Source: Aquimarina mycalae
Lineage (GTDB): Bacteria; Bacteroidota; Bacteroidia; Flavobacteriales; Flavobacteriaceae
Reading direction: 5' to 3'
Assembly: GCF_029906345.1 (NCBI RefSeq)
Contig: NZ_JARYGY010000007.1
Coordinates: 310,001-374,000 of the forward strand
DNA: 64,000 nt
The number at the start of each line of letters is the position of its first letter. The stretch's first letter is position 1. Positions 1 to 64,000 of the stretch are shown here, one piece after another. The notes beneath the pieces were generated by a model that was not told the origin of the DNA, did no database searches, and worked only from the letters and a program-made list of their open reading frames with translations. The position numbers and the translations under genes are program-made.

Positions 1-109
1 AATTATAAGCAGCAATGTTTTCTCCAAAAATCAGATTTTTTATTGCTTCTATTTTTGAGGATGGATCGTTTACTACTGGTTCTTCAACAGCTTTATTTTC
101 TTTGGCCAT
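1..109 (-). CDS. Hypothetical protein, N-terminal fragment (cut by window edge)
   Basis: Only the first 36 codons are present, starting at an ATG read on the minus strand at 109. The peptide begins MAKENKAVEEPVVNDPSSK and continues with an amphipathic stretch containing NLIFGENIAAY. There is no signal peptide, and the first 20 residues are charged and probably disordered. The family is not recognised. The gene lies downstream of fbp in the same direction, separated by 320 bp. Too little is visible to name a function. Confidence 0.55.
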   Translation of the reverse strand, partial: MAKENKAVEEPVVNDPSSKIEAIKNLIFGENIAAYN

Positions 110-429
110 TTTGGTTGATTTATATTGTTGTTTTATGAGCTACAGGTAAATTTAATATAAAAACATTAAAAATAGGAGTCATTGACTCATAATGTTATAT
201 GTAAGCCACTTTTACTATAAATGTGATACGTTTATTTGCCTTAGAGTTTAAAAAATGGGTATGTAGGGGAAACTCTTATAATTTTGTTTTTTCTCTTACA
301 AGAATACTAAAAATTAAAATTATTTAATCAATTTAAGGGTGATTTTTTGGAAATTCAGACGTCTATAGATCATTAAAAATAAACTCATAAGATAAAAAGA
401 GCATCGATTTCTACAACTGAACAATTATT
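110..429. other. Intergenic region, nothing convincing
   Basis: These 320 bp lie between the fbp stop and the start of the truncated gene at 109. No open frame with coding character, no perfect TAnnTTTG element and no clear rho-independent terminator was seen. On the minus strand a weak promoter-like TAAATTTAC lies about 45 bases ahead of the 109 start, with one mismatch to the -7 consensus. Confidence 0.5.
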
Positions 430-1440
430 TTACGCTTCAGAAGATTTCATAAATTCCTCTACTTTTTCAACCATATTTTTGCTACCGCAAATAAACGGAG
501 TTCGTTCATGCAGTTCTGTAGGTTTTATTTCTAAAATTCGCCTGAATCCATCACTGGCAAATCCTCCAGCTTGTTCTGCAATAAAAGCCATAGGATTACA
601 TTCGTATAATAAACGAAGTTTTCCGTTAGGAGACTTAGAAGTACTAGGATACATATATATCCCGCCTTTAATCATATTACGATGTATATCACTAACTAAT
701 GAACCAATATATCTGGAAGTATAAGGACGATCTTCTTTTTCTTCCTGACAGTATTTTATATAATCCTTGATCCCTTGAGGAAAATGAATATAGTTTCCTT
801 CATTAACTGAATAAATGTTACCATCATCAGGAAATCTCATATTAGGATGTGATAAATAATACGTTCCTAAAGCAGGGTTTAATGTAAAACCGTTCACACC
901 ATGACCTGTAGTGTATACTAACATTGTAGAGGTCCCATAAATAATATAACCAGCAGCAACTTGTAAATTACCAGGTTGTAAAAAGTCTTCTATAGTTACA
1001 GGTGTTCCTGTTGGGGTAACTCTGCGATAAATAGAAAAAATGGTTCCCACTGAAACGTTTACATCGATATTGGAACTACCATCCAACGGATCCATAAGAA
1101 CAACATAATTATTTCTATGATCGCTTTTCTGACCTTTTATTGTAATGAAATCATCATTTTCCTCGGAAGCGATACCACATACAATTTCTCTGTTAGTTAG
1201 TGTATTGATAAACGTTTCATTAGCAAGAACATCTAGTTTTTGTTGATCTTCTCCTTGGATGTTAGTCTCACCAATAGCTCCTGTAATATCAACCAAACCG
1301 GCCTTATTTACTTCATGGTTTACCATTTTTGCTGCTAAACGAATAGAATTGATTAATCTAGAAAGCTCTCCGCTAGCAAATGGAAAATCTTGTTGATTTT
1401 CAATAATAAACTCTCCTAAAGTTTGGTTTTTTCTCGCCAT
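430..1440 (-). CDS. fbp: Fructose-1,6-bisphosphatase, class 1
   Basis: Cytoplasmic gluconeogenic phosphatase converting fructose-1,6-bisphosphate to fructose-6-phosphate. The metal/substrate motif DPLDGSSN is at residues 117-124, and GGIYMYPST and a C-terminal [10 protein letters not shown] segment are also typical of class 1 enzymes. Length 336 aa is normal. The chosen start is the ATG at 1440 ([11 protein letters not shown]), as in flavobacterial homologues. An upstream ATG at 1464 lies inside a perfect -7 promoter element (1461-1469) and therefore cannot be translated from that transcript. Monocistronic, with its own promoter. Confidence 0.95.
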
Positions 1441-1460
1441 CTTGGTAATGTTGATTTTGT

Positions 1461-1490
1461 GCAAAAGTATTATTTTTTAGATAACTACAA
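1461..1490 (-). promoter_or_regulatory. fbp promoter (Bacteroidota -33/-7 type)
   Basis: On the minus strand TACTTTTGC at 1469-1461 matches TAnnTTTGC exactly, and TTG at 1490-1488 lies 18 bases upstream, matching the TTG-N19-TAnnTTTG architecture of the Bacteroidota primary sigma factor. Transcription should begin near 1455, which fixes the fbp start at 1440. Confidence 0.75.
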
Positions 1491-1567
1491 CGTTTTCATA
1501 ACTCTAAATTGTTAAACTTTTTTAAGATTTATAAAAACATAAACAAGAGAAGTATAACATTAGAAAA

Positions 1568-1601
1568 TTGTCTGTATTCTAATACATATTTTATAGTTTT
1601 G
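1568..1601 (+). promoter_or_regulatory. Promoter of the GNAT/aspartate kinase pair
   Basis: TAGTTTTG at 1594-1601 matches TAnnTTTG; a TTG at 1568-1570 is 23 bases upstream, the long end of the usual spacing. It sits 15 bases before the ATG at 1617 and inside a longer upstream open frame, so the more upstream start codons are unlikely. Confidence 0.55.
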
Positions 1602-1616
1602 ATAAACTTTAGATCT

Positions 1617-2096
1617 ATGGACTATTTAATTAGAGATGCAGTGGCCAATGATATGCCACAGGTTCTATCACTTATAGAAGAACTAGCAATTTTTGAAAAC
1701 GAGCCAGATGCTGTAGAAGTTACTACAGAAGAGCTGGTGAAAAATGGTTTTGGAGAACGGCCTCTGTTTCATTGTTTTGTTGCAGAAACAAAAGAGGAAA
1801 TCGTTGGAATTGCATTGGTATACTTCAGATTTTCTACTTGGAAGGGGCGAACCGTACATCTCGAAGATTTAATTGTTAGAGAATCGATGAGAGGCACTGG
1901 TATCGGAATGGCATTATATAAAAGAGTCATGCAGTACGGTAAGGAAAAGGGAGTAAAAAGGGTAGAATGGAATGTTTTGGATTGGAACAAACCAGCAGTA
2001 GACTTTTACCTAAGAAGCGGCGCTAAGATTCTGGAAGGTTGGCAAGTTGTACAAATGGACGAGGAAGGGTTGAATACCTTTGTGTCAAAAAATTAA
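1617..2096 (+). CDS. GNAT family N-acetyltransferase
   Basis: A 160-residue cytoplasmic acetyl-CoA-dependent acetyltransferase. The acetyl-CoA pyrophosphate loop RGTGIG is at residues 92-97 and the preceding beta strand HLEDLIVRE is typical. The C-terminal NVLDWNKPAVDFYLRSGA segment is close to the diamine/spermidine-type acetyltransferase subgroup, but the substrate cannot be read from sequence. The start at 1617 is chosen because a -7 promoter lies just ahead. Aspartate kinase follows after 39 bp on the same strand and is probably co-transcribed. Confidence 0.85.
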   Translation: MDYLIRDAVANDMPQVLSLIEELAIFENEPDAVEVTTEELVKNGFGERPLFHCFVAETKEEIVGIALVYFRFSTWKGRTVHLEDLIVRESMRGTGIGMALYKRVMQYGKEKGVKRVEWNVLDWNKPAVDFYLRSGAKILEGWQVVQMDEEGLNTFVSKN

Positions 2097-2135
2097 ATAG
2101 GTTTTCCTAGAATTGATTATGAAATTATTTATTTG

Positions 2136-3389
2136 ATGAGAGTTTTTAAGTTTGGAGGAGCGTCGGTAAAAGATGCTAAAGGAGTAAAAAACGTGATCAA
2201 TGTATTGCGTAAAGTAGGTAATTCTAATATCATAATCATTGTTTCTGCAATGGGTAAAACTACGAATGCTCTAGAAATAGTAGTAGACCACTATCTAAAA
2301 AATAATTCAGAATTAAACAATTCGGTTGATTTTATAAAGAAATATCATAATGAAATTATAGATGAGCTTTTTGAAAATAAACAACATCCAATTTTTGAAA
2401 AGATCAATTCGTTTATTTCTGATATGCAAACAACACTTGCAAGAAATAAATCTACACAATATGATTATATATATGATCAAATAGTTTGTTACGGAGAATT
2501 AATTTCTACAACAATAGTGAGTGAATATTTGTCTGAAGAAGGCTATGGTAATCAATGGTTGGATGTTAGAGATGTAATAAAAACGGATGATGTATATCGC
2601 GATGCCACTGTTGATTGGGAAATCACTCAGCAAAATATTGCTGAAAAAGTTGATAAAAAAGGATTAACTATCACGCAAGGATTTATCGCATCAAATACAA
2701 ATAATTTTACTACTACACTTGGTCGTGAAGGAAGTGATTATACTGCGGGGATTTTTGCATATTGTACAAATGCTGCTAGTGTAACTATATGGAAAGATGT
2801 GCCTGGAGTCCTTAATGGAGATCCAAGAGTTTTTCAGAACACAGAACTTCTTTCCCAAATCTCCTATGAAGAAGCAATAGAATTGGCTTTCTATGGAGCT
2901 TCAGTAATTCACCCTAAAACATTGCAACCATTACAAAGAAAGGAAATTCCTTTGTATGTGAAATCTTTTTTAAATCCTGAAGATGATGGTACTTCTGTTA
3001 AAAAAGGACAAGGATTAGTGCCGCATATGCCTTGTTATATCGTTAAGAGAAATCAATTGTTATTGTCTCTCTCTTCTTTAGATTTCTCTTTTATTGTTGA
3101 AGATAATATTAGTGAGATTTTTAATCTTTTTCATGTATATCAGCTAAAAGTAGATCTTATTCAAAATTCTGCAATAAGTTTTTCTGTATGTTTAGACGAT
3201 AAATTCAACAATTTTGAGAACCTTTTGAAAGAATTAAAGGCCAGATTTAGGGTTACGTATAATAAAAATGTTTCCTTATATACAGTGCGTCATTTTACTG
3301 ATGAAGCCATACAGGTTTTGGAGAACGATAAAGATATTTTACTGAAACAAATTACAAGAGAGACCTATCAAGTAGTTGCAAAACAATAA
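2136..3389 (+). CDS. Aspartate kinase (monofunctional)
   Basis: Catalyses ATP-dependent phosphorylation of L-aspartate, the first step to lysine, threonine and methionine. The N-terminal nucleotide motif KFGGAS is at residues 5-10, and TLGREGSDYTA and WKDVPGVLNGDPR are signature aspartokinase segments. The C-terminal ~120 residues should form the ACT regulatory region, but it is divergent. No homoserine dehydrogenase domain is attached. The ATG at 2136 directly follows an in-frame TTG; the ATG is preferred. Confidence 0.88.
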   Translation: MRVFKFGGASVKDAKGVKNVINVLRKVGNSNIIIIVSAMGKTTNALEIVVDHYLKNNSELNNSVDFIKKYHNEIIDELFENKQHPIFEKINSFISDMQTTLARNKSTQYDYIYDQIVCYGELISTTIVSEYLSEEGYGNQWLDVRDVIKTDDVYRDATVDWEITQQNIAEKVDKKGLTITQGFIASNTNNFTTTLGREGSDYTAGIFAYCTNAASVTIWKDVPGVLNGDPRVFQNTELLSQISYEEAIELAFYGASVIHPKTLQPLQRKEIPLYVKSFLNPEDDGTSVKKGQGLVPHMPCYIVKRNQLLLSLSSLDFSFIVEDNISEIFNLFHVYQLKVDLIQNSAISFSVCLDDKFNNFENLLKELKARFRVTYNKNVSLYTVRHFTDEAIQVLENDKDILLKQITRETYQVVAKQ

Positions 3390-3412
3390 GATACTCTATT
3401 CAATGATTTTGC

Positions 3413-3420
3413 TATATTTG
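3413..3420 (+). promoter_or_regulatory. -7 promoter element of the OlsF-like gene
   Basis: TATATTTG matches TAnnTTTG and lies 13 bases before the ATG at 3434. No well-spaced TTG was found upstream, so this is a -7-only call. Confidence 0.5.
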
Positions 3421-3433
3421 TAGTTAGCACAAA

Positions 3434-5251
3434 ATGTATTTAATGGCGGTAGTCACCTCTAAAGAAGTAGCCAAAGGGCTTAAATTGGATAAACTAGGTT
3501 TTATTGGCACTTTTATTGGCTGGATGATTCTAAAAATCACTCGGTTATCAAAAATTAATCGCCAATATGATAGTATTAGCCATCTAAATGGACCTGATTT
3601 CGTACAGAAGGTTTTGGATATGTACGGCGTTACTTTCGAGATTCCACCAGAAGATTTAAAAAGATTACCTAAAGAAGGAGCTTTTATTACACTTTCTAAT
3701 CATCCTTTAGGAGGATTAGATGGCGTACTACTTCTTAAATTAATGTTGGGGCATCGATTAGATTATAAAATTATTGCGAATTTTCTATTACATAATTTTA
3801 CTCCTTTAAAGGAATATATTATGCCAGTGAATCCTTTTGAAAATAGAAAAGAGGCAAAATCTAGTCTTAAAGGAATTAAAGAAGCTATTTTACATCTTAA
3901 AGAAGGAAAACCATTAGGGATTTTTCCAGCTGGTGAAGTATCTACTATTAAAGAAGGAAAACTTCATGTAGATAAACCATGGGAACTAGGAGCAATGCGA
4001 TTAGTAAAAAAAGCAAAAGTTCCTGTTATTCCGATATATTTTCATGCTAGAAATAGTAGACTTTTTTATAAGCTAGCATCCATAAATGATACATTGAGGA
4101 CTGCTAAATTGCCAAGCGAGTTATTTTCTCAAGAGAATCGAGTAATAAAAGTTAGAATAGGTAATCCAGTTTCTGTAAAGGATCAGGAAGAGTATAGTGA
4201 TATAAGTGAATTCACGAACTTTTTACGAATGAAAACCTATATGCTGGCTAATCCTTATGAGAAAAAGACTTTGATGGAGTCTATACCTCAAAACCTAAGG
4301 TTGCCAAAATCACCAAAGGAGATTGCTTCTGGAGGTAGTATTAATTCTATAGAATCAGAATTAGAGTATTGTCGCGAAAATGACAAGCGTTTATTGGCAA
4401 GTAAAAATTATGAGGTTTTTCTTGCTAAGAAGGAATGTATTCCAAATGTTGTGCACGAAATTGGAAGGTTGCGCGAAATAACTTTTAGGGAAATCGGTGA
4501 AGGAACGAATCAATCTATAGATTTAGATCCTTTTGATGATTATTATCACCATATGTTTTTATGGGATATTGGTGCAAAGAAAATTGCGGGCGCTTATAGA
4601 ATGGGAATGGGTAACGAAATCTATTCTAATTTTGGGATTAATGGGTTTTACTTACAAGATCTATTTAGATTTGAACCAGAACTACATAAAATGATGAGCG
4701 AATCCATAGAAATGGGTAGAGCTTTCATCATTAAAGAATATCAACAAAGACCAATGCCATTATTCTTACTTTGGAAAGGTATTGTACATTGCACACTTCG
4801 TTTTCCTGATCATAAGTATTTAATAGGTGGAGTGAGTATTAGTAATAAATTTAGTAATTTTTCTAAATCTTTGATGATCGAGTTTATGAAATCTCATTAC
4901 TATGATCCTTATGTGGCACAATATGTACGTCCTAAAAAAGAATTTAAAGTAAAGCTGAAAGATGCTGATAAAGACTTTGTGTTTGATGAGAGCAGGAGCG
5001 ATCTTAATAAATTCGATAAGATTATTGATGAAATCGAACCAGGAAGTCTACGTATTCCAGTCTTAATAAAGAAATATATTAAACAAAACGCAAAGGTAGT
5101 TGCATTTAATGTAGATCCGTTGTTTAATAATGCAGTAGATGGTCTGATGTATATTCGTATAGCTGACCTTCCTGATAGCACTGTGAAACCTGTTATGGAA
5201 GAATTTCAGGCAGAACTAGAACAAAAATACTTTAAGAACGGTGATAATTAA
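3434..5251 (+). CDS. Bifunctional acyltransferase, OlsF-like (PlsC-type plus GNAT-type)
   Basis: A two-domain acyltransferase of the kind that makes aminolipids (ornithine or glycine lipids) in Bacteroidota. The N-terminal half (about residues 70-270) is a lysophospholipid acyltransferase fold with NHPLGGLD (89-96) and FPAGEVS (164-170). The C-terminal half (from about 325) is an OlsB/hemolysin-like N-acyltransferase domain with WDIGAKKIAGAYRMG. The order O-acyltransferase then N-acyltransferase is that described for OlsF. The catalytic His and Asp are five residues apart rather than the usual four. An alternative start at 3443 (MAVVTSKEV) is equally plausible. The next gene overlaps by 11 bases. 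Confidence 0.85.
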   Translation: MYLMAVVTSKEVAKGLKLDKLGFIGTFIGWMILKITRLSKINRQYDSISHLNGPDFVQKVLDMYGVTFEIPPEDLKRLPKEGAFITLSNHPLGGLDGVLLLKLMLGHRLDYKIIANFLLHNFTPLKEYIMPVNPFENRKEAKSSLKGIKEAILHLKEGKPLGIFPAGEVSTIKEGKLHVDKPWELGAMRLVKKAKVPVIPIYFHARNSRLFYKLASINDTLRTAKLPSELFSQENRVIKVRIGNPVSVKDQEEYSDISEFTNFLRMKTYMLANPYEKKTLMESIPQNLRLPKSPKEIASGGSINSIESELEYCRENDKRLLASKNYEVFLAKKECIPNVVHEIGRLREITFREIGEGTNQSIDLDPFDDYYHHMFLWDIGAKKIAGAYRMGMGNEIYSNFGINGFYLQDLFRFEPELHKMMSESIEMGRAFIIKEYQQRPMPLFLLWKGIVHCTLRFPDHKYLIGGVSISNKFSNFSKSLMIEFMKSHYYDPYVAQYVRPKKEFKVKLKDADKDFVFDESRSDLNKFDKIIDEIEPGSLRIPVLIKKYIKQNAKVVAFNVDPLFNNAVDGLMYIRIADLPDSTVKPVMEEFQAELEQKYFKNGDN

Positions 5252-6266
5252 TTCTGATATATACCATAGATCAGTTTCTTTTTTTATAATACTTCTATTT
5301 TCTCTATGCACATACGCCCAGCAAAAACTTAGTGGTGTTATTTATGATGATAGTACAAAAGAACCGTTAGAAGCAGTTGTAATCTATTTTGACGGAACAA
5401 CTCAAGGTACGATCACGGATGCAGTAGGGAAGTTTTTCCTAGAAATAAATTCAAATTATAAAGGAAAGGTAATAATTACATACTTGGGTTATAAGACCGT
5501 CATTTTAGATCTTTCTACAATGACAGATTATAATAATGTTTTAGTGTATTTAACCGAGGAAATAGAATCCTTAGATCCTATATACCTGAAGACTGATGAT
5601 TGGAGTAGAGAGAAAAAACTTAGATATTTTAAAAAGTATTTTATTGGAGAACTATGGCTTCAGGAGCAATGTGAAATTATTAATGAGAAAGATATCCGTT
5701 TATATTACAGTGCCGCTGAAGAAACGTTATATGCGAGTTCATCGATTCCATTAACTATAAGGAATAATTATTTAGGATATACGGTAACATATTATCTTAC
5801 AGATTTTGAATTAAAATTTTCGTTAGGAAGTAGTGGATTGAGATTGGTGAATTCAATTTATCTTTCGGGCACAAGTTTTTTTAAAGAGTCACGAAAAAAA
5901 ATAAAAAAGAAATATATATCAAGAAGAAAGGAATCTTTTGAAGGATCTATGTTGCATTTTATGAGATCTTTAGCACTAAAAGAATTAAAAGAAAATAAGT
6001 TTAGAGTTTTTTATAAGGGATTTGCAGGAGATCCTTATAAGTATTTTTCTGTAAAATTAATAGATAATTTTGCTAAGGTAAGCTTAGGAGTTGATCGAGT
6101 AAGTATATTGTATAATGAAAAACACCAAACGGATATGTGGATGTCTACGGATTATTTTTTAATAGATGGTTTTGGTAATTATACTCCAACCGATCAACTA
6201 TTTTTTAGTGGATATATGGCCAATCAAAGAGTTGGAATGATGTTACCTCTAGACTATAATTTATAG
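5241..6266 (+). CDS. Exported protein with carboxypeptidase-regulatory-like domain
   Basis: 341 residues with a signal peptide ending near TYAQQ (about residue 27), followed by a CarboxypepD_reg/CNA-B-like beta domain (LSGVIYDDSTKEPLEAVVIY, then GTITDAVGKFFLE) at about 29-115. This domain is the usual plug-proximal module of SusC/TonB-linked and cell-surface proteins. The remaining ~220 residues are unassigned; no TonB barrel is present. The start is a GTG at 5241 inside the end of the acyltransferase gene, suggesting translational coupling; no ATG precedes the signal peptide in frame. Confidence 0.7.
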   Translation: MIINSDIYHRSVSFFIILLFSLCTYAQQKLSGVIYDDSTKEPLEAVVIYFDGTTQGTITDAVGKFFLEINSNYKGKVIITYLGYKTVILDLSTMTDYNNVLVYLTEEIESLDPIYLKTDDWSREKKLRYFKKYFIGELWLQEQCEIINEKDIRLYYSAAEETLYASSSIPLTIRNNYLGYTVTYYLTDFELKFSLGSSGLRLVNSIYLSGTSFFKESRKKIKKKYISRRKESFEGSMLHFMRSLALKELKENKFRVFYKGFAGDPYKYFSVKLIDNFAKVSLGVDRVSILYNEKHQTDMWMSTDYFLIDGFGNYTPTDQLFFSGYMANQRVGMMLPLDYNL

Positions 6267-6490
6267 TATTGCTCTGATTTGTTATGATCTGTAAAACGGG
6301 ACAATCTTATAGTTAATTGTTCAAGAATTATAAGGATACACTAAGTAACTGTTTTTTAAAATACTTATAGATGAGTGTAATTGGTAGTTTTTATATGTAG
6401 TTAATCGTAATATTCCCTTATTTTTCCCTTTTATTTTTTTCGGTTACTGATATATTTTCCTAATTTGAAGATCAAAAGACCTTTACTGGG

Positions 6491-7699
6491 ATGATACAAT
6501 ATATTTATTTTGCGGTTGCGCTATTGGGCGTTATATTATTTCTCTTTATTAATAAAAGACTTTTTAAGTGGCTACAAAGCAAAATAAGTAAATTAGAAAA
6601 TAACATCTTTTTTGGGAGAACAAAGTTTTCTCAGTTCTTTAGATTTATTACACCTAGAAGAGAACGACATATTTTGTCATTTATACTTAGGTTATTAAAA
6701 ATTACAGTCATATTCATTTTTTTTGTGTTTTACCTACCTTTCTTGTTTAGTCTGGTTCCTCAAACAAAAGAATATGCGGATGTTGTTTTAGGGTATATAA
6801 AGAAACCTTTACTTTTTTTATATGAAGGTTTAATAGGTTTCATTCCTAATTTATTCTTCATTGTAGTAATCTTTTTTGTAACCAAATACCTTCTTAGATT
6901 TTTAAAATATATTACTGCCGAACTTGAAAAAGAAGCGGTGAGGTTAGATGGTTTTCATGCAGATTGGGCAAGACCTACTTTTAATTTATTGCGTGTATTT
7001 ATCATTGCGTTTGCTCTTATTATTGTGTTTCCTTATATACCAGGTTCAGATTCTCCTGCTTTTAAAGGGCTTTCTATTTTCTTTGGAGTTTTATTCTCTT
7101 TAGGATCTACTTCGGCAATTTCCAATATTGTGGCAGGTGTAGTTATTACTTATATGAGACCATTTAAAGTAGGTGATAGGGTAGAAATAGGAAATACTAT
7201 TGGTGATGTAACCGAAAGAAGTTTATTGGTAACAAGAATTCGAACGATTAAAAATTTGGATGTTACGATTCCTAACTCTTCAATTCTTGGGAATCATATT
7301 ATTAATTTTACTAAAAATGCTTCAGGAGATGTGGGTGTTATTTTACATACTTCTGTAACTATTGGATACGATGTGTCTAGTAATGAGGTTATCGATGCTT
7401 TAAAAAAAGGGGCAAAGAAAACAGATATGGTAATGTCTGAACCAGTGCCCTTTGTTTTAATTAAAAGTTTGGATGATTTTTATGTTAATTATGAATTGAA
7501 CGTGTATACTAAAAATCCAGAAAAATCCGCTGGGATTTATTCGATACTTCATGAAAATATCAAAAACGAATTGCACGAAGCAGGAATAGAAATTTTATCC
7601 CCTCATTACCATGCAGTACGAGATGGAAATGATTTAGCTGTACCGCCATCAAATATCCCCGAAAATTATACTAAACCAGGATTTAACATTCAAAAATAA
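6491..7699 (+). CDS. Mechanosensitive ion channel, MscS family
   Basis: A 402-residue inner-membrane channel releasing solutes under hypo-osmotic shock. About five hydrophobic segments precede the pore helix. The core signature runs from GLSIFFGVLFSLG through AISNIVAGVVITYMRPFKVG and DRVEIGNTIGDV, followed by the beta domain (LDVTIPNSSILGNHIINF) and an alpha/beta C-terminus. It is longer than E. coli MscS because of extra N-terminal transmembrane helices. It converges with the arsC-side operon, with only 17 bp between. Confidence 0.9.
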   Translation: MIQYIYFAVALLGVILFLFINKRLFKWLQSKISKLENNIFFGRTKFSQFFRFITPRRERHILSFILRLLKITVIFIFFVFYLPFLFSLVPQTKEYADVVLGYIKKPLLFLYEGLIGFIPNLFFIVVIFFVTKYLLRFLKYITAELEKEAVRLDGFHADWARPTFNLLRVFIIAFALIIVFPYIPGSDSPAFKGLSIFFGVLFSLGSTSAISNIVAGVVITYMRPFKVGDRVEIGNTIGDVTERSLLVTRIRTIKNLDVTIPNSSILGNHIINFTKNASGDVGVILHTSVTIGYDVSSNEVIDALKKGAKKTDMVMSEPVPFVLIKSLDDFYVNYELNVYTKNPEKSAGIYSILHENIKNELHEAGIEILSPHYHAVRDGNDLAVPPSNIPENYTKPGFNIQK

Positions 7700-7716
7700 G
7701 ATCTTTATTAAAAAGT

Positions 7717-8139
7717 TTATGTGATCTGCAAAACGCTTTTATTTACAAAATCATTACAATATTCTTTGATCTGATTTCGTGTTTTAGTAAAAGCAGTGTG
7801 AATTTCTTCTTCTGTTCCATTTACTTTAGAAGGGTCAAAAAAGTTGTAATGTAATCTTGCTGCCTTACCAGGGAAAAAAGGGCATCTTTCTTTTGCATTG
7901 TCGCAAACCGTAAGGATATAATCAAATTTTATATCTATATATTCTTCGAGATTATTAGATGTATGATTAGAAATATCAATTCCATCTTCTTTCATAATGG
8001 CAATTGCTCTTGGGTTTACGCCATGAGTTTCTACTCCAGCACTATAGATTGTTGCATTGTCTTTTACAAAATGTTTAAGATATCCTTCTGCCATTTGACT
8101 TCTACAGGAATTCCCTGTGCATAATACTAGTATATTCAT
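7717..8139 (-). CDS. arsC: Arsenate reductase / low-MW phosphotyrosine phosphatase fold
   Basis: 140 residues. The P-loop CTGNSCR (C7 to R13) is followed by C79 and C86 (TVCDNAKERC), the three redox cysteines expected of thioredoxin-coupled ArsC enzymes, so arsenate reduction is favoured over plain phosphatase activity. It is the last gene of the four-gene minus-strand cluster led by arsR. Confidence 0.85.
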   Translation of the reverse strand: MNILVLCTGNSCRSQMAEGYLKHFVKDNATIYSAGVETHGVNPRAIAIMKEDGIDISNHTSNNLEEYIDIKFDYILTVCDNAKERCPFFPGKAARLHYNFFDPSKVNGTEEEIHTAFTKTRNQIKEYCNDFVNKSVLQIT

Positions 8140-8158
8140 TACAGTGGTGTTTTTGTGG

Positions 8159-8656
8159 TTATATTATTTTTTTACTTCTTCGTTCTAATACGGTATTATC
8201 ATACCAAGTTTGGTTTAACTTACCTACCTTTTCTCTATATCCAATGATTCTAAACCCTAATGAGGTGTGTAATCGAATACTGGCAATATTATTACTAAAA
8301 ATTCCAGCTTGTAATGTCCAGAACCCTTCTTTTTCACTTACTTCAATAAGTTCTTCCAAAAGTAGTTTTCCTATTCCTAAGTTTCTATATTTTGATGTTA
8401 TATAAATGCTAACTTCTGCAACACCTCTATACACATCTCTGGTTGAAACTGGCCCTAACGCTGCCCAACCTACAATTTCAGCATTTAAAACTGCTTTAAG
8501 CCTGCAAGGTTTGGTGTGTATATTATCCCAAGCGCGCCAAGTGGGTATGGATGTTTCAAAAGTAGCCATACCCGTTTCAATTCCCTCTTTATAGATCCTA
8601 GCAATGTCAGGCCAATCGGATTGATTAAAAGGTTGTATGTTGATCTCAGTGTTCAT
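8159..8656 (-). CDS. GNAT acetyltransferase, phosphinothricin/arsinothricin (ArsN1)-like
   Basis: 165 residues with the pattern of phosphinothricin acetyltransferase-like enzymes: IYKEGIETGMATFET near the N-terminus, VGWAALGPVS, an acetyl-CoA loop (RNLGIG, about 91-96), and LHTSLGFRIIGYREKVGK near the C-terminus. Members within ars operons (ArsN1) acetylate arsinothricin, and the location between arsC and DUF6428 downstream of arsR supports that role by inference. The start abuts the stop of the DUF6428 gene, indicating tight co-expression. Confidence 0.8.
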   Translation of the reverse strand: MNTEINIQPFNQSDWPDIARIYKEGIETGMATFETSIPTWRAWDNIHTKPCRLKAVLNAEIVGWAALGPVSTRDVYRGVAEVSIYITSKYRNLGIGKLLLEELIEVSEKEGFWTLQAGIFSNNIASIRLHTSLGFRIIGYREKVGKLNQTWYDNTVLERRSKKII

Positions 8657-9142
8657 TTAGCAACAGCCACTACCTGGCGCGCAAGATGAAGCTTCTACTG
8701 CCGATGTTTCTGGTACACCACAGGTTTCTTTGGCTTTGCAATCTGTAGGTTGAACAGTAAGTTTCAAGATCAATTGTCCTTCTTTAATCTCAAAATTTGA
8801 AATATGCAAATGTGCTGTATGAAACATAGTATTGCCATACTCGATCTTTACTGGAGCATCCATCGAGTATTCTTTCATCTGTCCTACTTTTTTAAGAATA
8901 CCTAATGCCTTATACGTGCTTAGGTAATCGCGTTTTCCCAGTTCACTTGGACTCTCCCATAATTGAATGATGGTTTCCTTCCAAGAATCTGTTCCTGCTC
9001 CGCAATCAACAGCGTCAATTGAAACATGTTTGACTTCTGTAATATGATAATTTGCGCCTACTAACATTCCTGGAGCATACTCGAATAGTAAGGATTTATC
9101 TTGATGTTCTCCTAATAGTGATATAAATTCTGATGTATTCAT
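8657..9142 (-). CDS. DUF6428 family protein (ars-operon associated)
   Basis: 161 residues, soluble, function unknown. The family is repeatedly found beside arsR/arsC in Bacteroidota. The last ~35 residues are Cys-rich (DCKAKETC, then SSCAPGSGCC at the very end), suggesting a soft-metal or arsenite binding tail; that is inference. Second gene of the cluster, 33 bp after arsR. Confidence 0.75.
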   Translation of the reverse strand: MNTSEFISLLGEHQDKSLLFEYAPGMLVGANYHITEVKHVSIDAVDCGAGTDSWKETIIQLWESPSELGKRDYLSTYKALGILKKVGQMKEYSMDAPVKIEYGNTMFHTAHLHISNFEIKEGQLILKLTVQPTDCKAKETCGVPETSAVEASSCAPGSGCC

Positions 9143-9175
9143 ATTTTTTGTGTTTTAGTAAATTCTTTTTAAGGT

Positions 9176-9499
9176 TTAACAACAATTTTGTTTTGTGGTA
9201 TTGAAAAATGAATTCAGGTTTTTCTGTAATTCATTCCATTGATCGATATTAATACAGTAACACATACTTTTGCCTTCAATTTCACCAGATAACAACCCTA
9301 TGCTTTTTAATTCTTTTAGGTGTTGCGATATAGTGGCTTGTGCTAATCCAATTTCTTCAACTAAATCATTACAGATACAAGCATCTTGTTTGCTAATGTA
9401 TTGCAGTATTGCAATGCGGGCTGGATGACCTAGTATTTTGAATAATTGTGCTAGTTCATTTTGCCTTTGATCAAATATTTGAGTTTTGGTAATTCCCAT
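9176..9499 (-). CDS. arsR: ArsR-family winged-helix repressor
   Basis: 107 residues. The winged helix covers LGHPARIAILQYI and GLAQATISQHLKELK (recognition helix), and the Cys pair in DACICNDL lies near the first of these. The protein ends in NCC. ArsR proteins release DNA on binding As(III)/Sb(III) through cysteines; which residues serve here is not certain because the classical ELCVCDL box is replaced by ACICNDL. A strong palindrome lies 8 bases ahead of the start and is the likely operator. Confidence 0.88.
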   Translation of the reverse strand: MGITKTQIFDQRQNELAQLFKILGHPARIAILQYISKQDACICNDLVEEIGLAQATISQHLKELKSIGLLSGEIEGKSMCYCINIDQWNELQKNLNSFFNTTKQNCC

Positions 9500-9506
9500 A
9501 TTAATA

Positions 9507-9536
9507 TTTTAATATCGCAATATTACGATATTAAAA
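9507..9536 (-). promoter_or_regulatory. Probable ArsR operator palindrome
   Basis: A perfect inverted repeat with 11-base arms (TTTTAATATCG / CGATATTAAAA) around an 8-base centre. It lies immediately upstream of arsR, where a winged-helix repressor would block its own operon. Confidence 0.75.
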
Positions 9537-9544
9537 TGAAATAA

Positions 9545-9573
9545 AAAAGCCGAATAATGTTTTTTCGGCTTTT
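9545..9573 (-). terminator. Rho-independent terminator of the TM2-domain gene
   Basis: Arms AAAAGCCGA (9545-9553) and TCGGCTTTT (9565-9573) with an 11-base loop, and a T-run on the minus strand just after the hairpin. It lies 8 bases beyond the stop of the gene ending at 9581. Confidence 0.75.
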
Positions 9574-9580
9574 GAAATAT

Positions 9581-10024
9581 TTAGAACCAAGGTTTTCTTC
9601 CTACTTGATAGGTTTGGTAAAACTCTTCATCAGATTTGGTCAAATAGATGATACCTTCTATCAGACCTATTATTCCTGCTGCACCACAAGTAACTACGGA
9701 TATGATAATTTGAATAAGTCCTTCTTTATTGTAACCTAGAACAAATTTGTGGATTCCTAAAGAGCCGAATAAAATACCCAAAATCCCAGCTAATACTTTT
9801 TTGTTTTCTCCAGTAACTTCATTAAAAGTTTCTTTGGCCTCTGTTGCAAATTCACTGGCTGCTTCTTTAGCGTCATCAGCAAACTCACCAATGGCATCTT
9901 TAGCATCTTCTGCAAATTCACCTGCTTTTTCTGTAGCCTTTTTAGCAGCATCTTTAGCACTGTCCAAAGCGTCTTCTGCTCCTTTTTTTAGATCGTCACC
10001 CAGATTGTTGTTTTCTTCACTCAT
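9581..10024 (-). CDS. TM2-domain membrane protein with Ala/Lys/Glu-rich helical N-terminus
   Basis: 147 residues. The first ~72 are an amphipathic, repetitive Ala/Asp/Glu/Lys region (recurring EFAEDAKDAIGEFADDAKEA pattern) like LEA or apolipoprotein helices. The C-terminus is a TM2 domain with two helices: KKVLAGILGILFGSLGIHKF, then a helix containing VVTCGAAGIIGLIEGIIYL. TM2 domains are membrane modules of unknown biochemical role. It is single-gene, with its own terminator, and lies between the ars operon and small accessory genes. Confidence 0.8.
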   Translation of the reverse strand: MSEENNNLGDDLKKGAEDALDSAKDAAKKATEKAGEFAEDAKDAIGEFADDAKEAASEFATEAKETFNEVTGENKKVLAGILGILFGSLGIHKFVLGYNKEGLIQIIISVVTCGAAGIIGLIEGIIYLTKSDEEFYQTYQVGRKPWF

Positions 10025-10139
10025 AATTATGATTTATGTTCAATTGATTAGTGTGTAGAAAGTTACAAAAAAATATGATTGTACAGCATCATTATAAAGA
10101 GGTAACATTATCGCAATAATGTTTTTTTGGTAATGAGTG

Positions 10140-10286
10140 TCAGATAGCTTTATTTGCTGTAAACAATAGTTTTTTAAGTAACGATACAAGTTGTTTTTGT
10201 TCTTTTTCAGAAAGACCATTAATGGCTTTATCGATTATGTCAACTCCTTTTTCTTTGAGCTCTGGAGAGCGATAAATAAGTTCCAT
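10140..10286 (-). CDS. Small protein, possible MarR C-terminal fragment
   Basis: A 48-residue frame starting at ATG 10286 (MELIYRSPELKEKGVDIIDK) and ending TGA at 10140. The stretch GLSEKEQKQLVSLLKKLL resembles the C-terminal dimerisation helix of MarR-family regulators, but no winged helix is present and the frame is closed upstream by a stop. It may be a remnant of a MarR gene or an unrelated short peptide. Codon use resembles neighbouring genes. Confidence 0.4.
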   Translation of the reverse strand: MELIYRSPELKEKGVDIIDKAINGLSEKEQKQLVSLLKKLLFTANKAI

Positions 10287-10459
10287 TTTTTCTATAGAAA
10301 TAAGGATAGAAATGGAAGGGTTTCAAACTCTTACGAATTGGATTTTTAAAATCAAAAGATGTTTAGCTTATTGAAGTAGACAGTGATCACTATAATATCT
10401 GGGAAAACTATGATTGATATGATTAAGTCTGGCGAAATTGCCCTGTACGATTAGAACTC

Positions 10460-10843
10460 TTATAAAAAGGCTTTATCGATGGGTTCCCAGAGTTCAATTT
10501 TATTTCCTTCGGGATCCACAATCCAGCCAAATTTACCGTATTCATATTCTTCGATTTCACCAACTATTGTGACACCTTCTTTTTTTAGAACTTTGAGTAA
10601 CTCTACCAAATTCTCTACTCTAAAGTTCATCATAAATTCTTTTTTACTTGGAGCAAAGTAGTTGGTGTCTTCTTTAAATGGACTCCATTGTGTAGAACAA
10701 TCATTACCTTCTTTATCTTTCCACCAGAAAGTACAACCGTAATCATCTACTGGTAACCCTAAATGTTTGCCATACCATTCTTTCGTTGTTTTTGGATTCT
10801 TTGTTTTAAAGAAAAACCCTCCTAATCCTGTTACTCTTTTCAT
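10460..10843 (-). CDS. VOC-superfamily protein (glyoxalase/bleomycin-resistance fold)
   Basis: 127 residues with a single VOC domain: an FFFKTKNPKTTKEWYGKHLG opening strand/helix and a C-terminal FGWIVDPEGNKIELWEP strand with the usual metal-ligand Glu position. VOC proteins include isomerases, dioxygenases and drug-binding proteins; substrate unknown. It sits 15 bp after the DUF1801 gene on the same strand, so they may form an operon. Confidence 0.82.
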   Translation of the reverse strand: MKRVTGLGGFFFKTKNPKTTKEWYGKHLGLPVDDYGCTFWWKDKEGNDCSTQWSPFKEDTNYFAPSKKEFMMNFRVENLVELLKVLKKEGVTIVGEIEEYEYGKFGWIVDPEGNKIELWEPIDKAFL

Positions 10844-10858
10844 ATATAAAATCTTTAT

Positions 10859-11314
10859 TTATTTTTTAATATTCGTCTCGTATATTTCTATCCATTTTTC
10901 AGGAGTCATTTTAGAGGCTAACTCACCAATTAATTTTAAAGGGATTTGATCTATTTTTTTAAAACGAATACAGCTTTTACCCATATCTAACTTGGTTTTT
11001 ACATATTTTGGGTATTCACCCACAAACCAATCCATTAATTCCTTATCCGCATAAATTCCCATATGGTATACTGCAATAAAATTTTTCTGAGACGCAATAT
11101 TCATAAAAGGAAGTGGTAATTTTGGGTCACAATGGTATCCATTAGGATATGTTTTATGGGGAATAACATACCCTATCAATCCATAGTTCATTTCTTCTGA
11201 GAACCCTTTAGGTAGATTGTCCAAAATCACCTTTCTTAGATGTTGCATTACTTCTCTGCGTTCCTCGGGAATTGCCTCGATATATTCATCAGGTGTACTT
11301 GCTTTATATTGCAT
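10859..11314 (-). CDS. DUF1801 domain protein
   Basis: 151 residues, soluble. The N-terminus (STPDEYIEAIPEERREVMQH) and PKGFSEEMNYGLIGYVIP match the DUF1801/YdhG-like fold, whose biochemical function is undefined. The C-terminal segment MGKSCIRFKKIDQIPLKLI is also typical. It lies between the VOC gene and the DUF4199 gene on the same strand. Confidence 0.8.
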   Translation of the reverse strand: MQYKASTPDEYIEAIPEERREVMQHLRKVILDNLPKGFSEEMNYGLIGYVIPHKTYPNGYHCDPKLPLPFMNIASQKNFIAVYHMGIYADKELMDWFVGEYPKYVKTKLDMGKSCIRFKKIDQIPLKLIGELASKMTPEKWIEIYETNIKK

Positions 11315-11342
11315 TGTCTATGTTGTTTAAATTAATTTAATT

Positions 11343-11864
11343 CTATTGATTGATTACAGATTTACGTTGTAGAATAAGTCCTGAAATTAGTGAAATTATA
11401 AACCCAATGATTAATACCGTAGCAGACATTAACAAAAAGTTCATCAACGGACTAGAAAACAGTTCTTTTTGAGTTTCTAATTCCGCAAGTTTCACTTTAA
11501 ATTCTGCTTCGGGAAGAGAGCTACGCATTTGTTCTACCATATGTGCATAATATTCTGTCGTAAAATCTGGATTGATATATTTTATATAAATAACATCTAA
11601 TAATCCAAATGCTATTGCAGCTAATAAAGAAATTAGCATTCCGATCACTAATGCTTTCCCAAAAGAAACGATGCCGTTATTCTCTTTATCTCGATAATGC
11701 TTTATACCAAAGAAGACAAAAATTAATGAAACCACCATACTGGTATAGCCTATAACTTCTTGGGTGAAATATGAGAGGTTTTTGCCAAGAGTTAATGCGA
11801 GTATGAATAGTACACATATGGTTATTGCACCATATATTCCGTAACGTAAAACAGTATTTTTCAT
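11343..11864 (-). CDS. DUF4199 family integral membrane protein
   Basis: 173 residues with four hydrophobic segments, two N-terminal (about 8-28 and 36-55), one near 68-90, and one near 142-165, and an amphipathic linker rich in Glu/Lys between the third and fourth. This matches the Bacteroidota DUF4199 family of unknown function. Its promoter region carries a -7 element and a NarL-like 7-2-7 palindrome, and the gene just upstream encodes a membrane-anchored LuxR-type HTH protein, a plausible regulator. Confidence 0.78.
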   Translation of the reverse strand: MKNTVLRYGIYGAITICVLFILALTLGKNLSYFTQEVIGYTSMVVSLIFVFFGIKHYRDKENNGIVSFGKALVIGMLISLLAAIAFGLLDVIYIKYINPDFTTEYYAHMVEQMRSSLPEAEFKVKLAELETQKELFSSPLMNFLLMSATVLIIGFIISLISGLILQRKSVINQ

Positions 11865-11890
11865 GTGTAAGTTTATTTATTGATTTAAGT

Positions 11891-11898
11891 CAAAAGTA
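11891..11898 (-). promoter_or_regulatory. -7 promoter element of the DUF4199 gene
   Basis: TACTTTTG on the minus strand matches TAnnTTTG exactly, 27 bases ahead of the ATG at 11864. No well-spaced TTG is visible upstream, which would fit an activator-dependent promoter. Confidence 0.6.
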
Positions 11899-11920
11899 GT
11901 TTTGAGCATCAAAAAAGTAC

Positions 11921-11936
11921 TCATACTAAAGTATGA
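11921..11936. promoter_or_regulatory. 7-2-7 palindrome, candidate LuxR/NarL-type operator
   Basis: TCATACT-AA-AGTATGA: perfect 7-base arms with a 2-base centre, about 23 bases upstream of the -7 element. NarL/FixJ-type HTH dimers classically bind 7-2-7 sites built on TAC...GTA. The neighbouring LuxR-type gene makes it the obvious candidate binder; this is inference. Confidence 0.45.
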
Positions 11937-11965
11937 ATTGTATAGGACTTTTGTACTAAATGCCT

Positions 11966-12382
11966 TTAAAAAGGGATGATTTGGAGTTCTTTGGCAATCT
12001 GTATCGCTTGAGTACGACGTTTTGCGTCTAATTTTACTAATACATTAGAGACGTGGGTTTTGATAGTACTTTCTGAAACAAAAAGTTTATCGGCAATCTC
12101 TTTATTAGATAATCCTACAGCTATTTCACATAATACCTGATACTCACGTTTACTAAGTCCTAAGGATTCTATTTTTTTGTGATCTACTTCTTTGGTATTG
12201 ACCTTATTTTGTTGCAATACTTTTTTATTAATAACTACGCCAATAATAAAAAACACAAGAGCAATTCCCGCAATAATAAATTCTATAGAGGTGTCTCCAG
12301 AAATAAGACTGTACTTACTTAATTGAAAAAGAATAAGTAATGCTATAACTAAAGTTCCAAAGATTAGGATGGTTTTCCTCAC
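11966..12382 (-). CDS. Membrane-anchored LuxR-type HTH regulator
   Basis: 138 residues: two N-terminal transmembrane helices (about 4-20 and 33-51), a short linker, then a LuxR/NarL HTH ([40 protein letters not shown]). There is no receiver domain, so this is a one-component, membrane-tethered transcription factor. The start is GTG at 12382; no ATG is in frame before the first helix. The adjacent DUF4199 gene and the 7-2-7 palindrome between them suggest a two-gene regulatory unit. Confidence 0.82.
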
Positions 12383-12438
12383 GATATAAATGTAATAAAA
12401 CTGAATTATATTGCCTTATAAATCAATTACGAAATGAT

Positions 12439-13059
12439 CTATTTAGAAAGTAAATTGATTTCTTGCAGGAGATTACTTTTAGCTTGTTTTTCGTATTTAT
12501 TGTAGAAATATGTGGTTTTAAAAATTCGAGGCATATCTATAAAATGTTGTAATACTTGTAGTCGACCTTTGTGGTAGATAAAATCTGGATAATATTTGTA
12601 CTCTTTTCTTACATTCTTATAATAATCTTTATAATCTGGCCAATTGCTTCCCAGAATAGATAGATCGGCATCTGTAAAATAATTAATATCATTATTTTCT
12701 GAGATTTGGTGTCCTTTGGTAGCCATAATCATTTCTTTACACAGCCCTATTCTTTGCTTACTTACGGATAGAATGTCGAGAACAGTTACAGCCTTTTGTG
12801 CGCTTCGTTCTTCGTTATCTTTTTTTAAAATATTGTAGTAATAATCATGATAGAATAGGGCAAACAAAGTTATATCCCAATCCTTTATATCTGATTCGAT
12901 GGATAACAGGTTTTGATATAAGTTTTCTAGATGTGTTATGTTGTGATAATATCTATTTTTCTTATGATGATTGTTATAAACTCCATTCCAGAGTGAAGTA
13001 ATGTATTCTGGGTCTTCAGAATATTTAGAAAGAAGTGGTATAAAAATATCTCTTAGCAA
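12439..13059 (-). CDS. Predicted HD-superfamily phosphohydrolase
   Basis: 206 residues. The metal-binding pattern is present: RYYHNITHLE (first His pair), FALFYHDYYY (HD dyad) and NYFTDADLSILG (distal Asp). It resembles the uncharacterised metal-dependent HD family of COG4339. The start appears to be TTG at 13059, overlapping the end of the dehydrogenase gene by 7 bases; the N-terminal helix needed by the fold lies upstream of any ATG, so translational coupling is likely. Confidence 0.78.
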   Translation of the reverse strand: MLRDIFIPLLSKYSEDPEYITSLWNGVYNNHHKKNRYYHNITHLENLYQNLLSIESDIKDWDITLFALFYHDYYYNILKKDNEERSAQKAVTVLDILSVSKQRIGLCKEMIMATKGHQISENNDINYFTDADLSILGSNWPDYKDYYKNVRKEYKYYPDFIYHKGRLQVLQHFIDMPRIFKTTYFYNKYEKQAKSNLLQEINLLSK

Positions 13060-13994
13060 AATTCGGCTTTGATTTTATCCACAATGGTTTGCGCTAATTT
13101 TTCTTTAGATTCTACTGTCCAACCAGCGATGTGTGGACTTACTATTACATTATCTAATTGTAACAATTCTTTTAGAGGTTCTGGCATTTCTTTTTTAGAG
13201 CTAAATAGATTTTCAAAAGATAATTTTTCATATTCTAATACATCCAGTCCTGCACCCAAGATTTTACCTGATTTTAGTGCTTTTACCAAATCTTTTGTGA
13301 TCACACTTTTGCCTCTTGCAGTATTTATAAACCAAAAAGGTTTTTTGAACTTATTGATAAATTCGGTACGGATCATTTTATCGGTTAACGGAGTCCAAGG
13401 TGTATGTAAACTTAATACATCAGTTTTTTCAAAAAGTTCCTCTAGCATTACCTGAGTGGCATCGCTATTTTCTACATCTGCTTTGATATCATAGCATAAC
13501 ACTTCAACATCAAAACCTCTAAGTTTACGAGCAAAAGCTTTACCCATATTTCCATAACCTATAATTCCAACAGTTTTTAAATCAAGTTCGACACCTCGAT
13601 TTTCTTCGCGTTTCCATTGACCATTTCTTACTTCATTGTCTGCAGTATTAAGTTTGTTAAATAATGATAGTATCATACCTAACGCGTGTTCTCCCACCGC
13701 ATTACGATTTCCTTCGGGTGCAGAGAAGAGTTTAATTCCTTTTTTTTCGGCATAATCAGTATCAATACTTTCTAGTCCTGCACCGACGCGACCTATAAAT
13801 TTTAAGTTTGTAGCTAGATCTAAAAAGGTTTTATCTATCTTAAAACGACTTCTTATAATAACACCGTGATATTGGTTGATTTTAGCTTCAATTTCGGATT
13901 TTGTAGCAGTATAATCTTCTTCATTTTCAAATCCTAAATCACTTAGCTGATTGATCAATAAGGGATGATTTGCATCTATGTGAAGTATTTTCAT
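13053..13994 (-). CDS. D-2-hydroxyacid dehydrogenase (SerA-like, no ACT domain)
   Basis: About 313 residues. The Rossmann motif GIIGYGNMGKAFA lies mid-protein and the catalytic triad is visible: Arg in NTARGKSV, Glu in DVLEYEKL and His in SPHIAGWT. This NAD-dependent family oxidises D-2-hydroxyacids such as 3-phosphoglycerate; the short form lacks regulatory ACT domains, so the substrate is open. The start is ATG at 13994; the upstream TTG at 14003 is too close to the promoter at 14014-14021. Confidence 0.87.
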   Translation of the reverse strand: MKILHIDANHPLLINQLSDLGFENEEDYTATKSEIEAKINQYHGVIIRSRFKIDKTFLDLATNLKFIGRVGAGLESIDTDYAEKKGIKLFSAPEGNRNAVGEHALGMILSLFNKLNTADNEVRNGQWKREENRGVELDLKTVGIIGYGNMGKAFARKLRGFDVEVLCYDIKADVENSDATQVMLEELFEKTDVLSLHTPWTPLTDKMIRTEFINKFKKPFWFINTARGKSVITKDLVKALKSGKILGAGLDVLEYEKLSFENLFSSKKEMPEPLKELLQLDNVIVSPHIAGWTVESKEKLAQTIVDKIKAEFC

Positions 13995-14013
13995 GAGTAA
14001 CAATATAAGTACT

Positions 14014-14021
14014 CAAAAGTA
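14014..14021 (-). promoter_or_regulatory. -7 promoter of the dehydrogenase/HD operon
   Basis: TACTTTTG on the minus strand is an exact TAnnTTTG match, 20 bases before the ATG at 13994. Confidence 0.6.
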
Positions 14022-14058
14022 ACTAATAATAGCTGAAATGCTTGTCCTCAAAGTAAAA

Positions 14059-14676
14059 TTATATTTTATATAACTTTTTATACTCTTCCAAAAAATGTTG
14101 TCTATTTTGTAATCCATTATACCCTCCATTAATAAGTTTAGTGACCATATGGATATCATCAGCATCTGCATATTTATTGATATTCCTTTTTTGCCAATAC
14201 CAGCAAGCTGAAGTTAATGCCCATTCTGGAGTTGCAACCTGATCAGGGCTGGATATAAAATCTTGATTAGTAGCCTTAGAAAGTGCTGTGTAATTAGATT
14301 TCCCTGTTAATTGTATTAATCCTCTTCCTCTATATTTCCATCCATCTCCACTAGTTTCGGGCCCGTTATCCATTCTATTAGCATACACTCGGTTAGCAAT
14401 TTTTTCTGGCTGTCTGGCATAGGAATCTGCTGCTTCCAGTGTTGAAAAATATTTTCTAAAAACCCCATAAAGTGCTTTTGCAGAATAGTTTAGATTTTCT
14501 TTTACATATTTAAACCCACCACTTTCGTGGGTTACTTGTGCTAGAAAATGTGCTTTTCGTAAAGGAGTATTTATATCGTACTTTGGTAATACAGTATCAA
14601 ATAGAGATACGTATTTGTTTGCATAGTTCCAGTTTACATCTGGAATTAAGGTTTTAAAATTCTCTTCTGTGATCAT
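14059..14676 (-). CDS. Glycoside hydrolase family 19 endolysin/chitinase-like enzyme
   Basis: 205 residues, single domain and no signal peptide. GH19 features: KAHFLAQVTHESGGFKYVKE with the catalytic-region Glu, and YRGRGLIQLTGKSNY. Phage-type GH19 enzymes of this size are endolysins cleaving peptidoglycan; secreted chitinases are larger and carry signal peptides. It overlaps the preceding membrane-protein gene by 4 bases, so the two are translated together, which suggests a lysis or export cassette. Confidence 0.85.
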   Translation of the reverse strand: MITEENFKTLIPDVNWNYANKYVSLFDTVLPKYDINTPLRKAHFLAQVTHESGGFKYVKENLNYSAKALYGVFRKYFSTLEAADSYARQPEKIANRVYANRMDNGPETSGDGWKYRGRGLIQLTGKSNYTALSKATNQDFISSPDQVATPEWALTSACWYWQKRNINKYADADDIHMVTKLINGGYNGLQNRQHFLEEYKKLYKI

Positions 14677-15455
14677 GTTGCTGAATTTGATGGAATGAAA
14701 ATGGTTTTGATTCTGTCAATGATTCCTTGTAGAATACTAAAAATAGCATCCGAAGAAAAACCACCAATAAGGGCCATAAGACCTTTGTTGAATAAGTCAA
14801 TATCTTCGGCATCTTTTTGATAAAAAGAGATAATTTCTGAAGAAATAAGCCCTGCAATAACTCCTAAAATGATCAATGCGACATAGTATATTGTATCTTC
14901 TGGAACCAGTGTGCCGTTTTTTACTGCAGCACTTACATTTTTAAGTAAATAGAAAAGAACTCCTAAACCTGATATTGCCGTTAGAAACCCAAGATTTAAT
15001 AGTAATGAGATTCCCTGATTATCCATAATGCCTTTGTCTAATGAATTGTTGTTTACTTCTGGAGAAAGGCCTGTAATAATAAAGGCGATAAGGAAAAATA
15101 ATGATAATAGGATTAAATTTCTCACCAAAGGAAGTTTACTAAATAATGTTTTGCCTTTTTCTTCTTCGCGTAGCTTTTTGGTGTATTCAATAGATTTTGG
15201 CGTAGCAGGCGCGATATTTTTACATAATAGATTATGTGCATTTATCAGATCATCCACAGAGCTATTTTGAATTAGCGCATTTACCTCAGTATTTATGGTG
15301 ATACCATTAAAAATAGCGTAAGACAGCATGTTATTTATCTCATCACTAAGCTTAGTAATGATTTCTTTAGAGATTCCCGGAACTATTTCTGGTTTAGGGG
15401 AAATTGCTTTCGTTGTTTTAGCTGCAGTTTTACTTGCTGCTGTAGAAGTAGCCAT
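14673..15455 (-). CDS. Integral membrane protein of unknown family, coupled to GH19 enzyme
   Basis: 260 residues. The N-terminal ~110 residues are soluble and Ala/Thr/Lys-rich at the start. Four hydrophobic segments follow (about 113-132, 150-172, 190-213, 225-245). The family is not recognised. Overlap with the GH19 gene by 4 bases means strict coupling; a holin-like or export role is possible but it is larger than typical holins. It lies 127 bp downstream of the FG-GAP protein gene. Confidence 0.6.
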   Translation of the reverse strand: MATSTAASKTAAKTTKAISPKPEIVPGISKEIITKLSDEINNMLSYAIFNGITINTEVNALIQNSSVDDLINAHNLLCKNIAPATPKSIEYTKKLREEEKGKTLFSKLPLVRNLILLSLFFLIAFIITGLSPEVNNNSLDKGIMDNQGISLLLNLGFLTAISGLGVLFYLLKNVSAAVKNGTLVPEDTIYYVALIILGVIAGLISSEIISFYQKDAEDIDLFNKGLMALIGGFSSDAIFSILQGIIDRIKTIFIPSNSAT

Positions 15456-15582
15456 AGTCTTAAGATTTTGAACATAGTTGTTTATGTGCCTTAAAACTAT
15501 AAAATTAATATCAGTAAAAACATAGTATTTATACCTGTTTTTAAACGATAAATAGAATAATTAAGCAAGTATTTAAGTTATT

Positions 15583-18500
15583 TTACAATGCAATAAGAAT
15601 ATCGGGATATGCAATCTTATAAGATGTGTTAGCTTGTAAGTTTTTTAGTGTATAAACTTCTCCGTTACTCCATCTAACTTCAATAGAAGCTTTAGTATCA
15701 TTACCTAATCCAAAATGCTGAATTTTTGGGTGAACGGATAAATAACCTATTGTACTGTGTACTTCACGCCAGATATTCTTATGGCTTTTGCTATTTAATA
15801 CCATAGAAGAGCCAATCGCATCTTTATTGATTTGAGCTGTAGGGTCGCCAATGAGTTTTATCTTGATCCAATTATTGAGAGTAGATGTTTTATTCTCCAA
15901 CATATTAACTTTATCGTGATAGTTATTGATAATAATATCCAGATCCCCATCATTATCATAGTCAAAATAAGCTGCGCTTCTAGCGTTACTATGAATATCA
16001 ACTCCTAGCTCGGTAGCTTTGTTAAGAAGTTCTCCGCCTTCATTAACAAAGAACACATTCTTTTCTCGACTACTTTTGGCATAAGTAATCGTCTTTGATT
16101 GTTCTTTTCTTTCAAAATAAAATGGATTTTCACTAGAGTATACACTAAAGTCATTCATACCATTAAGGCAGTATAAATCTTCATCTCCATCATTATCATA
16201 GTCGAAGAAGTCAGCATCCCAAGACCAACCCGTTGCAGAATATCCTCGGCCTACATTTGTTGACAATTGATAAGTTTTTAGTGTATTGTTTTCTGTTTTA
16301 GATAGAAAAAGATCATTAGCCTCTACAGTCCTGATGTTGGCCATTTTTTTTGGATCAAACTTCATTTCAGTATCTGCATTGGGATTCACATATTTTTCAT
16401 CCTTTTGCATTACCACAATATTAGAAATATACAAATCTGGATATAGGTCCCGATTTAAATCCGTAATTCCTACATTCATTGTATAAGAAGGTTTGTCAGT
16501 TCCTAATTTCTTACTAGCTTCAGTAAAGATGCCTTCTTTGGTATTCAGATAATATTTGTTGACTCCAAAATCATTTCCAACAATGATATCCTGCAATCCA
16601 TCTTGATTGATATCAGTATGACCCAATGCTTGAGTCCAACCAGAATTAGAATTTATAGCATCAGTAAAAACAACTTCTTCAAATTTGAAATTCCCTAGGT
16701 TCTTAAATAATTTATTTGGCATTCCATTTTGATTATCCCTGCTCAATGTTGGTAGAGTACCTTCAATATAGTTCCCAAAATATCCAATAAAAATATCCAA
16801 TAAACCATCATTATTATAATCAATAGCAGTTGCAGGACCCGCTACCGCATTCTTACCTCCAAGGTTTGCAGTAACACTAACATCTTCGAATTGAGTATCA
16901 CCCTTGTTTTTATAAAGCTTATGAATGTCGTTTACATAAGTGATAAAAATATCTTGCGTTCCGTCGTTATTAAAATCAGCTATAATTGGTTGTCTTGGTT
17001 CTCCATAAGAGTTGAGGTCATTATTCCAATTATTGATATTACTTACATCTGTTATATCGGTAAAGAAATTTCCATTAGGAGAATTTAGAAATAATTTATT
17101 CCCGAAACCACCTAATAAAAGTACATCAATTAATCCATCATTATTAATATCTTCACAAGCTACACCAGATCCTCCAAAAGCAGGCGGAATAGATAATTTA
17201 ATCGATTTTTCCTGCTGAGAAGTCGTGTAACTTCTGATCAGACGGTTTAACCAATCAGAAGATTTATGTTCAAAATGAATTGCTGTTTTGTTATTTACTT
17301 GTTCAAAACCTGAAGTATTACCAGAATGCGAGGTGGATACTATAGAAGTGTTTTCAGTAAAAGGAGCATAAGAAGCATAGGAATCAATCAACTTTTGAAT
17401 TTTTTTAAATCCTTCAGTAATATCATCTATTTCTAATACTTTTTTTTGTTGTTGGTGAGAGTGTTCACCAGCCAAACGCAACACCAGGACACCCATTTGG
17501 GCGATCCCTTCTACTGTGAGTTCTGCAGCGTTAGGATCTAAGCTTTTAATATTGTTTTCATTCTCATCTTCTAAGGCATATTTTAATATGTTCCAGTGAA
17601 AACCACTATCTCGGTATGAATCTAGGTCATAAGATTCTAGGGTTACTTTTTTATCCGAATTATTTGGGAAAAAGGTAACATCCTCAAAGGTATTAGTATA
17701 AGAAGGAAGAAACTCGTTTAAGGCTGATTGTACATTAGCAACTCGAATTAGAGATTTTTCGTTTTTAACGGCATATTCATGCGATTTTATGATTAAAGCC
17801 TTTGAAAACTGAATTAAAGACTCTAAATAGTAATTTTTTAATTTGGAGGATTCGATGGAATCAGTGGGCCATTTTTGTCTTGCAAAATACACTTGAATAT
17901 TTCTTAAAAACACACTGGTATTTACCTGATTGTATTTTTGATAAGAGGCTAATTTTTGCTGGATAATTTCTTTTACAATCAAATTATCATTTGAATTTTG
18001 AGAGATAGAAGAATCTAGTTTTGGGTAAGCAAAAGAAGCAGCTTCTTCCTGTTTTTTTGACTGTTTAAGCACTGCAATCCAACTATTTTTTATCAACCCC
18101 TTTGATATCTGTTGCTGATTTTGCTTCCTGGCAGAGTTGTCAGCAATTTTTAAAGTGATTAACGTTACAAGGTTGATATAATCATTTATAAGAGGAATAA
18201 CTTGCTGATCAAAAGGTAGAATATCTGAACTAGAGAAGAATAAAAAATCTTGTTCTACAGATAATAAAGATCGATATACATAAGAAACAGACGAATATTG
18301 CTCAAAATCGCGTTTTGCAATTGGAATGTATCCTTTACCAAACTGGTATAAAAAATCTCCTTCTTTGTTTTTCCCAAAAGAAGAAATAGCATCTATGACA
18401 GGAGTTAAGTGTTTTGGTTTGATAGTTTTAGAACTTTCTTTAATAGCTTGTTTTGAACCATTTTTCCTGAGATATAGAATTAATGCTTTCTGAATTTCAA

Positions 18501-18708
18501 TTTTGAAATTTCTAGCATCTTCACTTAAAGGTGTACCATACATAAAATCTTCTAAACGATTTGCCGTGGCATAACATTTAGGGTCTTTATCTTTTTCGAG
18601 TTCCTCAATTTGTTTGATAATATAAGCAATGCCTGAGTTTTCCTGAGAAGACAGAAATGATGGTAAAAAAAGTGGTATCAAAAAAATAAAAAAACGAAAC
18701 TTAATCAT
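15583..18708 (-). CDS. Exported FG-GAP/VCBS-repeat protein with ASPIC/UnbV domain
   Basis: 1041 residues. A signal peptide ends near SFLSSQE (about 22). Residues ~30-460 are a helical N-terminal region of unknown fold. From ~515 there are repeated FG-GAP/VCBS calcium-binding loops (DINNDGLIDVLLLGG, DYNNDGLLDIFIG, DYDNDGDLDIIINN). The C-terminal ~85 residues (IQHFGLGNDTKASIEVRWSN) are an ASPIC/UnbV domain, as in CRTAC1-like proteins. Such proteins are surface or extracellular beta-propeller adhesins. No recognisable type IX sorting domain follows. It has its own promoter at 18737. Confidence 0.85.
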   Translation of the reverse strand: MIKFRFFIFLIPLFLPSFLSSQENSGIAYIIKQIEELEKDKDPKCYATANRLEDFMYGTPLSEDARNFKIEIQKALILYLRKNGSKQAIKESSKTIKPKHLTPVIDAISSFGKNKEGDFLYQFGKGYIPIAKRDFEQYSSVSYVYRSLLSVEQDFLFFSSSDILPFDQQVIPLINDYINLVTLITLKIADNSARKQNQQQISKGLIKNSWIAVLKQSKKQEEAASFAYPKLDSSISQNSNDNLIVKEIIQQKLASYQKYNQVNTSVFLRNIQVYFARQKWPTDSIESSKLKNYYLESLIQFSKALIIKSHEYAVKNEKSLIRVANVQSALNEFLPSYTNTFEDVTFFPNNSDKKVTLESYDLDSYRDSGFHWNILKYALEDENENNIKSLDPNAAELTVEGIAQMGVLVLRLAGEHSHQQQKKVLEIDDITEGFKKIQKLIDSYASYAPFTENTSIVSTSHSGNTSGFEQVNNKTAIHFEHKSSDWLNRLIRSYTTSQQEKSIKLSIPPAFGGSGVACEDINNDGLIDVLLLGGFGNKLFLNSPNGNFFTDITDVSNINNWNNDLNSYGEPRQPIIADFNNDGTQDIFITYVNDIHKLYKNKGDTQFEDVSVTANLGGKNAVAGPATAIDYNNDGLLDIFIGYFGNYIEGTLPTLSRDNQNGMPNKLFKNLGNFKFEEVVFTDAINSNSGWTQALGHTDINQDGLQDIIVGNDFGVNKYYLNTKEGIFTEASKKLGTDKPSYTMNVGITDLNRDLYPDLYISNIVVMQKDEKYVNPNADTEMKFDPKKMANIRTVEANDLFLSKTENNTLKTYQLSTNVGRGYSATGWSWDADFFDYDNDGDEDLYCLNGMNDFSVYSSENPFYFERKEQSKTITYAKSSREKNVFFVNEGGELLNKATELGVDIHSNARSAAYFDYDNDGDLDIIINNYHDKVNMLENKTSTLNNWIKIKLIGDPTAQINKDAIGSSMVLNSKSHKNIWREVHSTIGYLSVHPKIQHFGLGNDTKASIEVRWSNGEVYTLKNLQANTSYKIAYPDILIAL

Positions 18709-18736
18709 GTTCTTTAAAGAAGGTTTAAACTAAATA

Positions 18737-18744
18737 CAAAGATA
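18737..18744 (-). promoter_or_regulatory. -7 promoter element of the FG-GAP gene
   Basis: TATCTTTG on the minus strand is an exact TAnnTTTG match, 29 bases ahead of the ATG at 18708. No clear -33 TTG at proper spacing. Confidence 0.55.
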
Positions 18745-18878
18745 CTACAAAAGAAAGATGGGATTGAGCAGGATTTTGTAATAGATTAGAAAAGTATATC
18801 TCTGTTTATATAATTGTAACTAAGTAAGTTGTTGAAAAAAATACTATTTAAAAGAATGTGAATACCATAATTAATGTC

Positions 18879-18886
18879 TATTTTTG
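18879..18886 (+). promoter_or_regulatory. -7 promoter element of the fibre-like protein gene
   Basis: TATTTTTG followed by G matches TAnnTTTG and lies 30 bases before the ATG at 18916. It overlaps an in-frame ATG at 18874, ruling that codon out as a start. Confidence 0.6.
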
Positions 18887-18915
18887 GCACCATTAATAAA
18901 CCATTTACCCAAAGT

Positions 18916-20295
18916 ATGAAAAAACAATTACTCTCGATTGCGATTTTTACGACTACAATTTCTACACTTTTAGCACAAAATGATCAGGATGTTCAGACGA
19001 AGGATCAGGTATTTGCGGATGACTTGATTGTACAAGGTTCTATGCAAGTTGGTACTGATGCTACAAATGGATATAACTTTGGTTTTGATACTTTTGTGAT
19101 GGCGGAGAATAATCTAAGAATGTATTTTGACGATACTTCTAATTCTGCATCCTTTGCACAAAATGATTGGAGATTTACCTTTAATGAAACTACCAATGGA
19201 GGAGCTAATTATTTTTCTGTTGATGATGCAACAGCTAATACGGTTCCATTTAGAATAGATGCAGGAGCTGGTAACAATGCGATGCGTATAGAAGCTGGAG
19301 GTAATGTAGGTATTGGTACTGCTGATCCAGCAGTTAAGTTTCAGATTACAGATGGTAACAGTCCAGTGTTACGTTTGGAGCAAGATGGTTCAGACGGATT
19401 TACTGCGCAATCTTGGGATTTAGCAGGTAATGAAGCTAATTTCTTTATTAGAGATGTCACCAATGGAAGTAAACTTCCGTTTAGAATTCAACCAAATACT
19501 CCTGAAAACACACTCTCGTTACGAAGTAATGGAGCGATTGGTGTTGGAACCAATGGACCAAATGGTAATGCTTCAATACATCTTGCATCAACAACAAAAG
19601 GACTTCTGATAAATAGAATGACCACTGCACAACGTACTACTTTCGAAGGTAATTTGAGTGCAGGATTAAATGGTATGATGGTATTCGATAGTGAAGAGAA
19701 TGAATTATACGTTTGGAATGGAACTGCCTGGGTATCCACAATAAGTGCTAGTGTATTATCTGATTTAGAAACTAGAGTAGCAGCATTAGAAACTGTAACT
19801 GCAGCGTCAGGAACGGATCAAACACCACAGATATTTAATTATCAGTCAGTAATAAGAGATAATACTGGAAGTATTTTAACAAATCAAAATATAGGTTTTC
19901 AGATTAGCATTTTACAAGGCAGCAATGCAGGTGCATCAGTGTATACAGAAACACACTCAATAACTACTTCTGATAATGGAGTGGCAACTTTTATGGTGGG
20001 TAATGGAGCTTTAGTTAGCGGCGATTTTACAACTATTGATTGGGGATCTAACACGCATTTTGTTCAGATAGAAGCTGATATAACAGGAGGAACAACCTAC
20101 CAATTAGTAGGAACTTCTCAATTAATTAGTGTTCCTTATGCGATTCATGCTAGATCTGCGGATTACCTTTCGGGAACCAGTGCAAAGTCGTTACTAAAAT
20201 CTTCTGATGATAAGACTAAAAGAATCCAATCTCTGGAAGCAGAGGTAAAAGAATTAAAAATAATGGTTCAACAGTTAATGTCTGGAAAGCAATAG
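18916..20295 (+). CDS. Exported tail-fibre-like/collar-type protein with C-terminal coiled coil
   Basis: 459 residues from ATG 18916 (MKKQLLSIAIF...). The signal peptide ends at about LLAQ. The body has repeated motifs common to Bacteroidota exported fibre-like proteins: GNVGIGTADPAVKFQI, GAIGVGTNGP, KGLLINRMTTAQRTTF and LYVWNGTAWVST. The last ~25 residues (SLEAEVKELKIMVQQL) form a coiled coil suited to trimerisation. No type IX sorting domain is present. The LLINRMTTAQR segment recurs in the 1000-residue protein at 24354, linking the two. A strong terminator follows. Confidence 0.75.
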   Translation: MKKQLLSIAIFTTTISTLLAQNDQDVQTKDQVFADDLIVQGSMQVGTDATNGYNFGFDTFVMAENNLRMYFDDTSNSASFAQNDWRFTFNETTNGGANYFSVDDATANTVPFRIDAGAGNNAMRIEAGGNVGIGTADPAVKFQITDGNSPVLRLEQDGSDGFTAQSWDLAGNEANFFIRDVTNGSKLPFRIQPNTPENTLSLRSNGAIGVGTNGPNGNASIHLASTTKGLLINRMTTAQRTTFEGNLSAGLNGMMVFDSEENELYVWNGTAWVSTISASVLSDLETRVAALETVTAASGTDQTPQIFNYQSVIRDNTGSILTNQNIGFQISILQGSNAGASVYTETHSITTSDNGVATFMVGNGALVSGDFTTIDWGSNTHFVQIEADITGGTTYQLVGTSQLISVPYAIHARSADYLSGTSAKSLLKSSDDKTKRIQSLEAEVKELKIMVQQLMSGKQ

Positions 20296-20317
20296 CTGAA
20301 TTAAAATAAACAAATAG

Positions 20318-20356
20318 AAAAAGCTCAGATATTCATTATGAATATTTGAGCTTTTT
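20318..20356 (+). terminator. Strong rho-independent terminator
   Basis: Long inverted repeat, arms of 19 bases (AAAAAGCTCAGATATTCAT / ATGAATATTTGAGCTTTTT) with one G-T pair, ending in a T-run. It closes the gene ending at 20295, and the next gene's promoter follows 39 bases later. Confidence 0.85.
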
Positions 20357-20394
20357 TGATTTGGAAGCTCAAGAGAAAATAGAAAGTTTATTAG

Positions 20395-20402
20395 TAAGTT
20401 TG
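20395..20402 (+). promoter_or_regulatory. -7 promoter element of the first TPR-HTH regulator
   Basis: TAAGTTTG matches TAnnTTTG and ends only 6 bases before the ATG at 20409, implying a leaderless or nearly leaderless transcript if this is the promoter. Confidence 0.5.
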
Positions 20403-20408
20403 TGTATC

Positions 20409-22082
20409 ATGAACCATCTCCTCACAGCCTTTATTGTCTTTATTTCTGTATATAGTTTTGGTCAGGAAGCTGATACTACATTAGTTCGGTTACAAAAAGA
20501 AGTGTCTCTTGCAAAAAATGATTCTTTAAAAATAAATGCGATTTTATCTTTGGCAGAAGTCCAATACGATAAAGATTTTAGAATGGCTAAGCAATTAGTT
20601 GATGAAGCATTAGTAATGATTAGGTCTGATGCAGGTTATCTCAATCAACAACAGTTAGCAAAAGCGTATGTTGTAAAAGGAGTTATAAATAGGCGAGAAG
20701 GAAACTATCCAAAAGCACTGGAGTTTTATTTAAAAGCAAAAGAAATCTACGAAGCAGAAAAGGATATCTGGCATGTATCTGATGTATATCATAATATGGC
20801 TATGATGTATCGATATCAAAAAGCACACGATAAAGCCATTACATTATATAAAAAATCCATAGAAATTAAAGAGCCTCTTAAGGATACTCACGGTATTGCT
20901 GCAGGTTATAATATGATGGGAGTTTCGTACAGGCAGTTAAAAAAAAATGATTCTGCCATGGTGTATTATGCTAAGGCAAAAGAACTGTTTATATTCATCA
21001 GTAGTACAGATGATGTGCAGCGAGTGAATAATAATTTGGGGGTTTTATATAGAGAACAAGGAAATATTAAAGAAGCGCTTAGGTTAGGGTTTGAAAATAT
21101 TGATTACGCCAAAAAATTTGAAAAAGCATATTCTTTGAGTACGGCTTATTACAATGTTTCTAATACTTACAAAAAGATCAAAGACTACGATAAATCTCTT
21201 AGATATGCTGATTCCTCATTACACATAGCAATTAGAGAAAAATTTAGACCACTTATAGCAAAAGCATATCGTAGAAAAAGCTATCTATATGCTCAGATAG
21301 GAGATTACAAAAAAGCGTATAATGACTATCGTACCTTCAATAGGCATTCGGATTCTATTTTTAATATCGAAAATATAAAGAAGATCCAAGCGCTAGAATT
21401 GAATCATAAATTTAACCAGGAAAAACTAGCGGATAGCCTGGAATTTGCACAAGAAAAAAAAGAGGTAGCATTGTTCGCAGAAACTGAGTCTTCTAAAAAA
21501 TGGCTTTATTTTATATTATTCATTGTTTCTTTGATCGGAGGTTTAGTAATAGGTTTATTGATTCAGCGTAATTATAAGAGTAAGGCACGAGTCATAGAGC
21601 AGACCCTAGAAAAAGAAAAAGCACAAAAAGCATTATTAGATCAACAAATTGCTGCCAAAGAAGGAGAAATAAAACGGTTAGTAGCTGATAACACGATGCG
21701 ATTAAATTTTAAGGAAGAATTGTTGGATCAACTAAAAAAGCAACTGTTAGAAAAAAAACCTGAAGAGTTGAAAGCCTCTCTTTCATCATTAACAAAAGAA
21801 TTAAAATCACAGATCAATACAGAAGGGAAGCTTTCAAACCTTCAGTATAAAATAGAGGAGATCAATCAAGGGTTTGATGCTAAACTTTTGAAAACATATC
21901 CCCAATTGACTAAAACAGAACGAGAAATTTGTGCCTTGTTACGATTAAATTTATCCATCAAGGAAATTATGACGATACGAAATGCTTCGCAGGATGCAAT
22001 TAAATCCGTAAGATATCGAATCCGAAAAAAACTGGGATTATCATCTGGGGAAGAACTGGAAAGTTTTATTCAAAACCTTTAA
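20409..22082 (+). CDS. TPR-transmembrane-HTH one-component regulator
   Basis: 557 residues from ATG 20409. The order is signal sequence (ends near YSFGQ), about six TPR units (about 25-310), one transmembrane helix (KKWLYFILFIVSLIGGLVIG), a long coiled coil (ARVIEQTLEKEKAQKALLDQ onward), and a C-terminal LuxR-like HTH (LTKTEREICALLRLNLSIKE ... IKSVRYRIRKKLGL). This architecture puts the TPRs in the periplasm and the DNA-binding domain in the cytoplasm. The ligand is unknown. It sits immediately ahead of a similar gene and the giant surface-protein genes, which it may regulate. Confidence 0.82.
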   Translation: MNHLLTAFIVFISVYSFGQEADTTLVRLQKEVSLAKNDSLKINAILSLAEVQYDKDFRMAKQLVDEALVMIRSDAGYLNQQQLAKAYVVKGVINRREGNYPKALEFYLKAKEIYEAEKDIWHVSDVYHNMAMMYRYQKAHDKAITLYKKSIEIKEPLKDTHGIAAGYNMMGVSYRQLKKNDSAMVYYAKAKELFIFISSTDDVQRVNNNLGVLYREQGNIKEALRLGFENIDYAKKFEKAYSLSTAYYNVSNTYKKIKDYDKSLRYADSSLHIAIREKFRPLIAKAYRRKSYLYAQIGDYKKAYNDYRTFNRHSDSIFNIENIKKIQALELNHKFNQEKLADSLEFAQEKKEVALFAETESSKKWLYFILFIVSLIGGLVIGLLIQRNYKSKARVIEQTLEKEKAQKALLDQQIAAKEGEIKRLVADNTMRLNFKEELLDQLKKQLLEKKPEELKASLSSLTKELKSQINTEGKLSNLQYKIEEINQGFDAKLLKTYPQLTKTEREICALLRLNLSIKEIMTIRNASQDAIKSVRYRIRKKLGLSSGEELESFIQNL

Positions 22083-22092
22083 AAAGTAATTT

Positions 22093-22109
22093 TGCCACTT
22101 TTTATCACT
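22093..22109 (+). promoter_or_regulatory. Period-10 direct repeat, copy 1 (candidate operator)
   Basis: TGCCACT-TTT-TATCACT: two heptamers starting 10 bases apart, i.e. one helical turn. The same architecture recurs at 24140, 27440 and 37323. Here it lies 59 bases before the start of the second TPR-HTH gene. Confidence 0.45.
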
Positions 22110-22157
22110 TAAAAAAGTTTTATACCCAACTTTGAACTGTTATCATTGCACTAAAAT

Positions 22158-22165
22158 CCCCTTAT
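22158..22165 (+). promoter_or_regulatory. CCCCTTAT leader box, copy 1
   Basis: CCCCTTAT lies 2 bases before the ATG at 22168. The same octamer directly abuts the ATG of three surface-protein genes (24354, 27654, 37440). It is not a Shine-Dalgarno sequence. A TATCATTGC (one mismatch to the -7 consensus) lies just upstream, giving a leader of about 15 bases. Confidence 0.45.
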
Positions 22166-22167
22166 TC

Positions 22168-24030
22168 ATGAGAAAAAATATCCCCTTAGTTTTTCTATTG
22201 TTCTGTATTTCTTCAATAGGTATTTCCCAAACAAAGATAGATAGCTTACAACAGAGATTAAAAAATGCACTTTCAGAAAAAGCACAATTAGGCGTTTTGG
22301 ATACGTTGACAAAGGAAATGATACGAGATAATCATCCTGAACAAAGAAAGTATTTGGATCAGACAATTGCATTAGCAAAGAAACAAGGAGATTATGATTT
22401 GGCAGCGTCAAAAACTCGATTTGTTGCTCAAAGCTATATTTATAATAGTCAACCTGATTCTGCTATTTATATAGCAGAAGAAATGTTAAAACATAAACCA
22501 AAGTTTACTACTCCAAAATCCGAAGCACACTTATTACTGAAACGTGCTGGGGCATATTTTAATAAAGAATTATTAAAAGAAGCTTCTGAAGATTATGATG
22601 CTTCGGCTGAACTGTTTTTGTCTTCAGGAGATTCAATTTTTGCTGCGGACGCTCGTTTTTTTGCAGGTCAAGTATATACGAATCTAAGAGATTTTTTGTT
22701 ATCTGTCGATCGATTTGAAGAGGCATATAAGCTGTATGATATATTAGGAGATACTACATACGCAAATTATGTGTTAGGAGAATTAGCTGGTATATATGGA
22801 AGGAATAAGTTCTTTGATAAAGCAATTTTTGAAAGAAAAAAAGCACTTGAAGGATTATTAAAAGCCAAAGATTATAAAGGAATAGGTATCGTTTATGCGC
22901 AACTAGCAGGAAATTTCTATAGTAAAAAGGAATATGAAACCTCAAAAAAATATGCAGATTCAGCTCTAAAGTGTATTGATAGTATTTCGAGTAAGATTAA
23001 CAGAGCATTAGTTAGAATGCATGCAGAAAGAATTAATACGGATTATTATTTGCAAAAAAACGATTTAGAAAAAGCTAAAAAACATCTGGATATTGCAGAT
23101 AATCAAAGAATGCTTACCGATGCACCAGAATATTATAATACAAACTTATTATTACTTAAAGCAGCTTATTATAAAAAAACAGGGGAGTATAATACAGCAA
23201 AAAATGCATTAGAAGAACTATTGGCGAAAAAAGAAAAAGTCAATGATTTAGATAGATCTGTTAGAGCAGCACGACAAATAGCCGAAATATATGCAATTCA
23301 AGGTGATTATAAAAAGGCATATGATCATAGCATGAATTATATAATAAGTAAAGATTCCCTTAATAGTTCGATAAAAACGAATACTTTTCTATATTATCAA
23401 TCACAATTTGAAGCAGAAAGAAAAGACAATGAGATTTTTAAGAAAAAAGCAAAAATTGAAATTCTTCAAAAGAATAAGGAGATCGAAGAAGGAAAACAAA
23501 AAGTATTGTGGATTGCATTATTGTTTATTATCATCATAACATCTGCAATTAGCTATTTCATATGGCAAACAGGTAAACGTAAACGTAAAGCTTTATTTGA
23601 GAAAATAAAACAAGATAAAACTGCTTTAGATGAGTTCACAAGTCAATTGTTAGATAAAAGTAAAATACAAGAAGAACTTACAAGAGAATTAGAAGAGTTA
23701 AAAACTAATATTGGGGAGAAGGATACTTTAAAAAAACTCCAGGATTTGGCAGCCTTAAAAATTCTTACTCAAGATGATTGGTATACGTTTAAGCATAAAT
23801 TTACGATGGTATATCCTACTTTTTTTAAAAACTTAAAAAAGAAAAATTACGAGCTTACTAAATCTGAAGAACGTCTGTTAGCCATGGAAAAACTCGACTT
23901 AGACAATACCGAAATTGCAAATATGCTGGCTATTTCTCCCGATAGCGTCATTAAAAGTCGTTCTCGTCTTCGTAAAAAGATCAACGCACCTAAAGGAACG
24001 CCTATTTTGAAGTATTTAGAAGCGTCATAA
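22168..24030 (+). CDS. TPR-transmembrane-HTH regulator, second copy
   Basis: 620 residues from ATG 22168 (MRKNIPLVFLLFC...). A signal sequence ends near GISQ. Eight or so TPR-like helix pairs follow (about 25-420), then one transmembrane helix (VLWIALLFIIIITSAISYFI), a coiled coil, and a C-terminal helix-turn-helix (LTKSEERLLAMEKLDLDNTE, ISPDSVIKSRSRLRKKIN). It is clearly related to the gene at 20409 in architecture but divergent in sequence. It carries the direct-repeat site and the CCCCTTAT leader of the surface-protein genes, suggesting it belongs to the same regulon. Confidence 0.8.
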   Translation: MRKNIPLVFLLFCISSIGISQTKIDSLQQRLKNALSEKAQLGVLDTLTKEMIRDNHPEQRKYLDQTIALAKKQGDYDLAASKTRFVAQSYIYNSQPDSAIYIAEEMLKHKPKFTTPKSEAHLLLKRAGAYFNKELLKEASEDYDASAELFLSSGDSIFAADARFFAGQVYTNLRDFLLSVDRFEEAYKLYDILGDTTYANYVLGELAGIYGRNKFFDKAIFERKKALEGLLKAKDYKGIGIVYAQLAGNFYSKKEYETSKKYADSALKCIDSISSKINRALVRMHAERINTDYYLQKNDLEKAKKHLDIADNQRMLTDAPEYYNTNLLLLKAAYYKKTGEYNTAKNALEELLAKKEKVNDLDRSVRAARQIAEIYAIQGDYKKAYDHSMNYIISKDSLNSSIKTNTFLYYQSQFEAERKDNEIFKKKAKIEILQKNKEIEEGKQKVLWIALLFIIIITSAISYFIWQTGKRKRKALFEKIKQDKTALDEFTSQLLDKSKIQEELTRELEELKTNIGEKDTLKKLQDLAALKILTQDDWYTFKHKFTMVYPTFFKNLKKKNYELTKSEERLLAMEKLDLDNTEIANMLAISPDSVIKSRSRLRKKINAPKGTPILKYLEAS

Positions 24031-24123
24031 AAGTTGATGTAAAAGGATAAGTAAGAAACAACTTCCTTAATTAACAGGGTTTTATATAGGATTTATTTTG
24101 AATGCTAAGATTAATGAATTCTT
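24031..24123. other. Spacer before the duplicated upstream region
   Basis: Between the TPR-HTH stop and the duplicated block. It contains only a weak AAGTTG...CAACTT inverted repeat near 24033-24060; no convincing terminator or gene. Confidence 0.4.
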
Positions 24124-24139
24124 CTCGAATTAACATTTC

Positions 24140-24156
24140 TGCCACTTTTTGTCACC
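24140..24156 (+). promoter_or_regulatory. Period-10 direct repeat, copy 2
   Basis: TGCCACT-TTT-TGTCACC, 10-base period, followed by ATTAAAA. It lies 214 bases upstream of the ATG at 24354, the same distance as copy 3 from its gene. Confidence 0.45.
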
Positions 24157-24345
24157 ATTAAAATTCTTAAAGAAACCTTAAAGTATTGTATTATTGCAGC
24201 TGCAAAATATCGATAGAGATTTAATGTTTTACAAGGCGTAAGTGCTTTTAAAACAATTGTTTGTGAATATTGTCTGGTTTTTGTCCAGCACTTTTTACTT
24301 GAAATTTTAATACAAATCGGTTTATTTGCTACAACTTTGATAAAG

Positions 24346-24353
24346 CCCCTTAT
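24346..24353 (+). promoter_or_regulatory. CCCCTTAT leader box, copy 2
   Basis: CCCCTTAT immediately precedes the ATG at 24354, with AG just before it (AGCCCCTTAT). Identical context to the 27654 gene. Confidence 0.45.
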
Positions 24354-27300
24354 ATGAAAAGAAAACTACACCTACTAGTATTCACTTTATTTGTTGGAAA
24401 TTACCTAACGCTTACAGCACAAACGCAAAACTATGTTGCTGGAGGTGCCCCGACACCAATTGAATCCACAACGACTAATACCCCTGCTCCTTATGATGGA
24501 ACACAAACTTTTGCACCAGGTTCTTCGTTGACTACTGGTGATTGGAATGTTTTTCTAGGATCTGGAGCAGGAGCTTCTGTGGATAGAGCTAGTTACAATA
24601 TATTTATTGGTCCTATGGCAGGTGCTGCTTATAATTTGAGTCCAACTGGCAGTAATTCAGATAATATTATCATAGGAGCTTTTGCAGGAGATCAAATCAC
24701 ATCAGGTGTTGATAATGTATATATTGGCAAATTTGTGGCACGTACTGCATCTGGAACGGATAACGTAGTGATTGGTGCGGAGGCAGGGTTGTCCTTAACC
24801 AGCGGATTTGATAGTGTAATTATTGGAGAACAAGCTGGGTACTCATTAACTACTGGTGGTGACAATGTAATCATTGGAGAAGATGCTGGATATAATTTAA
24901 CCACAGGTTCAGATAACTGTTTTATAGGAAGTAGAGCTGGAGTAGAAAATACCACGGCAAGAGGTAATACTTTTGTTGGAGGAGAAGGAAATAATTCTGT
25001 TCCTAGTTCTTTAGGTGATGGAGTGACATACTATTTTGATGTCTATTCAAATGCAGTTGGAGAAGACAATACAACAGGAGAGGCTAACACTTTTATTGGG
25101 TCTGGAGCTGGAGCTGATAATGAAGATGGTTTTGCTAATACTTTTTTAGGATATGGTTCTGGATCTAATAATGAATTTGGTGATGGTAATACGTTTTTAG
25201 GATATGCTGCAGGTTTTGATAATAATCGTACTAGATCTTCAACTAATGCCAATAGAAACACTTATGTAGGAGCATTAACAGGAGGGACGAATAGAGAAGG
25301 TTCAGACAACGTAGGTATGGGATGGAAAGCTGATTTTATAGATAATGGAAACTTAGCAAATACCATAAATCATAGAAATGTTTTTATTGGAGCAGAAGCG
25401 TCAGTATTTGGAAATGATCAGGTTGTTATTGGTAATCAGGCTAGAGCTAGAGGAAATATAGGATCAATTACTATAGGATCTCAAAGTAGTACTACTAAAG
25501 CATATGCAGCAGCTATAGGATATGACGTGGATGTAACAACTGCAAATACTATGGCTTTAGGCGGCAATACAAGTACAAACAGAATGAGTGTAGGTATTGG
25601 TACTGTATCTGCAAATCAAAATGCTTCTTTAGAATTGGCAGATACAGATAAAGGTTTTTTGATCAATAGAGTAACCACAGTACAACGTACAGCAATGGAA
25701 ACGTCTGCTGCTAGTGGTAGTGCACTTACAACTACAGATGCAGGATTGATGGTGTATGATACTGATTTAACTTCTATTTTTATATGGAATGGTACGGACT
25801 GGATAAATTCTACCCAAGATATCGATACGGATACTGACAATCAAATCATTGATGTTTTTCAACTTGATGGAAATAACTTACAATTGTCTTTACAGGATGA
25901 TGCAGAGGATACTAAAAATGTAGATTTATCTGGATACTTAGACAATACAGATGAGCAGGCAATTTCACTATCTACAAACACATTAAGTATCACAGGAAAT
26001 TCATCTATAGTTGATCTTTCCGATTATTTAGATAATACAGATAATCAAGATTTAGAGTTGTCTAATAATACTTTGAGTTTAAGCAATGATACTACCAGTG
26101 TTGATCTTTCTAGTTATTTAGACAATACAGATAATCAGGATTTAGAGTTGTCTAATAATACTTTGAGTTTAAGCAATGATGCTACCAGTGTTGATCTATC
26201 TACTTACTTAGATAATACAGATGCTCAAAGTATATCTTTAGCAACAAATACGTTGAGTATTTCTGGTAATGTTTCGACTGTTGATCTTTCTAGTTATTTA
26301 GATAATACGGATGCTCAAGATTTAGAACTTTCAAATAATGAATTAAGTTTGACTAATGATGCAAGCAGTGTTGATTTGTCGAGATATTTGGATAACACGG
26401 ATGCACAATCAATTACATTGGCAACAAATACGTTGAGTATTTCAGGAAATGCTTCTACCGTAGATTTATCAGGATATCTTGATAATACGGATGCTCAAGA
26501 TTTAGAACTTTCAAATAATGAATTAAGCTTGACTAATGATGTAAGCAGTGTTGATTTGTCGGGATATTTGGATAACACGGATGCTCAATCAATTTCGTTG
26601 GCAACAAATACGTTGAGTATTTCAGGAAATGCTTCTATCGTAGATTTATCAGGATATCTTGATAATACCGATGCTCAAGAGCTTTCCTTAAATGGTACTA
26701 CCTTAAGTATTTCTGGAGGAACAAATATTATTGATCTTTCACCTCTTCAAGATGGATCGGGAACCGATAACCAAACATTGGATTTAAACAACAATAGGTT
26801 GAGTATAAGTGATGGTAACGTTATTGATCTTACGGCATATGTTAATACCGATACTCAAAATCTTACTGCTGCAACTTTAACAGGAACAGATCTTACTATA
26901 GAAATTCAAAATGGAAATTCGGTATCTGTAGATTTGACACCACTTATTTCTAATTTACAAGCGGATCTAAATACTGCACAAAATCAGGTAGCCACCTTGC
27001 AAAGTCAAATGACGGATGTTTTGGAAAGATTGCAAACACTAGAAGAATGTGCTTGTGAGCCACTAGGAGTAGAAGATGTTCCAGATGGAAAAGCAAATAC
27101 TCCTAAGTTATATCAAAATATTCCTAATCCTTTTAATGGAACTTCTTCTATAAAATACTACCTGCCTTTAAACACAAATAAAGCTGCAATGGTATTTAGT
27201 GATGGAAGCGGAAAAGTAATTTCTAATGTACCATTATATGATCGTGGTGATGCAGAATTGGATATTAATAGTGAAGGTCTTACCGCTGCAGTATATTATT

Positions 27301-27356
27301 ATACACTTTATGCCGAAGGACAAAAGGTAGCAACCAAACGTATGGTAATAGAATAA
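24354..27356 (+). CDS. Type IX-secreted surface protein with head-like and 30-residue repeats
   Basis: 1000 residues. Signal peptide ends near LTAQ (about 23). Residues ~65-360 hold YadA-head-like repeats (DNVVIGAEAGLSLTSG, DNVIIGEDAGYNLTTG). A linker includes KGFLINRVTTVQRTAM, as in the 18916 protein. Nine perfect-length 30-residue repeats (YLDNTDAQ...LSISGN...VDLS) cover about 528-797. A coiled coil (about 870-900) is followed by a type A C-terminal sorting domain (LYQNIPNPFNGTSSIKYYLP to MVIE), marking type IX secretion and surface anchoring. Probable adhesin. Neighbours are two TPR-HTH regulators and another giant surface gene. Confidence 0.85.
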   Translation: MKRKLHLLVFTLFVGNYLTLTAQTQNYVAGGAPTPIESTTTNTPAPYDGTQTFAPGSSLTTGDWNVFLGSGAGASVDRASYNIFIGPMAGAAYNLSPTGSNSDNIIIGAFAGDQITSGVDNVYIGKFVARTASGTDNVVIGAEAGLSLTSGFDSVIIGEQAGYSLTTGGDNVIIGEDAGYNLTTGSDNCFIGSRAGVENTTARGNTFVGGEGNNSVPSSLGDGVTYYFDVYSNAVGEDNTTGEANTFIGSGAGADNEDGFANTFLGYGSGSNNEFGDGNTFLGYAAGFDNNRTRSSTNANRNTYVGALTGGTNREGSDNVGMGWKADFIDNGNLANTINHRNVFIGAEASVFGNDQVVIGNQARARGNIGSITIGSQSSTTKAYAAAIGYDVDVTTANTMALGGNTSTNRMSVGIGTVSANQNASLELADTDKGFLINRVTTVQRTAMETSAASGSALTTTDAGLMVYDTDLTSIFIWNGTDWINSTQDIDTDTDNQIIDVFQLDGNNLQLSLQDDAEDTKNVDLSGYLDNTDEQAISLSTNTLSITGNSSIVDLSDYLDNTDNQDLELSNNTLSLSNDTTSVDLSSYLDNTDNQDLELSNNTLSLSNDATSVDLSTYLDNTDAQSISLATNTLSISGNVSTVDLSSYLDNTDAQDLELSNNELSLTNDASSVDLSRYLDNTDAQSITLATNTLSISGNASTVDLSGYLDNTDAQDLELSNNELSLTNDVSSVDLSGYLDNTDAQSISLATNTLSISGNASIVDLSGYLDNTDAQELSLNGTTLSISGGTNIIDLSPLQDGSGTDNQTLDLNNNRLSISDGNVIDLTAYVNTDTQNLTAATLTGTDLTIEIQNGNSVSVDLTPLISNLQADLNTAQNQVATLQSQMTDVLERLQTLEECACEPLGVEDVPDGKANTPKLYQNIPNPFNGTSSIKYYLPLNTNKAAMVFSDGSGKVISNVPLYDRGDAELDINSEGLTAAVYYYTLYAEGQKVATKRMVIE
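25935..26744 (+). repeat. Nine 90-bp in-frame tandem repeats
   Basis: YLDNTD units begin at 25935 and recur exactly every 90 bases to 26655 (9 units, no indels). Units of two types mostly alternate: A (SISLATNTLSISGN) and B (DLELSNNELSLTND), so the later array looks like amplified 180-bp dimers. DNA identity between same-type units is very high. Confidence 0.85.
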
Positions 27357-27423
27357 GTAATTCTTACTTAGAATTGCTATTGTTAAAAAGATGATTTTTA
27401 GAAATAAGATATATACGTATAAA
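27357..27423 (+). other. Weak hairpin after the 24354 gene
   Basis: GTAATTCT (27357-27364) and AGAATTGC (27370-27377) pair as an 8-bp stem with a 5-base loop, but only a poor T-run follows. It could be a weak terminator. No AUAAGGG loop element is present here, unlike the other two surface genes. Confidence 0.3.
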
Positions 27424-27439
27424 CTCGAATTAACATTTT

Positions 27440-27456
27440 TGCCACTTTTTGTCACC
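27440..27456 (+). promoter_or_regulatory. Period-10 direct repeat, copy 3
   Basis: TGCCACT-TTT-TGTCACC, identical to copy 2, 214 bases upstream of the ATG at 27654. Confidence 0.45.
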
Positions 27457-27643
27457 ATTAAAACTCTTAAAAAAACCTTAAAGCATCGTATTATTGCAGT
27501 TGCAAAATATTGATAGAGATTAAGTATTTTAAAAGTTGTAAATGCTTTTAAAACAATTGTTTGTAAATATTGTCTGGTTTTTGTCCAGGACTTTTTACTT
27601 GAAATTTTAATACAAATCGGTTTATTTGCTACAACTTTGATAA

Positions 27644-27653
27644 AGCCCCTTAT
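27644..27653 (+). promoter_or_regulatory. AGCCCCTTAT leader box, copy 3
   Basis: Ten bases abutting the ATG at 27654. They are the exact reverse complement of ATAAGGGGCT at 35525-35534 in the 3' region of the same gene. Confidence 0.5.
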
Positions 27654-30600
27654 ATGAAAAGAAAACTACCTTTCGTTTTTTTATTGTTACTTAATTGTGC
27701 ATTAGTTGCACAGGAAACCGCCATTCCAGACGTAAACTTTGAAAACTATTTAGAAACCCATGATGCAGATGGAAACACAGTTGCTGTTGGAGATGTTAAT
27801 AGTTTAGGAAATGGTGTAGAGTTTGATGGTCTAGTAACTACAGCTAGAATAGCGGTGGTAACTTCCTTGGATATTTCTGTGAATTTTATAGCTGACATCA
27901 CAGGAATCGAAGATTTTACCGCTTTAGAATCTTTAGATTTTTCTGCCACAGGAGTTGGTGATTTCGATCTTTCTAATAACATAAATTTAAAGCATTTAAA
28001 GTGTTCTTCGGTAGGTTCTAGTAATATTGATGTAAGCTCAAATGTTAATTTAGAAACCTTGGATGTATCTAATAATAGTATGCTTTCAATTGATGTAAGT
28101 GCTAACATCAAGTTGAAAGAACTTAATATTTCTACCAATGGTACAACTTCTTTAAACTTAGGAAGTGTTTCTACCCTAGAAAACCTAAATGTTAGTAATA
28201 ATAACTTAAGTAGTCTCGATGTAACTAATCTTTCAAATGTTACTGATTTAAATTGTGATACAAATTATGTTTTAAATATTTCTGATTTTAGCCCATTGAC
28301 AAGTCTAGTCAATCTAAATTGCAGTAATACCAACTTGGGGAGTTTAGATGTATCTAATAATGTATTGTTAGAAACGCTTACAATTAATTTTATGTCAGGT
28401 TTTCATTTAGATCTTTCTAGTAATACAGCGTTAACAAGTTTATCGGCTAACAGTAGTGATTTAAATAGTTTAAATATTCAAAATGGAAATAATGCCAATA
28501 TCACTTCTTTTGATGCTCGTTTTAATCAGTTTACATGTATACAAGTAGATGATCCTAACGCCGCTTATTTAAGTTCCTGGCAAAAAGATAACACAGCTTT
28601 TTTTCAATTAGATTGTAGTGAAACTAATATTCCTGATGAAAATTTTAAATATCATTTAGAAAATCATGATGCTAATGGTAATGTAGTTGCTGTTGGAAGC
28701 CCAAATAGTATGGGGAATGGAATTTTGGATGATGGAAAAGTTTTCACTTCGAGAATCAAAGATGTTACGTTTTTAAATATCTCAGGAAATAGTATTGACG
28801 AACTAGACGGATTAGAAGCCTTCGAATCCCTTGAAATATTAGATTGTTCGGATAACAATTTTAATGAGTTTGATTTTTCTCAATTACCAGAATTAAAAGA
28901 ACTATATATACATGATCTGTTTTTCGCAGTATTAAATTTATCGAGCAACTTGAAAATAGAAAAGTTGATCTATAACAATGCAAACAGTACCTCTTTAAAC
29001 CTAGGAAATAATAATGTAATTAAAGAGTTAGATATCAGTAATAATAACATCAGCTCATTAGACATTCCTTCGTATCCATCTTTAGAGATTTTGAATATAG
29101 CAAACAATGGGCAACTTTACAGAATCGATGTTCGTCTTTTAACAAACTTAAAGTACCTTAATGCTAACGAAAATGGCTTGTTTAGTTTAGATGTTCGTCA
29201 GAATGTGTTATTAGAAACACTTGCTATTGATAGTGCTTCAGGGTTTTATTTAGATCTTTCCAATAATACTGCATTAACCAGTTTTTCGGCTAATGAAAGT
29301 GACTTGAATAGTCTAAACATGAAAAATGGTAATAATGCTAATGTTACTTTTTTTGAAGCAAGACTAAATCAATTTAGTTGTATTGAAGTAGATGATCCTA
29401 CAGCATCCTATTTGAATACTTGGGATGTGGATAATAATGTAGAATTTCGTTCAGATTGTAGAGAGACCAATGTTCCTGATGATAATTTTGAAAATTATCT
29501 AGAAACTCATGATGCAGATGGAAATGTAGTTTCTGTTGGTGATGCTTCTAGTATGGGAAATGGTATTGCTAATGATAATACTGTGTATACTTCAAGAATA
29601 GAAAGTGTTATAGAATTAGATATTTCGGGATTAACCATCACTGATGCCACAGGTATTGAAGATTTTGTAGCATTACAAACGTTAAACTGTTTCAATAATT
29701 CAATATCTAGTATCGATCTTTCACAGAATGTAGCATTACAAACCATAGCTATAGGAAGAAATAACCTTACAAGCTTAGATTTATCACAAAACCCAGCATT
29801 AACTTTTGTAAGTTGTTTACGAAACCAAATTACAAACTTAAATGTTTCCCAGAATACAATGTTGGAAACTTTAGGATGTAGTAATAACCAGCTCAATAAC
29901 CTTGATGTTACCAATAACCCAGCATTAAAAACACTATCATGTTACACTAATCTTCTTGGTAGTTTGGATGTAACACAAAATCCATTATTAGAAGATTTGG
30001 ATTGCGTAGATAATCAGCTTACCGTTCTGGACGTTTCTCAAAACTTAGAATTATTAGAATTACAGGCTTATGAGAATTCGTTAACAAGTCTTGATGTAAG
30101 TAATAATGTAAAGCTAGTCGAGTTATTTATAGAAGATAACCAAATTACGAGTTTAGATGTTTCAAAAAACACAGTTCTAGAAGATTTATCTTGCGCATAC
30201 AATGCATTAACTTATCTCAATATAAGAAACGGGAATAATGCGAATTTAAACCCTAGCGATTTTGACATTCGCAATAATCCAGGATTAACATGTGTATCAG
30301 TAGATGATGTAACATATGCTAATACAACATTTACCAGAAAAGATGTTCAAACTGAATATAAACTGTTTTGCTCGGAAACCTATGTACCTGACGATAACTT
30401 TGAAGCATATTTAGAAACACATAACGAATTTGGTACCGTAGTGCCTGTTGGTGATCCAACTAGTTTAGGTAATGGTATTGCTAATGATGATTATGTAGGA
30501 ACGGAAAGAATACAAAACGACATCATTTTAGATCTTAGTAATCAAGGAGTCGCTGATTTTACGGGATTAGAAGATTTTGAAAACGTAGAAAGATTGTATA

Positions 30601-33600
30601 CAAATAGCAATACAATTTCCAACTTAGATCTTACGGCAAATACAAAACTAATTGAAGTAAGCTGCCAGTCTATGGGACTTACCAGTTTAAATATTTCAGG
30701 ATTAACTTCATTAGAAATAGTAAGAGCTAGAGATAACAATTTATCAATGATAGATGTAAGCTCTAATGTAGCATTGCATACCTTAAATTTAGATGATAAT
30801 AATTTTAGCAACATAGATTTAAGTGCAAATGCTGCACTAATTGATTTTAGAATAAGAGAAAATACGATAAGCACCTTAGACCTTTCAAGCAATATTAATT
30901 TAAAGAGTTTATATGTAGATGATAATTCACTATCCACTCTAGATGTATCAAATAATACGCTAATAGAAACATTACGATGTGGAGGGAATCAATTTACAAC
31001 CATTGATATAGGTTTACTTACTAATCTTGATAGTTTTTCTATAGAAGATACACCAACACTTACGGTATTAGATATTACTAATAATACTAATCTCGAAGAT
31101 ATCGATGTTAGTAATACAACATTATCTGTATTAGATATTACGAATCAAATTAGCCTAGTAGAGCTTTATACAAACAATACTACAATTACTGATTTAGATT
31201 TTAGTAATAGCCCAGATATAGAATATGTAGAGTGTCAAAATGGACAATTAATATCCTTAAACTTTAAGAATGGAGCTAATAATAGTGGGATGGAAGTATA
31301 TGCTACTGGAAATCCAAATTTAGTATGTATACAAGTTGATGATCCTACAGCTAGTTATTTGAGTAGTAGTAGCTGGGAAAAAGATGCTACTGCTAGTTTT
31401 AGTGATGATTGTAATTGGACTTATGTGCCTGATGATAATTTTGAAAATTATTTAGAAACCCATACCGCTACAGGAGGATTCGTTTCGGTTGGAGATCCAA
31501 CAAGTATGGGTAATGGAATTGCCAATGACAATTATGTAACTACTGCTAATATTGAAAATGTAATAACCCTATTTTTAAATTTTCAAGGAATTACAGACTT
31601 TACAGGAATTGAGGCTTTTGCTTCTTTAGAGTTTGTAGTGTGTTCTGGTAATGTAATAAATACAAGTTTAGACTTTACTAGTAACACAAGTCTGAAAAGA
31701 ATTGATGCTTCTGATATGGGATTAACCAGCATTGATATTACAGGATTGACTCTTTTGGAAAGAATTGATGTTTCACGAAATAATTTTACAACGATTGATC
31801 TTTCCACAAATACTGCTTTAAAAGAATTAATAGTTTCTTCTAATGAGTTATCTGGTTTAGATCTAAGTAATAATATCTTATTAGAAGATTTACAAATTCA
31901 TGAAACAACATTAAGTAGTATTGATCTAAGCGTCAATGTGAATTTAACCAGAATTATAGCTTCTTTAAATCAATTTACTTCGTTAAATACTCAAAATAAT
32001 ACATTATTAGAAACTTTAAATTTAGTAGGAAACCCATTCACTTCTTATGATGTAAGTCACTTGCCAAACCTTCAAGATTTAAATTTAGGCGAAACCAATA
32101 TTACTTCAATTGATATTAGTAAGAATGCTAATTTGGTAGAATTTGATGCAAGAGATATTAATGAATTAGTAGAGCTGAATGTTAAAAATGGGAACAATAA
32201 CAACTTTACAGAATTTAGGGTAACGGGTTGTCCTAATTTAACTTGTATTGAAGTAGATGATCCAACTGCAGGTTATTTGTCGGGTTGGGAGAAAGATGCC
32301 ACTGCAAGTTTTGCCGAGTATTGTCGATTTACAACGATTCCTGATGCTAATTTTGAAGCCTATTTAGAAACTCATAACGAATTTGGAGGAACTGTTGCTT
32401 TAGGAAGTGCCAATAGCTTAGGAAATGGAATTATTGATGATAATTTAGTACCTACTGGAAAAATTGAAGCAATTCAATTGTTAACTCCAAGAAATGAGGG
32501 GATACAAGATTTCACAGGAATTGAAGATTTCACAAATTTAATTCGTTTTTGGATCGATGATAATCCACTAACGAATACCGATTTAGATTTAACGAACAAT
32601 CTACTATTAGAAACTGTAACTGCTGAGAATACAGGGATTACGAGTATTAATATAGCAGGGTTAATCGTATTAAGAGGTTTAGGAGCACCAAATAATAGTC
32701 TTACTACTATAGATATCTCTACCAATACAGGCTTAAAGTTTTTAAACCTAGCAGATAATGATCTAACTACTATAGATGTAAGTAATAATGATTTGACAAG
32801 CTTAACAGTTACCAATAACAGATTAGGTACGATTGATGTTAGTGGTCAAACCAATCTAGTCTCTTTATACTGTGAGAATACCAATATTACTACCTTAAAT
32901 ATTCAAAATAATGCGTTGTTAGAAAACTTAGAATGTGGTCTGAATCCATTGAGTAACCTAGATGTGACTCATCTTTCTGAGCTTCGCTATTTATCATTTA
33001 ATACTACGAGTATTTCAGAGATAGACTTAAGTAATAATACTAACTTAAGTAGATTAGAATGTGATAGTACGCCGCTCACCTATTTGGATTTAAGTAATCA
33101 GAATACTTTGGATAATTTATCGTGTAAAAATGCACTTCTTACAGGTCTGAATTTAAGAAGTGGTAACAATACAGATTTGGATAATATAGATGTTACGGGT
33201 AATCCAAGTTTATCTTGTATTTCTGTTGATGATCCAGCTGCTGCAGTATTATTAGGAACTTGGTTAAAAGATGCTACTGCTAATTATGCAGAGTTCTGTA
33301 GGTTAACTTATGTGCCTGATGATGCTTTTGAGACTTTTTTAGAAAACCAAGGGTATGGTAACGGAGTAATTGACGATTATGTATATACTGCATTAGTAGA
33401 GGTCTCAGAAGGATTTAACCTGCATAATGGATTAGTTGCAGATATGACAGGTATCGAAGACTTTAGAGATATGTGGTTCTTAGGATGTCGTAACAATACG
33501 AATTTAACAAGTATTGATTTAAGTAAAAATACGAAGTTAACTACAGTTACTTTAGCGAATAATAATCTAACAAGTTTAGACTTAAGTAATAATCTGTTAC

Positions 33601-35477
33601 TAGAAAAAATATATATAGATGGCAATGCTAATTTAGGACCTGTAGATGTTTCTATGCTTAGTAGTTTAAATACACTTAGTATCTCCAATACGGGTATTAA
33701 CTCAGTAGCTATTTCTAATAATCCATTATTAAGATTATTGAATGTTAATGATAATAATTTTACAGAATTAGATATCTCTGCATATCCAAATATTATTCAA
33801 TTAAGAATTGCCAATAATCAATTAACCTCGTTGAATGTTGCAAATGGAAATAACGATAATTTCACGTGGTTTGATGCTTTAGGAAATCCTGATTTAACTT
33901 GTATTAAAGCTGATAAAGTAGTTCAGTTATATCCAGATATTTGGCAAAAAGATGCTACAGCTAGTTTTGCATTATATTGTGATCTAACGTATATCGCAGA
34001 TGTAAATTTTGAAAACTACTTAGAAACCCATGATGCTGATGGAAATGTAGTTACAGTAGGTGATCCTTTAAGCATGGGTAATGGAATCGTTAACGATAAT
34101 GAGGTACCAACATCAAAAATAGAAACGGTTGTTGAGTTAAATGTTGAAAGCCAGGATATAGCGGACCTTACAGGAATAGAAGATTTTACCACGCTAGAAT
34201 CACTGAATGTAGATTATAACGATTTAACAACTTTGGATATAAGTAGTATTGTTAACTTGAAAATTTTAGATGCAGCAGAAAATGATTTTATCTCACTAGA
34301 TTTTACAGGTCACCCTAGCTTAGAAGAAGTGGAGTTAAGATCAAATTCGATAACTAGTTTGCTGGTGGATAATAATCCGACTTTGAGAGTTTTAGGGGTT
34401 GGTAAAAATGCTTTGACCAGTCTTGATGTAAGCTCTTGTATACAACTCGAAGAACTTGCTGCTCATCAAAACCTGTTAGAATCATTGAATGTTCAAAACG
34501 GTAATAACAATTTAATAACTGACTTTTTTGTTCTTTATAATCCTGATTTAAGCTGTATCCAGGTAGATGATGCTAACGCAAGTTATTTATCTAGTTGGGA
34601 GAAAGATGCTACTGCAAGTTTTAATACCAACTGTAGTTTTGTGACGATATCACCAAAAGTATTTCTACAAGGAGCGATGCTCAATCCCAATGCTGGCGAA
34701 GAAAGCTGGATGCGCGATGATCTTAGAGTTACAGGGTATATTCCTAATGCTTCTCCTACAGAGCCTTCTTTTATAAATGCAGGAGTATTAGACGTTACGG
34801 GAGCAGATGCTATTGTGGATTGGGTAATTATAGAACTTCGAAATTCAACAGATAATACAAATATTGAAGGCCTTGTGGGAGCATTGTTACAAAGAGATGG
34901 CGATGTAGTGGCTTTGGATGGTGTGTCTCCAGTAATTTTATACGAACTACCAGGCGACTATTATGTAGTGATTAAACACCGTAATCACTTAGGTGTTATG
35001 TCAGCCAATACAGTATCATTATCACAATCCACAACCAGTATTGATTTTACTGATGGTAGTGTTACTACTTATGGAACTAATGCGCAAACAACTTTTGGGA
35101 TGCCAACAGGAGTATCAGCGATGTGGGCAGGAGATGCTAACGATGATGGTAAGATAAACCTGATCGGAAGTCCTAACGATAGTAATGAGATCGTAAATGC
35201 AATACTGAATGATCCACTAAATATTTTTGGCCTTTATGGATATAATATTTCGGGATATACTGCTGTGGATATGAATCTAAGTGGGAATACTCAGATCATA
35301 GGAGCTAATAATGATGCGAGTTTGATCAATAATAATATCCTGAATCATCCATCTAATATTTTTAATCTATATGGATTTATAATTACAGAACAATTGCCAG
35401 AAATGATTAGTACCAAACAAATGACAAGGGATAAAGCTTTATCAATAAAGGCTAAGAGCTTAAGCAAAGAACAATAA
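27654..35477 (+). CDS. Giant leucine-rich-repeat surface protein, eight modules
   Basis: 2607 residues, signal peptide ending near LVAQE. Eight modules of about 230-345 residues each open with a (I/V)PDxNFExYLETHDxxG...GNG segment, continue with short irregular LRRs (LDVSNNxxLExLxxxxNxL) and close with a CIxVDDPxAxYLSxWEKDATASF...C segment. Module starts lie near 27723, 28626, 29470, 30387, 31423, 32337, 33313 and 33998; the seventh lacks most of the opening segment. The last ~290 residues are a non-LRR region with dockerin-like AGDANDDGKINL. No canonical type A sorting domain is seen at the end. Probable exported adhesin. Confidence 0.85.
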   Translation: MKRKLPFVFLLLLNCALVAQETAIPDVNFENYLETHDADGNTVAVGDVNSLGNGVEFDGLVTTARIAVVTSLDISVNFIADITGIEDFTALESLDFSATGVGDFDLSNNINLKHLKCSSVGSSNIDVSSNVNLETLDVSNNSMLSIDVSANIKLKELNISTNGTTSLNLGSVSTLENLNVSNNNLSSLDVTNLSNVTDLNCDTNYVLNISDFSPLTSLVNLNCSNTNLGSLDVSNNVLLETLTINFMSGFHLDLSSNTALTSLSANSSDLNSLNIQNGNNANITSFDARFNQFTCIQVDDPNAAYLSSWQKDNTAFFQLDCSETNIPDENFKYHLENHDANGNVVAVGSPNSMGNGILDDGKVFTSRIKDVTFLNISGNSIDELDGLEAFESLEILDCSDNNFNEFDFSQLPELKELYIHDLFFAVLNLSSNLKIEKLIYNNANSTSLNLGNNNVIKELDISNNNISSLDIPSYPSLEILNIANNGQLYRIDVRLLTNLKYLNANENGLFSLDVRQNVLLETLAIDSASGFYLDLSNNTALTSFSANESDLNSLNMKNGNNANVTFFEARLNQFSCIEVDDPTASYLNTWDVDNNVEFRSDCRETNVPDDNFENYLETHDADGNVVSVGDASSMGNGIANDNTVYTSRIESVIELDISGLTITDATGIEDFVALQTLNCFNNSISSIDLSQNVALQTIAIGRNNLTSLDLSQNPALTFVSCLRNQITNLNVSQNTMLETLGCSNNQLNNLDVTNNPALKTLSCYTNLLGSLDVTQNPLLEDLDCVDNQLTVLDVSQNLELLELQAYENSLTSLDVSNNVKLVELFIEDNQITSLDVSKNTVLEDLSCAYNALTYLNIRNGNNANLNPSDFDIRNNPGLTCVSVDDVTYANTTFTRKDVQTEYKLFCSETYVPDDNFEAYLETHNEFGTVVPVGDPTSLGNGIANDDYVGTERIQNDIILDLSNQGVADFTGLEDFENVERLYTNSNTISNLDLTANTKLIEVSCQSMGLTSLNISGLTSLEIVRARDNNLSMIDVSSNVALHTLNLDDNNFSNIDLSANAALIDFRIRENTISTLDLSSNINLKSLYVDDNSLSTLDVSNNTLIETLRCGGNQFTTIDIGLLTNLDSFSIEDTPTLTVLDITNNTNLEDIDVSNTTLSVLDITNQISLVELYTNNTTITDLDFSNSPDIEYVECQNGQLISLNFKNGANNSGMEVYATGNPNLVCIQVDDPTASYLSSSSWEKDATASFSDDCNWTYVPDDNFENYLETHTATGGFVSVGDPTSMGNGIANDNYVTTANIENVITLFLNFQGITDFTGIEAFASLEFVVCSGNVINTSLDFTSNTSLKRIDASDMGLTSIDITGLTLLERIDVSRNNFTTIDLSTNTALKELIVSSNELSGLDLSNNILLEDLQIHETTLSSIDLSVNVNLTRIIASLNQFTSLNTQNNTLLETLNLVGNPFTSYDVSHLPNLQDLNLGETNITSIDISKNANLVEFDARDINELVELNVKNGNNNNFTEFRVTGCPNLTCIEVDDPTAGYLSGWEKDATASFAEYCRFTTIPDANFEAYLETHNEFGGTVALGSANSLGNGIIDDNLVPTGKIEAIQLLTPRNEGIQDFTGIEDFTNLIRFWIDDNPLTNTDLDLTNNLLLETVTAENTGITSINIAGLIVLRGLGAPNNSLTTIDISTNTGLKFLNLADNDLTTIDVSNNDLTSLTVTNNRLGTIDVSGQTNLVSLYCENTNITTLNIQNNALLENLECGLNPLSNLDVTHLSELRYLSFNTTSISEIDLSNNTNLSRLECDSTPLTYLDLSNQNTLDNLSCKNALLTGLNLRSGNNTDLDNIDVTGNPSLSCISVDDPAAAVLLGTWLKDATANYAEFCRLTYVPDDAFETFLENQGYGNGVIDDYVYTALVEVSEGFNLHNGLVADMTGIEDFRDMWFLGCRNNTNLTSIDLSKNTKLTTVTLANNNLTSLDLSNNLLLEKIYIDGNANLGPVDVSMLSSLNTLSISNTGINSVAISNNPLLRLLNVNDNNFTELDISAYPNIIQLRIANNQLTSLNVANGNNDNFTWFDALGNPDLTCIKADKVVQLYPDIWQKDATASFALYCDLTYIADVNFENYLETHDADGNVVTVGDPLSMGNGIVNDNEVPTSKIETVVELNVESQDIADLTGIEDFTTLESLNVDYNDLTTLDISSIVNLKILDAAENDFISLDFTGHPSLEEVELRSNSITSLLVDNNPTLRVLGVGKNALTSLDVSSCIQLEELAAHQNLLESLNVQNGNNNLITDFFVLYNPDLSCIQVDDANASYLSSWEKDATASFNTNCSFVTISPKVFLQGAMLNPNAGEESWMRDDLRVTGYIPNASPTEPSFINAGVLDVTGADAIVDWVIIELRNSTDNTNIEGLVGALLQRDGDVVALDGVSPVILYELPGDYYVVIKHRNHLGVMSANTVSLSQSTTSIDFTDGSVTTYGTNAQTTFGMPTGVSAMWAGDANDDGKINLIGSPNDSNEIVNAILNDPLNIFGLYGYNISGYTAVDMNLSGNTQIIGANNDASLINNNILNHPSNIFNLYGFIITEQLPEMISTKQMTRDKALSIKAKSLSKEQ

Positions 35478-35502
35478 AATCCCTTATTAAAGAAACTTTA
35501 AT

Positions 35503-35593
35503 GTTGTAAATACCAATTACAGAGATAAGGGGCTGTGAAAGGATATAAAATTTACAACTATATAAACCATCTAAGCAATTAGGTGGTTTTTTT
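35503..35593 (+). ncRNA. Structured 3' element with AUAAGGGG loop and GNRA terminator
   Basis: 25 bases after the stop: outer stem GTTGTAAAT (35503-35511) with ATTTACAAC (35550-35558); inner stem TTACAG (35517-35522) with CTGTGA (35533-35538) exposing loop AGATAAGGGG; then a terminator ACCATCTAA-GCAA-TTAGGTGGT (35566-35587) plus T-run. The same architecture, with compensatory changes, follows the 37440 gene at 44301-44388. Loop plus stem bases 35525-35534 are complementary to the 27644-27653 leader. No known RNA family was recognised. Confidence 0.6.
35566..35593 (+). terminator. Terminator of the 2607-residue gene
   Basis: Nine-base stem with one G-T pair, GCAA tetraloop and six T. It forms the 3' end of the element above and is followed by the convergent regulator gene. 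Confidence 0.85.
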
Positions 35594-35610
35594 ATACCAT
35601 TATCTGGATT

Positions 35611-37281
35611 TTAATGTTGAAAAAGCCTCTGGATAAACAATTCTAGCTCTTCTCCTTTAGGAACATTCAGTTTTTTTCGAATCCGATAACGTGTAGATTT
35701 AATAGAAGGCATTGAGGTATTTCTGATATTCATGATTTCCTTAAGACTTAGATTAAGATACATCATATGACACACTTCTCGTTCTGATTTTGTGAGCTGA
35801 GGAAATTGTTCAGTGAGCCTTAACAAGAAAGCTTCATCTGTAAGCTCTAATGAATCGGATACACTATCTAGTCGTTGTTCTGTTTGTATTTGATTTTTTA
35901 ACTGAACCAAAATTGATTGATAATCTTCTATTACACCAATACTTTTTCCTTGCTCTTGTAGTGGTTTAATTTTTTGTAATAATTCTTCTTTAAAATCAGC
36001 ACGTAATTTATTATCAGCCATCAAACGTTCAATCTTGAAACGTAAAAAATTTACTTTTTCAGTAAGAAGACCAGTTTCTAATTCTTGTTGTTGTATGTTT
36101 TGTTGATCAATTTTTCGACGATATCTGAAGATTATATATATACCGATCAATCCAAATAATGTTAATAGAAATAAAATCGCATACAACTGTTTTTGCGAAC
36201 GTTGGGATTTAGCAATCGTAGTTAGTTGAAATTCTTGAGCTTTATAATTCAAACTATCCCTTAACTTTTCTTTTTCGAATTGATACTCCAGCTCTAGAGA
36301 TCTTATCTTTTCAGTCTGGGTTTGCGTAAAAGCAGAGTCTTCATATTTTTGATAGGTTTTGTAATATGATAATGCTTGTTCAAAGTTTTGTTCTTTTGTT
36401 GCAATTCGATAGCGTTCTTTATATAATAATCCGATTAATTTTTTGTTCCCATACCCATAGGCTATTTTTTGAGATCTATTCAGATATTGTCTTGCTTTAG
36501 AATAATCTTTAAGTTTTCGTGCAGTAATGGCAAGATCTTTTAAGGTGTTTGCCTGTCGTTCCAACTCTTCGTGTTGCTCATAAATAGCTAGGTTTTCTTT
36601 TTGTATAATATGAGCTTCTTGATACCTTTTTTGTGTATTATACACACGAGCGATGTTTATGTTTGCATCCGCACGTTTCATATGATTTCCAAAATACACT
36701 TTCGCACTATCCAATATTATTAACGCAGAGTCTAGTTTTTTAATACGGTACAAAAAATATCCATAACTTTTTAGAGAAATAGCATAATCAATGCTGTCTC
36801 CAAGACGCCTGATAGGTAATGCTTTTTTCATATAATAAATAGCCTTGTCCATATTGCGTTGTGAACCAAAAAGTGTAGCTATATTATGAAAAGAACGCCC
36901 AATATTAATAGTGTCACCAGCTTGTTCTTTTACACGTAATGCATCTAGATAATATGCAAAAGCTTTGTCATAATTGTTTCTTCTTCGTTCTATAATTCCT
37001 AGACAATCATAGGCTAATGCTATCATTGTTAATTTGTCATTATATACGTAGTCTCCTTGAAGTCGTTTCAATGCTTGTTTAAAAAAGTCTTCTGCTTTTT
37101 TTGGTTGAGAAGTATCCATTAAGATACCTAATTCCATAGCATGTCGTACCCATGTTGAATCCGAAGATGCATTTTGAAACAAGATATTGATAGAATCGAT
37201 TTTATGCTGGTTCACTTGTCCAAATCCCATAAAAAAACCTATCGACCACCAACTTAAAAATAAAATTATGATTCTTTTCAT
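35611..37281 (-). CDS. TPR-transmembrane-HTH regulator, third copy
   Basis: 556 residues from ATG 37281 (MKRIIILFLSWW...). Signal sequence ends near GFGQ. TPR units cover about 20-330 (LGIIERRRNNYDKAFAYYLD is typical), then a transmembrane helix (LYAILFLLTLFGLIGIYIIF), coiled coil, and HTH (LTKSEREVCHMMYLNLSLKE ... IKSTRYRIRKKLNV). The C-terminus is very close to that of the 20409 protein. It is divergent from the 37440 surface gene, with 158 bp between starts; a direct-repeat site lies in that gap. In-frame TTG codons upstream of 37281 are rejected as starts. Confidence 0.82.
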   Translation of the reverse strand: MKRIIILFLSWWSIGFFMGFGQVNQHKIDSINILFQNASSDSTWVRHAMELGILMDTSQPKKAEDFFKQALKRLQGDYVYNDKLTMIALAYDCLGIIERRRNNYDKAFAYYLDALRVKEQAGDTINIGRSFHNIATLFGSQRNMDKAIYYMKKALPIRRLGDSIDYAISLKSYGYFLYRIKKLDSALIILDSAKVYFGNHMKRADANINIARVYNTQKRYQEAHIIQKENLAIYEQHEELERQANTLKDLAITARKLKDYSKARQYLNRSQKIAYGYGNKKLIGLLYKERYRIATKEQNFEQALSYYKTYQKYEDSAFTQTQTEKIRSLELEYQFEKEKLRDSLNYKAQEFQLTTIAKSQRSQKQLYAILFLLTLFGLIGIYIIFRYRRKIDQQNIQQQELETGLLTEKVNFLRFKIERLMADNKLRADFKEELLQKIKPLQEQGKSIGVIEDYQSILVQLKNQIQTEQRLDSVSDSLELTDEAFLLRLTEQFPQLTKSEREVCHMMYLNLSLKEIMNIRNTSMPSIKSTRYRIRKKLNVPKGEELELFIQRLFQH

Positions 37282-37322
37282 GAGGTACAACAATACGATA
37301 AAAATGACCTATTTTAAGGACA

Positions 37323-37339
37323 TGCTACCTTTTGCTACC
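37323..37339 (+). promoter_or_regulatory. Period-10 direct repeat, copy 4
   Basis: TGCTACC-TTT-TGCTACC, a perfect repeat with 10-base period, followed by ACTAAAAT. It lies in the divergent region 42 bases from the regulator start (37281) and 100 bases before the 37440 ATG. Confidence 0.5.
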
Positions 37340-37431
37340 ACTAAAATACCTTGTTTTTTTAAATAAATGAAGATTTTTGCAATCGTTTAATTCGTTGCTA
37401 CTATGCATATAGTACAATCAACATCAAAAGT

Positions 37432-37441
37432 CCCCTTATAT
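37432..37441 (+). promoter_or_regulatory. CCCCTTAT leader box, copy 4
   Basis: CCCCTTAT at 37432-37439 abuts the ATG at 37440. CCCTTATAT (37433-37441, including the first two start-codon bases) is the exact reverse complement of ATATAAGGG at 44322-44330 in this gene's 3' region. Confidence 0.5.
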
Positions 37442-40400
37442 GAAACACCTTTACATTACACTATTATTTATTGTTAGTTCTTTTTATGGCATGTTTGCTC
37501 AAGATGCGTTTATTACCACCTGGCAAACTACATCAACTAATGAAAGTATTGCGATACCAACAGCAGGATCTGGATACAACTATTCTGTAGATTGGGGAGA
37601 TGGAACTATTGAAAGCGGTTTTATCGGAGACACCACACATGAATATGCTGTAGCAGGAACGTATACTGTAAGTATTACAGGGGATTTCCCAAGGATTTAT
37701 TTTAATAACTCAGGTGATAAAGATAAAATTAGAACCATAGAACAATGGGGTACGATTTCATGGGCTAGTATGGCATCTGCTTTTTACGGATGTTCAGGAT
37801 TAACCTTAAATGCAGATGACACTCCTGATTTATCTGCCGTAACTGATGTATCTCAAATGTTTAGAGGAGCAAGAAGCTTCGTAGATGCTAAGGATAATAT
37901 TGGAATCTGGAATGTAAGTACGGTTACCAATATGTCTAATATGTTTAGAGTAGCTTCCGATTTTAATGAAAACATCTCTTCATGGAATGTGGGGAATGTT
38001 ACCAATTTCTCATTCATGCTCAGTACTACCAATATCTTCAACCAAAACTTAAATACTTGGAATATTGGAGAAAATGTCACAGGTACTATCAATATGAGTG
38101 GAATGTTTGATTCTACATTAGCTTTTAACCAACCGTTAAATGACTGGGATGTGAGTAAGGTAACTAACATGTCTGGAATGTTTGGTGTAACTCCACAATT
38201 TAATCAACCATTAAATAACTGGGATACGGGTAATGTATCCAATATGGGCGGAATGTTTTTTGGAGCGAACAAATTTGATCAAAACTTAGGTGACTGGAAT
38301 CTTTCTAGCATTACTAATATGTCAAGTATGTTTCAACAATCAGGATTATCAACAGAAAATTATGATGCCATCTTGATCGGATGGGCAACTCAAGATATAG
38401 GAGAAACGATACCTTCTAATATAAGCATCAGTTTTGAAGGAAGCCAATATTGTTTTGGAGCTGACGCTAGAAATACATTAACTGATAGTACTGGATTAAA
38501 TTGGAATATTGATGATGATGGGGCTGCTTGTAGTGCTACAGATTTTTTTACCACCATCTGGCAAACTGCTATGGATAATGAAAGTATCACAATTCCAACA
38601 ACAGGAAGCGGATATGATTACGATATAGATTGGGGAGATGGAACCATAGAAACAGGTTTTACAGGGAATGCTACGCATCAATATTCTATAGCAGGAACGT
38701 ATACGGTAAGTATTACAGGAGATTTCCCGAGAATTTATTTTAACAACTCTAATGATAAAGACAAGATTATTAGTGTTAATCAATGGGGTATTATTGAGTG
38801 GACTAGTATGGAATCTGCATTTTATGGGTGTACAAATTTAACTGTTGATGCTAGTGATACTCCCGATTTAACAAACAGTACTACTTTAAGAGCTATGTTT
38901 AAGGGTAGTACGAATTTGATAGATGTACAAGGAACCTTCCCATTCTGGAATGTAAGTACCATAGTAGATTTTGGTCAGATGTTTATGAATACTGACAAGT
39001 TTAATACTTCTTTAATTTCGTGGAATTTTAGTGTAGCAGAAGATTTTTCAGAAATGTTTAGGGGAGCAAAGGTGTTCAATCAATCACTAGGTATCCCTTT
39101 TAAAGCAAAAACCTTCGAAGGTATGTTTAGAGATGCTGTGGCCTTTAACCAACCTTTATTTTGGTATACACCTGATGTGATTTCTTTGAAAGATATGTTC
39201 GATGGTGCTACAAGTTTCGATCAGAATTTAGGGTCTTTTACTATAAATTCTGTTACCGATATGACAGGAATGTTTACTAATGCAGGATTATCTACACAGA
39301 ATTATGATCAAACACTTGCAGGCTGGTTTTTAGAACGAAGTGTGAATGATACGCGTCCAAATGATATCACCTTTGATGGCGGTAACAGTCAATATTGTCT
39401 GGCAGGAGATATTATAGAAAAATTAACCGATGATCATGGATGGCAAATAACAGATAGCGGTCCTGGCTGCGATGAAAGTGATGTTTTTGAGATGACCTGG
39501 GATCTAACTAGTGAAAATAGATTCACTATGCCAACTTCAGGAAATGGATATGACTATACGCTTAGCTTATCAAATGGGGAGATTTTTTACGTAACCAGTG
39601 ATATAGTTCAAGTATCATATAGTGAAAATATCGGAATGTTAACGGTTCGTATTTATGGAGATTTTCCAAGATTTGACTTTGATGCTCCATTTGTAGATAA
39701 AGAAAAATTAGCTAGTATAGAACAATGGGGAAGCCTACAACTTTTAGAAGCTAATGCAGCTTTTGAAGGTTGTACTAATTTGGTTTTGAATGCAACGGAT
39801 ACTCCAGATTTGAGCCAGATTCAGTTTATGGATCGAATGTTTGAAAATACTTCATCATTTGTAGACAATGGTGGCGAAATGAATAACTGGGATGTCAGCA
39901 CTGTAACTAGTATGACTGGTCTTTTTGAACGATCGGCTTTCAATGAAAATATCAATGACTGGGATGTAAGTAAGGTGGAGGATTTTTCTAGTATGTTTAA
40001 AAATAATACGTCATTTAATCAGCCATTAAATAATTGGAATACTGAGAAAGCCAATGATCTAACTAATATGTTTGATGGAGCAACGGCTTTTAATCAACCT
40101 ATCGGAATGTGGAATACAGCGTTGGCTCAATATTTTGATTTTATGTTTCTAAATGCATCCACTTTTAATCAGAATCTTGGAAGCTGGGATATTAGTAATA
40201 CAGATAGAAATTCAATGGACGGTATGCTTACAGGTTCTGCAATGTCTCAAATAAATTATGATGCTACACTAATAGGTTGGGCTACATTAGAAAGTGGAGA
40301 AATACAAATACCTACCGATGTCAAGTTGGATGCAGATACTTTTTATTGTTTATCAGAAACCGCTAGAAATACGTTAACGGGTGCTCCCTATAACTGGACC

Positions 40401-43400
40401 ATTAATGACTTAGGAAATTCTTGTCCAGAAGATGCATTTATTACTACATGGCAAACTACTACTACTAATGAAAGTATTACTATACCAACCAATGGTTCTG
40501 GATATAATTATATAGTAGATTGGGGAGATGGAACTATAGAAACAGGTTTTACAGGGAATGCTACGCATCTGTACGCAACAGCTGATACTTATACAGTAAA
40601 GATTACTGGAGATTTTCCAAGGATTTATTTTAACAATACTGGAGATATAGAAAAGATTCAATCCATTGAGCAATGGGGAACTCAACCGTGGAAAAGTTTT
40701 CAAAATGCTTTTTCAGGATGTTCGCAACTTCAAATTACTGCTAACGATGCTCCTGACTTATCAGATGTTACCAATCTTACAAATATGTTTAGATCTTGTA
40801 CCTCTTTAGATACTCCAGATTTTTCTAATTGGGACACCAGTTCTATTACTGTAATGAAAGAAATGTTCTATCGAGCAAATAACTTTGATGGGAATATTAC
40901 TAATTGGGATGTTGGTAAGGTAACAAGTTTTGAATTAATGTTTTATGAGGCATTTAAATTCAATCAAAATATTAGTAATTGGAATATAGGAGAGTCTGTG
41001 AGTACTAAGGTTATTAATATGAACAGTATGTTCTCTACAGCATCATCTTTTAATCAGCCTATTGGAAGTTGGGATTTAGGTAAAGTTTTAAATATTAGAA
41101 GTATGTTTTTTAGAGCAGGTGCATTCAATCAACCTTTAAACTCTTGGAATATTTCAGGAATGGGTACCTTAAAAAGATTGTTTTTCTCTGCATCAAGATT
41201 TAATCAACCTCTGGATTCTTGGGATGTATCTACTATTTCTAATATGGATGAAATGTTTTGGGGAGCTTCTTCGTTTAATCAAAATTTAGGTGATTGGAAT
41301 GTTAGTGAAGTTACAATAATGAATAGATTATTTTTAAGTACAGCTATGTCCACCGCTAATTATGATGCTACACTTATCGGTTGGGCTACTTTAGAATCTG
41401 GGGAAACACAAATTCCAGCTAATTTAACGTTAGATTCTAGTAGTTTTTACTGTTTAGCAGAAACTGCCAGAAATACCTTAACCAGTGCTCCCTATAACTG
41501 GACCATTAATGACTTAGGGAATTCTTGTCCTGAAGATTTCTTTATTACTACATGGCAAACTACTACTACTAATGAAAGTATTACTATACCAACCAATAGT
41601 ACTGGATATAATTATATAGTGGATTGGGGAGATGGAACTATAGAAACAGGTTTTACAGGGAATGCTACGCATCAATATGCGACTGGTGGAACTTATACAG
41701 TAAAAATTACAGGTGATTTCCCAAGAATTCGTTTCAATACTAGTGTAGTGGGTAATCAAAGTAAAATACAAACTATAGAACAATGGGGAACCCAACAATG
41801 GGATACTTTTTCTAGTGGTTTTAATGGATGTGTCAATTTAAAACTGAATGCAGATGACGTACCAGATTTATCACAAGTTACACAACTGTCTAGTATGTTT
41901 GAGGGTTGTACCAATTTTGAAGACCTAAAGAATACCATTGGATCTTGGGATGTGTCGACTATTGAACGTATCGATAGTATGTTCACAGCTTGTAGCATTT
42001 TTGATGAAGATATTAGTGGATGGGTATTTACCAATCTTATAAGAACGGATTCTGCTTTTGAAGAAGCCTTTTTATTTAATCAGAACATTTCTAATTGGAA
42101 TATGGCTACCGTTACAGATATGGCGTATATGTTTTACGATGCTGAGGCTTTCAACCAACCTATTGGCAATTGGACATTAGGAACGGTGGAATATATGACA
42201 GGAATGTTTTCTGGCGCTCTAGCTTTTAATCAAGATTTAACTAATTGGGATTTTAGTCAGGTTCAGGAAATAGAAGAACTATTTTCAAGAGCATCCTCGT
42301 TTGATCAAGATCTATCTAGCTGGGATATTTCAAGTGTAACAAGCATGACAGGGATATTTACCGATGCTGGTTTATCACAAGCAAATTATGATGCTATACT
42401 AACTGGATGGGCCAGTTTAGAAACTGGAGAAACACAAATTCCAGTTAATTTAACTTTGGACGCTAGTAGTTTTTATTGTTTAGCAGAAACTGCCAGAAAT
42501 ACCTTAACCAGTGCACCTTTTAATTGGACGATTAACGATTTAGGAAATGCTTGTCCAGAAGATCCGTTTATTACTATCTGGCAAACTACCGCGGAAAATC
42601 AATCGATACGAATACCAAAGCATCCTTCTTCTTCTGGGTATAACTATATAGTAGATTGGGGAGATGGAACTAAATCTTTGAATCAAACAGGAACAGTTAC
42701 TCATGAATACGCTTCTGCAGGAACCTATACCGTAAAAATTTATGGAAACTTCCCTCATCCATATTTTGATAATTTAAGTACAGATGTTAAACTTCGACTG
42801 TTAACGATTGAACAATGGGGAACTCAGCAATGGACATCAATGGTAAGTGGTTTCGAAGACTGTCCTAATCTCAAATTAAATGCAGATGATAATCCTGATT
42901 TTTCGCAATTGACCAATGTAGAAGATATGTTTAGAAAGTGTACCAATTTTGAGGATCTTAAAGACAAAATAGGTAGTTGGGATATGAGTACTGTTGAAAA
43001 TATCAGTTTTATGTTTGATGCTTGTACTATTTTTAATGAGGATATAACGCAATGGACATTTACCAATCTAAAAGATGCAGGTTATGTATTTAAAAATACA
43101 ATGGCATTCAATCAAAATATTTCGAATTGGAATGTAAGTACTGTAGAAACTTTTGAATCGATGTTTGAAGGTACTGCAGCATTCAATCAACCTATCGGTA
43201 CCTGGACCATTGGAACTGTTGATTATATGATTAGTATGTTTAAAAATGCTACTGCTTTCAATCAAGACCTAAGCGGTTGGAATATGAGTAATGTTGAAGA
43301 CTTAGAAGATATGTTTGAAGGCGCATCAAATTTTGATCAAAATCTTGGAGGATGGGATATTAGTAATGTTATATATATGGATGAAATGTTTATAGGTACA

Positions 43401-44063
43401 GGAATATCTCAAGCAAATTATGATGCTACTTTAATTGGTTGGGCAACCTTAGAAACTGGAGAAACACAAATTCCTGCAGATTTAGATTTAAGAGCAGACG
43501 CTACCTATTGTTTGGCTGAGACTGCCAGAAATACTTTAACAAGTGCACCGTATAACTGGATGATTACTGATGGTGGATTGGATTGTGATACTACTGCTCC
43601 AATAATTACATTGCTTGGTGATAATCCTCAAGAGATTGAATTAGGTGCTGGATATGTAGAGCTAGGTGCTGTTACTGACGATGGATCACAGCTTATCATA
43701 GATGACTCTGAATTTGTAGATGCGATAGGCACATACACAATTTATTACAATGCAACAGATACATCTGGTAATATGGCTACAGAAGTGACCAGAACGGTTA
43801 ATGTGGTACCAGTATTAAGTATAGAAGACTTAGAATTAGATCAGGTGGTTATCACGCCTAATCCTGCAAATAGTTATTTTCAGATTTCTGGTCTTTCGGA
43901 TGCAGCGGATATAAATATATATACTGTCAATGGAGTCATGTTAAAACAGATTTCAGTTACAAAAATACATCGTATCAATATTCAAGAACTGCCAGTAGGA
44001 GTATACTTTGTGAATGTTACTTCTGGAACAGCTGATAAAACTTTTAAACTGATAAAAGATTAA
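37440..44063 (+). CDS. Giant BspA-like (DUF285) surface protein with type IX sorting domain
   Basis: 2207 residues, signal peptide ending near GMFAQ. Six modules of ~300-370 residues each open with a PKD-like WxTTxxNESIxIPTxGSGY...DWGDGTIE segment and continue with BspA/DUF285 repeats (WDVSKVTNMSGMF, AFNQPLNNWD) and a closing YDATLIGWATLE...CLAETARNTLT segment. A DUF5011/HYR-like domain follows (ITLLGDNPQEIELGAGYVEL), then a type A C-terminal sorting domain (VVITPNPANSYFQISGL to KLIKD). Module 3 (about residue 680) is the most divergent. BspA-like repeats mediate adhesion in other bacteria; the target here is unknown. Confidence 0.87.
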   Translation: MKHLYITLLFIVSSFYGMFAQDAFITTWQTTSTNESIAIPTAGSGYNYSVDWGDGTIESGFIGDTTHEYAVAGTYTVSITGDFPRIYFNNSGDKDKIRTIEQWGTISWASMASAFYGCSGLTLNADDTPDLSAVTDVSQMFRGARSFVDAKDNIGIWNVSTVTNMSNMFRVASDFNENISSWNVGNVTNFSFMLSTTNIFNQNLNTWNIGENVTGTINMSGMFDSTLAFNQPLNDWDVSKVTNMSGMFGVTPQFNQPLNNWDTGNVSNMGGMFFGANKFDQNLGDWNLSSITNMSSMFQQSGLSTENYDAILIGWATQDIGETIPSNISISFEGSQYCFGADARNTLTDSTGLNWNIDDDGAACSATDFFTTIWQTAMDNESITIPTTGSGYDYDIDWGDGTIETGFTGNATHQYSIAGTYTVSITGDFPRIYFNNSNDKDKIISVNQWGIIEWTSMESAFYGCTNLTVDASDTPDLTNSTTLRAMFKGSTNLIDVQGTFPFWNVSTIVDFGQMFMNTDKFNTSLISWNFSVAEDFSEMFRGAKVFNQSLGIPFKAKTFEGMFRDAVAFNQPLFWYTPDVISLKDMFDGATSFDQNLGSFTINSVTDMTGMFTNAGLSTQNYDQTLAGWFLERSVNDTRPNDITFDGGNSQYCLAGDIIEKLTDDHGWQITDSGPGCDESDVFEMTWDLTSENRFTMPTSGNGYDYTLSLSNGEIFYVTSDIVQVSYSENIGMLTVRIYGDFPRFDFDAPFVDKEKLASIEQWGSLQLLEANAAFEGCTNLVLNATDTPDLSQIQFMDRMFENTSSFVDNGGEMNNWDVSTVTSMTGLFERSAFNENINDWDVSKVEDFSSMFKNNTSFNQPLNNWNTEKANDLTNMFDGATAFNQPIGMWNTALAQYFDFMFLNASTFNQNLGSWDISNTDRNSMDGMLTGSAMSQINYDATLIGWATLESGEIQIPTDVKLDADTFYCLSETARNTLTGAPYNWTINDLGNSCPEDAFITTWQTTTTNESITIPTNGSGYNYIVDWGDGTIETGFTGNATHLYATADTYTVKITGDFPRIYFNNTGDIEKIQSIEQWGTQPWKSFQNAFSGCSQLQITANDAPDLSDVTNLTNMFRSCTSLDTPDFSNWDTSSITVMKEMFYRANNFDGNITNWDVGKVTSFELMFYEAFKFNQNISNWNIGESVSTKVINMNSMFSTASSFNQPIGSWDLGKVLNIRSMFFRAGAFNQPLNSWNISGMGTLKRLFFSASRFNQPLDSWDVSTISNMDEMFWGASSFNQNLGDWNVSEVTIMNRLFLSTAMSTANYDATLIGWATLESGETQIPANLTLDSSSFYCLAETARNTLTSAPYNWTINDLGNSCPEDFFITTWQTTTTNESITIPTNSTGYNYIVDWGDGTIETGFTGNATHQYATGGTYTVKITGDFPRIRFNTSVVGNQSKIQTIEQWGTQQWDTFSSGFNGCVNLKLNADDVPDLSQVTQLSSMFEGCTNFEDLKNTIGSWDVSTIERIDSMFTACSIFDEDISGWVFTNLIRTDSAFEEAFLFNQNISNWNMATVTDMAYMFYDAEAFNQPIGNWTLGTVEYMTGMFSGALAFNQDLTNWDFSQVQEIEELFSRASSFDQDLSSWDISSVTSMTGIFTDAGLSQANYDAILTGWASLETGETQIPVNLTLDASSFYCLAETARNTLTSAPFNWTINDLGNACPEDPFITIWQTTAENQSIRIPKHPSSSGYNYIVDWGDGTKSLNQTGTVTHEYASAGTYTVKIYGNFPHPYFDNLSTDVKLRLLTIEQWGTQQWTSMVSGFEDCPNLKLNADDNPDFSQLTNVEDMFRKCTNFEDLKDKIGSWDMSTVENISFMFDACTIFNEDITQWTFTNLKDAGYVFKNTMAFNQNISNWNVSTVETFESMFEGTAAFNQPIGTWTIGTVDYMISMFKNATAFNQDLSGWNMSNVEDLEDMFEGASNFDQNLGGWDISNVIYMDEMFIGTGISQANYDATLIGWATLETGETQIPADLDLRADATYCLAETARNTLTSAPYNWMITDGGLDCDTTAPIITLLGDNPQEIELGAGYVELGAVTDDGSQLIIDDSEFVDAIGTYTIYYNATDTSGNMATEVTRTVNVVPVLSIEDLELDQVVITPNPANSYFQISGLSDAADINIYTVNGVMLKQISVTKIHRINIQELPVGVYFVNVTSGTADKTFKLIKD
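40381..40569 (+). repeat. 189-bp near-identical module junction (second copy 41485-41673)
   Basis: The boundary between modules 3/4 and the boundary between modules 4/5 share about 96% DNA identity over 189 bases at an offset of 1104 bases (368 codons). Flanking repeats are much more diverged, which points to recent duplication or gene conversion at the junction. Confidence 0.7.
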
Positions 44064-44095
44064 CATAGAACTATAATTTACTTTTTTGCAAAAAA

Positions 44096-44169
44096 GGTGT
44101 TATGGAGTTAAGGGGTCGTAATGCCATTAACCTTGCAAAGCAAACCATTCACCATAGGTGAGTGGTTTT
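44096..44169 (+). ncRNA. Degenerate 3' element with UAAGGGG and terminator
   Basis: TTAAGGGG (44108-44115) lies between imperfect arms GGTGTTATGG and CCATTAACC, followed by a terminator ACCATTCACC-ATA-GGTGAGTGGT (44144-44166) plus TTTT. It resembles a decayed copy of the 35503 and 44301 elements, but the loop is less complementary to the leader. Confidence 0.4.
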
Positions 44170-44300
44170 GTTATAGTAAAACTGTAGTTATAGGTAGTTG
44201 GTAACAACTAAATTAAAATAGAATAAATCGTATTATCGATAGTTAAAAGCCTAAAAAAAAAATGAGTATACATTAGTAAATAGCCCAACAATATTTTAAA

Positions 44301-44388
44301 AGTTGTAAACATTGATTACAGATATAAGGGCTGTAATTGGATGAGGTATACAACTATCTAAACCATCCAAGCAATTGGATGGTTTTTT
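44301..44388 (+). ncRNA. Structured 3' element with AUAUAAGGG loop and GNRA terminator
   Basis: Outer stem AGTTGTA (44301-44307) with TACAACT (44349-44355); inner perfect stem ATTACAG (44315-44321) with CTGTAAT (44331-44337) exposing exactly ATATAAGGG; terminator ACCATCCAA-GCAA-TTGGATGGT (44362-44383) plus T-run. Relative to 35503-35593 the terminator stem shows a compensatory U-A to C-G change and a G-U/A-U difference, supporting real RNA structure. Confidence 0.6.
44362..44388 (+). terminator. Terminator with GCAA tetraloop
   Basis: Perfect nine-base stem, GCAA loop, five or more T. It ends the 3' element above, more than 300 bases after the stop of the 37440 gene and after an earlier terminator at 44144. 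Confidence 0.85.
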
Positions 44389-44571
44389 ATAAATATCTAC
44401 GCATTTATTATTGTGAATTAATCAATAAAATATCAAAAGTTGTAAAAAACACCCCAATAGTTATGTTAAAAAAGTAATTTTATTTTGTAACTTGACTGAA
44501 ATTTATGAGAATTTGTTGTATAATAGATTTCTTGTTATATTTTTAGAGTAAAACCCAAAATCAATCAAACT

Positions 44572-45006
44572 ATGAGATCAATACTACTATTATTTTTTAT
44601 TGCTATGTTTCTTGTCTCCTGTAAATCACAACAAAAAGGAGATCCTATAGATGTAAATGAAGACATCGGAACTATCGCTGAAGATGAATTACTTACAGGT
44701 AAAGTTCTAGGTAACAGGAAAAAGAAGATGGAATATGTTGCGGTAAAACTGGTTATTGACGAGAATACTTGTATGAAAGCATATACAGACAAGGATGGAT
44801 TATTTGATTTTTTAATTAATCCTGGCAAAATGAAAGAAGATAGTTATTTTGAATTTGTATATAAAGGATATGTTAAAAAACAAGTTCCTTATACAGAAAT
44901 AGCAAAAAGCGGTACAGTCACTATTAGTACAAAAGGAGAAGTCGTTACAAGAACTGATTATAGGATTTATTATGAAGCGATACGTTCTTGTAAAGATGAG
45001 CTATAG
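44572..45006 (+). CDS. Small lipoprotein with carboxypeptidase-regulatory-like fold
   Basis: 144 residues. The lipobox LVSC gives Cys17 as the lipidation site. The mature part (ELLTGKVLGNRKKKMEYVAV, then YTDKDGLFDFLINPGKM) resembles a CarboxypepD-regulatory/CNA-B beta sandwich. Function unknown; probably outer- or inner-membrane anchored in the periplasm. It converges with the oxidoreductase gene, whose stop is 2 bases away. Confidence 0.72.
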   Translation: MRSILLLFFIAMFLVSCKSQQKGDPIDVNEDIGTIAEDELLTGKVLGNRKKKMEYVAVKLVIDENTCMKAYTDKDGLFDFLINPGKMKEDSYFEFVYKGYVKKQVPYTEIAKSGTVTISTKGEVVTRTDYRIYYEAIRSCKDEL

Positions 45007-45007
45007 G

Positions 45008-46099
45008 TTATATTAAACTAACAGCATTATTAGTTTTGGCTGATTTATAGATTGCTTCTACAATCTTGATATCTTTCATTCCTTCTTCACCAGGCACTAA
45101 GACAGTAGTATTATTTATTATTGATAATGCATCATTATCCATCTGTGCAGCCTGTTGATTAGGTATGTATTGATTTAGGAGCGTACTACGGTCACTGGTT
45201 GTACCGTGAATACCTCCATAAGATTGAAATGGTTGCAGTTTATACCAACCTTTTTCACAAGTTATATGTAATTGATTCAGTCCTTCTCCAAAACTGGTTT
45301 TACAATTTGCAATTGCTCCAGATGGAAATTCTAATGAAAAAGTAGTGGTTTCATCAACTTCTGTATAAACCTTAGGTCTTGTTGTTGTATGATTCGCCTT
45401 TAGAACCGTTATCGGTTCTTCGTTGGTCGCATATCGAGTAGCATTTAATGGATATACGCCCATATCGTACATGGCTCCTCCACCCATTGTTTTTTTCTGT
45501 TTCCAATGATTGGAACGGGAATCATAATATCCAGCTTCAGCTTTAATGGTTTTTATATTTCCGTAAGGTTTTGAAATCCCCCATTGAATAATTTGTTGTG
45601 TATTGGGTTCGTGTTGCATCCGATAGCCTATAGAAAGTTTAACATTATTGTCTTTGCAAGCTTTGATTATGGATTGACATTCTTTTGTCGTTCTGGCCAT
45701 AGGTTTTTCGCACCAAACATGTTTACCAGTATTGGCAGCTTTGATCGCGTATTCTGCATGCATTCCAGTTGGGAGTACAATATAAATCACATCGATATCT
45801 GGGTTATCCGCAATTCGATGCATATTTTGATAATTGTAGACATTTTTATCTACTATTCTATATCTTTTTTGCCAAATCGGAATTTTGTTAGGACTGCCAG
45901 TAACAATGCCTGATAATTTGCAATGCTTAGTTAGTTGTAGTGCAGGAGCTAGAAGATCTGTGCTGTAATATCCAAGACCTACAAGACAAACACCCAGTTG
46001 TTTTTTTGAAGAGCTTGCAAAAAGGCTTTGGTAAGGTAATAAGCTGGTGCTTACTAAAAGACTACTGTTTTTTATAAAGGTTCTACGATCTAATGCCAT
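45008..46099 (-). CDS. Gfo/Idh/MocA-family oxidoreductase with Tat-type signal
   Basis: 363 residues. The N-terminus ALDRRTFIKNSSLLVSTSLL is a twin-arginine signal, so the folded, cofactor-loaded enzyme is exported. The Rossmann motif is CLVGLGYYS and the family signature CEKPMARTTKEC contains the conserved EKP. Members act on sugars or inositols with a (usually tightly bound) NAD(P). Substrate unknown. A cupin gene lies upstream on the same strand. Confidence 0.85.
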   Translation of the reverse strand: MALDRRTFIKNSSLLVSTSLLPYQSLFASSSKKQLGVCLVGLGYYSTDLLAPALQLTKHCKLSGIVTGSPNKIPIWQKRYRIVDKNVYNYQNMHRIADNPDIDVIYIVLPTGMHAEYAIKAANTGKHVWCEKPMARTTKECQSIIKACKDNNVKLSIGYRMQHEPNTQQIIQWGISKPYGNIKTIKAEAGYYDSRSNHWKQKKTMGGGAMYDMGVYPLNATRYATNEEPITVLKANHTTTRPKVYTEVDETTTFSLEFPSGAIANCKTSFGEGLNQLHITCEKGWYKLQPFQSYGGIHGTTSDRSTLLNQYIPNQQAAQMDNDALSIINNTTVLVPGEEGMKDIKIVEAIYKSAKTNNAVSLI

Positions 46100-46166
46100 G
46101 GTTACAACTTATATGATTAATTACTAAGTTCTATACCCAACACTCATCTGAGGTTTTATTTTACGA

Positions 46167-46532
46167 TCAAATATCTATATATTGAGAAACGGTTCTTTCA
46201 CTTTCTGTTGTTCCTGTATGCTTAGTCTCCGCTTTTTCGAATAACAATACATGAACCTCTTCTCCATCTTCAGTAGATGGACAGTGTTCTATTCCTTTTG
46301 GAACGACAATAAGTTCTCCAGCTTCAACCTTCACTGTTTTGTCTCTGAATTTCATATATAAAGTGCCTTTTACTACCTGAAAAAGCTCATCCTCATTATC
46401 ATGTTTATGCCAAATAAAATCACCACTTAATTTTGCCAAATATACCTGGTTGTCATCTACCATGGCAATACGATGAGGGTGCCATTGTTTATCAAATTTT
46501 GATAATTTTTCTCTAATATTAATCGCTTCCAT
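46167..46532 (-). CDS. Cupin-domain protein
   Basis: 121 residues, single cupin barrel. Cupin motif 1 is visible as WHKHDNEDELFQVVKGTLYM (two His and one Glu metal ligands) and motif 2 as VPKGIEHCPST (third His). No signal peptide. Small stand-alone cupins include isomerases, dioxygenases and binding proteins; function not assigned. It ends 67 bases before the oxidoreductase start. Confidence 0.83.
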   Translation of the reverse strand: MEAINIREKLSKFDKQWHPHRIAMVDDNQVYLAKLSGDFIWHKHDNEDELFQVVKGTLYMKFRDKTVKVEAGELIVVPKGIEHCPSTEDGEEVHVLLFEKAETKHTGTTESERTVSQYIDI

Positions 46533-46545
46533 AAGTATCTTCTGA

Positions 46546-46941
46546 TTATGAAAACAAGGTACTTATTTCTTTATTGATTCGTATCGGTCTTAACGTTTCT
46601 TTATGGAGCAAACACCATTGAGTCTTAGCAGTAACTACGGTTTTTTGAGAGGATGAATGTATGATTTTGGTGTGACGTTCACTTTTAGCTCCATGATGAT
46701 GATCTATCCAGGTTTGAATAACGAGTTCATCTTTTTCGAAAGCTGGATTTTGGTATTCGATATAATGGTTTAATACTACCCAGACATAAATGTTTCTTAA
46801 TTCAGGATTCGTTTTATACTCCCAGTGTTTTTTAGCAATATCTTGCACCCATTGTAAGTACATTACATTGTTTACGTGGTTCATATCGTCTATTGCAGAT
46901 TTCGGAACGATAATACGTGATTCGAATATTTCAGTGTTCAT
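46546..46941 (-). CDS. Acyl-CoA thioesterase, 4HBT hot-dog family
   Basis: 131 residues with the hot-dog opening IDDMNHVNNVMYLQWVQDIA (conserved Asn/Asp-His region of 4HBT/YbgC-type thioesterases). It hydrolyses acyl-CoA or acyl-ACP thioesters; substrate unknown. 13 bp ahead of the cupin gene, same strand, probably co-transcribed. Confidence 0.85.
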   Translation of the reverse strand: MNTEIFESRIIVPKSAIDDMNHVNNVMYLQWVQDIAKKHWEYKTNPELRNIYVWVVLNHYIEYQNPAFEKDELVIQTWIDHHHGAKSERHTKIIHSSSQKTVVTAKTQWCLLHKETLRPIRINKEISTLFS

Positions 46942-46997
46942 GTGTAGTGATCCTAACTATATTGGGATAAGATACTCAAAATGCAATTATAAAAATA

Positions 46998-48359
46998 TTA
47001 AAAGTGGAGTATTAATTTTGCAATGTAAAAGAATAAGAAAATCCCAAAGATATCATTACTTGTTGTTATAAACGGTCCAGTTGCAATTGCAGGATCAATT
47101 CCTCTTTTGTCAAGGATAATAGGAACAAACGTACCTATTAAGGCTGCTACAATGATCACACTCATAAGTGCAGCTGCAATGGTAAGACTAAATGAAATCT
47201 CATAGTTCATAATAAAACCGAATACAATGATCAAAAGGGCCAATGCAATCCCATTTATTAAACTTAGACCTATTTCTTTAAGTAATCGATTCCAAAGGCT
47301 ACCTTTTACATTATCATTAGCTAAACCCTGTACGATAATCGCCGAGGATTGTACCCCTACATTACCCGCCATTGCAGCTATAAGTGGCGTGTAAAAAAAT
47401 AGACTTTTGTATTTTGGGTTTGTCATTAATTCTTCAAAACCTTCCATAATAAATACACTACCTAATCCCCCAAATAATCCTAAAATTAACCAAGGTAAAC
47501 GTGCTCTGGTAAGTTCCCACACATTATCATCTGCTTCTACATCCTGAGAAATACCAGCTGCCATTTGATAATCTTTCTCGGCTTCATCTTTAATAAAATC
47601 GACCATATCGTCAATGGTAATACGCCCAACAAGTGTGGTCTCATGGTCTACAACTGGAATAGCTTCCAGATCATATTTTTGCATAATTCTAGCAACTTCT
47701 TCTCCATCAGTATCAACATTTACGTAATCTACTTTCGGGATATATACCTCACTAATATGCGCTTTTGCAGAAGCAGTTAGTAAATCTTTTAAGGATAAAC
47801 GACCTTTTAGTCTTTCATCTTTATCAACGACATAAATAGAATGTACTCTGGTTACTTTTTCGGCTTGACGGCGCATTTCACGAACACAGCCAGCAACAGT
47901 CCAGGTCTCTTTAACCTTTACCAGTTCTTTTGCCATTAAACCTCCTGCAGTATCTTCTTCATAAGTAAGCAGTTCTTTGATATCTTCTGCTAACTTTTCA
48001 TCTTCGATTTCAATTTCTGCAATTACCTCTTCTGCACGATCTTCGGGAAGTTCTGCAATTACATCGGCAGCATCATCGGTATCCATTTCTTCTAACTCTT
48101 CCGCAATTTCTTTTACAGAAAGGTTGTCTAAAATACGTTCTCGAAAATCTTCTTCCAGCTCCATAAGAGCTTCCGAACTCTTTTCACTATCTAATAACTT
48201 AATTAGATACGTTGCCTGATATAAATTAAGTTCTTCAATTATTTCTGCGATATCCGCAAAATGGATTTCACTAAGCATATCTTGCAAGCGAGTATCACCT
48301 TCATCTTTGATAAGGTGTTTCACTTGGTTAATAAGCTCATTGGAAATCTCGAATGACAT
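46998..48359 (-). CDS. mgtE: Magnesium transporter MgtE
   Basis: 453 residues, the usual MgtE length. The N-terminal MgtE_N helical domain (about 10-130; ELPEDRAEEVIAEI region) is followed by two CBS domains (about 135-255; AIPVVDHETTLVGRITIDDM) and five C-terminal transmembrane helices (about 275-453) with the pore-region PLIAAMAGNVGVQSSAIIVQ. It is an inner-membrane Mg2+ channel gated by cytoplasmic Mg2+ through the N and CBS domains. Own promoter at 48396. Confidence 0.93.
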   Translation of the reverse strand: MSFEISNELINQVKHLIKDEGDTRLQDMLSEIHFADIAEIIEELNLYQATYLIKLLDSEKSSEALMELEEDFRERILDNLSVKEIAEELEEMDTDDAADVIAELPEDRAEEVIAEIEIEDEKLAEDIKELLTYEEDTAGGLMAKELVKVKETWTVAGCVREMRRQAEKVTRVHSIYVVDKDERLKGRLSLKDLLTASAKAHISEVYIPKVDYVNVDTDGEEVARIMQKYDLEAIPVVDHETTLVGRITIDDMVDFIKDEAEKDYQMAAGISQDVEADDNVWELTRARLPWLILGLFGGLGSVFIMEGFEELMTNPKYKSLFFYTPLIAAMAGNVGVQSSAIIVQGLANDNVKGSLWNRLLKEIGLSLINGIALALLIIVFGFIMNYEISFSLTIAAALMSVIIVAALIGTFVPIILDKRGIDPAIATGPFITTSNDIFGIFLFFYIAKLILHF

Positions 48360-48395
48360 AGAATACTGATTTATGGATTTCTTTACAAACGCTCA

Positions 48396-48403
48396 CAAAG
48401 ATA
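48396..48403 (-). promoter_or_regulatory. -7 promoter element of mgtE
   Basis: TATCTTTG on the minus strand matches TAnnTTTG, 37 bases before the ATG at 48359 and within the gap after rsmA, so mgtE need not depend on the rsmA transcript. Confidence 0.6.
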
Positions 48404-48449
48404 ACCAAAGAATTCAATTGCATTTAAGATTGGTCAAATGAAATTCGTA

Positions 48450-49310
48450 TTAGGATTTTTGGATAAGTAAAGTAAGTTCTACAAACTGATCTACACTTAA
48501 TTGCTCTGGTCGTTTAGCACATATTTCCATTTCCCTAATTTGATCACTTAACTGAAATGTTTTTAAACTATTTCTTAAAGTTTTTCTGCGCTGTCCAAAA
48601 GCAGTTTTAACTACCTTGTAAAATAATTTTTCATCGCATGCAAGTGTCTGTATAGGTTTTCTGATCAATCGCAATACACCACTATCTACCTTAGGAGGAG
48701 GATTGAAAACAGAAGGAGGAACGGTGAATAAATATTCAGCTTCATAAAATGCTTGTGTTAATACAGATAAGATACCATATGTTTTGCTTCCTGGTTTTTC
48801 ACAAATACGTTGTGCAACTTCTTTTTGGAACATTCCTGTAAATTCTGGAATTAGAAAACGATTCTCTAAGGTTTTAAACACAATTTGAGATGAAATGTTA
48901 TAAGGAAAGTTACCAGTAATGGCAAAAGCTTCTTCTCCAAATAACGATTTGATATCGTATTTTAGAAAATCAGCTTCGATCACCTGAAACTCACCTTTTC
49001 CATTTCTGATTTCAGGATGTTCTAGCGGAAAATTAGTGTTCAAATATTCAATGGATTCTGTATCTAAATCCATTGCAATCAAATTTACATCTTTCTGTAA
49101 GATATATTTGGTAAGAACTCCCATACCAGGACCGATTTCGATTACATTGGTGTAATTATTTAATGTAAGTGTATCCCCAATTTTTCTTGCAATGTCTTCA
49201 TCTTTTAGAAAATGTTGCCCTAAATGTTTTTTAGCTCTTACAGCTGTTTTTTCTTGTCTACCATGATTGGTAGACGAATGATTTTTATTTTTTTTGAATT
49301 TAGATGACAT
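48450..49310 (-). CDS. rsmA: 16S rRNA dimethyladenosine transferase RsmA (KsgA)
   Basis: 286 residues. It dimethylates two adjacent adenines in the 3'-terminal helix of 16S rRNA using SAM, late in 30S assembly. Motifs: KKHLGQHFL near the N-terminus, the SAM loop [12 protein letters not shown], and the catalytic motif [13 protein letters not shown]. The ~25 N-terminal residues are basic and variable. Its start overlaps the preceding membrane-protein gene by 11 bases. Confidence 0.95.
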
Positions 49311-49740
49311 CCTGATCTTGTTTTGTATCTGAGTTGATCCTTTCTAAAATAACTTGTTCAATAGTTACACGGTCTTTTTTTCTAAACCAAGAGATTTCCA
49401 GATCAATCCTACGTCCATCTTTAGTTAGTATATATGGTTCAGAACCACCTTTAGACGGATAGAAGTTTTCAATACGATGATAACTAATTTCTTCTTGACC
49501 TATAATCATAGTATCCTGCCCTAAACGAATAGAAGGGTTATTGGATCTAATGATCATAAATGATACACCGATACACACAAGGATAAGGATTGCAAATAGT
49601 AATTTTTCGAAAAGTGAACTTTGTACAAAATAGGCAATTATATCAAAAAACAAACTGATAATAAATACGGAAAATAACGCCAATATAATTAATCCAAAAA
49701 TCTTGATAAAATAAAGTAAGGTTGGGCGATATTGTTTCAT
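49300..49740 (-). CDS. Two-helix membrane protein, unknown function
   Basis: 146 residues with two transmembrane helices (about 12-36 and 43-63) followed by a small beta-rich cytoplasmic or periplasmic domain ([36 protein letters not shown]) reminiscent of PH-like YcxB/PH domains, though this is uncertain. It lies between DUF4286 and rsmA, overlapping rsmA by 11 bases and starting 6 bases after DUF4286. Confidence 0.65.
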
Positions 49741-49746
49741 CTTGTT

Positions 49747-50055
49747 TTATTGTTCACTAACAATTTCTAATTCTGTTCTAAAAGCAACAAATTTACCCGC
49801 AAACTTGTTGGATTTAGAGCGAAGACGCTCTGCATCTTCTTCGTAATAGCGCTGCAGAGTTTCATTACTATCCGTAGTGTATTGTACCGAATAAGTGAAA
49901 CCACCCATCTCTTCTTCAACTAATACTTTGCTCATTAATGCTTTGCTGAATTTTCCAGTGTCTAGCATTTCTGGAATATGTTCATTTTTCATCCAATTCA
50001 ACCATTCATCATGAACTGTCTCCTCGATATTAATGGTTACATTGTATATATACAT
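49747..50055 (-). CDS. DUF4286 family protein
   Basis: 102 residues, soluble. YIYNVTINIEETVHDEWLNW at the N-terminus and FTYSVQYTTDSNETLQRYYE match the Bacteroidota DUF4286 family (ferredoxin-like dimeric alpha-beta fold). Function unknown; it commonly sits next to rsmA, as here. First gene of the three-gene operon from the promoter at 50110. Confidence 0.85.
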   Translation of the reverse strand: MYIYNVTINIEETVHDEWLNWMKNEHIPEMLDTGKFSKALMSKVLVEEEMGGFTYSVQYTTDSNETLQRYYEEDAERLRSKSNKFAGKFVAFRTELEIVSEQ

Positions 50056-50109
50056 CTTTGTAAATCGTTCTTAGTAATTGGTAAGTAATATAGTTTACTT
50101 CTAATCGGA

Positions 50110-50117
50110 CAAAGTTA
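50110..50117 (-). promoter_or_regulatory. -7 promoter of the DUF4286-rsmA operon
   Basis: TAACTTTG on the minus strand matches TAnnTTTG, 55 bases ahead of the ATG at 50055. The rest of the gap (50118-50312) shows no gene. Confidence 0.55.
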
Positions 50118-50312
50118 CAAAGAAGCTAAGACCTGTATTGAGTTTTGGATTGGTTTTTATTGAGAGTTTCTATCTTACTTTTATTGGATACGGTTAATTG
50201 CAGTAATTATATCTACCATAGATATGTGAATGCTCTTCCTATAAGGTGCAAAAATCAATCGGATACAATATTATTAACAGCGCATTATGTTTTGAAGAAT
50301 AGTGCTCATTTT

Positions 50313-52100
50313 TTAATTGATAGCGTCTCCTCTCAATGTTCGATATTTCTTTCTGGCGTCTACGAAAAAAATACTATCAGCATGATTAAATATTAGTTTT
50401 TCATAGAGTTCTTTAGCTTTTTCGGGTTCGCCTAATATATTTACATATAATTCGGCAAGCCAGTAATAGGCATCATCTACAAGAATGTCATCATCATAGA
50501 ATTCAATGATTTTAAGGTAATTAACCTTTGCTTTTTCGAATTCTTTTTCTTCTTCAAATAATTTTGCCTGTCTTAAAAATGCTTCATCCTCAATTTTTTC
50601 ACCCTTATGATTAACTAAAATTTCTTCGTATTTAGCAATTGCTTCTTGATTTTTATGCTGAAAAGCTAACAAATCTGCTCTGGCAAAAATCTTTAATGCA
50701 GTTTGAGTCGAATCTTCTAATGAGTTATCACTAATGATAAGACTAAGTTCCATGGCATCGTTAGCGATCAATTGGGAGGTCGAAGATTTTAGTACATCTA
50801 ATTGGGTTTGAGCCCAAGCAAAATCTCCTTTATAATAGCTCGTTTTGGCAACTTTAAATCGAGCATCTTGCGCCAAAAAATTATTTTTTAGTACGTTCTG
50901 TACCTGTGTGTAATAAATGAGTGCTTGATTAAATTTTTGATCTAAAACAAGAATGTCGGCAATTTTCATTTTCGCACGTGATGACTGAAAACGAGATAAT
51001 TTTTCTTCGTCTAACAGGCGCTTTAGAAAATCAATAGCTTCCTGTTTTCGATCTTGATTAAAAGCCAGAAAATGCGCATAATTAATTTGCAATCCAATAG
51101 TTGCGCTGGACTTTCCATACGTGTCGAATACAACATTATATTGCTCATTAATTGCTTTGTATTCCTTTTTGTCCGCAAGATCAGTCTTCGCTTTCAGGAT
51201 AATTTTATGAGCAGTTAACTTCATATCATTTCCTGCTGGAGCTTTAAGAATGTAATCCAGAATCTGAGTAGCAGATTTTATGTCCTTTGCACCAATAGCA
51301 ATTCGGGCAAGACCAATAATACCTTGTAGACCTTGATCTTTTCGTTTGTAGATTGCTTTTTCTTGCACAAAAGCCTTTTTAAACTCCTTTTGTTGCACAA
51401 AGAGCCAACTTAGCATTTCGTTATAGATAATATCGGGATGCTGTTGTAGTCTCTTGATTAATAACCGTCTAAAAATAACATTGGCCTCATTTAGTGGATC
51501 ATCTGTGATATATTGGCTAAAGTTACGTTGAACAATGTTCTTATGATTTGGTTGTAGCTGCACCAGAGAAAGGTAACTACTAAACATCTTCTCTAATTTA
51601 CCTTGCTCTCCATATATTTTGGCAAGCTGTACATTAAAATTAGCACCAGGATTAGAAGCCATTCCTTTTTCAAATATTAAAGCGGCTTCATCTAGGAGAT
51701 TGTATTTTTCAAAAGTTTTAGCAAGAGCATATGCTTCATTTGCGTTGTTGTTATTAAAGCTATTAATCGCTTTATCATAATATATTCTTGCTTTTTGTGT
51801 GTTTTCTTGAAATTCGTAATGATGTCCTAATTCTACCAATAATTGAGCATTATTAGGAGTTCTTTCAATTCGCTTTTGTAAAATTTCTTCTGCCTTATCA
51901 AACTGTTCTAATTGCTGATGAGATTCAACCAGTCCTAAAAGATAATTGATGCGATTAGGGTTTCTGTTATATAGCTTTTGATACACAGAAAGTGCTTTTT
52001 CATATTCACCTTGTTGCATATAATTTTTTGCCAGTTGTTCGGATTGACCAAACATAGGCATAGCAAAAAGAAAAGCTATGTACAAAAAAATAAAGCGCAT
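50313..52100 (-). CDS. Exported tetratricopeptide-repeat protein
   Basis: About 595 residues from ATG 52100 (MRFIFLYIAFLFA...). The signal peptide ends near PMFGQ. The rest is almost wholly TPR-like helix pairs (AKNYMQQGEYEKALSVYQKL, YDKAINSFNNNNANEAYALA, and C-terminal YWLAELYVNILGEPEKAKEL resembling YbgF/CpoB-type TPRs). No DNA-binding or transmembrane helix follows, unlike the TPR-HTH genes. Likely periplasmic scaffold; role unknown. The upstream TTG at 52154 is not favoured because the signal peptide begins at 52100. Confidence 0.8.
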   Translation of the reverse strand: MRFIFLYIAFLFAMPMFGQSEQLAKNYMQQGEYEKALSVYQKLYNRNPNRINYLLGLVESHQQLEQFDKAEEILQKRIERTPNNAQLLVELGHHYEFQENTQKARIYYDKAINSFNNNNANEAYALAKTFEKYNLLDEAALIFEKGMASNPGANFNVQLAKIYGEQGKLEKMFSSYLSLVQLQPNHKNIVQRNFSQYITDDPLNEANVIFRRLLIKRLQQHPDIIYNEMLSWLFVQQKEFKKAFVQEKAIYKRKDQGLQGIIGLARIAIGAKDIKSATQILDYILKAPAGNDMKLTAHKIILKAKTDLADKKEYKAINEQYNVVFDTYGKSSATIGLQINYAHFLAFNQDRKQEAIDFLKRLLDEEKLSRFQSSRAKMKIADILVLDQKFNQALIYYTQVQNVLKNNFLAQDARFKVAKTSYYKGDFAWAQTQLDVLKSSTSQLIANDAMELSLIISDNSLEDSTQTALKIFARADLLAFQHKNQEAIAKYEEILVNHKGEKIEDEAFLRQAKLFEEEKEFEKAKVNYLKIIEFYDDDILVDDAYYWLAELYVNILGEPEKAKELYEKLIFNHADSIFFVDARKKYRTLRGDAIN

Positions 52101-52195
52101 GCTGCAAGTTTTTTTGTAAATATAGCAAAATGCACTTTGATATTGTGTTATCAAGACTGTTAAACTACTTGCAATCTCGTTTCTCTTAAGTAGGA

Positions 52196-53467
52196 CTAGT
52201 CAATGTATTCGAATCCACAGTACGGCACTAAAACATCAGGAACTTTGATCCCCTTAGAAGTTTGATAGTTTTCTAGGATACCCGCTAATACTCTTGGCAA
52301 TGCAAGCGAGCTTCCATTAAGGGTATGCGCCAATTGATTTTTACCGTTACTATCTTTGTATCTTAATTTTAGACGATTTGCCTGATAAGATTCAAAATTA
52401 GATACAGAACTTATCTCTAGCCAGCGATCTTGTGCAGTAGAGAATACTTCAAAATCATAGGTTAGTGCAGCTGTAAATCCAATATCGCCACCACAAAGTC
52501 GTAAGATTCGATATGGTAATTTTAAGTCATTTAGAATCTCTTTTACATGAGTTACCATACCATCCAAAGCTTCGTATGAATTTTCGGGTTTTTCGATGCG
52601 TACAATTTCTACTTTGTCGAATTGGTGTAAACGATTTAATCCACGTACATGAGCACCATACGATCCTGCTTCTCTTCTAAAACATGGTGTGTATCCAGTA
52701 CAACAAATAGGTAAATCGCTTTCGTTTATCAATTCATCTCTAAACATGTTTGTAACAGGAACTTCAGCTGTTGGAATAAGGTACAAATCATCAGCAGTAA
52801 CGTGATACATTTGCCCTTCTTTATCTGGTAATTGTCCGGTACCATAACCAGAAGCTTCATTTACCAAATGCGGAACCTGATACTCTTTATAGCCAGCATC
52901 TGTATTTTTATCTAAAAAATAGCTAATTAATGCACGTTGCAATCTTGCACCTTTTCCTTTGTACACAGGAAATCCAGCACCCGTAATTTTTACACCAAGT
53001 TCAAAATCAATGATGTCATATTTTTTAGCCAATTCCCAATGCGGTAAAGCTCCTTCTTCTAGCACAGGAATATCTCCCTCACGAAATATCTCTTCATTAT
53101 CCTCATCGCTTTGTCCATCTGGAACAGAAGTATGAGGAACATTAGGAATGGTATATAAAAGATTAATAAGTTCCTCTTGAATTTCTGTCAATCGACTTGA
53201 CAGATCTTTAGAACTTTCTTTCAGTTGACTTGTTTTTTCTTTTAAAATAGTAGCTTTTTGAGTTTCCCCATTTTTAAACAGCATCCCAATTTCTTTGGAT
53301 AACTTATTAGAATCTGCAAGCGTATTATCTAGTTTTGCCTGAGTAGCACGTCTTTCTTCATCCAGTTTGATTACTTTTTCCAGTACTGGAGCTGCATCAA
53401 AATTACGTTTGGCTAATGCTTTAATATACGCTTCTTTGTTTGCTATAATTTGTTGTACAAGTAACAT
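52196..53467 (-). CDS. serS: Seryl-tRNA synthetase
   Basis: 423 residues from ATG 53467 (MLLVQQIIANKEAY...). Charges tRNA-Ser. The N-terminal coiled-coil arm (about 30-105) that grips the tRNA long variable arm is followed by the class II core with YLIPTAEVPVTNMFRDE, motif 2 (CFRREAGSYGAHVRGLNRLH) and motif 3 (GSSLALPRVLAGILENYQ). An ATG-free upstream extension (from 53491) is rejected because it lies in the structured leader. A Flavo-1-like RNA precedes the gene. Confidence 0.95.
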   Translation of the reverse strand: MLLVQQIIANKEAYIKALAKRNFDAAPVLEKVIKLDEERRATQAKLDNTLADSNKLSKEIGMLFKNGETQKATILKEKTSQLKESSKDLSSRLTEIQEELINLLYTIPNVPHTSVPDGQSDEDNEEIFREGDIPVLEEGALPHWELAKKYDIIDFELGVKITGAGFPVYKGKGARLQRALISYFLDKNTDAGYKEYQVPHLVNEASGYGTGQLPDKEGQMYHVTADDLYLIPTAEVPVTNMFRDELINESDLPICCTGYTPCFRREAGSYGAHVRGLNRLHQFDKVEIVRIEKPENSYEALDGMVTHVKEILNDLKLPYRILRLCGGDIGFTAALTYDFEVFSTAQDRWLEISSVSNFESYQANRLKLRYKDSNGKNQLAHTLNGSSLALPRVLAGILENYQTSKGIKVPDVLVPYCGFEYID

Positions 53468-53480
53468 GATCTTTGTTTTG

Positions 53481-53568
53481 GGCGATTCCACTCGTTTCCT
53501 CGTGGTCAGGCTATTCGCTATATCCCAGAAAACAAGTTCTGGGGATGCCGCTGCTATCCTTATCGCAA
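53481..53568 (-). ncRNA. Flavo-1-like structured RNA in the serS leader
   Basis: Between an exact -7 promoter (53576-53584) and the serS ATG lies a GC-richer, structured stretch on the minus strand: GCGATAAGGATAGCAGCGGC, a hairpin CCCAGAA...TTCTGGG, GGGATATAGCGAATAGCC, a hairpin CCAC...GTGG, closing AATCGCC against the opening GCGAT. The GATAGCAGCGGCATCC / GGATATAGCGAATAGCC signature is the one recalled for the Flavo-1 RNA family of Flavobacteria; no covariance search was possible. Confidence 0.5.
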
Positions 53569-53575
53569 TGAAGGA

Positions 53576-53584
53576 GCAAATTTA
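53576..53584 (-). promoter_or_regulatory. -7 promoter of the serS leader RNA
   Basis: TAAATTTGC on the minus strand is a full TAnnTTTGC match. Transcription would start near 53570, at the 5' edge of the structured element, giving a leader of about 100 bases. Confidence 0.65.
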
Positions 53585-53688
53585 AAGAAAAGAGTTGTTT
53601 TAGAACCTTGATCTATTGTAGAAATTTTCAAAATACTTTTTTTTACTACACTTGAGTAATGTAGTAGTTTGCGATTTATAAATATGCT

Positions 53689-54495
53689 CTATTTTTCATA
53701 ATCGGCAAGGTCTTTTAGTAATTCCTTAGCTTCATTACTCTTAAAATAAGAGTTCTCAATTATAACATATAGTATTTGCTTACATTTATTTAAATCTTTT
53801 GTTTTTAAATATAACAGTGATTTGTACCAGTATCCTTTTTCAGAGTCAATTAGATCACTATTAATTAAACTATTTAAACTTACTTCTGCTAATGAATATT
53901 CGCCTATTTCCCAATGAGATATTGCCTTGTATACATATAAAGTACTATTGTCCTTATCTTTCTTTAGTAATTTATCAATATATAGTAGTGCTTCTGGATA
54001 GTTTTTATTTTTAAAATTGTTTTCTGCAAAAGCTAAATCGGGATCTACTTCATTAGGGTTTCTGCTAACTAAGGAAGGTAATTCGTAGGTACTATAATTT
54101 ACATAGATTTCATCAATAGTATGTTGATTTTTTTGAGGGTAAAAATTAATTAGTATAACGAATAAAGCTGCTACCGCTGCAGAAAAGTATGCTAATCTTC
54201 TTATTGTATTCTTATTCTTACGCTTATGGTCAATCTTAGCTTTGTGAATTACTTGTTTTATTCTGTCTTCATTATTACGATATAATGTGGCGTATTCTCT
54301 TACTTCTGTTAAATCTATTTTTGAAGCATAACTCCATTCTTCTTCATTTAAAGTTTCTAAAAGTTGCTTCTCTAAAAGAAATTTTTCTCTAAGATTTTGA
54401 TCATTAGCAATTTTATCTAAAAAATCATTTCGTTTCTTTTCCGAAAGTTGATTTCTTAAAAATTGTTCGATTAATATGTCTTCTTCTATACTCAT
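53689..54495 (-). CDS. Membrane protein with cytoplasmic N-terminus and periplasmic TPRs (anti-sigma-like)
   Basis: 268 residues. The N-terminal ~110 residues are cytoplasmic and helical (IEEDILIEQFLRNQLSEKKR resembles anti-sigma or zinc-finger-less ASD-like regions). One transmembrane helix (about 105-123, FSAAVAALFVILINFY) leads to a TPR region (ALLYIDKLLKKDKDNSTLYV ...). It overlaps the sigma-factor gene by 4 bases, the typical arrangement for a sigma/anti-sigma pair; the anti-sigma role is inferred. Confidence 0.72.
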   Translation of the reverse strand: MSIEEDILIEQFLRNQLSEKKRNDFLDKIANDQNLREKFLLEKQLLETLNEEEWSYASKIDLTEVREYATLYRNNEDRIKQVIHKAKIDHKRKNKNTIRRLAYFSAAVAALFVILINFYPQKNQHTIDEIYVNYSTYELPSLVSRNPNEVDPDLAFAENNFKNKNYPEALLYIDKLLKKDKDNSTLYVYKAISHWEIGEYSLAEVSLNSLINSDLIDSEKGYWYKSLLYLKTKDLNKCKQILYVIIENSYFKSNEAKELLKDLADYEK

Positions 54496-55052
54496 AATTC
54501 TTTTAATGAATTATATCTACTATCTTTTTTAATTAATTCTACAAGGCGCTTTTTGCATTTAAATACCCGTTGTCGAACAACCAATTCAGATGAATATTCT
54601 GTGTTGGCAATAATCTCTTCGTAAGGTGTTTTTGCAAAAAAAAGTGTTAAAATCTCTTTACAATTACCCGTAATCTCTGCGAATTTTTCAATAAATAGTT
54701 CATGTCTCTTTTGCTCTATAAGAGCATATGAACTATCTATGTATTCATCATGTACTTCAACTTTTTCTAGATTTGTTACCCTTTTTTTATGAAGATTTAA
54801 TTCTCTCCGCCATAAATTTTTGCAAATTGCCATTAAATAGGCGTCAAAACTACCAGAAATACTAAACTTTTCTTTTTTATATCGAATTATTATCTGAATC
54901 AGAGATTTTTGAAATATATCTTCTGCATCCTCAATATTTCCACTATTTCGAAGGATAAATTTTTTAATCGAAGGGAAGTTTTTGGCGTATATCTGAGTAA
55001 TTATTTTTGAATCTTCTTTTACAAGTTCGCGTAGAAAAAAATTACCATCCAT
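54492..55052 (-). CDS. RNA polymerase sigma factor, ECF-type sigma-70
   Basis: 186 residues. Region 2 is visible as GNIEDAEDIFQKSLIQIIIR (with the DAEDIFQ signature) and region 4 as CKEILTLFFAKTPYEEIIAN ... VRQRVFKCKKRL. No extra domains. It is followed with 4-base overlap by a membrane TPR protein and is divergent from a lipoprotein-CHAT operon, 95 bp apart, which could be a target. Confidence 0.85.
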   Translation of the reverse strand: MDGNFFLRELVKEDSKIITQIYAKNFPSIKKFILRNSGNIEDAEDIFQKSLIQIIIRYKKEKFSISGSFDAYLMAICKNLWRRELNLHKKRVTNLEKVEVHDEYIDSSYALIEQKRHELFIEKFAEITGNCKEILTLFFAKTPYEEIIANTEYSSELVVRQRVFKCKKRLVELIKKDSRYNSLKEL

Positions 55053-55085
55053 ATTGAAATGTTAAAAGGCAAAAATAAAATTTTA

Positions 55086-55094
55086 TACTTTTGC
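55086..55094 (+). promoter_or_regulatory. Promoter of the lipoprotein-CHAT operon
   Basis: TACTTTTGC matches TAnnTTTGC, 53 bases before the ATG at 55148, in the divergent gap with the sigma-factor gene. No well-spaced TTG. Confidence 0.6.
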
Positions 55095-55147
55095 ACGGGT
55101 AACTTTTTAAGTTTTTGTGAAGAATAGGGAAACAAAAAACATAAAAA

Positions 55148-55630
55148 ATGAGGAAAAAATTTATTTTAGGAGTAGTAACATGTATGGTTTTCTTTGCTTG
55201 TCAACAAAACGATGAGCTTACAGAAATAGAAACTACTGAAGCAGAGAACACAAAAAATTTTGGTAGAAATGCTGGAATTCCAGATTTAACTTTTGTAGAT
55301 GGTACTCCTGTCGATTATACTATTGAAGATATTGAAGTTTTGGTAATTTACGAACCTGGAACTACAGAAGCTGAAAAGGCACAGGTGCGAGCTAATAATG
55401 CCACAGAATATGGCCCAGTTCAGGTAACACCATGTCCATCAAATCCTAATGAAGAAACTTGGAGCTATAGAGATCTGGTGATTCATAATTGGGAGGATGC
55501 TCCATATCAGATATTAAATTACAAGGTAACTGATCCTATCTTAGATCCCGATATAGTTGAAAAAGCGGCGCTTCGTCGAATTGACTACAAAACATATGTT
55601 ATTAGTGATCCAAGTTTTGTTTGTGATTAA
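55148..55630 (+). CDS. Small lipoprotein of unknown function
   Basis: 160 residues. Lipobox VFFAC gives Cys18 for lipidation. A Glu/Thr-rich linker (ELTEIETTEAENTK) precedes a folded domain with two further Cys (VTPCPSNPNEETW and the C-terminal SFVCD) that may form a disulfide. Family not recognised. It is 3 bases ahead of the TPR-CHAT gene and clearly co-translated with it. Confidence 0.7.
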   Translation: MRKKFILGVVTCMVFFACQQNDELTEIETTEAENTKNFGRNAGIPDLTFVDGTPVDYTIEDIEVLVIYEPGTTEAEKAQVRANNATEYGPVQVTPCPSNPNEETWSYRDLVIHNWEDAPYQILNYKVTDPILDPDIVEKAALRRIDYKTYVISDPSFVCD

Positions 55631-55633
55631 ATA

Positions 55634-58360
55634 TTGTTAGTCAATAAAAAGAAATATCTTATCTATTTTTGGCTGCTTATAGGATGCATAATTCCTATAA
55701 GTGGCCAAAATTGTTATGTAAAATTTAAAGATCTTAAAGAGAAGAAAAAAGAGTTTAAAGTAGGAGAGATTAATGATCTCTTAAACTGTACAGCAGATAC
55801 TACCCATATTATAGAAATTGCACATTTTTTTTCGGTACAGTATTACAAGAAAAAAAAATATAGCCTTGCTATAAAATATGCCAATATTGAGGTAAATCAT
55901 TTCAATGATAAACAAAAAAGTACTGTTGCTTATGAAAATGCGCTATATAATTTAGGAAGATTTTATTTTAATAATAGAGAATTTACTAAGGGAGTTCGTT
56001 GTTTTAAAGATGTAATAGAAGCTAATATTACCCAAAATAAAGTGGCAAGATCCTATGGCGAGTTGGCTCAATATTATAGACGAAAAGGAGAGTTATATAA
56101 GGCGCTGGATTATTCTAAAAAGGGAATTTATTTATTGGAGACAGATCCAAATAAAAGTATCTCCTTAGAATCGAGTCTTTTATCATTATATATCAATACA
56201 ACTATAATTTATGATGAATTAAGAACAAAATCCGCATCGTTAAACGGAATTGATTTGCTAAGACAAGCAGATAGTCTGATACAAAAAGAAAGACGATTGC
56301 TAATACAGACTAGGTTTTATTCATTAAATGCTGCCTATGCAAATTTATATGCTAATAAATATCTGAATGATTTTGATAAAGCTAAATATTATTATTTCCA
56401 AAATTTACGAAGAGCTATCGAACAGAAAGACTCGGCTGTAATTTCTAATTCATATGTTAATCTAGGAGAGTTGTATTATAATCATCAAAAGGATAGTGCG
56501 CTATTTTATCTACAGCGTAGTTTACTATTTAATAAAAATGATAAAATTCGAAAAGCTGAAAGCTATAGAAATATTTCCAATTACTTCAAAGAACAAGGAA
56601 ATTATACATTAGCTTTAGAAAATATTAATAGCTCTTTGAGTTGGAGTTTTGGACAAAAAGGGAAGATTACTGACGATGGTCCTTCACAATTTCAATTGTT
56701 CGAAACAGCAGATAGAAGAGATGTCTTCAGAGCGATGCAAATCAAAATAAAAGTCCTCCACAAATTATACAAAAAAACCAAAGACCATAATTATTTAGAG
56801 CAGATACTAAGCACAGTATCTATTAGTGACAGGCTAGTAGCTATGATCATTGAAAATAGCTTTGAAATCAACACAAAATTACTTTGGCGGAAAGAAGCTT
56901 CTGAAATTTATGTTTTAGGGATACGAGCCGCATTTTTTTTGAAAGATGAGACTGCTATGTTCCGTTTTATGGAAAAAAATAAAGCCTTATTGCTAATACA
57001 TGATATTAAAGAAAATACAATTCAATATGATTTGCCAAAAGAGTTACTTGATAAAAGAGTAACATTAAAGGAAAACATTTTAAACTTAGAGAGCAGAATA
57101 CATCAGAATAAGGATTCCTATAGTAAGGAGAAAGATTCTTTATTCGAACTAAAAAAATATTACCAAGCTTTTAATGATTCTATTAATAAAGTAAATCCAA
57201 AGTATTTTGATAAAAAATTAAGAATAGAACCGTCTGCTCTTTCAGATGTAAAGGGAAAGTTAGATTCGGATACGGTAATTATTTCATATACCCTTGATGA
57301 ACAAAATGTTGAAGAGAAAAGTGTATTTGGACTGGTTATAACACATAAAAATACATATAGTTTTAAAACAACAAATACCGATGATTTATTAGTTAATTTA
57401 GATCAGTATCGAAAGTTAATATCTAGACCTTTAAAAAAGAAAAAAGAACTAGTTTCTTTTAAGGACATTTCACACGCTATATACACGCAACTTTTTCCTG
57501 GAGATCATCTTAAAAAAATGATAAAGAATAAACATCTTGTGTTTATTCCTGATGTTGCTATGCAAAACATTCCGTTTGAAGCTTTTAATGTAAGTAAGGG
57601 ATCATTAAAATATTTAATTGAGCAAAATGATATAAGTTATACGTATTCTGCGTCTTTTTTAGAGCATAACAGTAGAGCCAAAAGAAAGACGAGTGTTGAT
57701 TTTATTGGATTTGCACCAATTCATTTTTCAAATTCGAATCTTCCTGCACTAAGAACTACCGAGGAAGAAGTTTTTTCAATTAATACTATTTTAAATGGAG
57801 AAGCATACTTGTCAGAACAGGCAAGTAAAGAAATGTTTATGAAAAAGAGCATGGACGCGAAGATTATACATTTGGCTACGCATGCAAATTCTGGAGAAAA
57901 GCCTGAGATTTACTTTTTTAAGGATACTATTAAACTTCATGAGTTATACACCTATAAAAATAATTCAGATCTTGTTGTGTTAAGTGCATGCCAAACCAGT
58001 CTGGGGAAAATTAATAAAGGCGAAGGGGTCTTTAGTCTCGCAAGAGGATTTTTTTATTCTGGAGCAAATACCGTTATTTCATCCCTGTGGAATGTTAATG
58101 ATACTTCTACTTCCAGTATCATGAAAGACTTCTATGAGAGTTTAGATGCATCTTCCTCGAAAGTTAAAGCATTGAGCAATGCAAAACGCAAATATCTAAA
58201 AAAGCACTCATTGTCTGAGACATCACCTTATTATTGGGCTTCTTTTGTATTGATTGGAGATACAAATCAAACTTTTGAATACAACCTCACTCCATACTAT
58301 ATTATAGGTTTTCTGCTTATTATCTTCTTTAGTTTTATTTTTTTTAAAAAAAATGGGTAA
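55634..58360 (+). CDS. TPR-CHAT caspase-like protein, membrane-anchored
   Basis: 908 residues. Starts at a TTG (55634) 3 bases after the lipoprotein stop; the following LVNKKKYLIYFWLLIGCIIP is a signal sequence, and no ATG fits. TPR repeats cover about 40-350 (YGELAQYYRRKGELYKALDY). A long linker leads to a CHAT domain (about 640-870) with the His/Cys dyad in HLATHA (H750) and LSACQT (C786), both intact, so peptidase activity is plausible. A C-terminal transmembrane helix (YYIIGFLLIIFFSFIFF) is followed by a short Lys tail. The domain would face the periplasm. Confidence 0.85.
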   Translation: MLVNKKKYLIYFWLLIGCIIPISGQNCYVKFKDLKEKKKEFKVGEINDLLNCTADTTHIIEIAHFFSVQYYKKKKYSLAIKYANIEVNHFNDKQKSTVAYENALYNLGRFYFNNREFTKGVRCFKDVIEANITQNKVARSYGELAQYYRRKGELYKALDYSKKGIYLLETDPNKSISLESSLLSLYINTTIIYDELRTKSASLNGIDLLRQADSLIQKERRLLIQTRFYSLNAAYANLYANKYLNDFDKAKYYYFQNLRRAIEQKDSAVISNSYVNLGELYYNHQKDSALFYLQRSLLFNKNDKIRKAESYRNISNYFKEQGNYTLALENINSSLSWSFGQKGKITDDGPSQFQLFETADRRDVFRAMQIKIKVLHKLYKKTKDHNYLEQILSTVSISDRLVAMIIENSFEINTKLLWRKEASEIYVLGIRAAFFLKDETAMFRFMEKNKALLLIHDIKENTIQYDLPKELLDKRVTLKENILNLESRIHQNKDSYSKEKDSLFELKKYYQAFNDSINKVNPKYFDKKLRIEPSALSDVKGKLDSDTVIISYTLDEQNVEEKSVFGLVITHKNTYSFKTTNTDDLLVNLDQYRKLISRPLKKKKELVSFKDISHAIYTQLFPGDHLKKMIKNKHLVFIPDVAMQNIPFEAFNVSKGSLKYLIEQNDISYTYSASFLEHNSRAKRKTSVDFIGFAPIHFSNSNLPALRTTEEEVFSINTILNGEAYLSEQASKEMFMKKSMDAKIIHLATHANSGEKPEIYFFKDTIKLHELYTYKNNSDLVVLSACQTSLGKINKGEGVFSLARGFFYSGANTVISSLWNVNDTSTSSIMKDFYESLDASSSKVKALSNAKRKYLKKHSLSETSPYYWASFVLIGDTNQTFEYNLTPYYIIGFLLIIFFSFIFFKKNG

Positions 58361-58630
58361 CAAATCATAAAAGTATGAAGAGTTATGAAAAATGAAGTTC
58401 ATTTTGAAAGACTCGATACTACATGTTTGTAGCACTAATTTATGAGAGCAATCTGGTTTCTTAGGATAAAGAAGCACTGGATTTTCAAAAACAAAGTCAT
58501 CTTTCTAATGTATCTCATTATAAACTTATATAAAAATTAGTTTTAGTTAAAGCTATTTTGTTTACGTATTGACACAAACCTTGAGTGTCATAAAATGTTC
58601 AGGGACTTAATCATTTTAAATTATTTACTT
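58361..58630 (+). other. Leader region of the peptide genes
   Basis: 270 bp with no gene. The only notable signal is an inverted repeat TGACAC-N9-GTGTCA at 58570-58590, 40 bases before the first peptide ATG. No exact TAnnTTTG element was seen. Confidence 0.45.
58570..58590 (+). promoter_or_regulatory. TGACAC-N9-GTGTCA inverted repeat
   Basis: Perfect 6-base arms, 9-base spacer. The position upstream of the peptide genes suggests an operator, possibly for the AraC-type regulator at 59117, but this is speculative. Confidence 0.35.
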
Positions 58631-58867
58631 ATGAAAAAATCATTGTTAAACTTAGGGAAAGCACTTAGCAAATCAGAACAAAAAGACATTCACGGAGGAA
58701 GAGGAGGTTTTGTGGCTTGCGGCTGTTCTTCGGATTATATTTTAGAAGGAGGAGAATACATAAACGGTAGCGAGTGTTCATTTGCTGCAAAAGGGACTGC
58801 TTGGGGAGATCCTTTTCCAGGAGGTCGTTGTTTAGGTAGTGTGCAAAACGGACAGTGCTGTGTTTAA
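58631..58867 (+). CDS. Cys-rich peptide precursor with double-glycine-type leader
   Basis: 78 residues from ATG 58631. The leader MKKSLLNLGKALSKSEQKDI ends in HGG, matching bacteriocin/RiPP double-glycine leaders cleaved by C39 peptidase transporters; the Bacteroidota GKALSKSEQ core is typical. The ~55-residue product begins RGGFVACGC and contains six Cys (ACGC, SEC, GRC, QCC), allowing three disulfides or modification, and is rich in Gly. No modifying enzyme or transporter is in the window. An upstream in-frame ATG at 58595 is rejected in favour of the leader start. Confidence 0.75.
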   Translation: MKKSLLNLGKALSKSEQKDIHGGRGGFVACGCSSDYILEGGEYINGSECSFAAKGTAWGDPFPGGRCLGSVQNGQCCV

Positions 58868-58911
58868 TAACAGGAGATGCATTATTAATAAATTAAATAA
58901 CAATTTGTATA

Positions 58912-59070
58912 ATGAAAAAATCAATTTCAGATTTCGGTAAAGCGCTAAGCAAATCGGAACAACAATTAATTAACGGTAAAGGCAATATCTATTGGTGTGC
59001 AGGAGGTAATTCACATACTACTAATCAATGGTGTCCCGTAAGATGTTTTATGGGGAATTGTCTTCTATAA
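58912..59070 (+). CDS. Second short peptide precursor with the same leader type
   Basis: 52 residues from ATG 58912. The leader MKKSISDFGKALSKSEQQLI is plainly homologous to the previous peptide's, but the cleavage-site region reads NGKGN rather than HGG. The core carries four Cys and two Trp (YWCAGG, QWCPVRC, GNC). It is in tandem, 44 bases after the first, and followed by a strong terminator, so both form one transcript. The GK replacing GG may alter or abolish processing. Confidence 0.7.
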   Translation: MKKSISDFGKALSKSEQQLINGKGNIYWCAGGNSHTTNQWCPVRCFMGNCLL

Positions 59071-59078
59071 AACAATAC

Positions 59079-59111
59079 ACAAGAGTCCTGAATCAGGACT
59101 CTTGTTTTTTT
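59079..59111 (+). terminator. Strong rho-independent terminator
   Basis: Thirteen-base perfect arms (ACAAGAGTCCTGA / TCAGGACTCTTGT) and a T-run. Ends the peptide operon, 8 bases after the second peptide's stop. Confidence 0.9.
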
Positions 59112-59116
59112 AGTGA

Positions 59117-60895
59117 CTAAGATGTTTTATTGGTGTCGTTTTTCTCAAAAGAATTTTGTTTTTGTATTTCTTTAATAAAATGAGAAGGGTAAGCTCCTGT
59201 TTTTTTATGGAAGATTGAAGAAAAGGATTGGATACTATTAAATCCCACTTCTTTTGCAATAGATTCTATAGAGTAGCTTCTAAATTTAGCATCTGTTTTT
59301 AATCGTTCTACACAAAACTCAATTCGTAAATCATTCAGATAATTGGCAAAGTTTTTATTCTTAGTGGTATTGATGATTTTAGATAAATAAGTGGAGTTAG
59401 TTTTTAGTTTTTTAGCCACTTTGGCGAGAGTGATATCATTTTTTAGAAAACCTTGGTTCTTTTCAAAATTTTCTAGTTTTTTAAGGACATCTTTTGTGAC
59501 TTCAACTGGTATTTCAATTTCTTTGGTTTTAGAGGTTTTTTTCTTCACATCGTTTTTAAGATATTGAATTTTTTTCTCAAAACTCAATTGATCTTTCAAT
59601 CTCTTTTTTCTTTGATATAAAAATAAAATGGTAACAATTGTTAACGAGATAACGATGCTAAAAAGAATTAGTTTATTATAAGATGCATCACTATTACTTT
59701 CTATTTCTTGGATTAATCGATCTCTATCATTGATAAGTTTCGGAGTATCATATTTATTGATAATATCAATATTGAGTTTTCGTTGTTTTATACTAGAAAT
59801 GCTATCAAGACTGATAAGTTTTTCCATAATTCTAAGCTGATTTGCTTGATCTCCAATAGATTTATAATGATCGATTAATAGAGGAAATGTACTTCTGTAA
59901 TTATCAATATAATTGGAAACAGTAGTAATAGAATCTATTTTTTTAAGATATACAATAGCTTTATCAGGTTGGTCAAGTTTTAAATGTGTTTTGGCGATAT
60001 ATAAGTGACCTACTCGAATGTTTTGATAGCCTACATTTTTAGGCATTAATGCTACAGATTTAGATAAGGAATCTAAAGCAGTTTTATAATCCTCTTTAAA
60101 ATAACTGGCAAGACCATAGCTTAATAAAATATTTGGGTAAGAGAATTTTACTCCCTGTGAAGTACAGAAACGGATTCCTTTTTTTGCATAAAAATGTGCA
60201 GAATCGGGTATTCTTTTTCTGTTATAAGAATCTGCTAATTGATGTAATGTACCAGAATAAAATTCTCCGTAGTCGTTTAGAGTATCCTGAGTCAAAATGT
60301 ATTCATAGTTTTTTTGGAATGCTTTTAAAGCTTCATCGTGCCTGCCCAATTTGTTTTTTAATAAGGCAATGTTATGTTGCATCGCAATTTTAAAAAAAAT
60401 ATTGTTTTTTTCTTCAGCATAGGTCAATGCTATAATATACGAATCAAGAGCTTTGTCGTAATTCCCTAATCGATTATGCATTATACCTTTATAGGTATAT
60501 CCTCTCATAGGGTAATATTCGTTACTATTTAGTTCGGTGAGTGTGATAATAGAATCAGAATATTTCAGACCTAAGGAATTATTATATTGATAAGTTTTAA
60601 CAAAAAGTCGATATCCGTTGGCTATTTCTAAAGTATCTCTCTTTCTTTTTGCTTTTGATAAATATGTCTGTGCGATATTTTTCGCTTTAATAGAATCTTC
60701 AAAAATCAATTCGTTTACTTGCTGTAATTCATCAAACTCTTTTTGTAGTTCTTTAAAAGTTTTATGTTTTAACGAATCCTGATATTGCGATCGCTCTTGA
60801 AATAAAAATGAAAAAGGAATTAAATCATTAAATCCTTCTTTTCCATATGTGTTTAGGAGATTTAAAAAAATAGCCAAAAGAAAAATTACCCTCAT
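59117..60895 (-). CDS. TPR-transmembrane-AraC regulator
   Basis: 592 residues. N-terminal signal sequence (ends near TYGKE), TPR units (about 70-370, e.g. GNYDKALDSYIIALTYAEEK), a transmembrane helix (KLILFSIVISLTIVTILFLY), a coiled coil, and a C-terminal AraC/XylS double HTH (LKTNSTYLSKIINTTKNKNF ... SIESIAKEVGFNSIQSFSSI, FHKKTGAYPSHF). It is a one-component membrane-spanning regulator. It converges with the peptide operon and is divergent from the RHS-type gene; its own promoter region carries a widely spaced inverted repeat. Confidence 0.83.
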   Translation of the reverse strand: MRVIFLLAIFLNLLNTYGKEGFNDLIPFSFLFQERSQYQDSLKHKTFKELQKEFDELQQVNELIFEDSIKAKNIAQTYLSKAKRKRDTLEIANGYRLFVKTYQYNNSLGLKYSDSIITLTELNSNEYYPMRGYTYKGIMHNRLGNYDKALDSYIIALTYAEEKNNIFFKIAMQHNIALLKNKLGRHDEALKAFQKNYEYILTQDTLNDYGEFYSGTLHQLADSYNRKRIPDSAHFYAKKGIRFCTSQGVKFSYPNILLSYGLASYFKEDYKTALDSLSKSVALMPKNVGYQNIRVGHLYIAKTHLKLDQPDKAIVYLKKIDSITTVSNYIDNYRSTFPLLIDHYKSIGDQANQLRIMEKLISLDSISSIKQRKLNIDIINKYDTPKLINDRDRLIQEIESNSDASYNKLILFSIVISLTIVTILFLYQRKKRLKDQLSFEKKIQYLKNDVKKKTSKTKEIEIPVEVTKDVLKKLENFEKNQGFLKNDITLAKVAKKLKTNSTYLSKIINTTKNKNFANYLNDLRIEFCVERLKTDAKFRSYSIESIAKEVGFNSIQSFSSIFHKKTGAYPSHFIKEIQKQNSFEKNDTNKTS

Positions 60896-60909
60896 AAATA
60901 TCTTCTATT

Positions 60910-60999
60910 CGTGTCTAAAAATCACGCTATGATAGGTATAATTTTGATAAAATTAAACATCGAAGAGAGAATTTTGTAATACTTAATCATTTAGACACG
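60910..60999. promoter_or_regulatory. Widely spaced 10-base inverted repeat
   Basis: CGTGTCTAAA (60910-60919) and TTTAGACACG (60990-60999), perfect 10-base arms 70 bases apart in the divergent region between the AraC-type gene and the RHS-type gene. Paired half-sites at about seven helical turns could support looping. Confidence 0.4.
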
Positions 61000-61000
61000 G

Positions 61001-61290
61001 ATGTTTTTAATGTTATTGTTTTTAGTAGGTTTAGACCGCTAATTAACGGTAAATAGTGTACTCAAAATTTATAAATTATTAGTTATTTTCTTTGTATTCA
61101 ATGAGGATTTACTCATACATTTGACTCCGAAAAAAAAGTAATGCTATTTATGCAAAAAAAGAATTAAATGACTTGCCTGAACCAATGAGGAAATAAAATT
61201 CATGGTAACATTTTTCTTTTTAAAGACATTAATAGTAGGAATATACTAATTCATCACGAGGCTTTACTCAACAATAAAATTCACCACTTT
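61001..61290 (+). other. Leader and promoter region of the RHS-type gene
   Basis: About 290 bases with no gene. A promoter lies at 61092-61123; the ~165-base untranslated leader that follows has no obvious hairpin or riboswitch that could be recognised. Confidence 0.45.
61092..61123 (+). promoter_or_regulatory. Promoter of the RHS-type gene
   Basis: TTG at 61092-61094 and TACATTTG at 61116-61123 (exact TAnnTTTG), spacer 21 bases, in the Bacteroidota range. It implies an unusually long 5' leader of about 165 bases. Confidence 0.6.
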
Positions 61291-64000
61291 ATGAAAAAAC
61301 TCTTTGTTTTTACACTGGCAATGGTATGCACTCTTGCCACTGCTCAGGAATTACCTGATGTTACTCCAATATCTCCAGAAGCAGCTTCTATTGCTAAGTA
61401 CGGACAAGTTCCAGTAGGTTTATTTACTGGCACTCCACAAATTAATGTTCCAATCTATACCTTTAAGTCTGGATCATTAACAGTTCCAATCAGTCTTAAT
61501 TATAGCTCAAATGGTATTCGTGTTGATGAATATGCATCGTCTGTAGGATTGGGTTGGAACCTTTCTGCAGGAGGCGTAATTACTCGATCGGTTAATGGTC
61601 AAAGAGACGAAAATCAATATGTCCCAGCAAAGGATGTGAATTTGGATTCAAGTGTAAATCAATACAATTTTGTAGTAGCTGCAACTGGATCTGGAAATAA
61701 CGCAGTAGATACCCAGCCAGATATTTTTTCGTTTAATTTTAATGGATATAGCGGTAAGTTTTATTTGGATGATAATTCTTCGTCATTTTGGAGCAGAAAT
61801 GTAGTTTTTTTGGAGCCATCTCCTTTAAAAGTGGAATTGTTAAATGTTCATCCAGAAACTCATTTTAAGATAACAGATCCTAGCGGAGTAGTATATTACT
61901 TTGGTGGCGAAAATGCTATTGAAAAATTTAGATACGATGCAACTAATCAAGCAGGTAATCCTGAGATTCCTGCAAGTGTGGCTTCAGCTTGGTACTTAAC
62001 CAAAATTATACATACATCAGGAGAAGAAGTTTTATTTTCTTATCAAACAGGAGGAAGCATATATAAAAATAGTATTTCACAAAGTGTTACAAGAGAAGAT
62101 AGATTAATAAATTATCAAGGATTGCCTAATTATTGCGCACCAGGAACCAGTGACACGGCTTATTTAAATATTGCTATTGGGAACTTTTGTTATGTGTCAG
62201 AAATAAGCTCTTCTAATTCAGGAAAGGTATTGTTTACGTATTCGCAAAAAGCAAATATGCCCGACAATTTCAAGAAGTTAGATAAAGTAGAAATTAGAGA
62301 TATACATAATACTAATATTAAAAGCTTTGATTTAACGTATTTAATTACCGAGGCTACAGGACCAATAAATCAAGATATAACTCAAGAAGAATATTATAAA
62401 AAAAGGTTCTTTCTTTCTTCTGTTTTAGAAAAATCAAATTCAGGAGAAACCGATATAAATCCTTATGTATTCGAATATGATCATCCTGACGAATTACCTT
62501 CTCGTTTTTCTTACGCACAAGATTATTGGGGGTTTTATAACGGGAAAAATACAAACAGAAATTTGATAGATCAGAAATCCATTGATAAGATTTCGGGAAA
62601 TTTTGTGTTGTATAATGCGCTTAATGATTTTGAAGCAGCTGATCGATCTCCAAGTCCAGATTATACAAAAAAAGGAATATTATCTAGAATTATATATCCA
62701 ACTAAAGGAAGCAATAGTTTTTCTTATGAAGGACATGCTTATTATGGACCAGTGACAATAGATCCTCCGAATACAGTGCTTAGAGCAGAAGTGAATAATC
62801 CCTCTGTAATGAGTAATAGTTTAGAGATTCATGATGTAAAATATGCTCATGAAGGAATAGTGTCTTTTACCGCTAATCTTGATGATTTTGTTGGAGATAT
62901 TAATGGTGGAGATAATCCACTTGATTTTAATATCGCTGAGATTCGAATCTATGATATTACCAATGGTACTCCAATTTTACAACCTATTTACTTTACTTCT
63001 GATATTAATTTCTGGAATCCTTTTACCACGCCTTATGGAATTAATAGCACTAATTTTAATGATAATGTTATAGTAAAACTAGAGAAGGATCATGACTATC
63101 GTTTTGAAATAAGTTTAGATTCACATTATAGTATGTCTCATATACAGTTATCTTATAAGGATGCGGTGCCAACAGTAGTTCAACAAAATATTCCAGTAGG
63201 AGGATTGCGTATTGCAGAAGTAAATACATTGAATGGAGAGGGGAAAACAGAATTTAAAAAATATCATTACGGAGATTTGAATTGTTTGGATTGTGATTCA
63301 GGGAGTGTCATTGCAAGAAATATAGAACCTTTAATTACTAAATCAGAAAAAGTCTTTTGTCATTTTACCGTATTTAGTGGATGTGTTTCTGTAGAATGTG
63401 GTACTACTACCTTATCTTCTAATACAGCATTTTCTTTGTTTGGTACACAAGGATATCATATTGGATATCGAAATGTAATTGAAGGATTTGGAGAGAATTT
63501 TGAAGGAGGAGCCATTGAGCATCAGTATGAAGGAGATTTTAGTATAGAACCTAATGTTGCAGTACTTGGAGAGTATATTCCTGGATTACCCTATAGTACG
63601 TTTTTTGGATTTGGAAGAGAGTTGAAGAAAATATGGTATGCGAAAGAAGAGAATCAGTTTATCAAGATTCAGGAAATTAGTAATGAATATACACATAGAT
63701 CTGACTTAGATAAGAATACAACGGTTTATTCAGTTAGACAGAGAATGATTCCAGTACCAGAATACACCTATGTTTCTGATCCAGAAAATTTTACAGTTGA
63801 AAACCGATGGTTTGAAATCAGTCAGTATACTTTAAAACGTCAATGGCATACAATGAGTAAACGTATCTCTGTAAATTATGGTCGTAATGGAGAAAACCCG
63901 ATTACTACTACAGAGAATTTTTTCTATGATAATTCCCAACATCTACAGCAAACTAGAACAGAAACTACCAATAGTAAAGGTAGATTGATCAAAACCCAAA
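61291..64000 (+). CDS. Exported RHS/YD-type protein, N-terminal part (runs off the window)
   Basis: At least 903 residues, open to the window edge. Signal peptide (MKKLFVFTLAMVC..., ends near TAQE). It continues with the typical Bacteroidota RHS-precursor start: ASIAKYGQVPVGLFTGTPQI, then VPISLNYSSNGIRVDEYASS and VGLGWNLSAGGVITRSVNGQ. The body is beta-rich, with repeated Tyr/Asn strands such as FFYDNSQHLQQTRTETTNSK. Related proteins are large cell-surface or polymorphic-toxin-like shells whose C-terminal ~100-200 residues vary; that end is not visible. Own promoter at 61092. Confidence 0.8.
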   Translation, partial: MKKLFVFTLAMVCTLATAQELPDVTPISPEAASIAKYGQVPVGLFTGTPQINVPIYTFKSGSLTVPISLNYSSNGIRVDEYASSVGLGWNLSAGGVITRSVNGQRDENQYVPAKDVNLDSSVNQYNFVVAATGSGNNAVDTQPDIFSFNFNGYSGKFYLDDNSSSFWSRNVVFLEPSPLKVELLNVHPETHFKITDPSGVVYYFGGENAIEKFRYDATNQAGNPEIPASVASAWYLTKIIHTSGEEVLFSYQTGGSIYKNSISQSVTREDRLINYQGLPNYCAPGTSDTAYLNIAIGNFCYVSEISSSNSGKVLFTYSQKANMPDNFKKLDKVEIRDIHNTNIKSFDLTYLITEATGPINQDITQEEYYKKRFFLSSVLEKSNSGETDINPYVFEYDHPDELPSRFSYAQDYWGFYNGKNTNRNLIDQKSIDKISGNFVLYNALNDFEAADRSPSPDYTKKGILSRIIYPTKGSNSFSYEGHAYYGPVTIDPPNTVLRAEVNNPSVMSNSLEIHDVKYAHEGIVSFTANLDDFVGDINGGDNPLDFNIAEIRIYDITNGTPILQPIYFTSDINFWNPFTTPYGINSTNFNDNVIVKLEKDHDYRFEISLDSHYSMSHIQLSYKDAVPTVVQQNIPVGGLRIAEVNTLNGEGKTEFKKYHYGDLNCLDCDSGSVIARNIEPLITKSEKVFCHFTVFSGCVSVECGTTTLSSNTAFSLFGTQGYHIGYRNVIEGFGENFEGGAIEHQYEGDFSIEPNVAVLGEYIPGLPYSTFFGFGRELKKIWYAKEENQFIKIQEISNEYTHRSDLDKNTTVYSVRQRMIPVPEYTYVSDPENFTVENRWFEISQYTLKRQWHTMSKRISVNYGRNGENPITTTENFFYDNSQHLQQTRTETTNSKGRLIKTQ

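Follow-up and report, generated by a model that had tools for sequence, protein, structure and literature searches.

Predicted 3'-UTR hairpins in Aquimarina carry a constant loop complementary to leaders at the start codons of giant-gene clusters

The small RNAs OppZ and CarZ of Vibrio cholerae are described as autoregulatory and derived from 3' UTRs (PMC7398697). They share with the Aquimarina elements presented here a location downstream of the target operon's stop codon, and a predicted pairing at the start region of their own mRNA; OppZ is reported to be processed by RNase E, to depend on Hfq and to act on one operon (PMC7398697). In the icaR mRNA of Staphylococcus aureus, pairing between the 5' and 3' UTR has been described (PMC3868564). 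There, as in Aquimarina, a short motif in the 3' UTR has its complement in the ribosome-binding region of that mRNA (PMC3868564). Two further examples come from Bacteroidota. GibS of Bacteroides thetaiotaomicron, a genus described as having no obvious Hfq, is a small RNA that pairs around start codons (PMC7366714). Rfp18 of Flavobacterium psychrophilum is a structured RNA, with several mRNAs of secreted proteins as the predicted pairing partners of its third stem-loop; it is listed among independent transcribed regions, and its deletion lowered two metalloprotease mRNAs (PMC9723704). Post-transcriptional control in Flavobacteriia is little charted, and the literature searched, mainly titles and abstracts, yielded no description of the Aquimarina hairpin-leader family.

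The locus lies in a stretch of 64,000 nucleotides of the Aquimarina mycalae genome (the window). At the hairpin loci, giant repeat genes stand in arrays, and the following features were located here, with folds and stems as predicted:

22158..22167 (+), leader CCCCTTATTC of a TPR/HTH regulator-like gene that starts at ATG 22168
24344..24353 (+), leader AGCCCCTTAT, identical to that at 27644, adjoining ATG 24354
24354..27356 (+), gene of a 1000-aa protein with the same leader as the 27654 gene; T9SS tail match weak, below cutoff
27440..27456 (+), upstream direct-repeat box TGCCACTTTTTGTCACC; second copy at 24140-24156, weaker copies at 22093-22109 and 37323-37339
27644..27653 (+), leader AGCCCCTTAT adjoining ATG 27654; core CCCCTTAT at 27646-27653
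27654..35477 (+), gene of a 2607-aa leucine-rich-repeat protein, host of the first 3' element
35503..35593 (+), first 3' element, class A; stems P1 (35503-35510/35551-35558) and P2 (35517-35522/35533-35538)
35523-35532 (+), loop AGATAAGGGG of the first element
35525..35532 (+), part of this loop, ATAAGGGG, with complementarity to the leaders
about 35564-35589 (+), terminator hairpin of the first element, then a U-run
35611..37281 (-), convergent TPR regulator-like gene; its product and the 22168 protein have matching C-terminal stretches
37432..37439 (+), leader CCCCTTAT adjoining ATG 37440
37440..44063 (+), gene of a 2207-aa DUF285/PARCEL-repeat, PKD and T9SS type A sorting-domain protein
44085..44172 (+), 3' element of class B, the second of the window, 22 nt beyond the stop codon of the 2207-aa gene, with TAAGGGG at 44109-44115
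44302..44389 (+), 3' element of class A, the third of the window and in tandem with the second, 239 nt beyond the stop codon; loop ATATAAGGG, TAAGGG at 44325-44330

The leader at 27644-27653, AGCCCCTTAT, is indeed the exact reverse complement of ATAAGGGGCT at 35525-35534, 48 nt past the stop codon, as the earlier note had pointed out. The placement of this complement in a hairpin loop holds for eight of the ten nucleotides (35525-35532), the last two (CT) belonging to the stem in the predicted fold. A second CCCTTATT follows the stop codon, one base earlier than given (35481-35488). Its suggested role as a competitor for the loop would concern this copy only, since among 26 copies only the first window element has CCCTTAT ahead of its hairpin, a similar CCCTTTAT being present in 4 of the 26. 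The pair is also not private to the 2607-residue gene: the leader is common to several genes and the loop to several 3' elements. With up to one mismatch, the decamer has 6 matches in the window against 3.08 expected, and 11 of 100 shuffles reach 6; a single complementary pair alone would therefore be weak. What lifts the complementarity above chance is its repetition, namely five elements in the genome, a loop core present in 26 of 26 matches, and the linkage and co-occurrence of the leaders. Matched leader-loop duplexes range from -10.8 to -13.4 kcal/mol.

The five paralogous 3' elements of this genome are found on two contigs, three of them inside the window. Each measures about 90 nt; the predicted fold has a stem in two parts, an exposed loop whose end reads TAAGGG(G), and a terminator after it. 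When the second element (44085..44172) was folded alone, the MFE structure missed the exact modelled inner stem, the G-rich stretch staying mostly unpaired. Single-member folding of eight members gave z values of -3.6 to -5.2. The P1 stem of class B was misplaced by MAFFT, so that an alignment fitted to the model (A7) was used, and its pair counts lean towards the model. It comprises 19 members (18 distinct) and 25 pairs with 96.6% of cells paired; in this fitted alignment changes on both sides occur at 14 of the 25 pairs, and none of 500 shuffles equalled it on any of five measures. This covariation supports the structure of the element, in which the modelled loop is displayed and constant and the stems change by compensation. 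No match above the gathering cut-off was obtained in Rfam 15, weak ones lying far below.

Strong model matches (E<1e-6) number 26 and occur in 7 of 36 congeneric genomes; all 26 contain TAAGGG, including 7 outside the training set. These 7 genomes form the strict set of hairpin carriers, which was widened to 11 by genomes including one with a degenerate element (G023) and one with a divergent element (G002). Many of the weak R1 and R2 matches inspected in the genus are plain terminators or lie inside reading frames and were set aside. A pattern scan over 84,980 species returned 30 stretches, 28 of them in Aquimarina. At E<=0.001, model R2 matched 24 of 299 family genomes including that of the window; in 22 of the other 23 (of 298) the match lacks TAAGGG and AAGGGG, and R2 found no exposed-loop element outside the genus among these 298 sampled genomes. 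The loop sequence AGATAAGGGG is present in 1 of 45 matches (24 loci in the 23 genomes), at locus L118 of G193. There it sits in a stem with CCCTTTAT, antisense behind a gene, and the locus was not retained as a family member, although it could be a distant relative.

CCCCTT(A) leaders precede four genes of the window and two genes at the other hairpin locus of the genome. Upstream of ATG 37440 lies TCCCCTTAT, and upstream of ATG 22168 lies ATCCCCTTATTC; the 22168 protein shows a weak LuxR/GerE match below cutoff. CCCCTT or CCCTTA within 25 nt of the start was found for 27 of 63 non-redundant large signal-peptide genes and for only 2 of 129 genes of the same regions without a signal peptide, as called by a crude script rule. 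In this genome 34 of 43 CCCCTTN{0,10}ATGA matches were inspected (30 loci and 4 window sites), and the six among them that open a signal-peptide-like ORF of at least 500 aa are all at the two hairpin loci. Over the genus, the 11 hairpin-bearing genomes hold 29 of 39 matches to a tight leader pattern (binomial p 1.9e-7) and the other 25 genomes hold 10, against 7 and 17 for the reversed-pattern control; several of the 29 open short or internal frames and are not leader genes. The strict seven carriers account for 20 of the 39 (p 5.2e-5). One match in G026 opens a long signal-peptide-like ORF, and in G018 two of 11 inspected matches (L252, L260) open long ORFs away from hairpin loci. Across the genus genomes, the lax pattern CCCCTTAN{0,6}ATG shows no excess relative to the reversed control, and a genome-wide leader regulon was therefore dropped. 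By an uncontrolled count, a leader is present in the chain of at most three genes ahead of 19 of 26 evaluable hairpins and not for 7; six more are masked or cut.

The earlier note had proposed either a regulatory RNA from the 3' UTR or 5'-3' pairing within one mRNA. This idea fits the comparative evidence best, because the loop is constant, the stems compensate and the leaders cluster with the hairpins; it is thus supported in part, as its scale was wrong and strict covariation is not seen. We see about an even chance that a hairpin RNA released from the 3' UTR pairs with leaders shared by the cluster and blocks translation initiation. The 3' UTRs of giant secreted-protein genes would encode an RNA of about 90 nt, made of hairpin and terminator, with UAAGGG(G) displayed in its apical loop. 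Freed from the mRNA or persisting as a stable 3' fragment, it would use this loop to pair with CCCCUU(A) leaders directly upstream of start codons, both on the mRNA from which it comes and on sibling transcripts of the cluster. Pairing at the leader would bar ribosome access and thereby lower the synthesis of very large proteins. The genomes show the element, its structure by comparison, the conserved loop, the leaders, their complementarity and their linkage; that the element is transcribed and released, pairs inside cells and acts negatively is what we infer from them. A more speculative extension, which we consider doubtful, is mutual silencing, the 3' hairpin of each giant surface-protein mRNA targeting the leader common to its siblings and to regulator genes of the cluster. 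The most transcribed mRNA would then repress itself and the others, giving dominance of one or a few giant surface proteins by RNA only.

It is possible, at a clearly lower probability than the released RNA, that leader and hairpin are independent features, the former an element of translation or transcription start, the latter a terminator and 3' stabiliser or protein-binding site, and that their complementarity is coincidental or vestigial. The aligned elements, located in 3' UTRs by sequence, do finish in an intrinsic terminator, and in G027, where the search returned no loop-bearing element, leader genes are still present. The covariation of leader and loop that had been suggested as a check is likewise not seen in the strict sense and decides little, both cores being constant; some leaders (CCCCAAAT, CCCCGAAT, CCCCATTAT) have drifted without a matching loop change. 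A single suggestive case of co-change is G002, where the divergent loop AGGTATGTGG prefers the one divergent leader CCCCATAT (n=1), CCCCTTAT being retained as leader of another gene. Against independence stand the invariant G-rich loop, superfluous for a terminator, the phyletic association of leaders with hairpin genomes, and the fact that two 7-mers, each conserved separately, match exactly, which has a chance of roughly <1 in 1000 by our own estimate before allowing for the reader's choice of what to look at. An action in cis only, in which the loop folds back onto the leader of its own mRNA as in icaR and ties initiation to the transcript being complete or intact, appears unlikely. Both parts do occur on one presumed mRNA, e.g., for the 27654 and 37440 genes, G018 292077 and G029 105550, but several hosts have no leader, and the leader is no commoner on hosts (9/23, the 2207-aa gene being left out of this count since its 44109 element was missed by the G-C pair rule) than on the remaining large signal-peptide genes of these regions, which have no hairpin directly after them (30/77), signal peptides again being called by the crude rule.

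That the hairpins are small-RNA genes with their own promoters, merely lying behind giant genes, would suit element C2:111672, about 100 nt downstream of the preceding stop, and the window element at 44302 with its 239 nt. We regard it as very unlikely, since the hairpin lies within 160 nt of the stop for 23 ORFs, and the -7 promoter box of Bacteroidetes, scored as an exact TANNTTTG, stands ahead of a single hairpin among 26. This rarity weakly favours processing over an own promoter, although the box is seldom seen at leader genes too (8 of 43). Hardly probable at all is a role at the DNA level, with the common 5' and 3' sequences as recombination boundaries of duplicating surface-gene cassettes. 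The array organisation and the 92% identity between the 234 bp preceding ATG 24354 and ATG 27654 are in line with it, but the upstream sequence differs at other leader genes, and covarying stems with an invariant loop point to an RNA structure.

If release and pairing of the hairpin RNA are true, multi-copy, genus-level 3'-UTR hairpins with one seed against a shared start-codon leader would form a clear cluster-wide RNA circuit, controlling some of the largest secreted proteins of a bacterium in which no Hfq gene was detected. As for OppZ and CarZ, a 3'-UTR element ending in an intrinsic terminator is present by sequence, and a seed complementary to the start of the own mRNA or operon exists at the gene-chain level for 19 of 26 hairpins. 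In contrast to OppZ, Aquimarina has many paralogous elements with one loop and many genes with one leader, and a counterpart to Hfq dependence was not found, the genome giving no match to PF17209 (98.8% complete; control of the search positive in 5/14). The likeness to Rfp18 is one of description, and the 298 family genomes searched with R2 may or may not include Flavobacterium. GibS is described as intergenic with an unstructured 5' seed (PMC7366714), whereas the Aquimarina seed would be a loop. The icaR arrangement of complementary motifs on one presumed mRNA recurs at the 27654 and 37440 genes with the base composition reversed: in icaR a C-rich 3' motif faces a G-rich Shine-Dalgarno sequence (PMC3868564), whereas in Aquimarina the loop is G-rich and the leader C-rich, and several genes share the latter.

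Two decamers, one abutting the ATG at 27654 (27644-27653) and one behind the same gene (35525-35534), were reported in the earlier note and are indeed exact reverse complements of each other. The 3' decamer had been assigned to a hairpin loop. In the fold this applies to eight of its ten nucleotides (35525-35532, apical loop), while the other two belong to the stem. The decamer recurs at 24344-24353, directly against the ATG of the gene before this one, and near variants stand before ATG 37440 and ATG 22168. With one mismatch allowed, the window contains 6 matches versus 3.08 expected. Since 11 of 100 shuffles reach this number, the complementarity is only suggestive when judged from the window.

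Two unlike neighbouring genes share 92% identity over the 234 bp in front of them (24120-24353 and 27420-27653), pointing to a putative duplicated promoter-leader unit. A direct-repeat box (TGCCACTTTTTGTCACC, elsewhere TGACACCTTTTGACACC) is located about 75-215 nt upstream of genes with a leader, the CCCCTT(A)-type sequence directly before the start codon:

Window 24140-24156: direct-repeat box
Window 27440-27456: direct-repeat box
Window 22093-22109: direct-repeat box, weaker
Window 37323-37339: direct-repeat box, weaker

Boxes with at least 13 of 17 matching positions precede 13 of 42 leader genes versus 4 of 51 large signal-peptide genes lacking a leader, and are rare at small genes (1/68) and genes without a signal peptide (2/229). 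The box is a candidate site for the TPR/HTH regulators of the cluster.

The loop-and-stem pattern of the 3' element was found at four places in the whole genome (reversed control: 0), and the second structure model added a fifth. Three elements lie in the window and two on contig C2; each has an outer and an inner stem, a loop containing TAAGGG(G) and a terminator.

Window 35503-35593: 3' element
Window 44085-44172: 3' element
Window 44302-44389: 3' element
Class A element: inner stem TTACAG/CTGTGA
Class B element: inner stem CTACGA/TCGTAG

In the first-model alignment of 19 members, the 25 pairs are 96.6% standard and 14 show changes on both sides, counts which lean towards the model because the alignment was fitted to it. 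None of 500 shuffles reached the observed values, and the covariation signal was lost once the pairing partners were slid. Despite the model-fitted alignment, the difference between classes A and B is plain in the raw sequences. Rfam yielded no match to the element at family cut-offs.

Run on 36 congeneric genomes, the second model gave 26 matches at E<1e-6, spread over 7 of them. Every match has TAAGGG in the loop region, and this holds for the 7 that lay outside the training set. G012 and G017 have weaker elements with the loop; the element of G002 is divergent and that of G023 degenerate. Matches at E<=0.001 were obtained in 23 of 298 other family genomes sampled; across 24 loci of these, the heptamer is absent from 44 of 45 matches, and the single copy (G193) sits in a stem, antisense to the preceding gene. 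At this site (C86:21648-21732; L118, L303), AGATAAGGGG is stem-paired with CCCTTTAT, followed by a terminator, and the preceding gene has a T9SS-like tail. By pattern match alone, a 20-mer pattern hit 30 stretches in the species collection, 28 from Aquimarina (11 isolates or species) and 2 from elsewhere, which are probably chance matches.

In the hairpin regions examined, 23 ORFs have a hairpin within 160 nt past the stop codon, the host being either a giant secreted gene or a small final gene that follows one. In the window, one host product is a 2607-aa leucine-rich-repeat protein and the other a 2207-aa DUF285/PARCEL, PKD and T9SS-tail protein; TPR-protein genes lie between and beside the hosts, one showing a weak LuxR-type match. 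The 2207-aa protein (37440-44063) has 13 DUF285 stretches besides its T9SS tail; this repeat type takes its name from mycoplasma surface proteins. Other hairpins were also seen. In G017, two intergenic ones (C3, after 41100 and at 44531-44597) hold CCCCTTGC and GCAAGGGG or similar in their arms. Between the second and the start codon downstream of it there is another CCCCTTT, which would allow alternative pairings. Small lipoprotein-like genes in similar operons are followed by 3' hairpins of a different kind, with many AAGGGAGG and TTCCTCCCTT-like arms (L300, G016 C8 near 13661; L301, G017 C3 near 73979).

Leaders, counted as CCCCTT or CCCTTA within 25 nt of the start, precede 47 of 401 ORFs in regions selected for hairpins. 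They were found at 9 of 23 hairpin hosts (9/21 with a signal peptide), 30 of 77 non-host signal-peptide genes with 500 aa or more, 4 of 66 shorter signal-peptide genes and 4 of 237 ORFs without a signal peptide. The non-redundant set gives 27 of 63 large signal-peptide genes versus 2 of 129 without one. Whole-genome checks matter here because the counted regions were chosen for hairpins. CCCCTTN{0,10}ATGA has 43 matches in the own genome, of which 34 were examined (30 loci and four window sites); in six the ATG begins an ORF of 500 aa or more whose start resembles a signal peptide, and all six are at the two hairpin loci. For CCCCTTAN{0,6}ATGA in G018, 9 of 18 matches fall within or next to the two hairpin loci of that genome (C5:255-304 kb, C2:745-748 kb), and among 11 examined, two located elsewhere (L252, L260) start long ORFs. 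In two genomes without a detected hairpin, none of the matches begins a secreted ORF of 500 aa or more (0/12 in G020, 0/7 in G004).

Across the genus, CCCCTTAWN{0,3}ATGAAA has 29 matches in the 11 hairpin-bearing genomes and 10 in the 25 others (p 1.9e-7; reversed control 7 and 17). The 7 strict carriers hold 20 of the 39 matches (p 5.2e-5). The frames opened by several of the 29 are short or internal, and a lax leader pattern showed no excess in the genus. Of the outside matches, one begins a long signal-peptide-like ORF (G026). Another two, both in G027, belong to leader genes like those above; in that genome no element was found by the model or by a search of three stretches for a stemmed TAAGGG. 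No other result speaks as plainly against a strict dependence. The G027 giant-gene clusters with leaders, in which a loop-bearing 3' hairpin was not found (L298, C15:20567-33397; L299, C35:286430-298003), are a useful natural control.

By raw count, 19 of 26 evaluable hairpins have a leader in the chain of up to three genes before them; for 7 it is absent, and six further hairpins, masked or cut, are outside this set. In the regions counted, leaders are no commoner on hairpin hosts than on other large secreted genes, and some stand on regulator-like genes. Judged from sequence, both findings favour cluster-wide action over a private 5'-3' clasp within one mRNA. An exact -7 box of the Bacteroidetes type precedes only 1 of 26 hairpins, and release from the mRNA may therefore be likelier than a hairpin promoter. 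This argument is weak, as the same exact box was found at just 8 of 43 leader genes.

Pairing between leader and loop is likely, with predicted energies of -10.8 to -13.4 kcal/mol for matched duplexes. The duplex would mask the leader as far as the start codon. Repression of initiation would be the likely effect, activation being also possible. No Hfq was found in the own genome, and the GibS paper likewise reports no obvious Hfq in Bacteroides (PMC7366714). The closest known systems are OppZ and CarZ, autoregulatory RNAs derived from 3' UTRs (PMC7398697), the icaR 5'-3' pairing (PMC3868564) and the flavobacterial Rfp18 (PMC9723704). Compared by sequence alone with the OppZ/CarZ kind, the element agrees in location and seed but, with no Hfq found, not in Hfq dependence.
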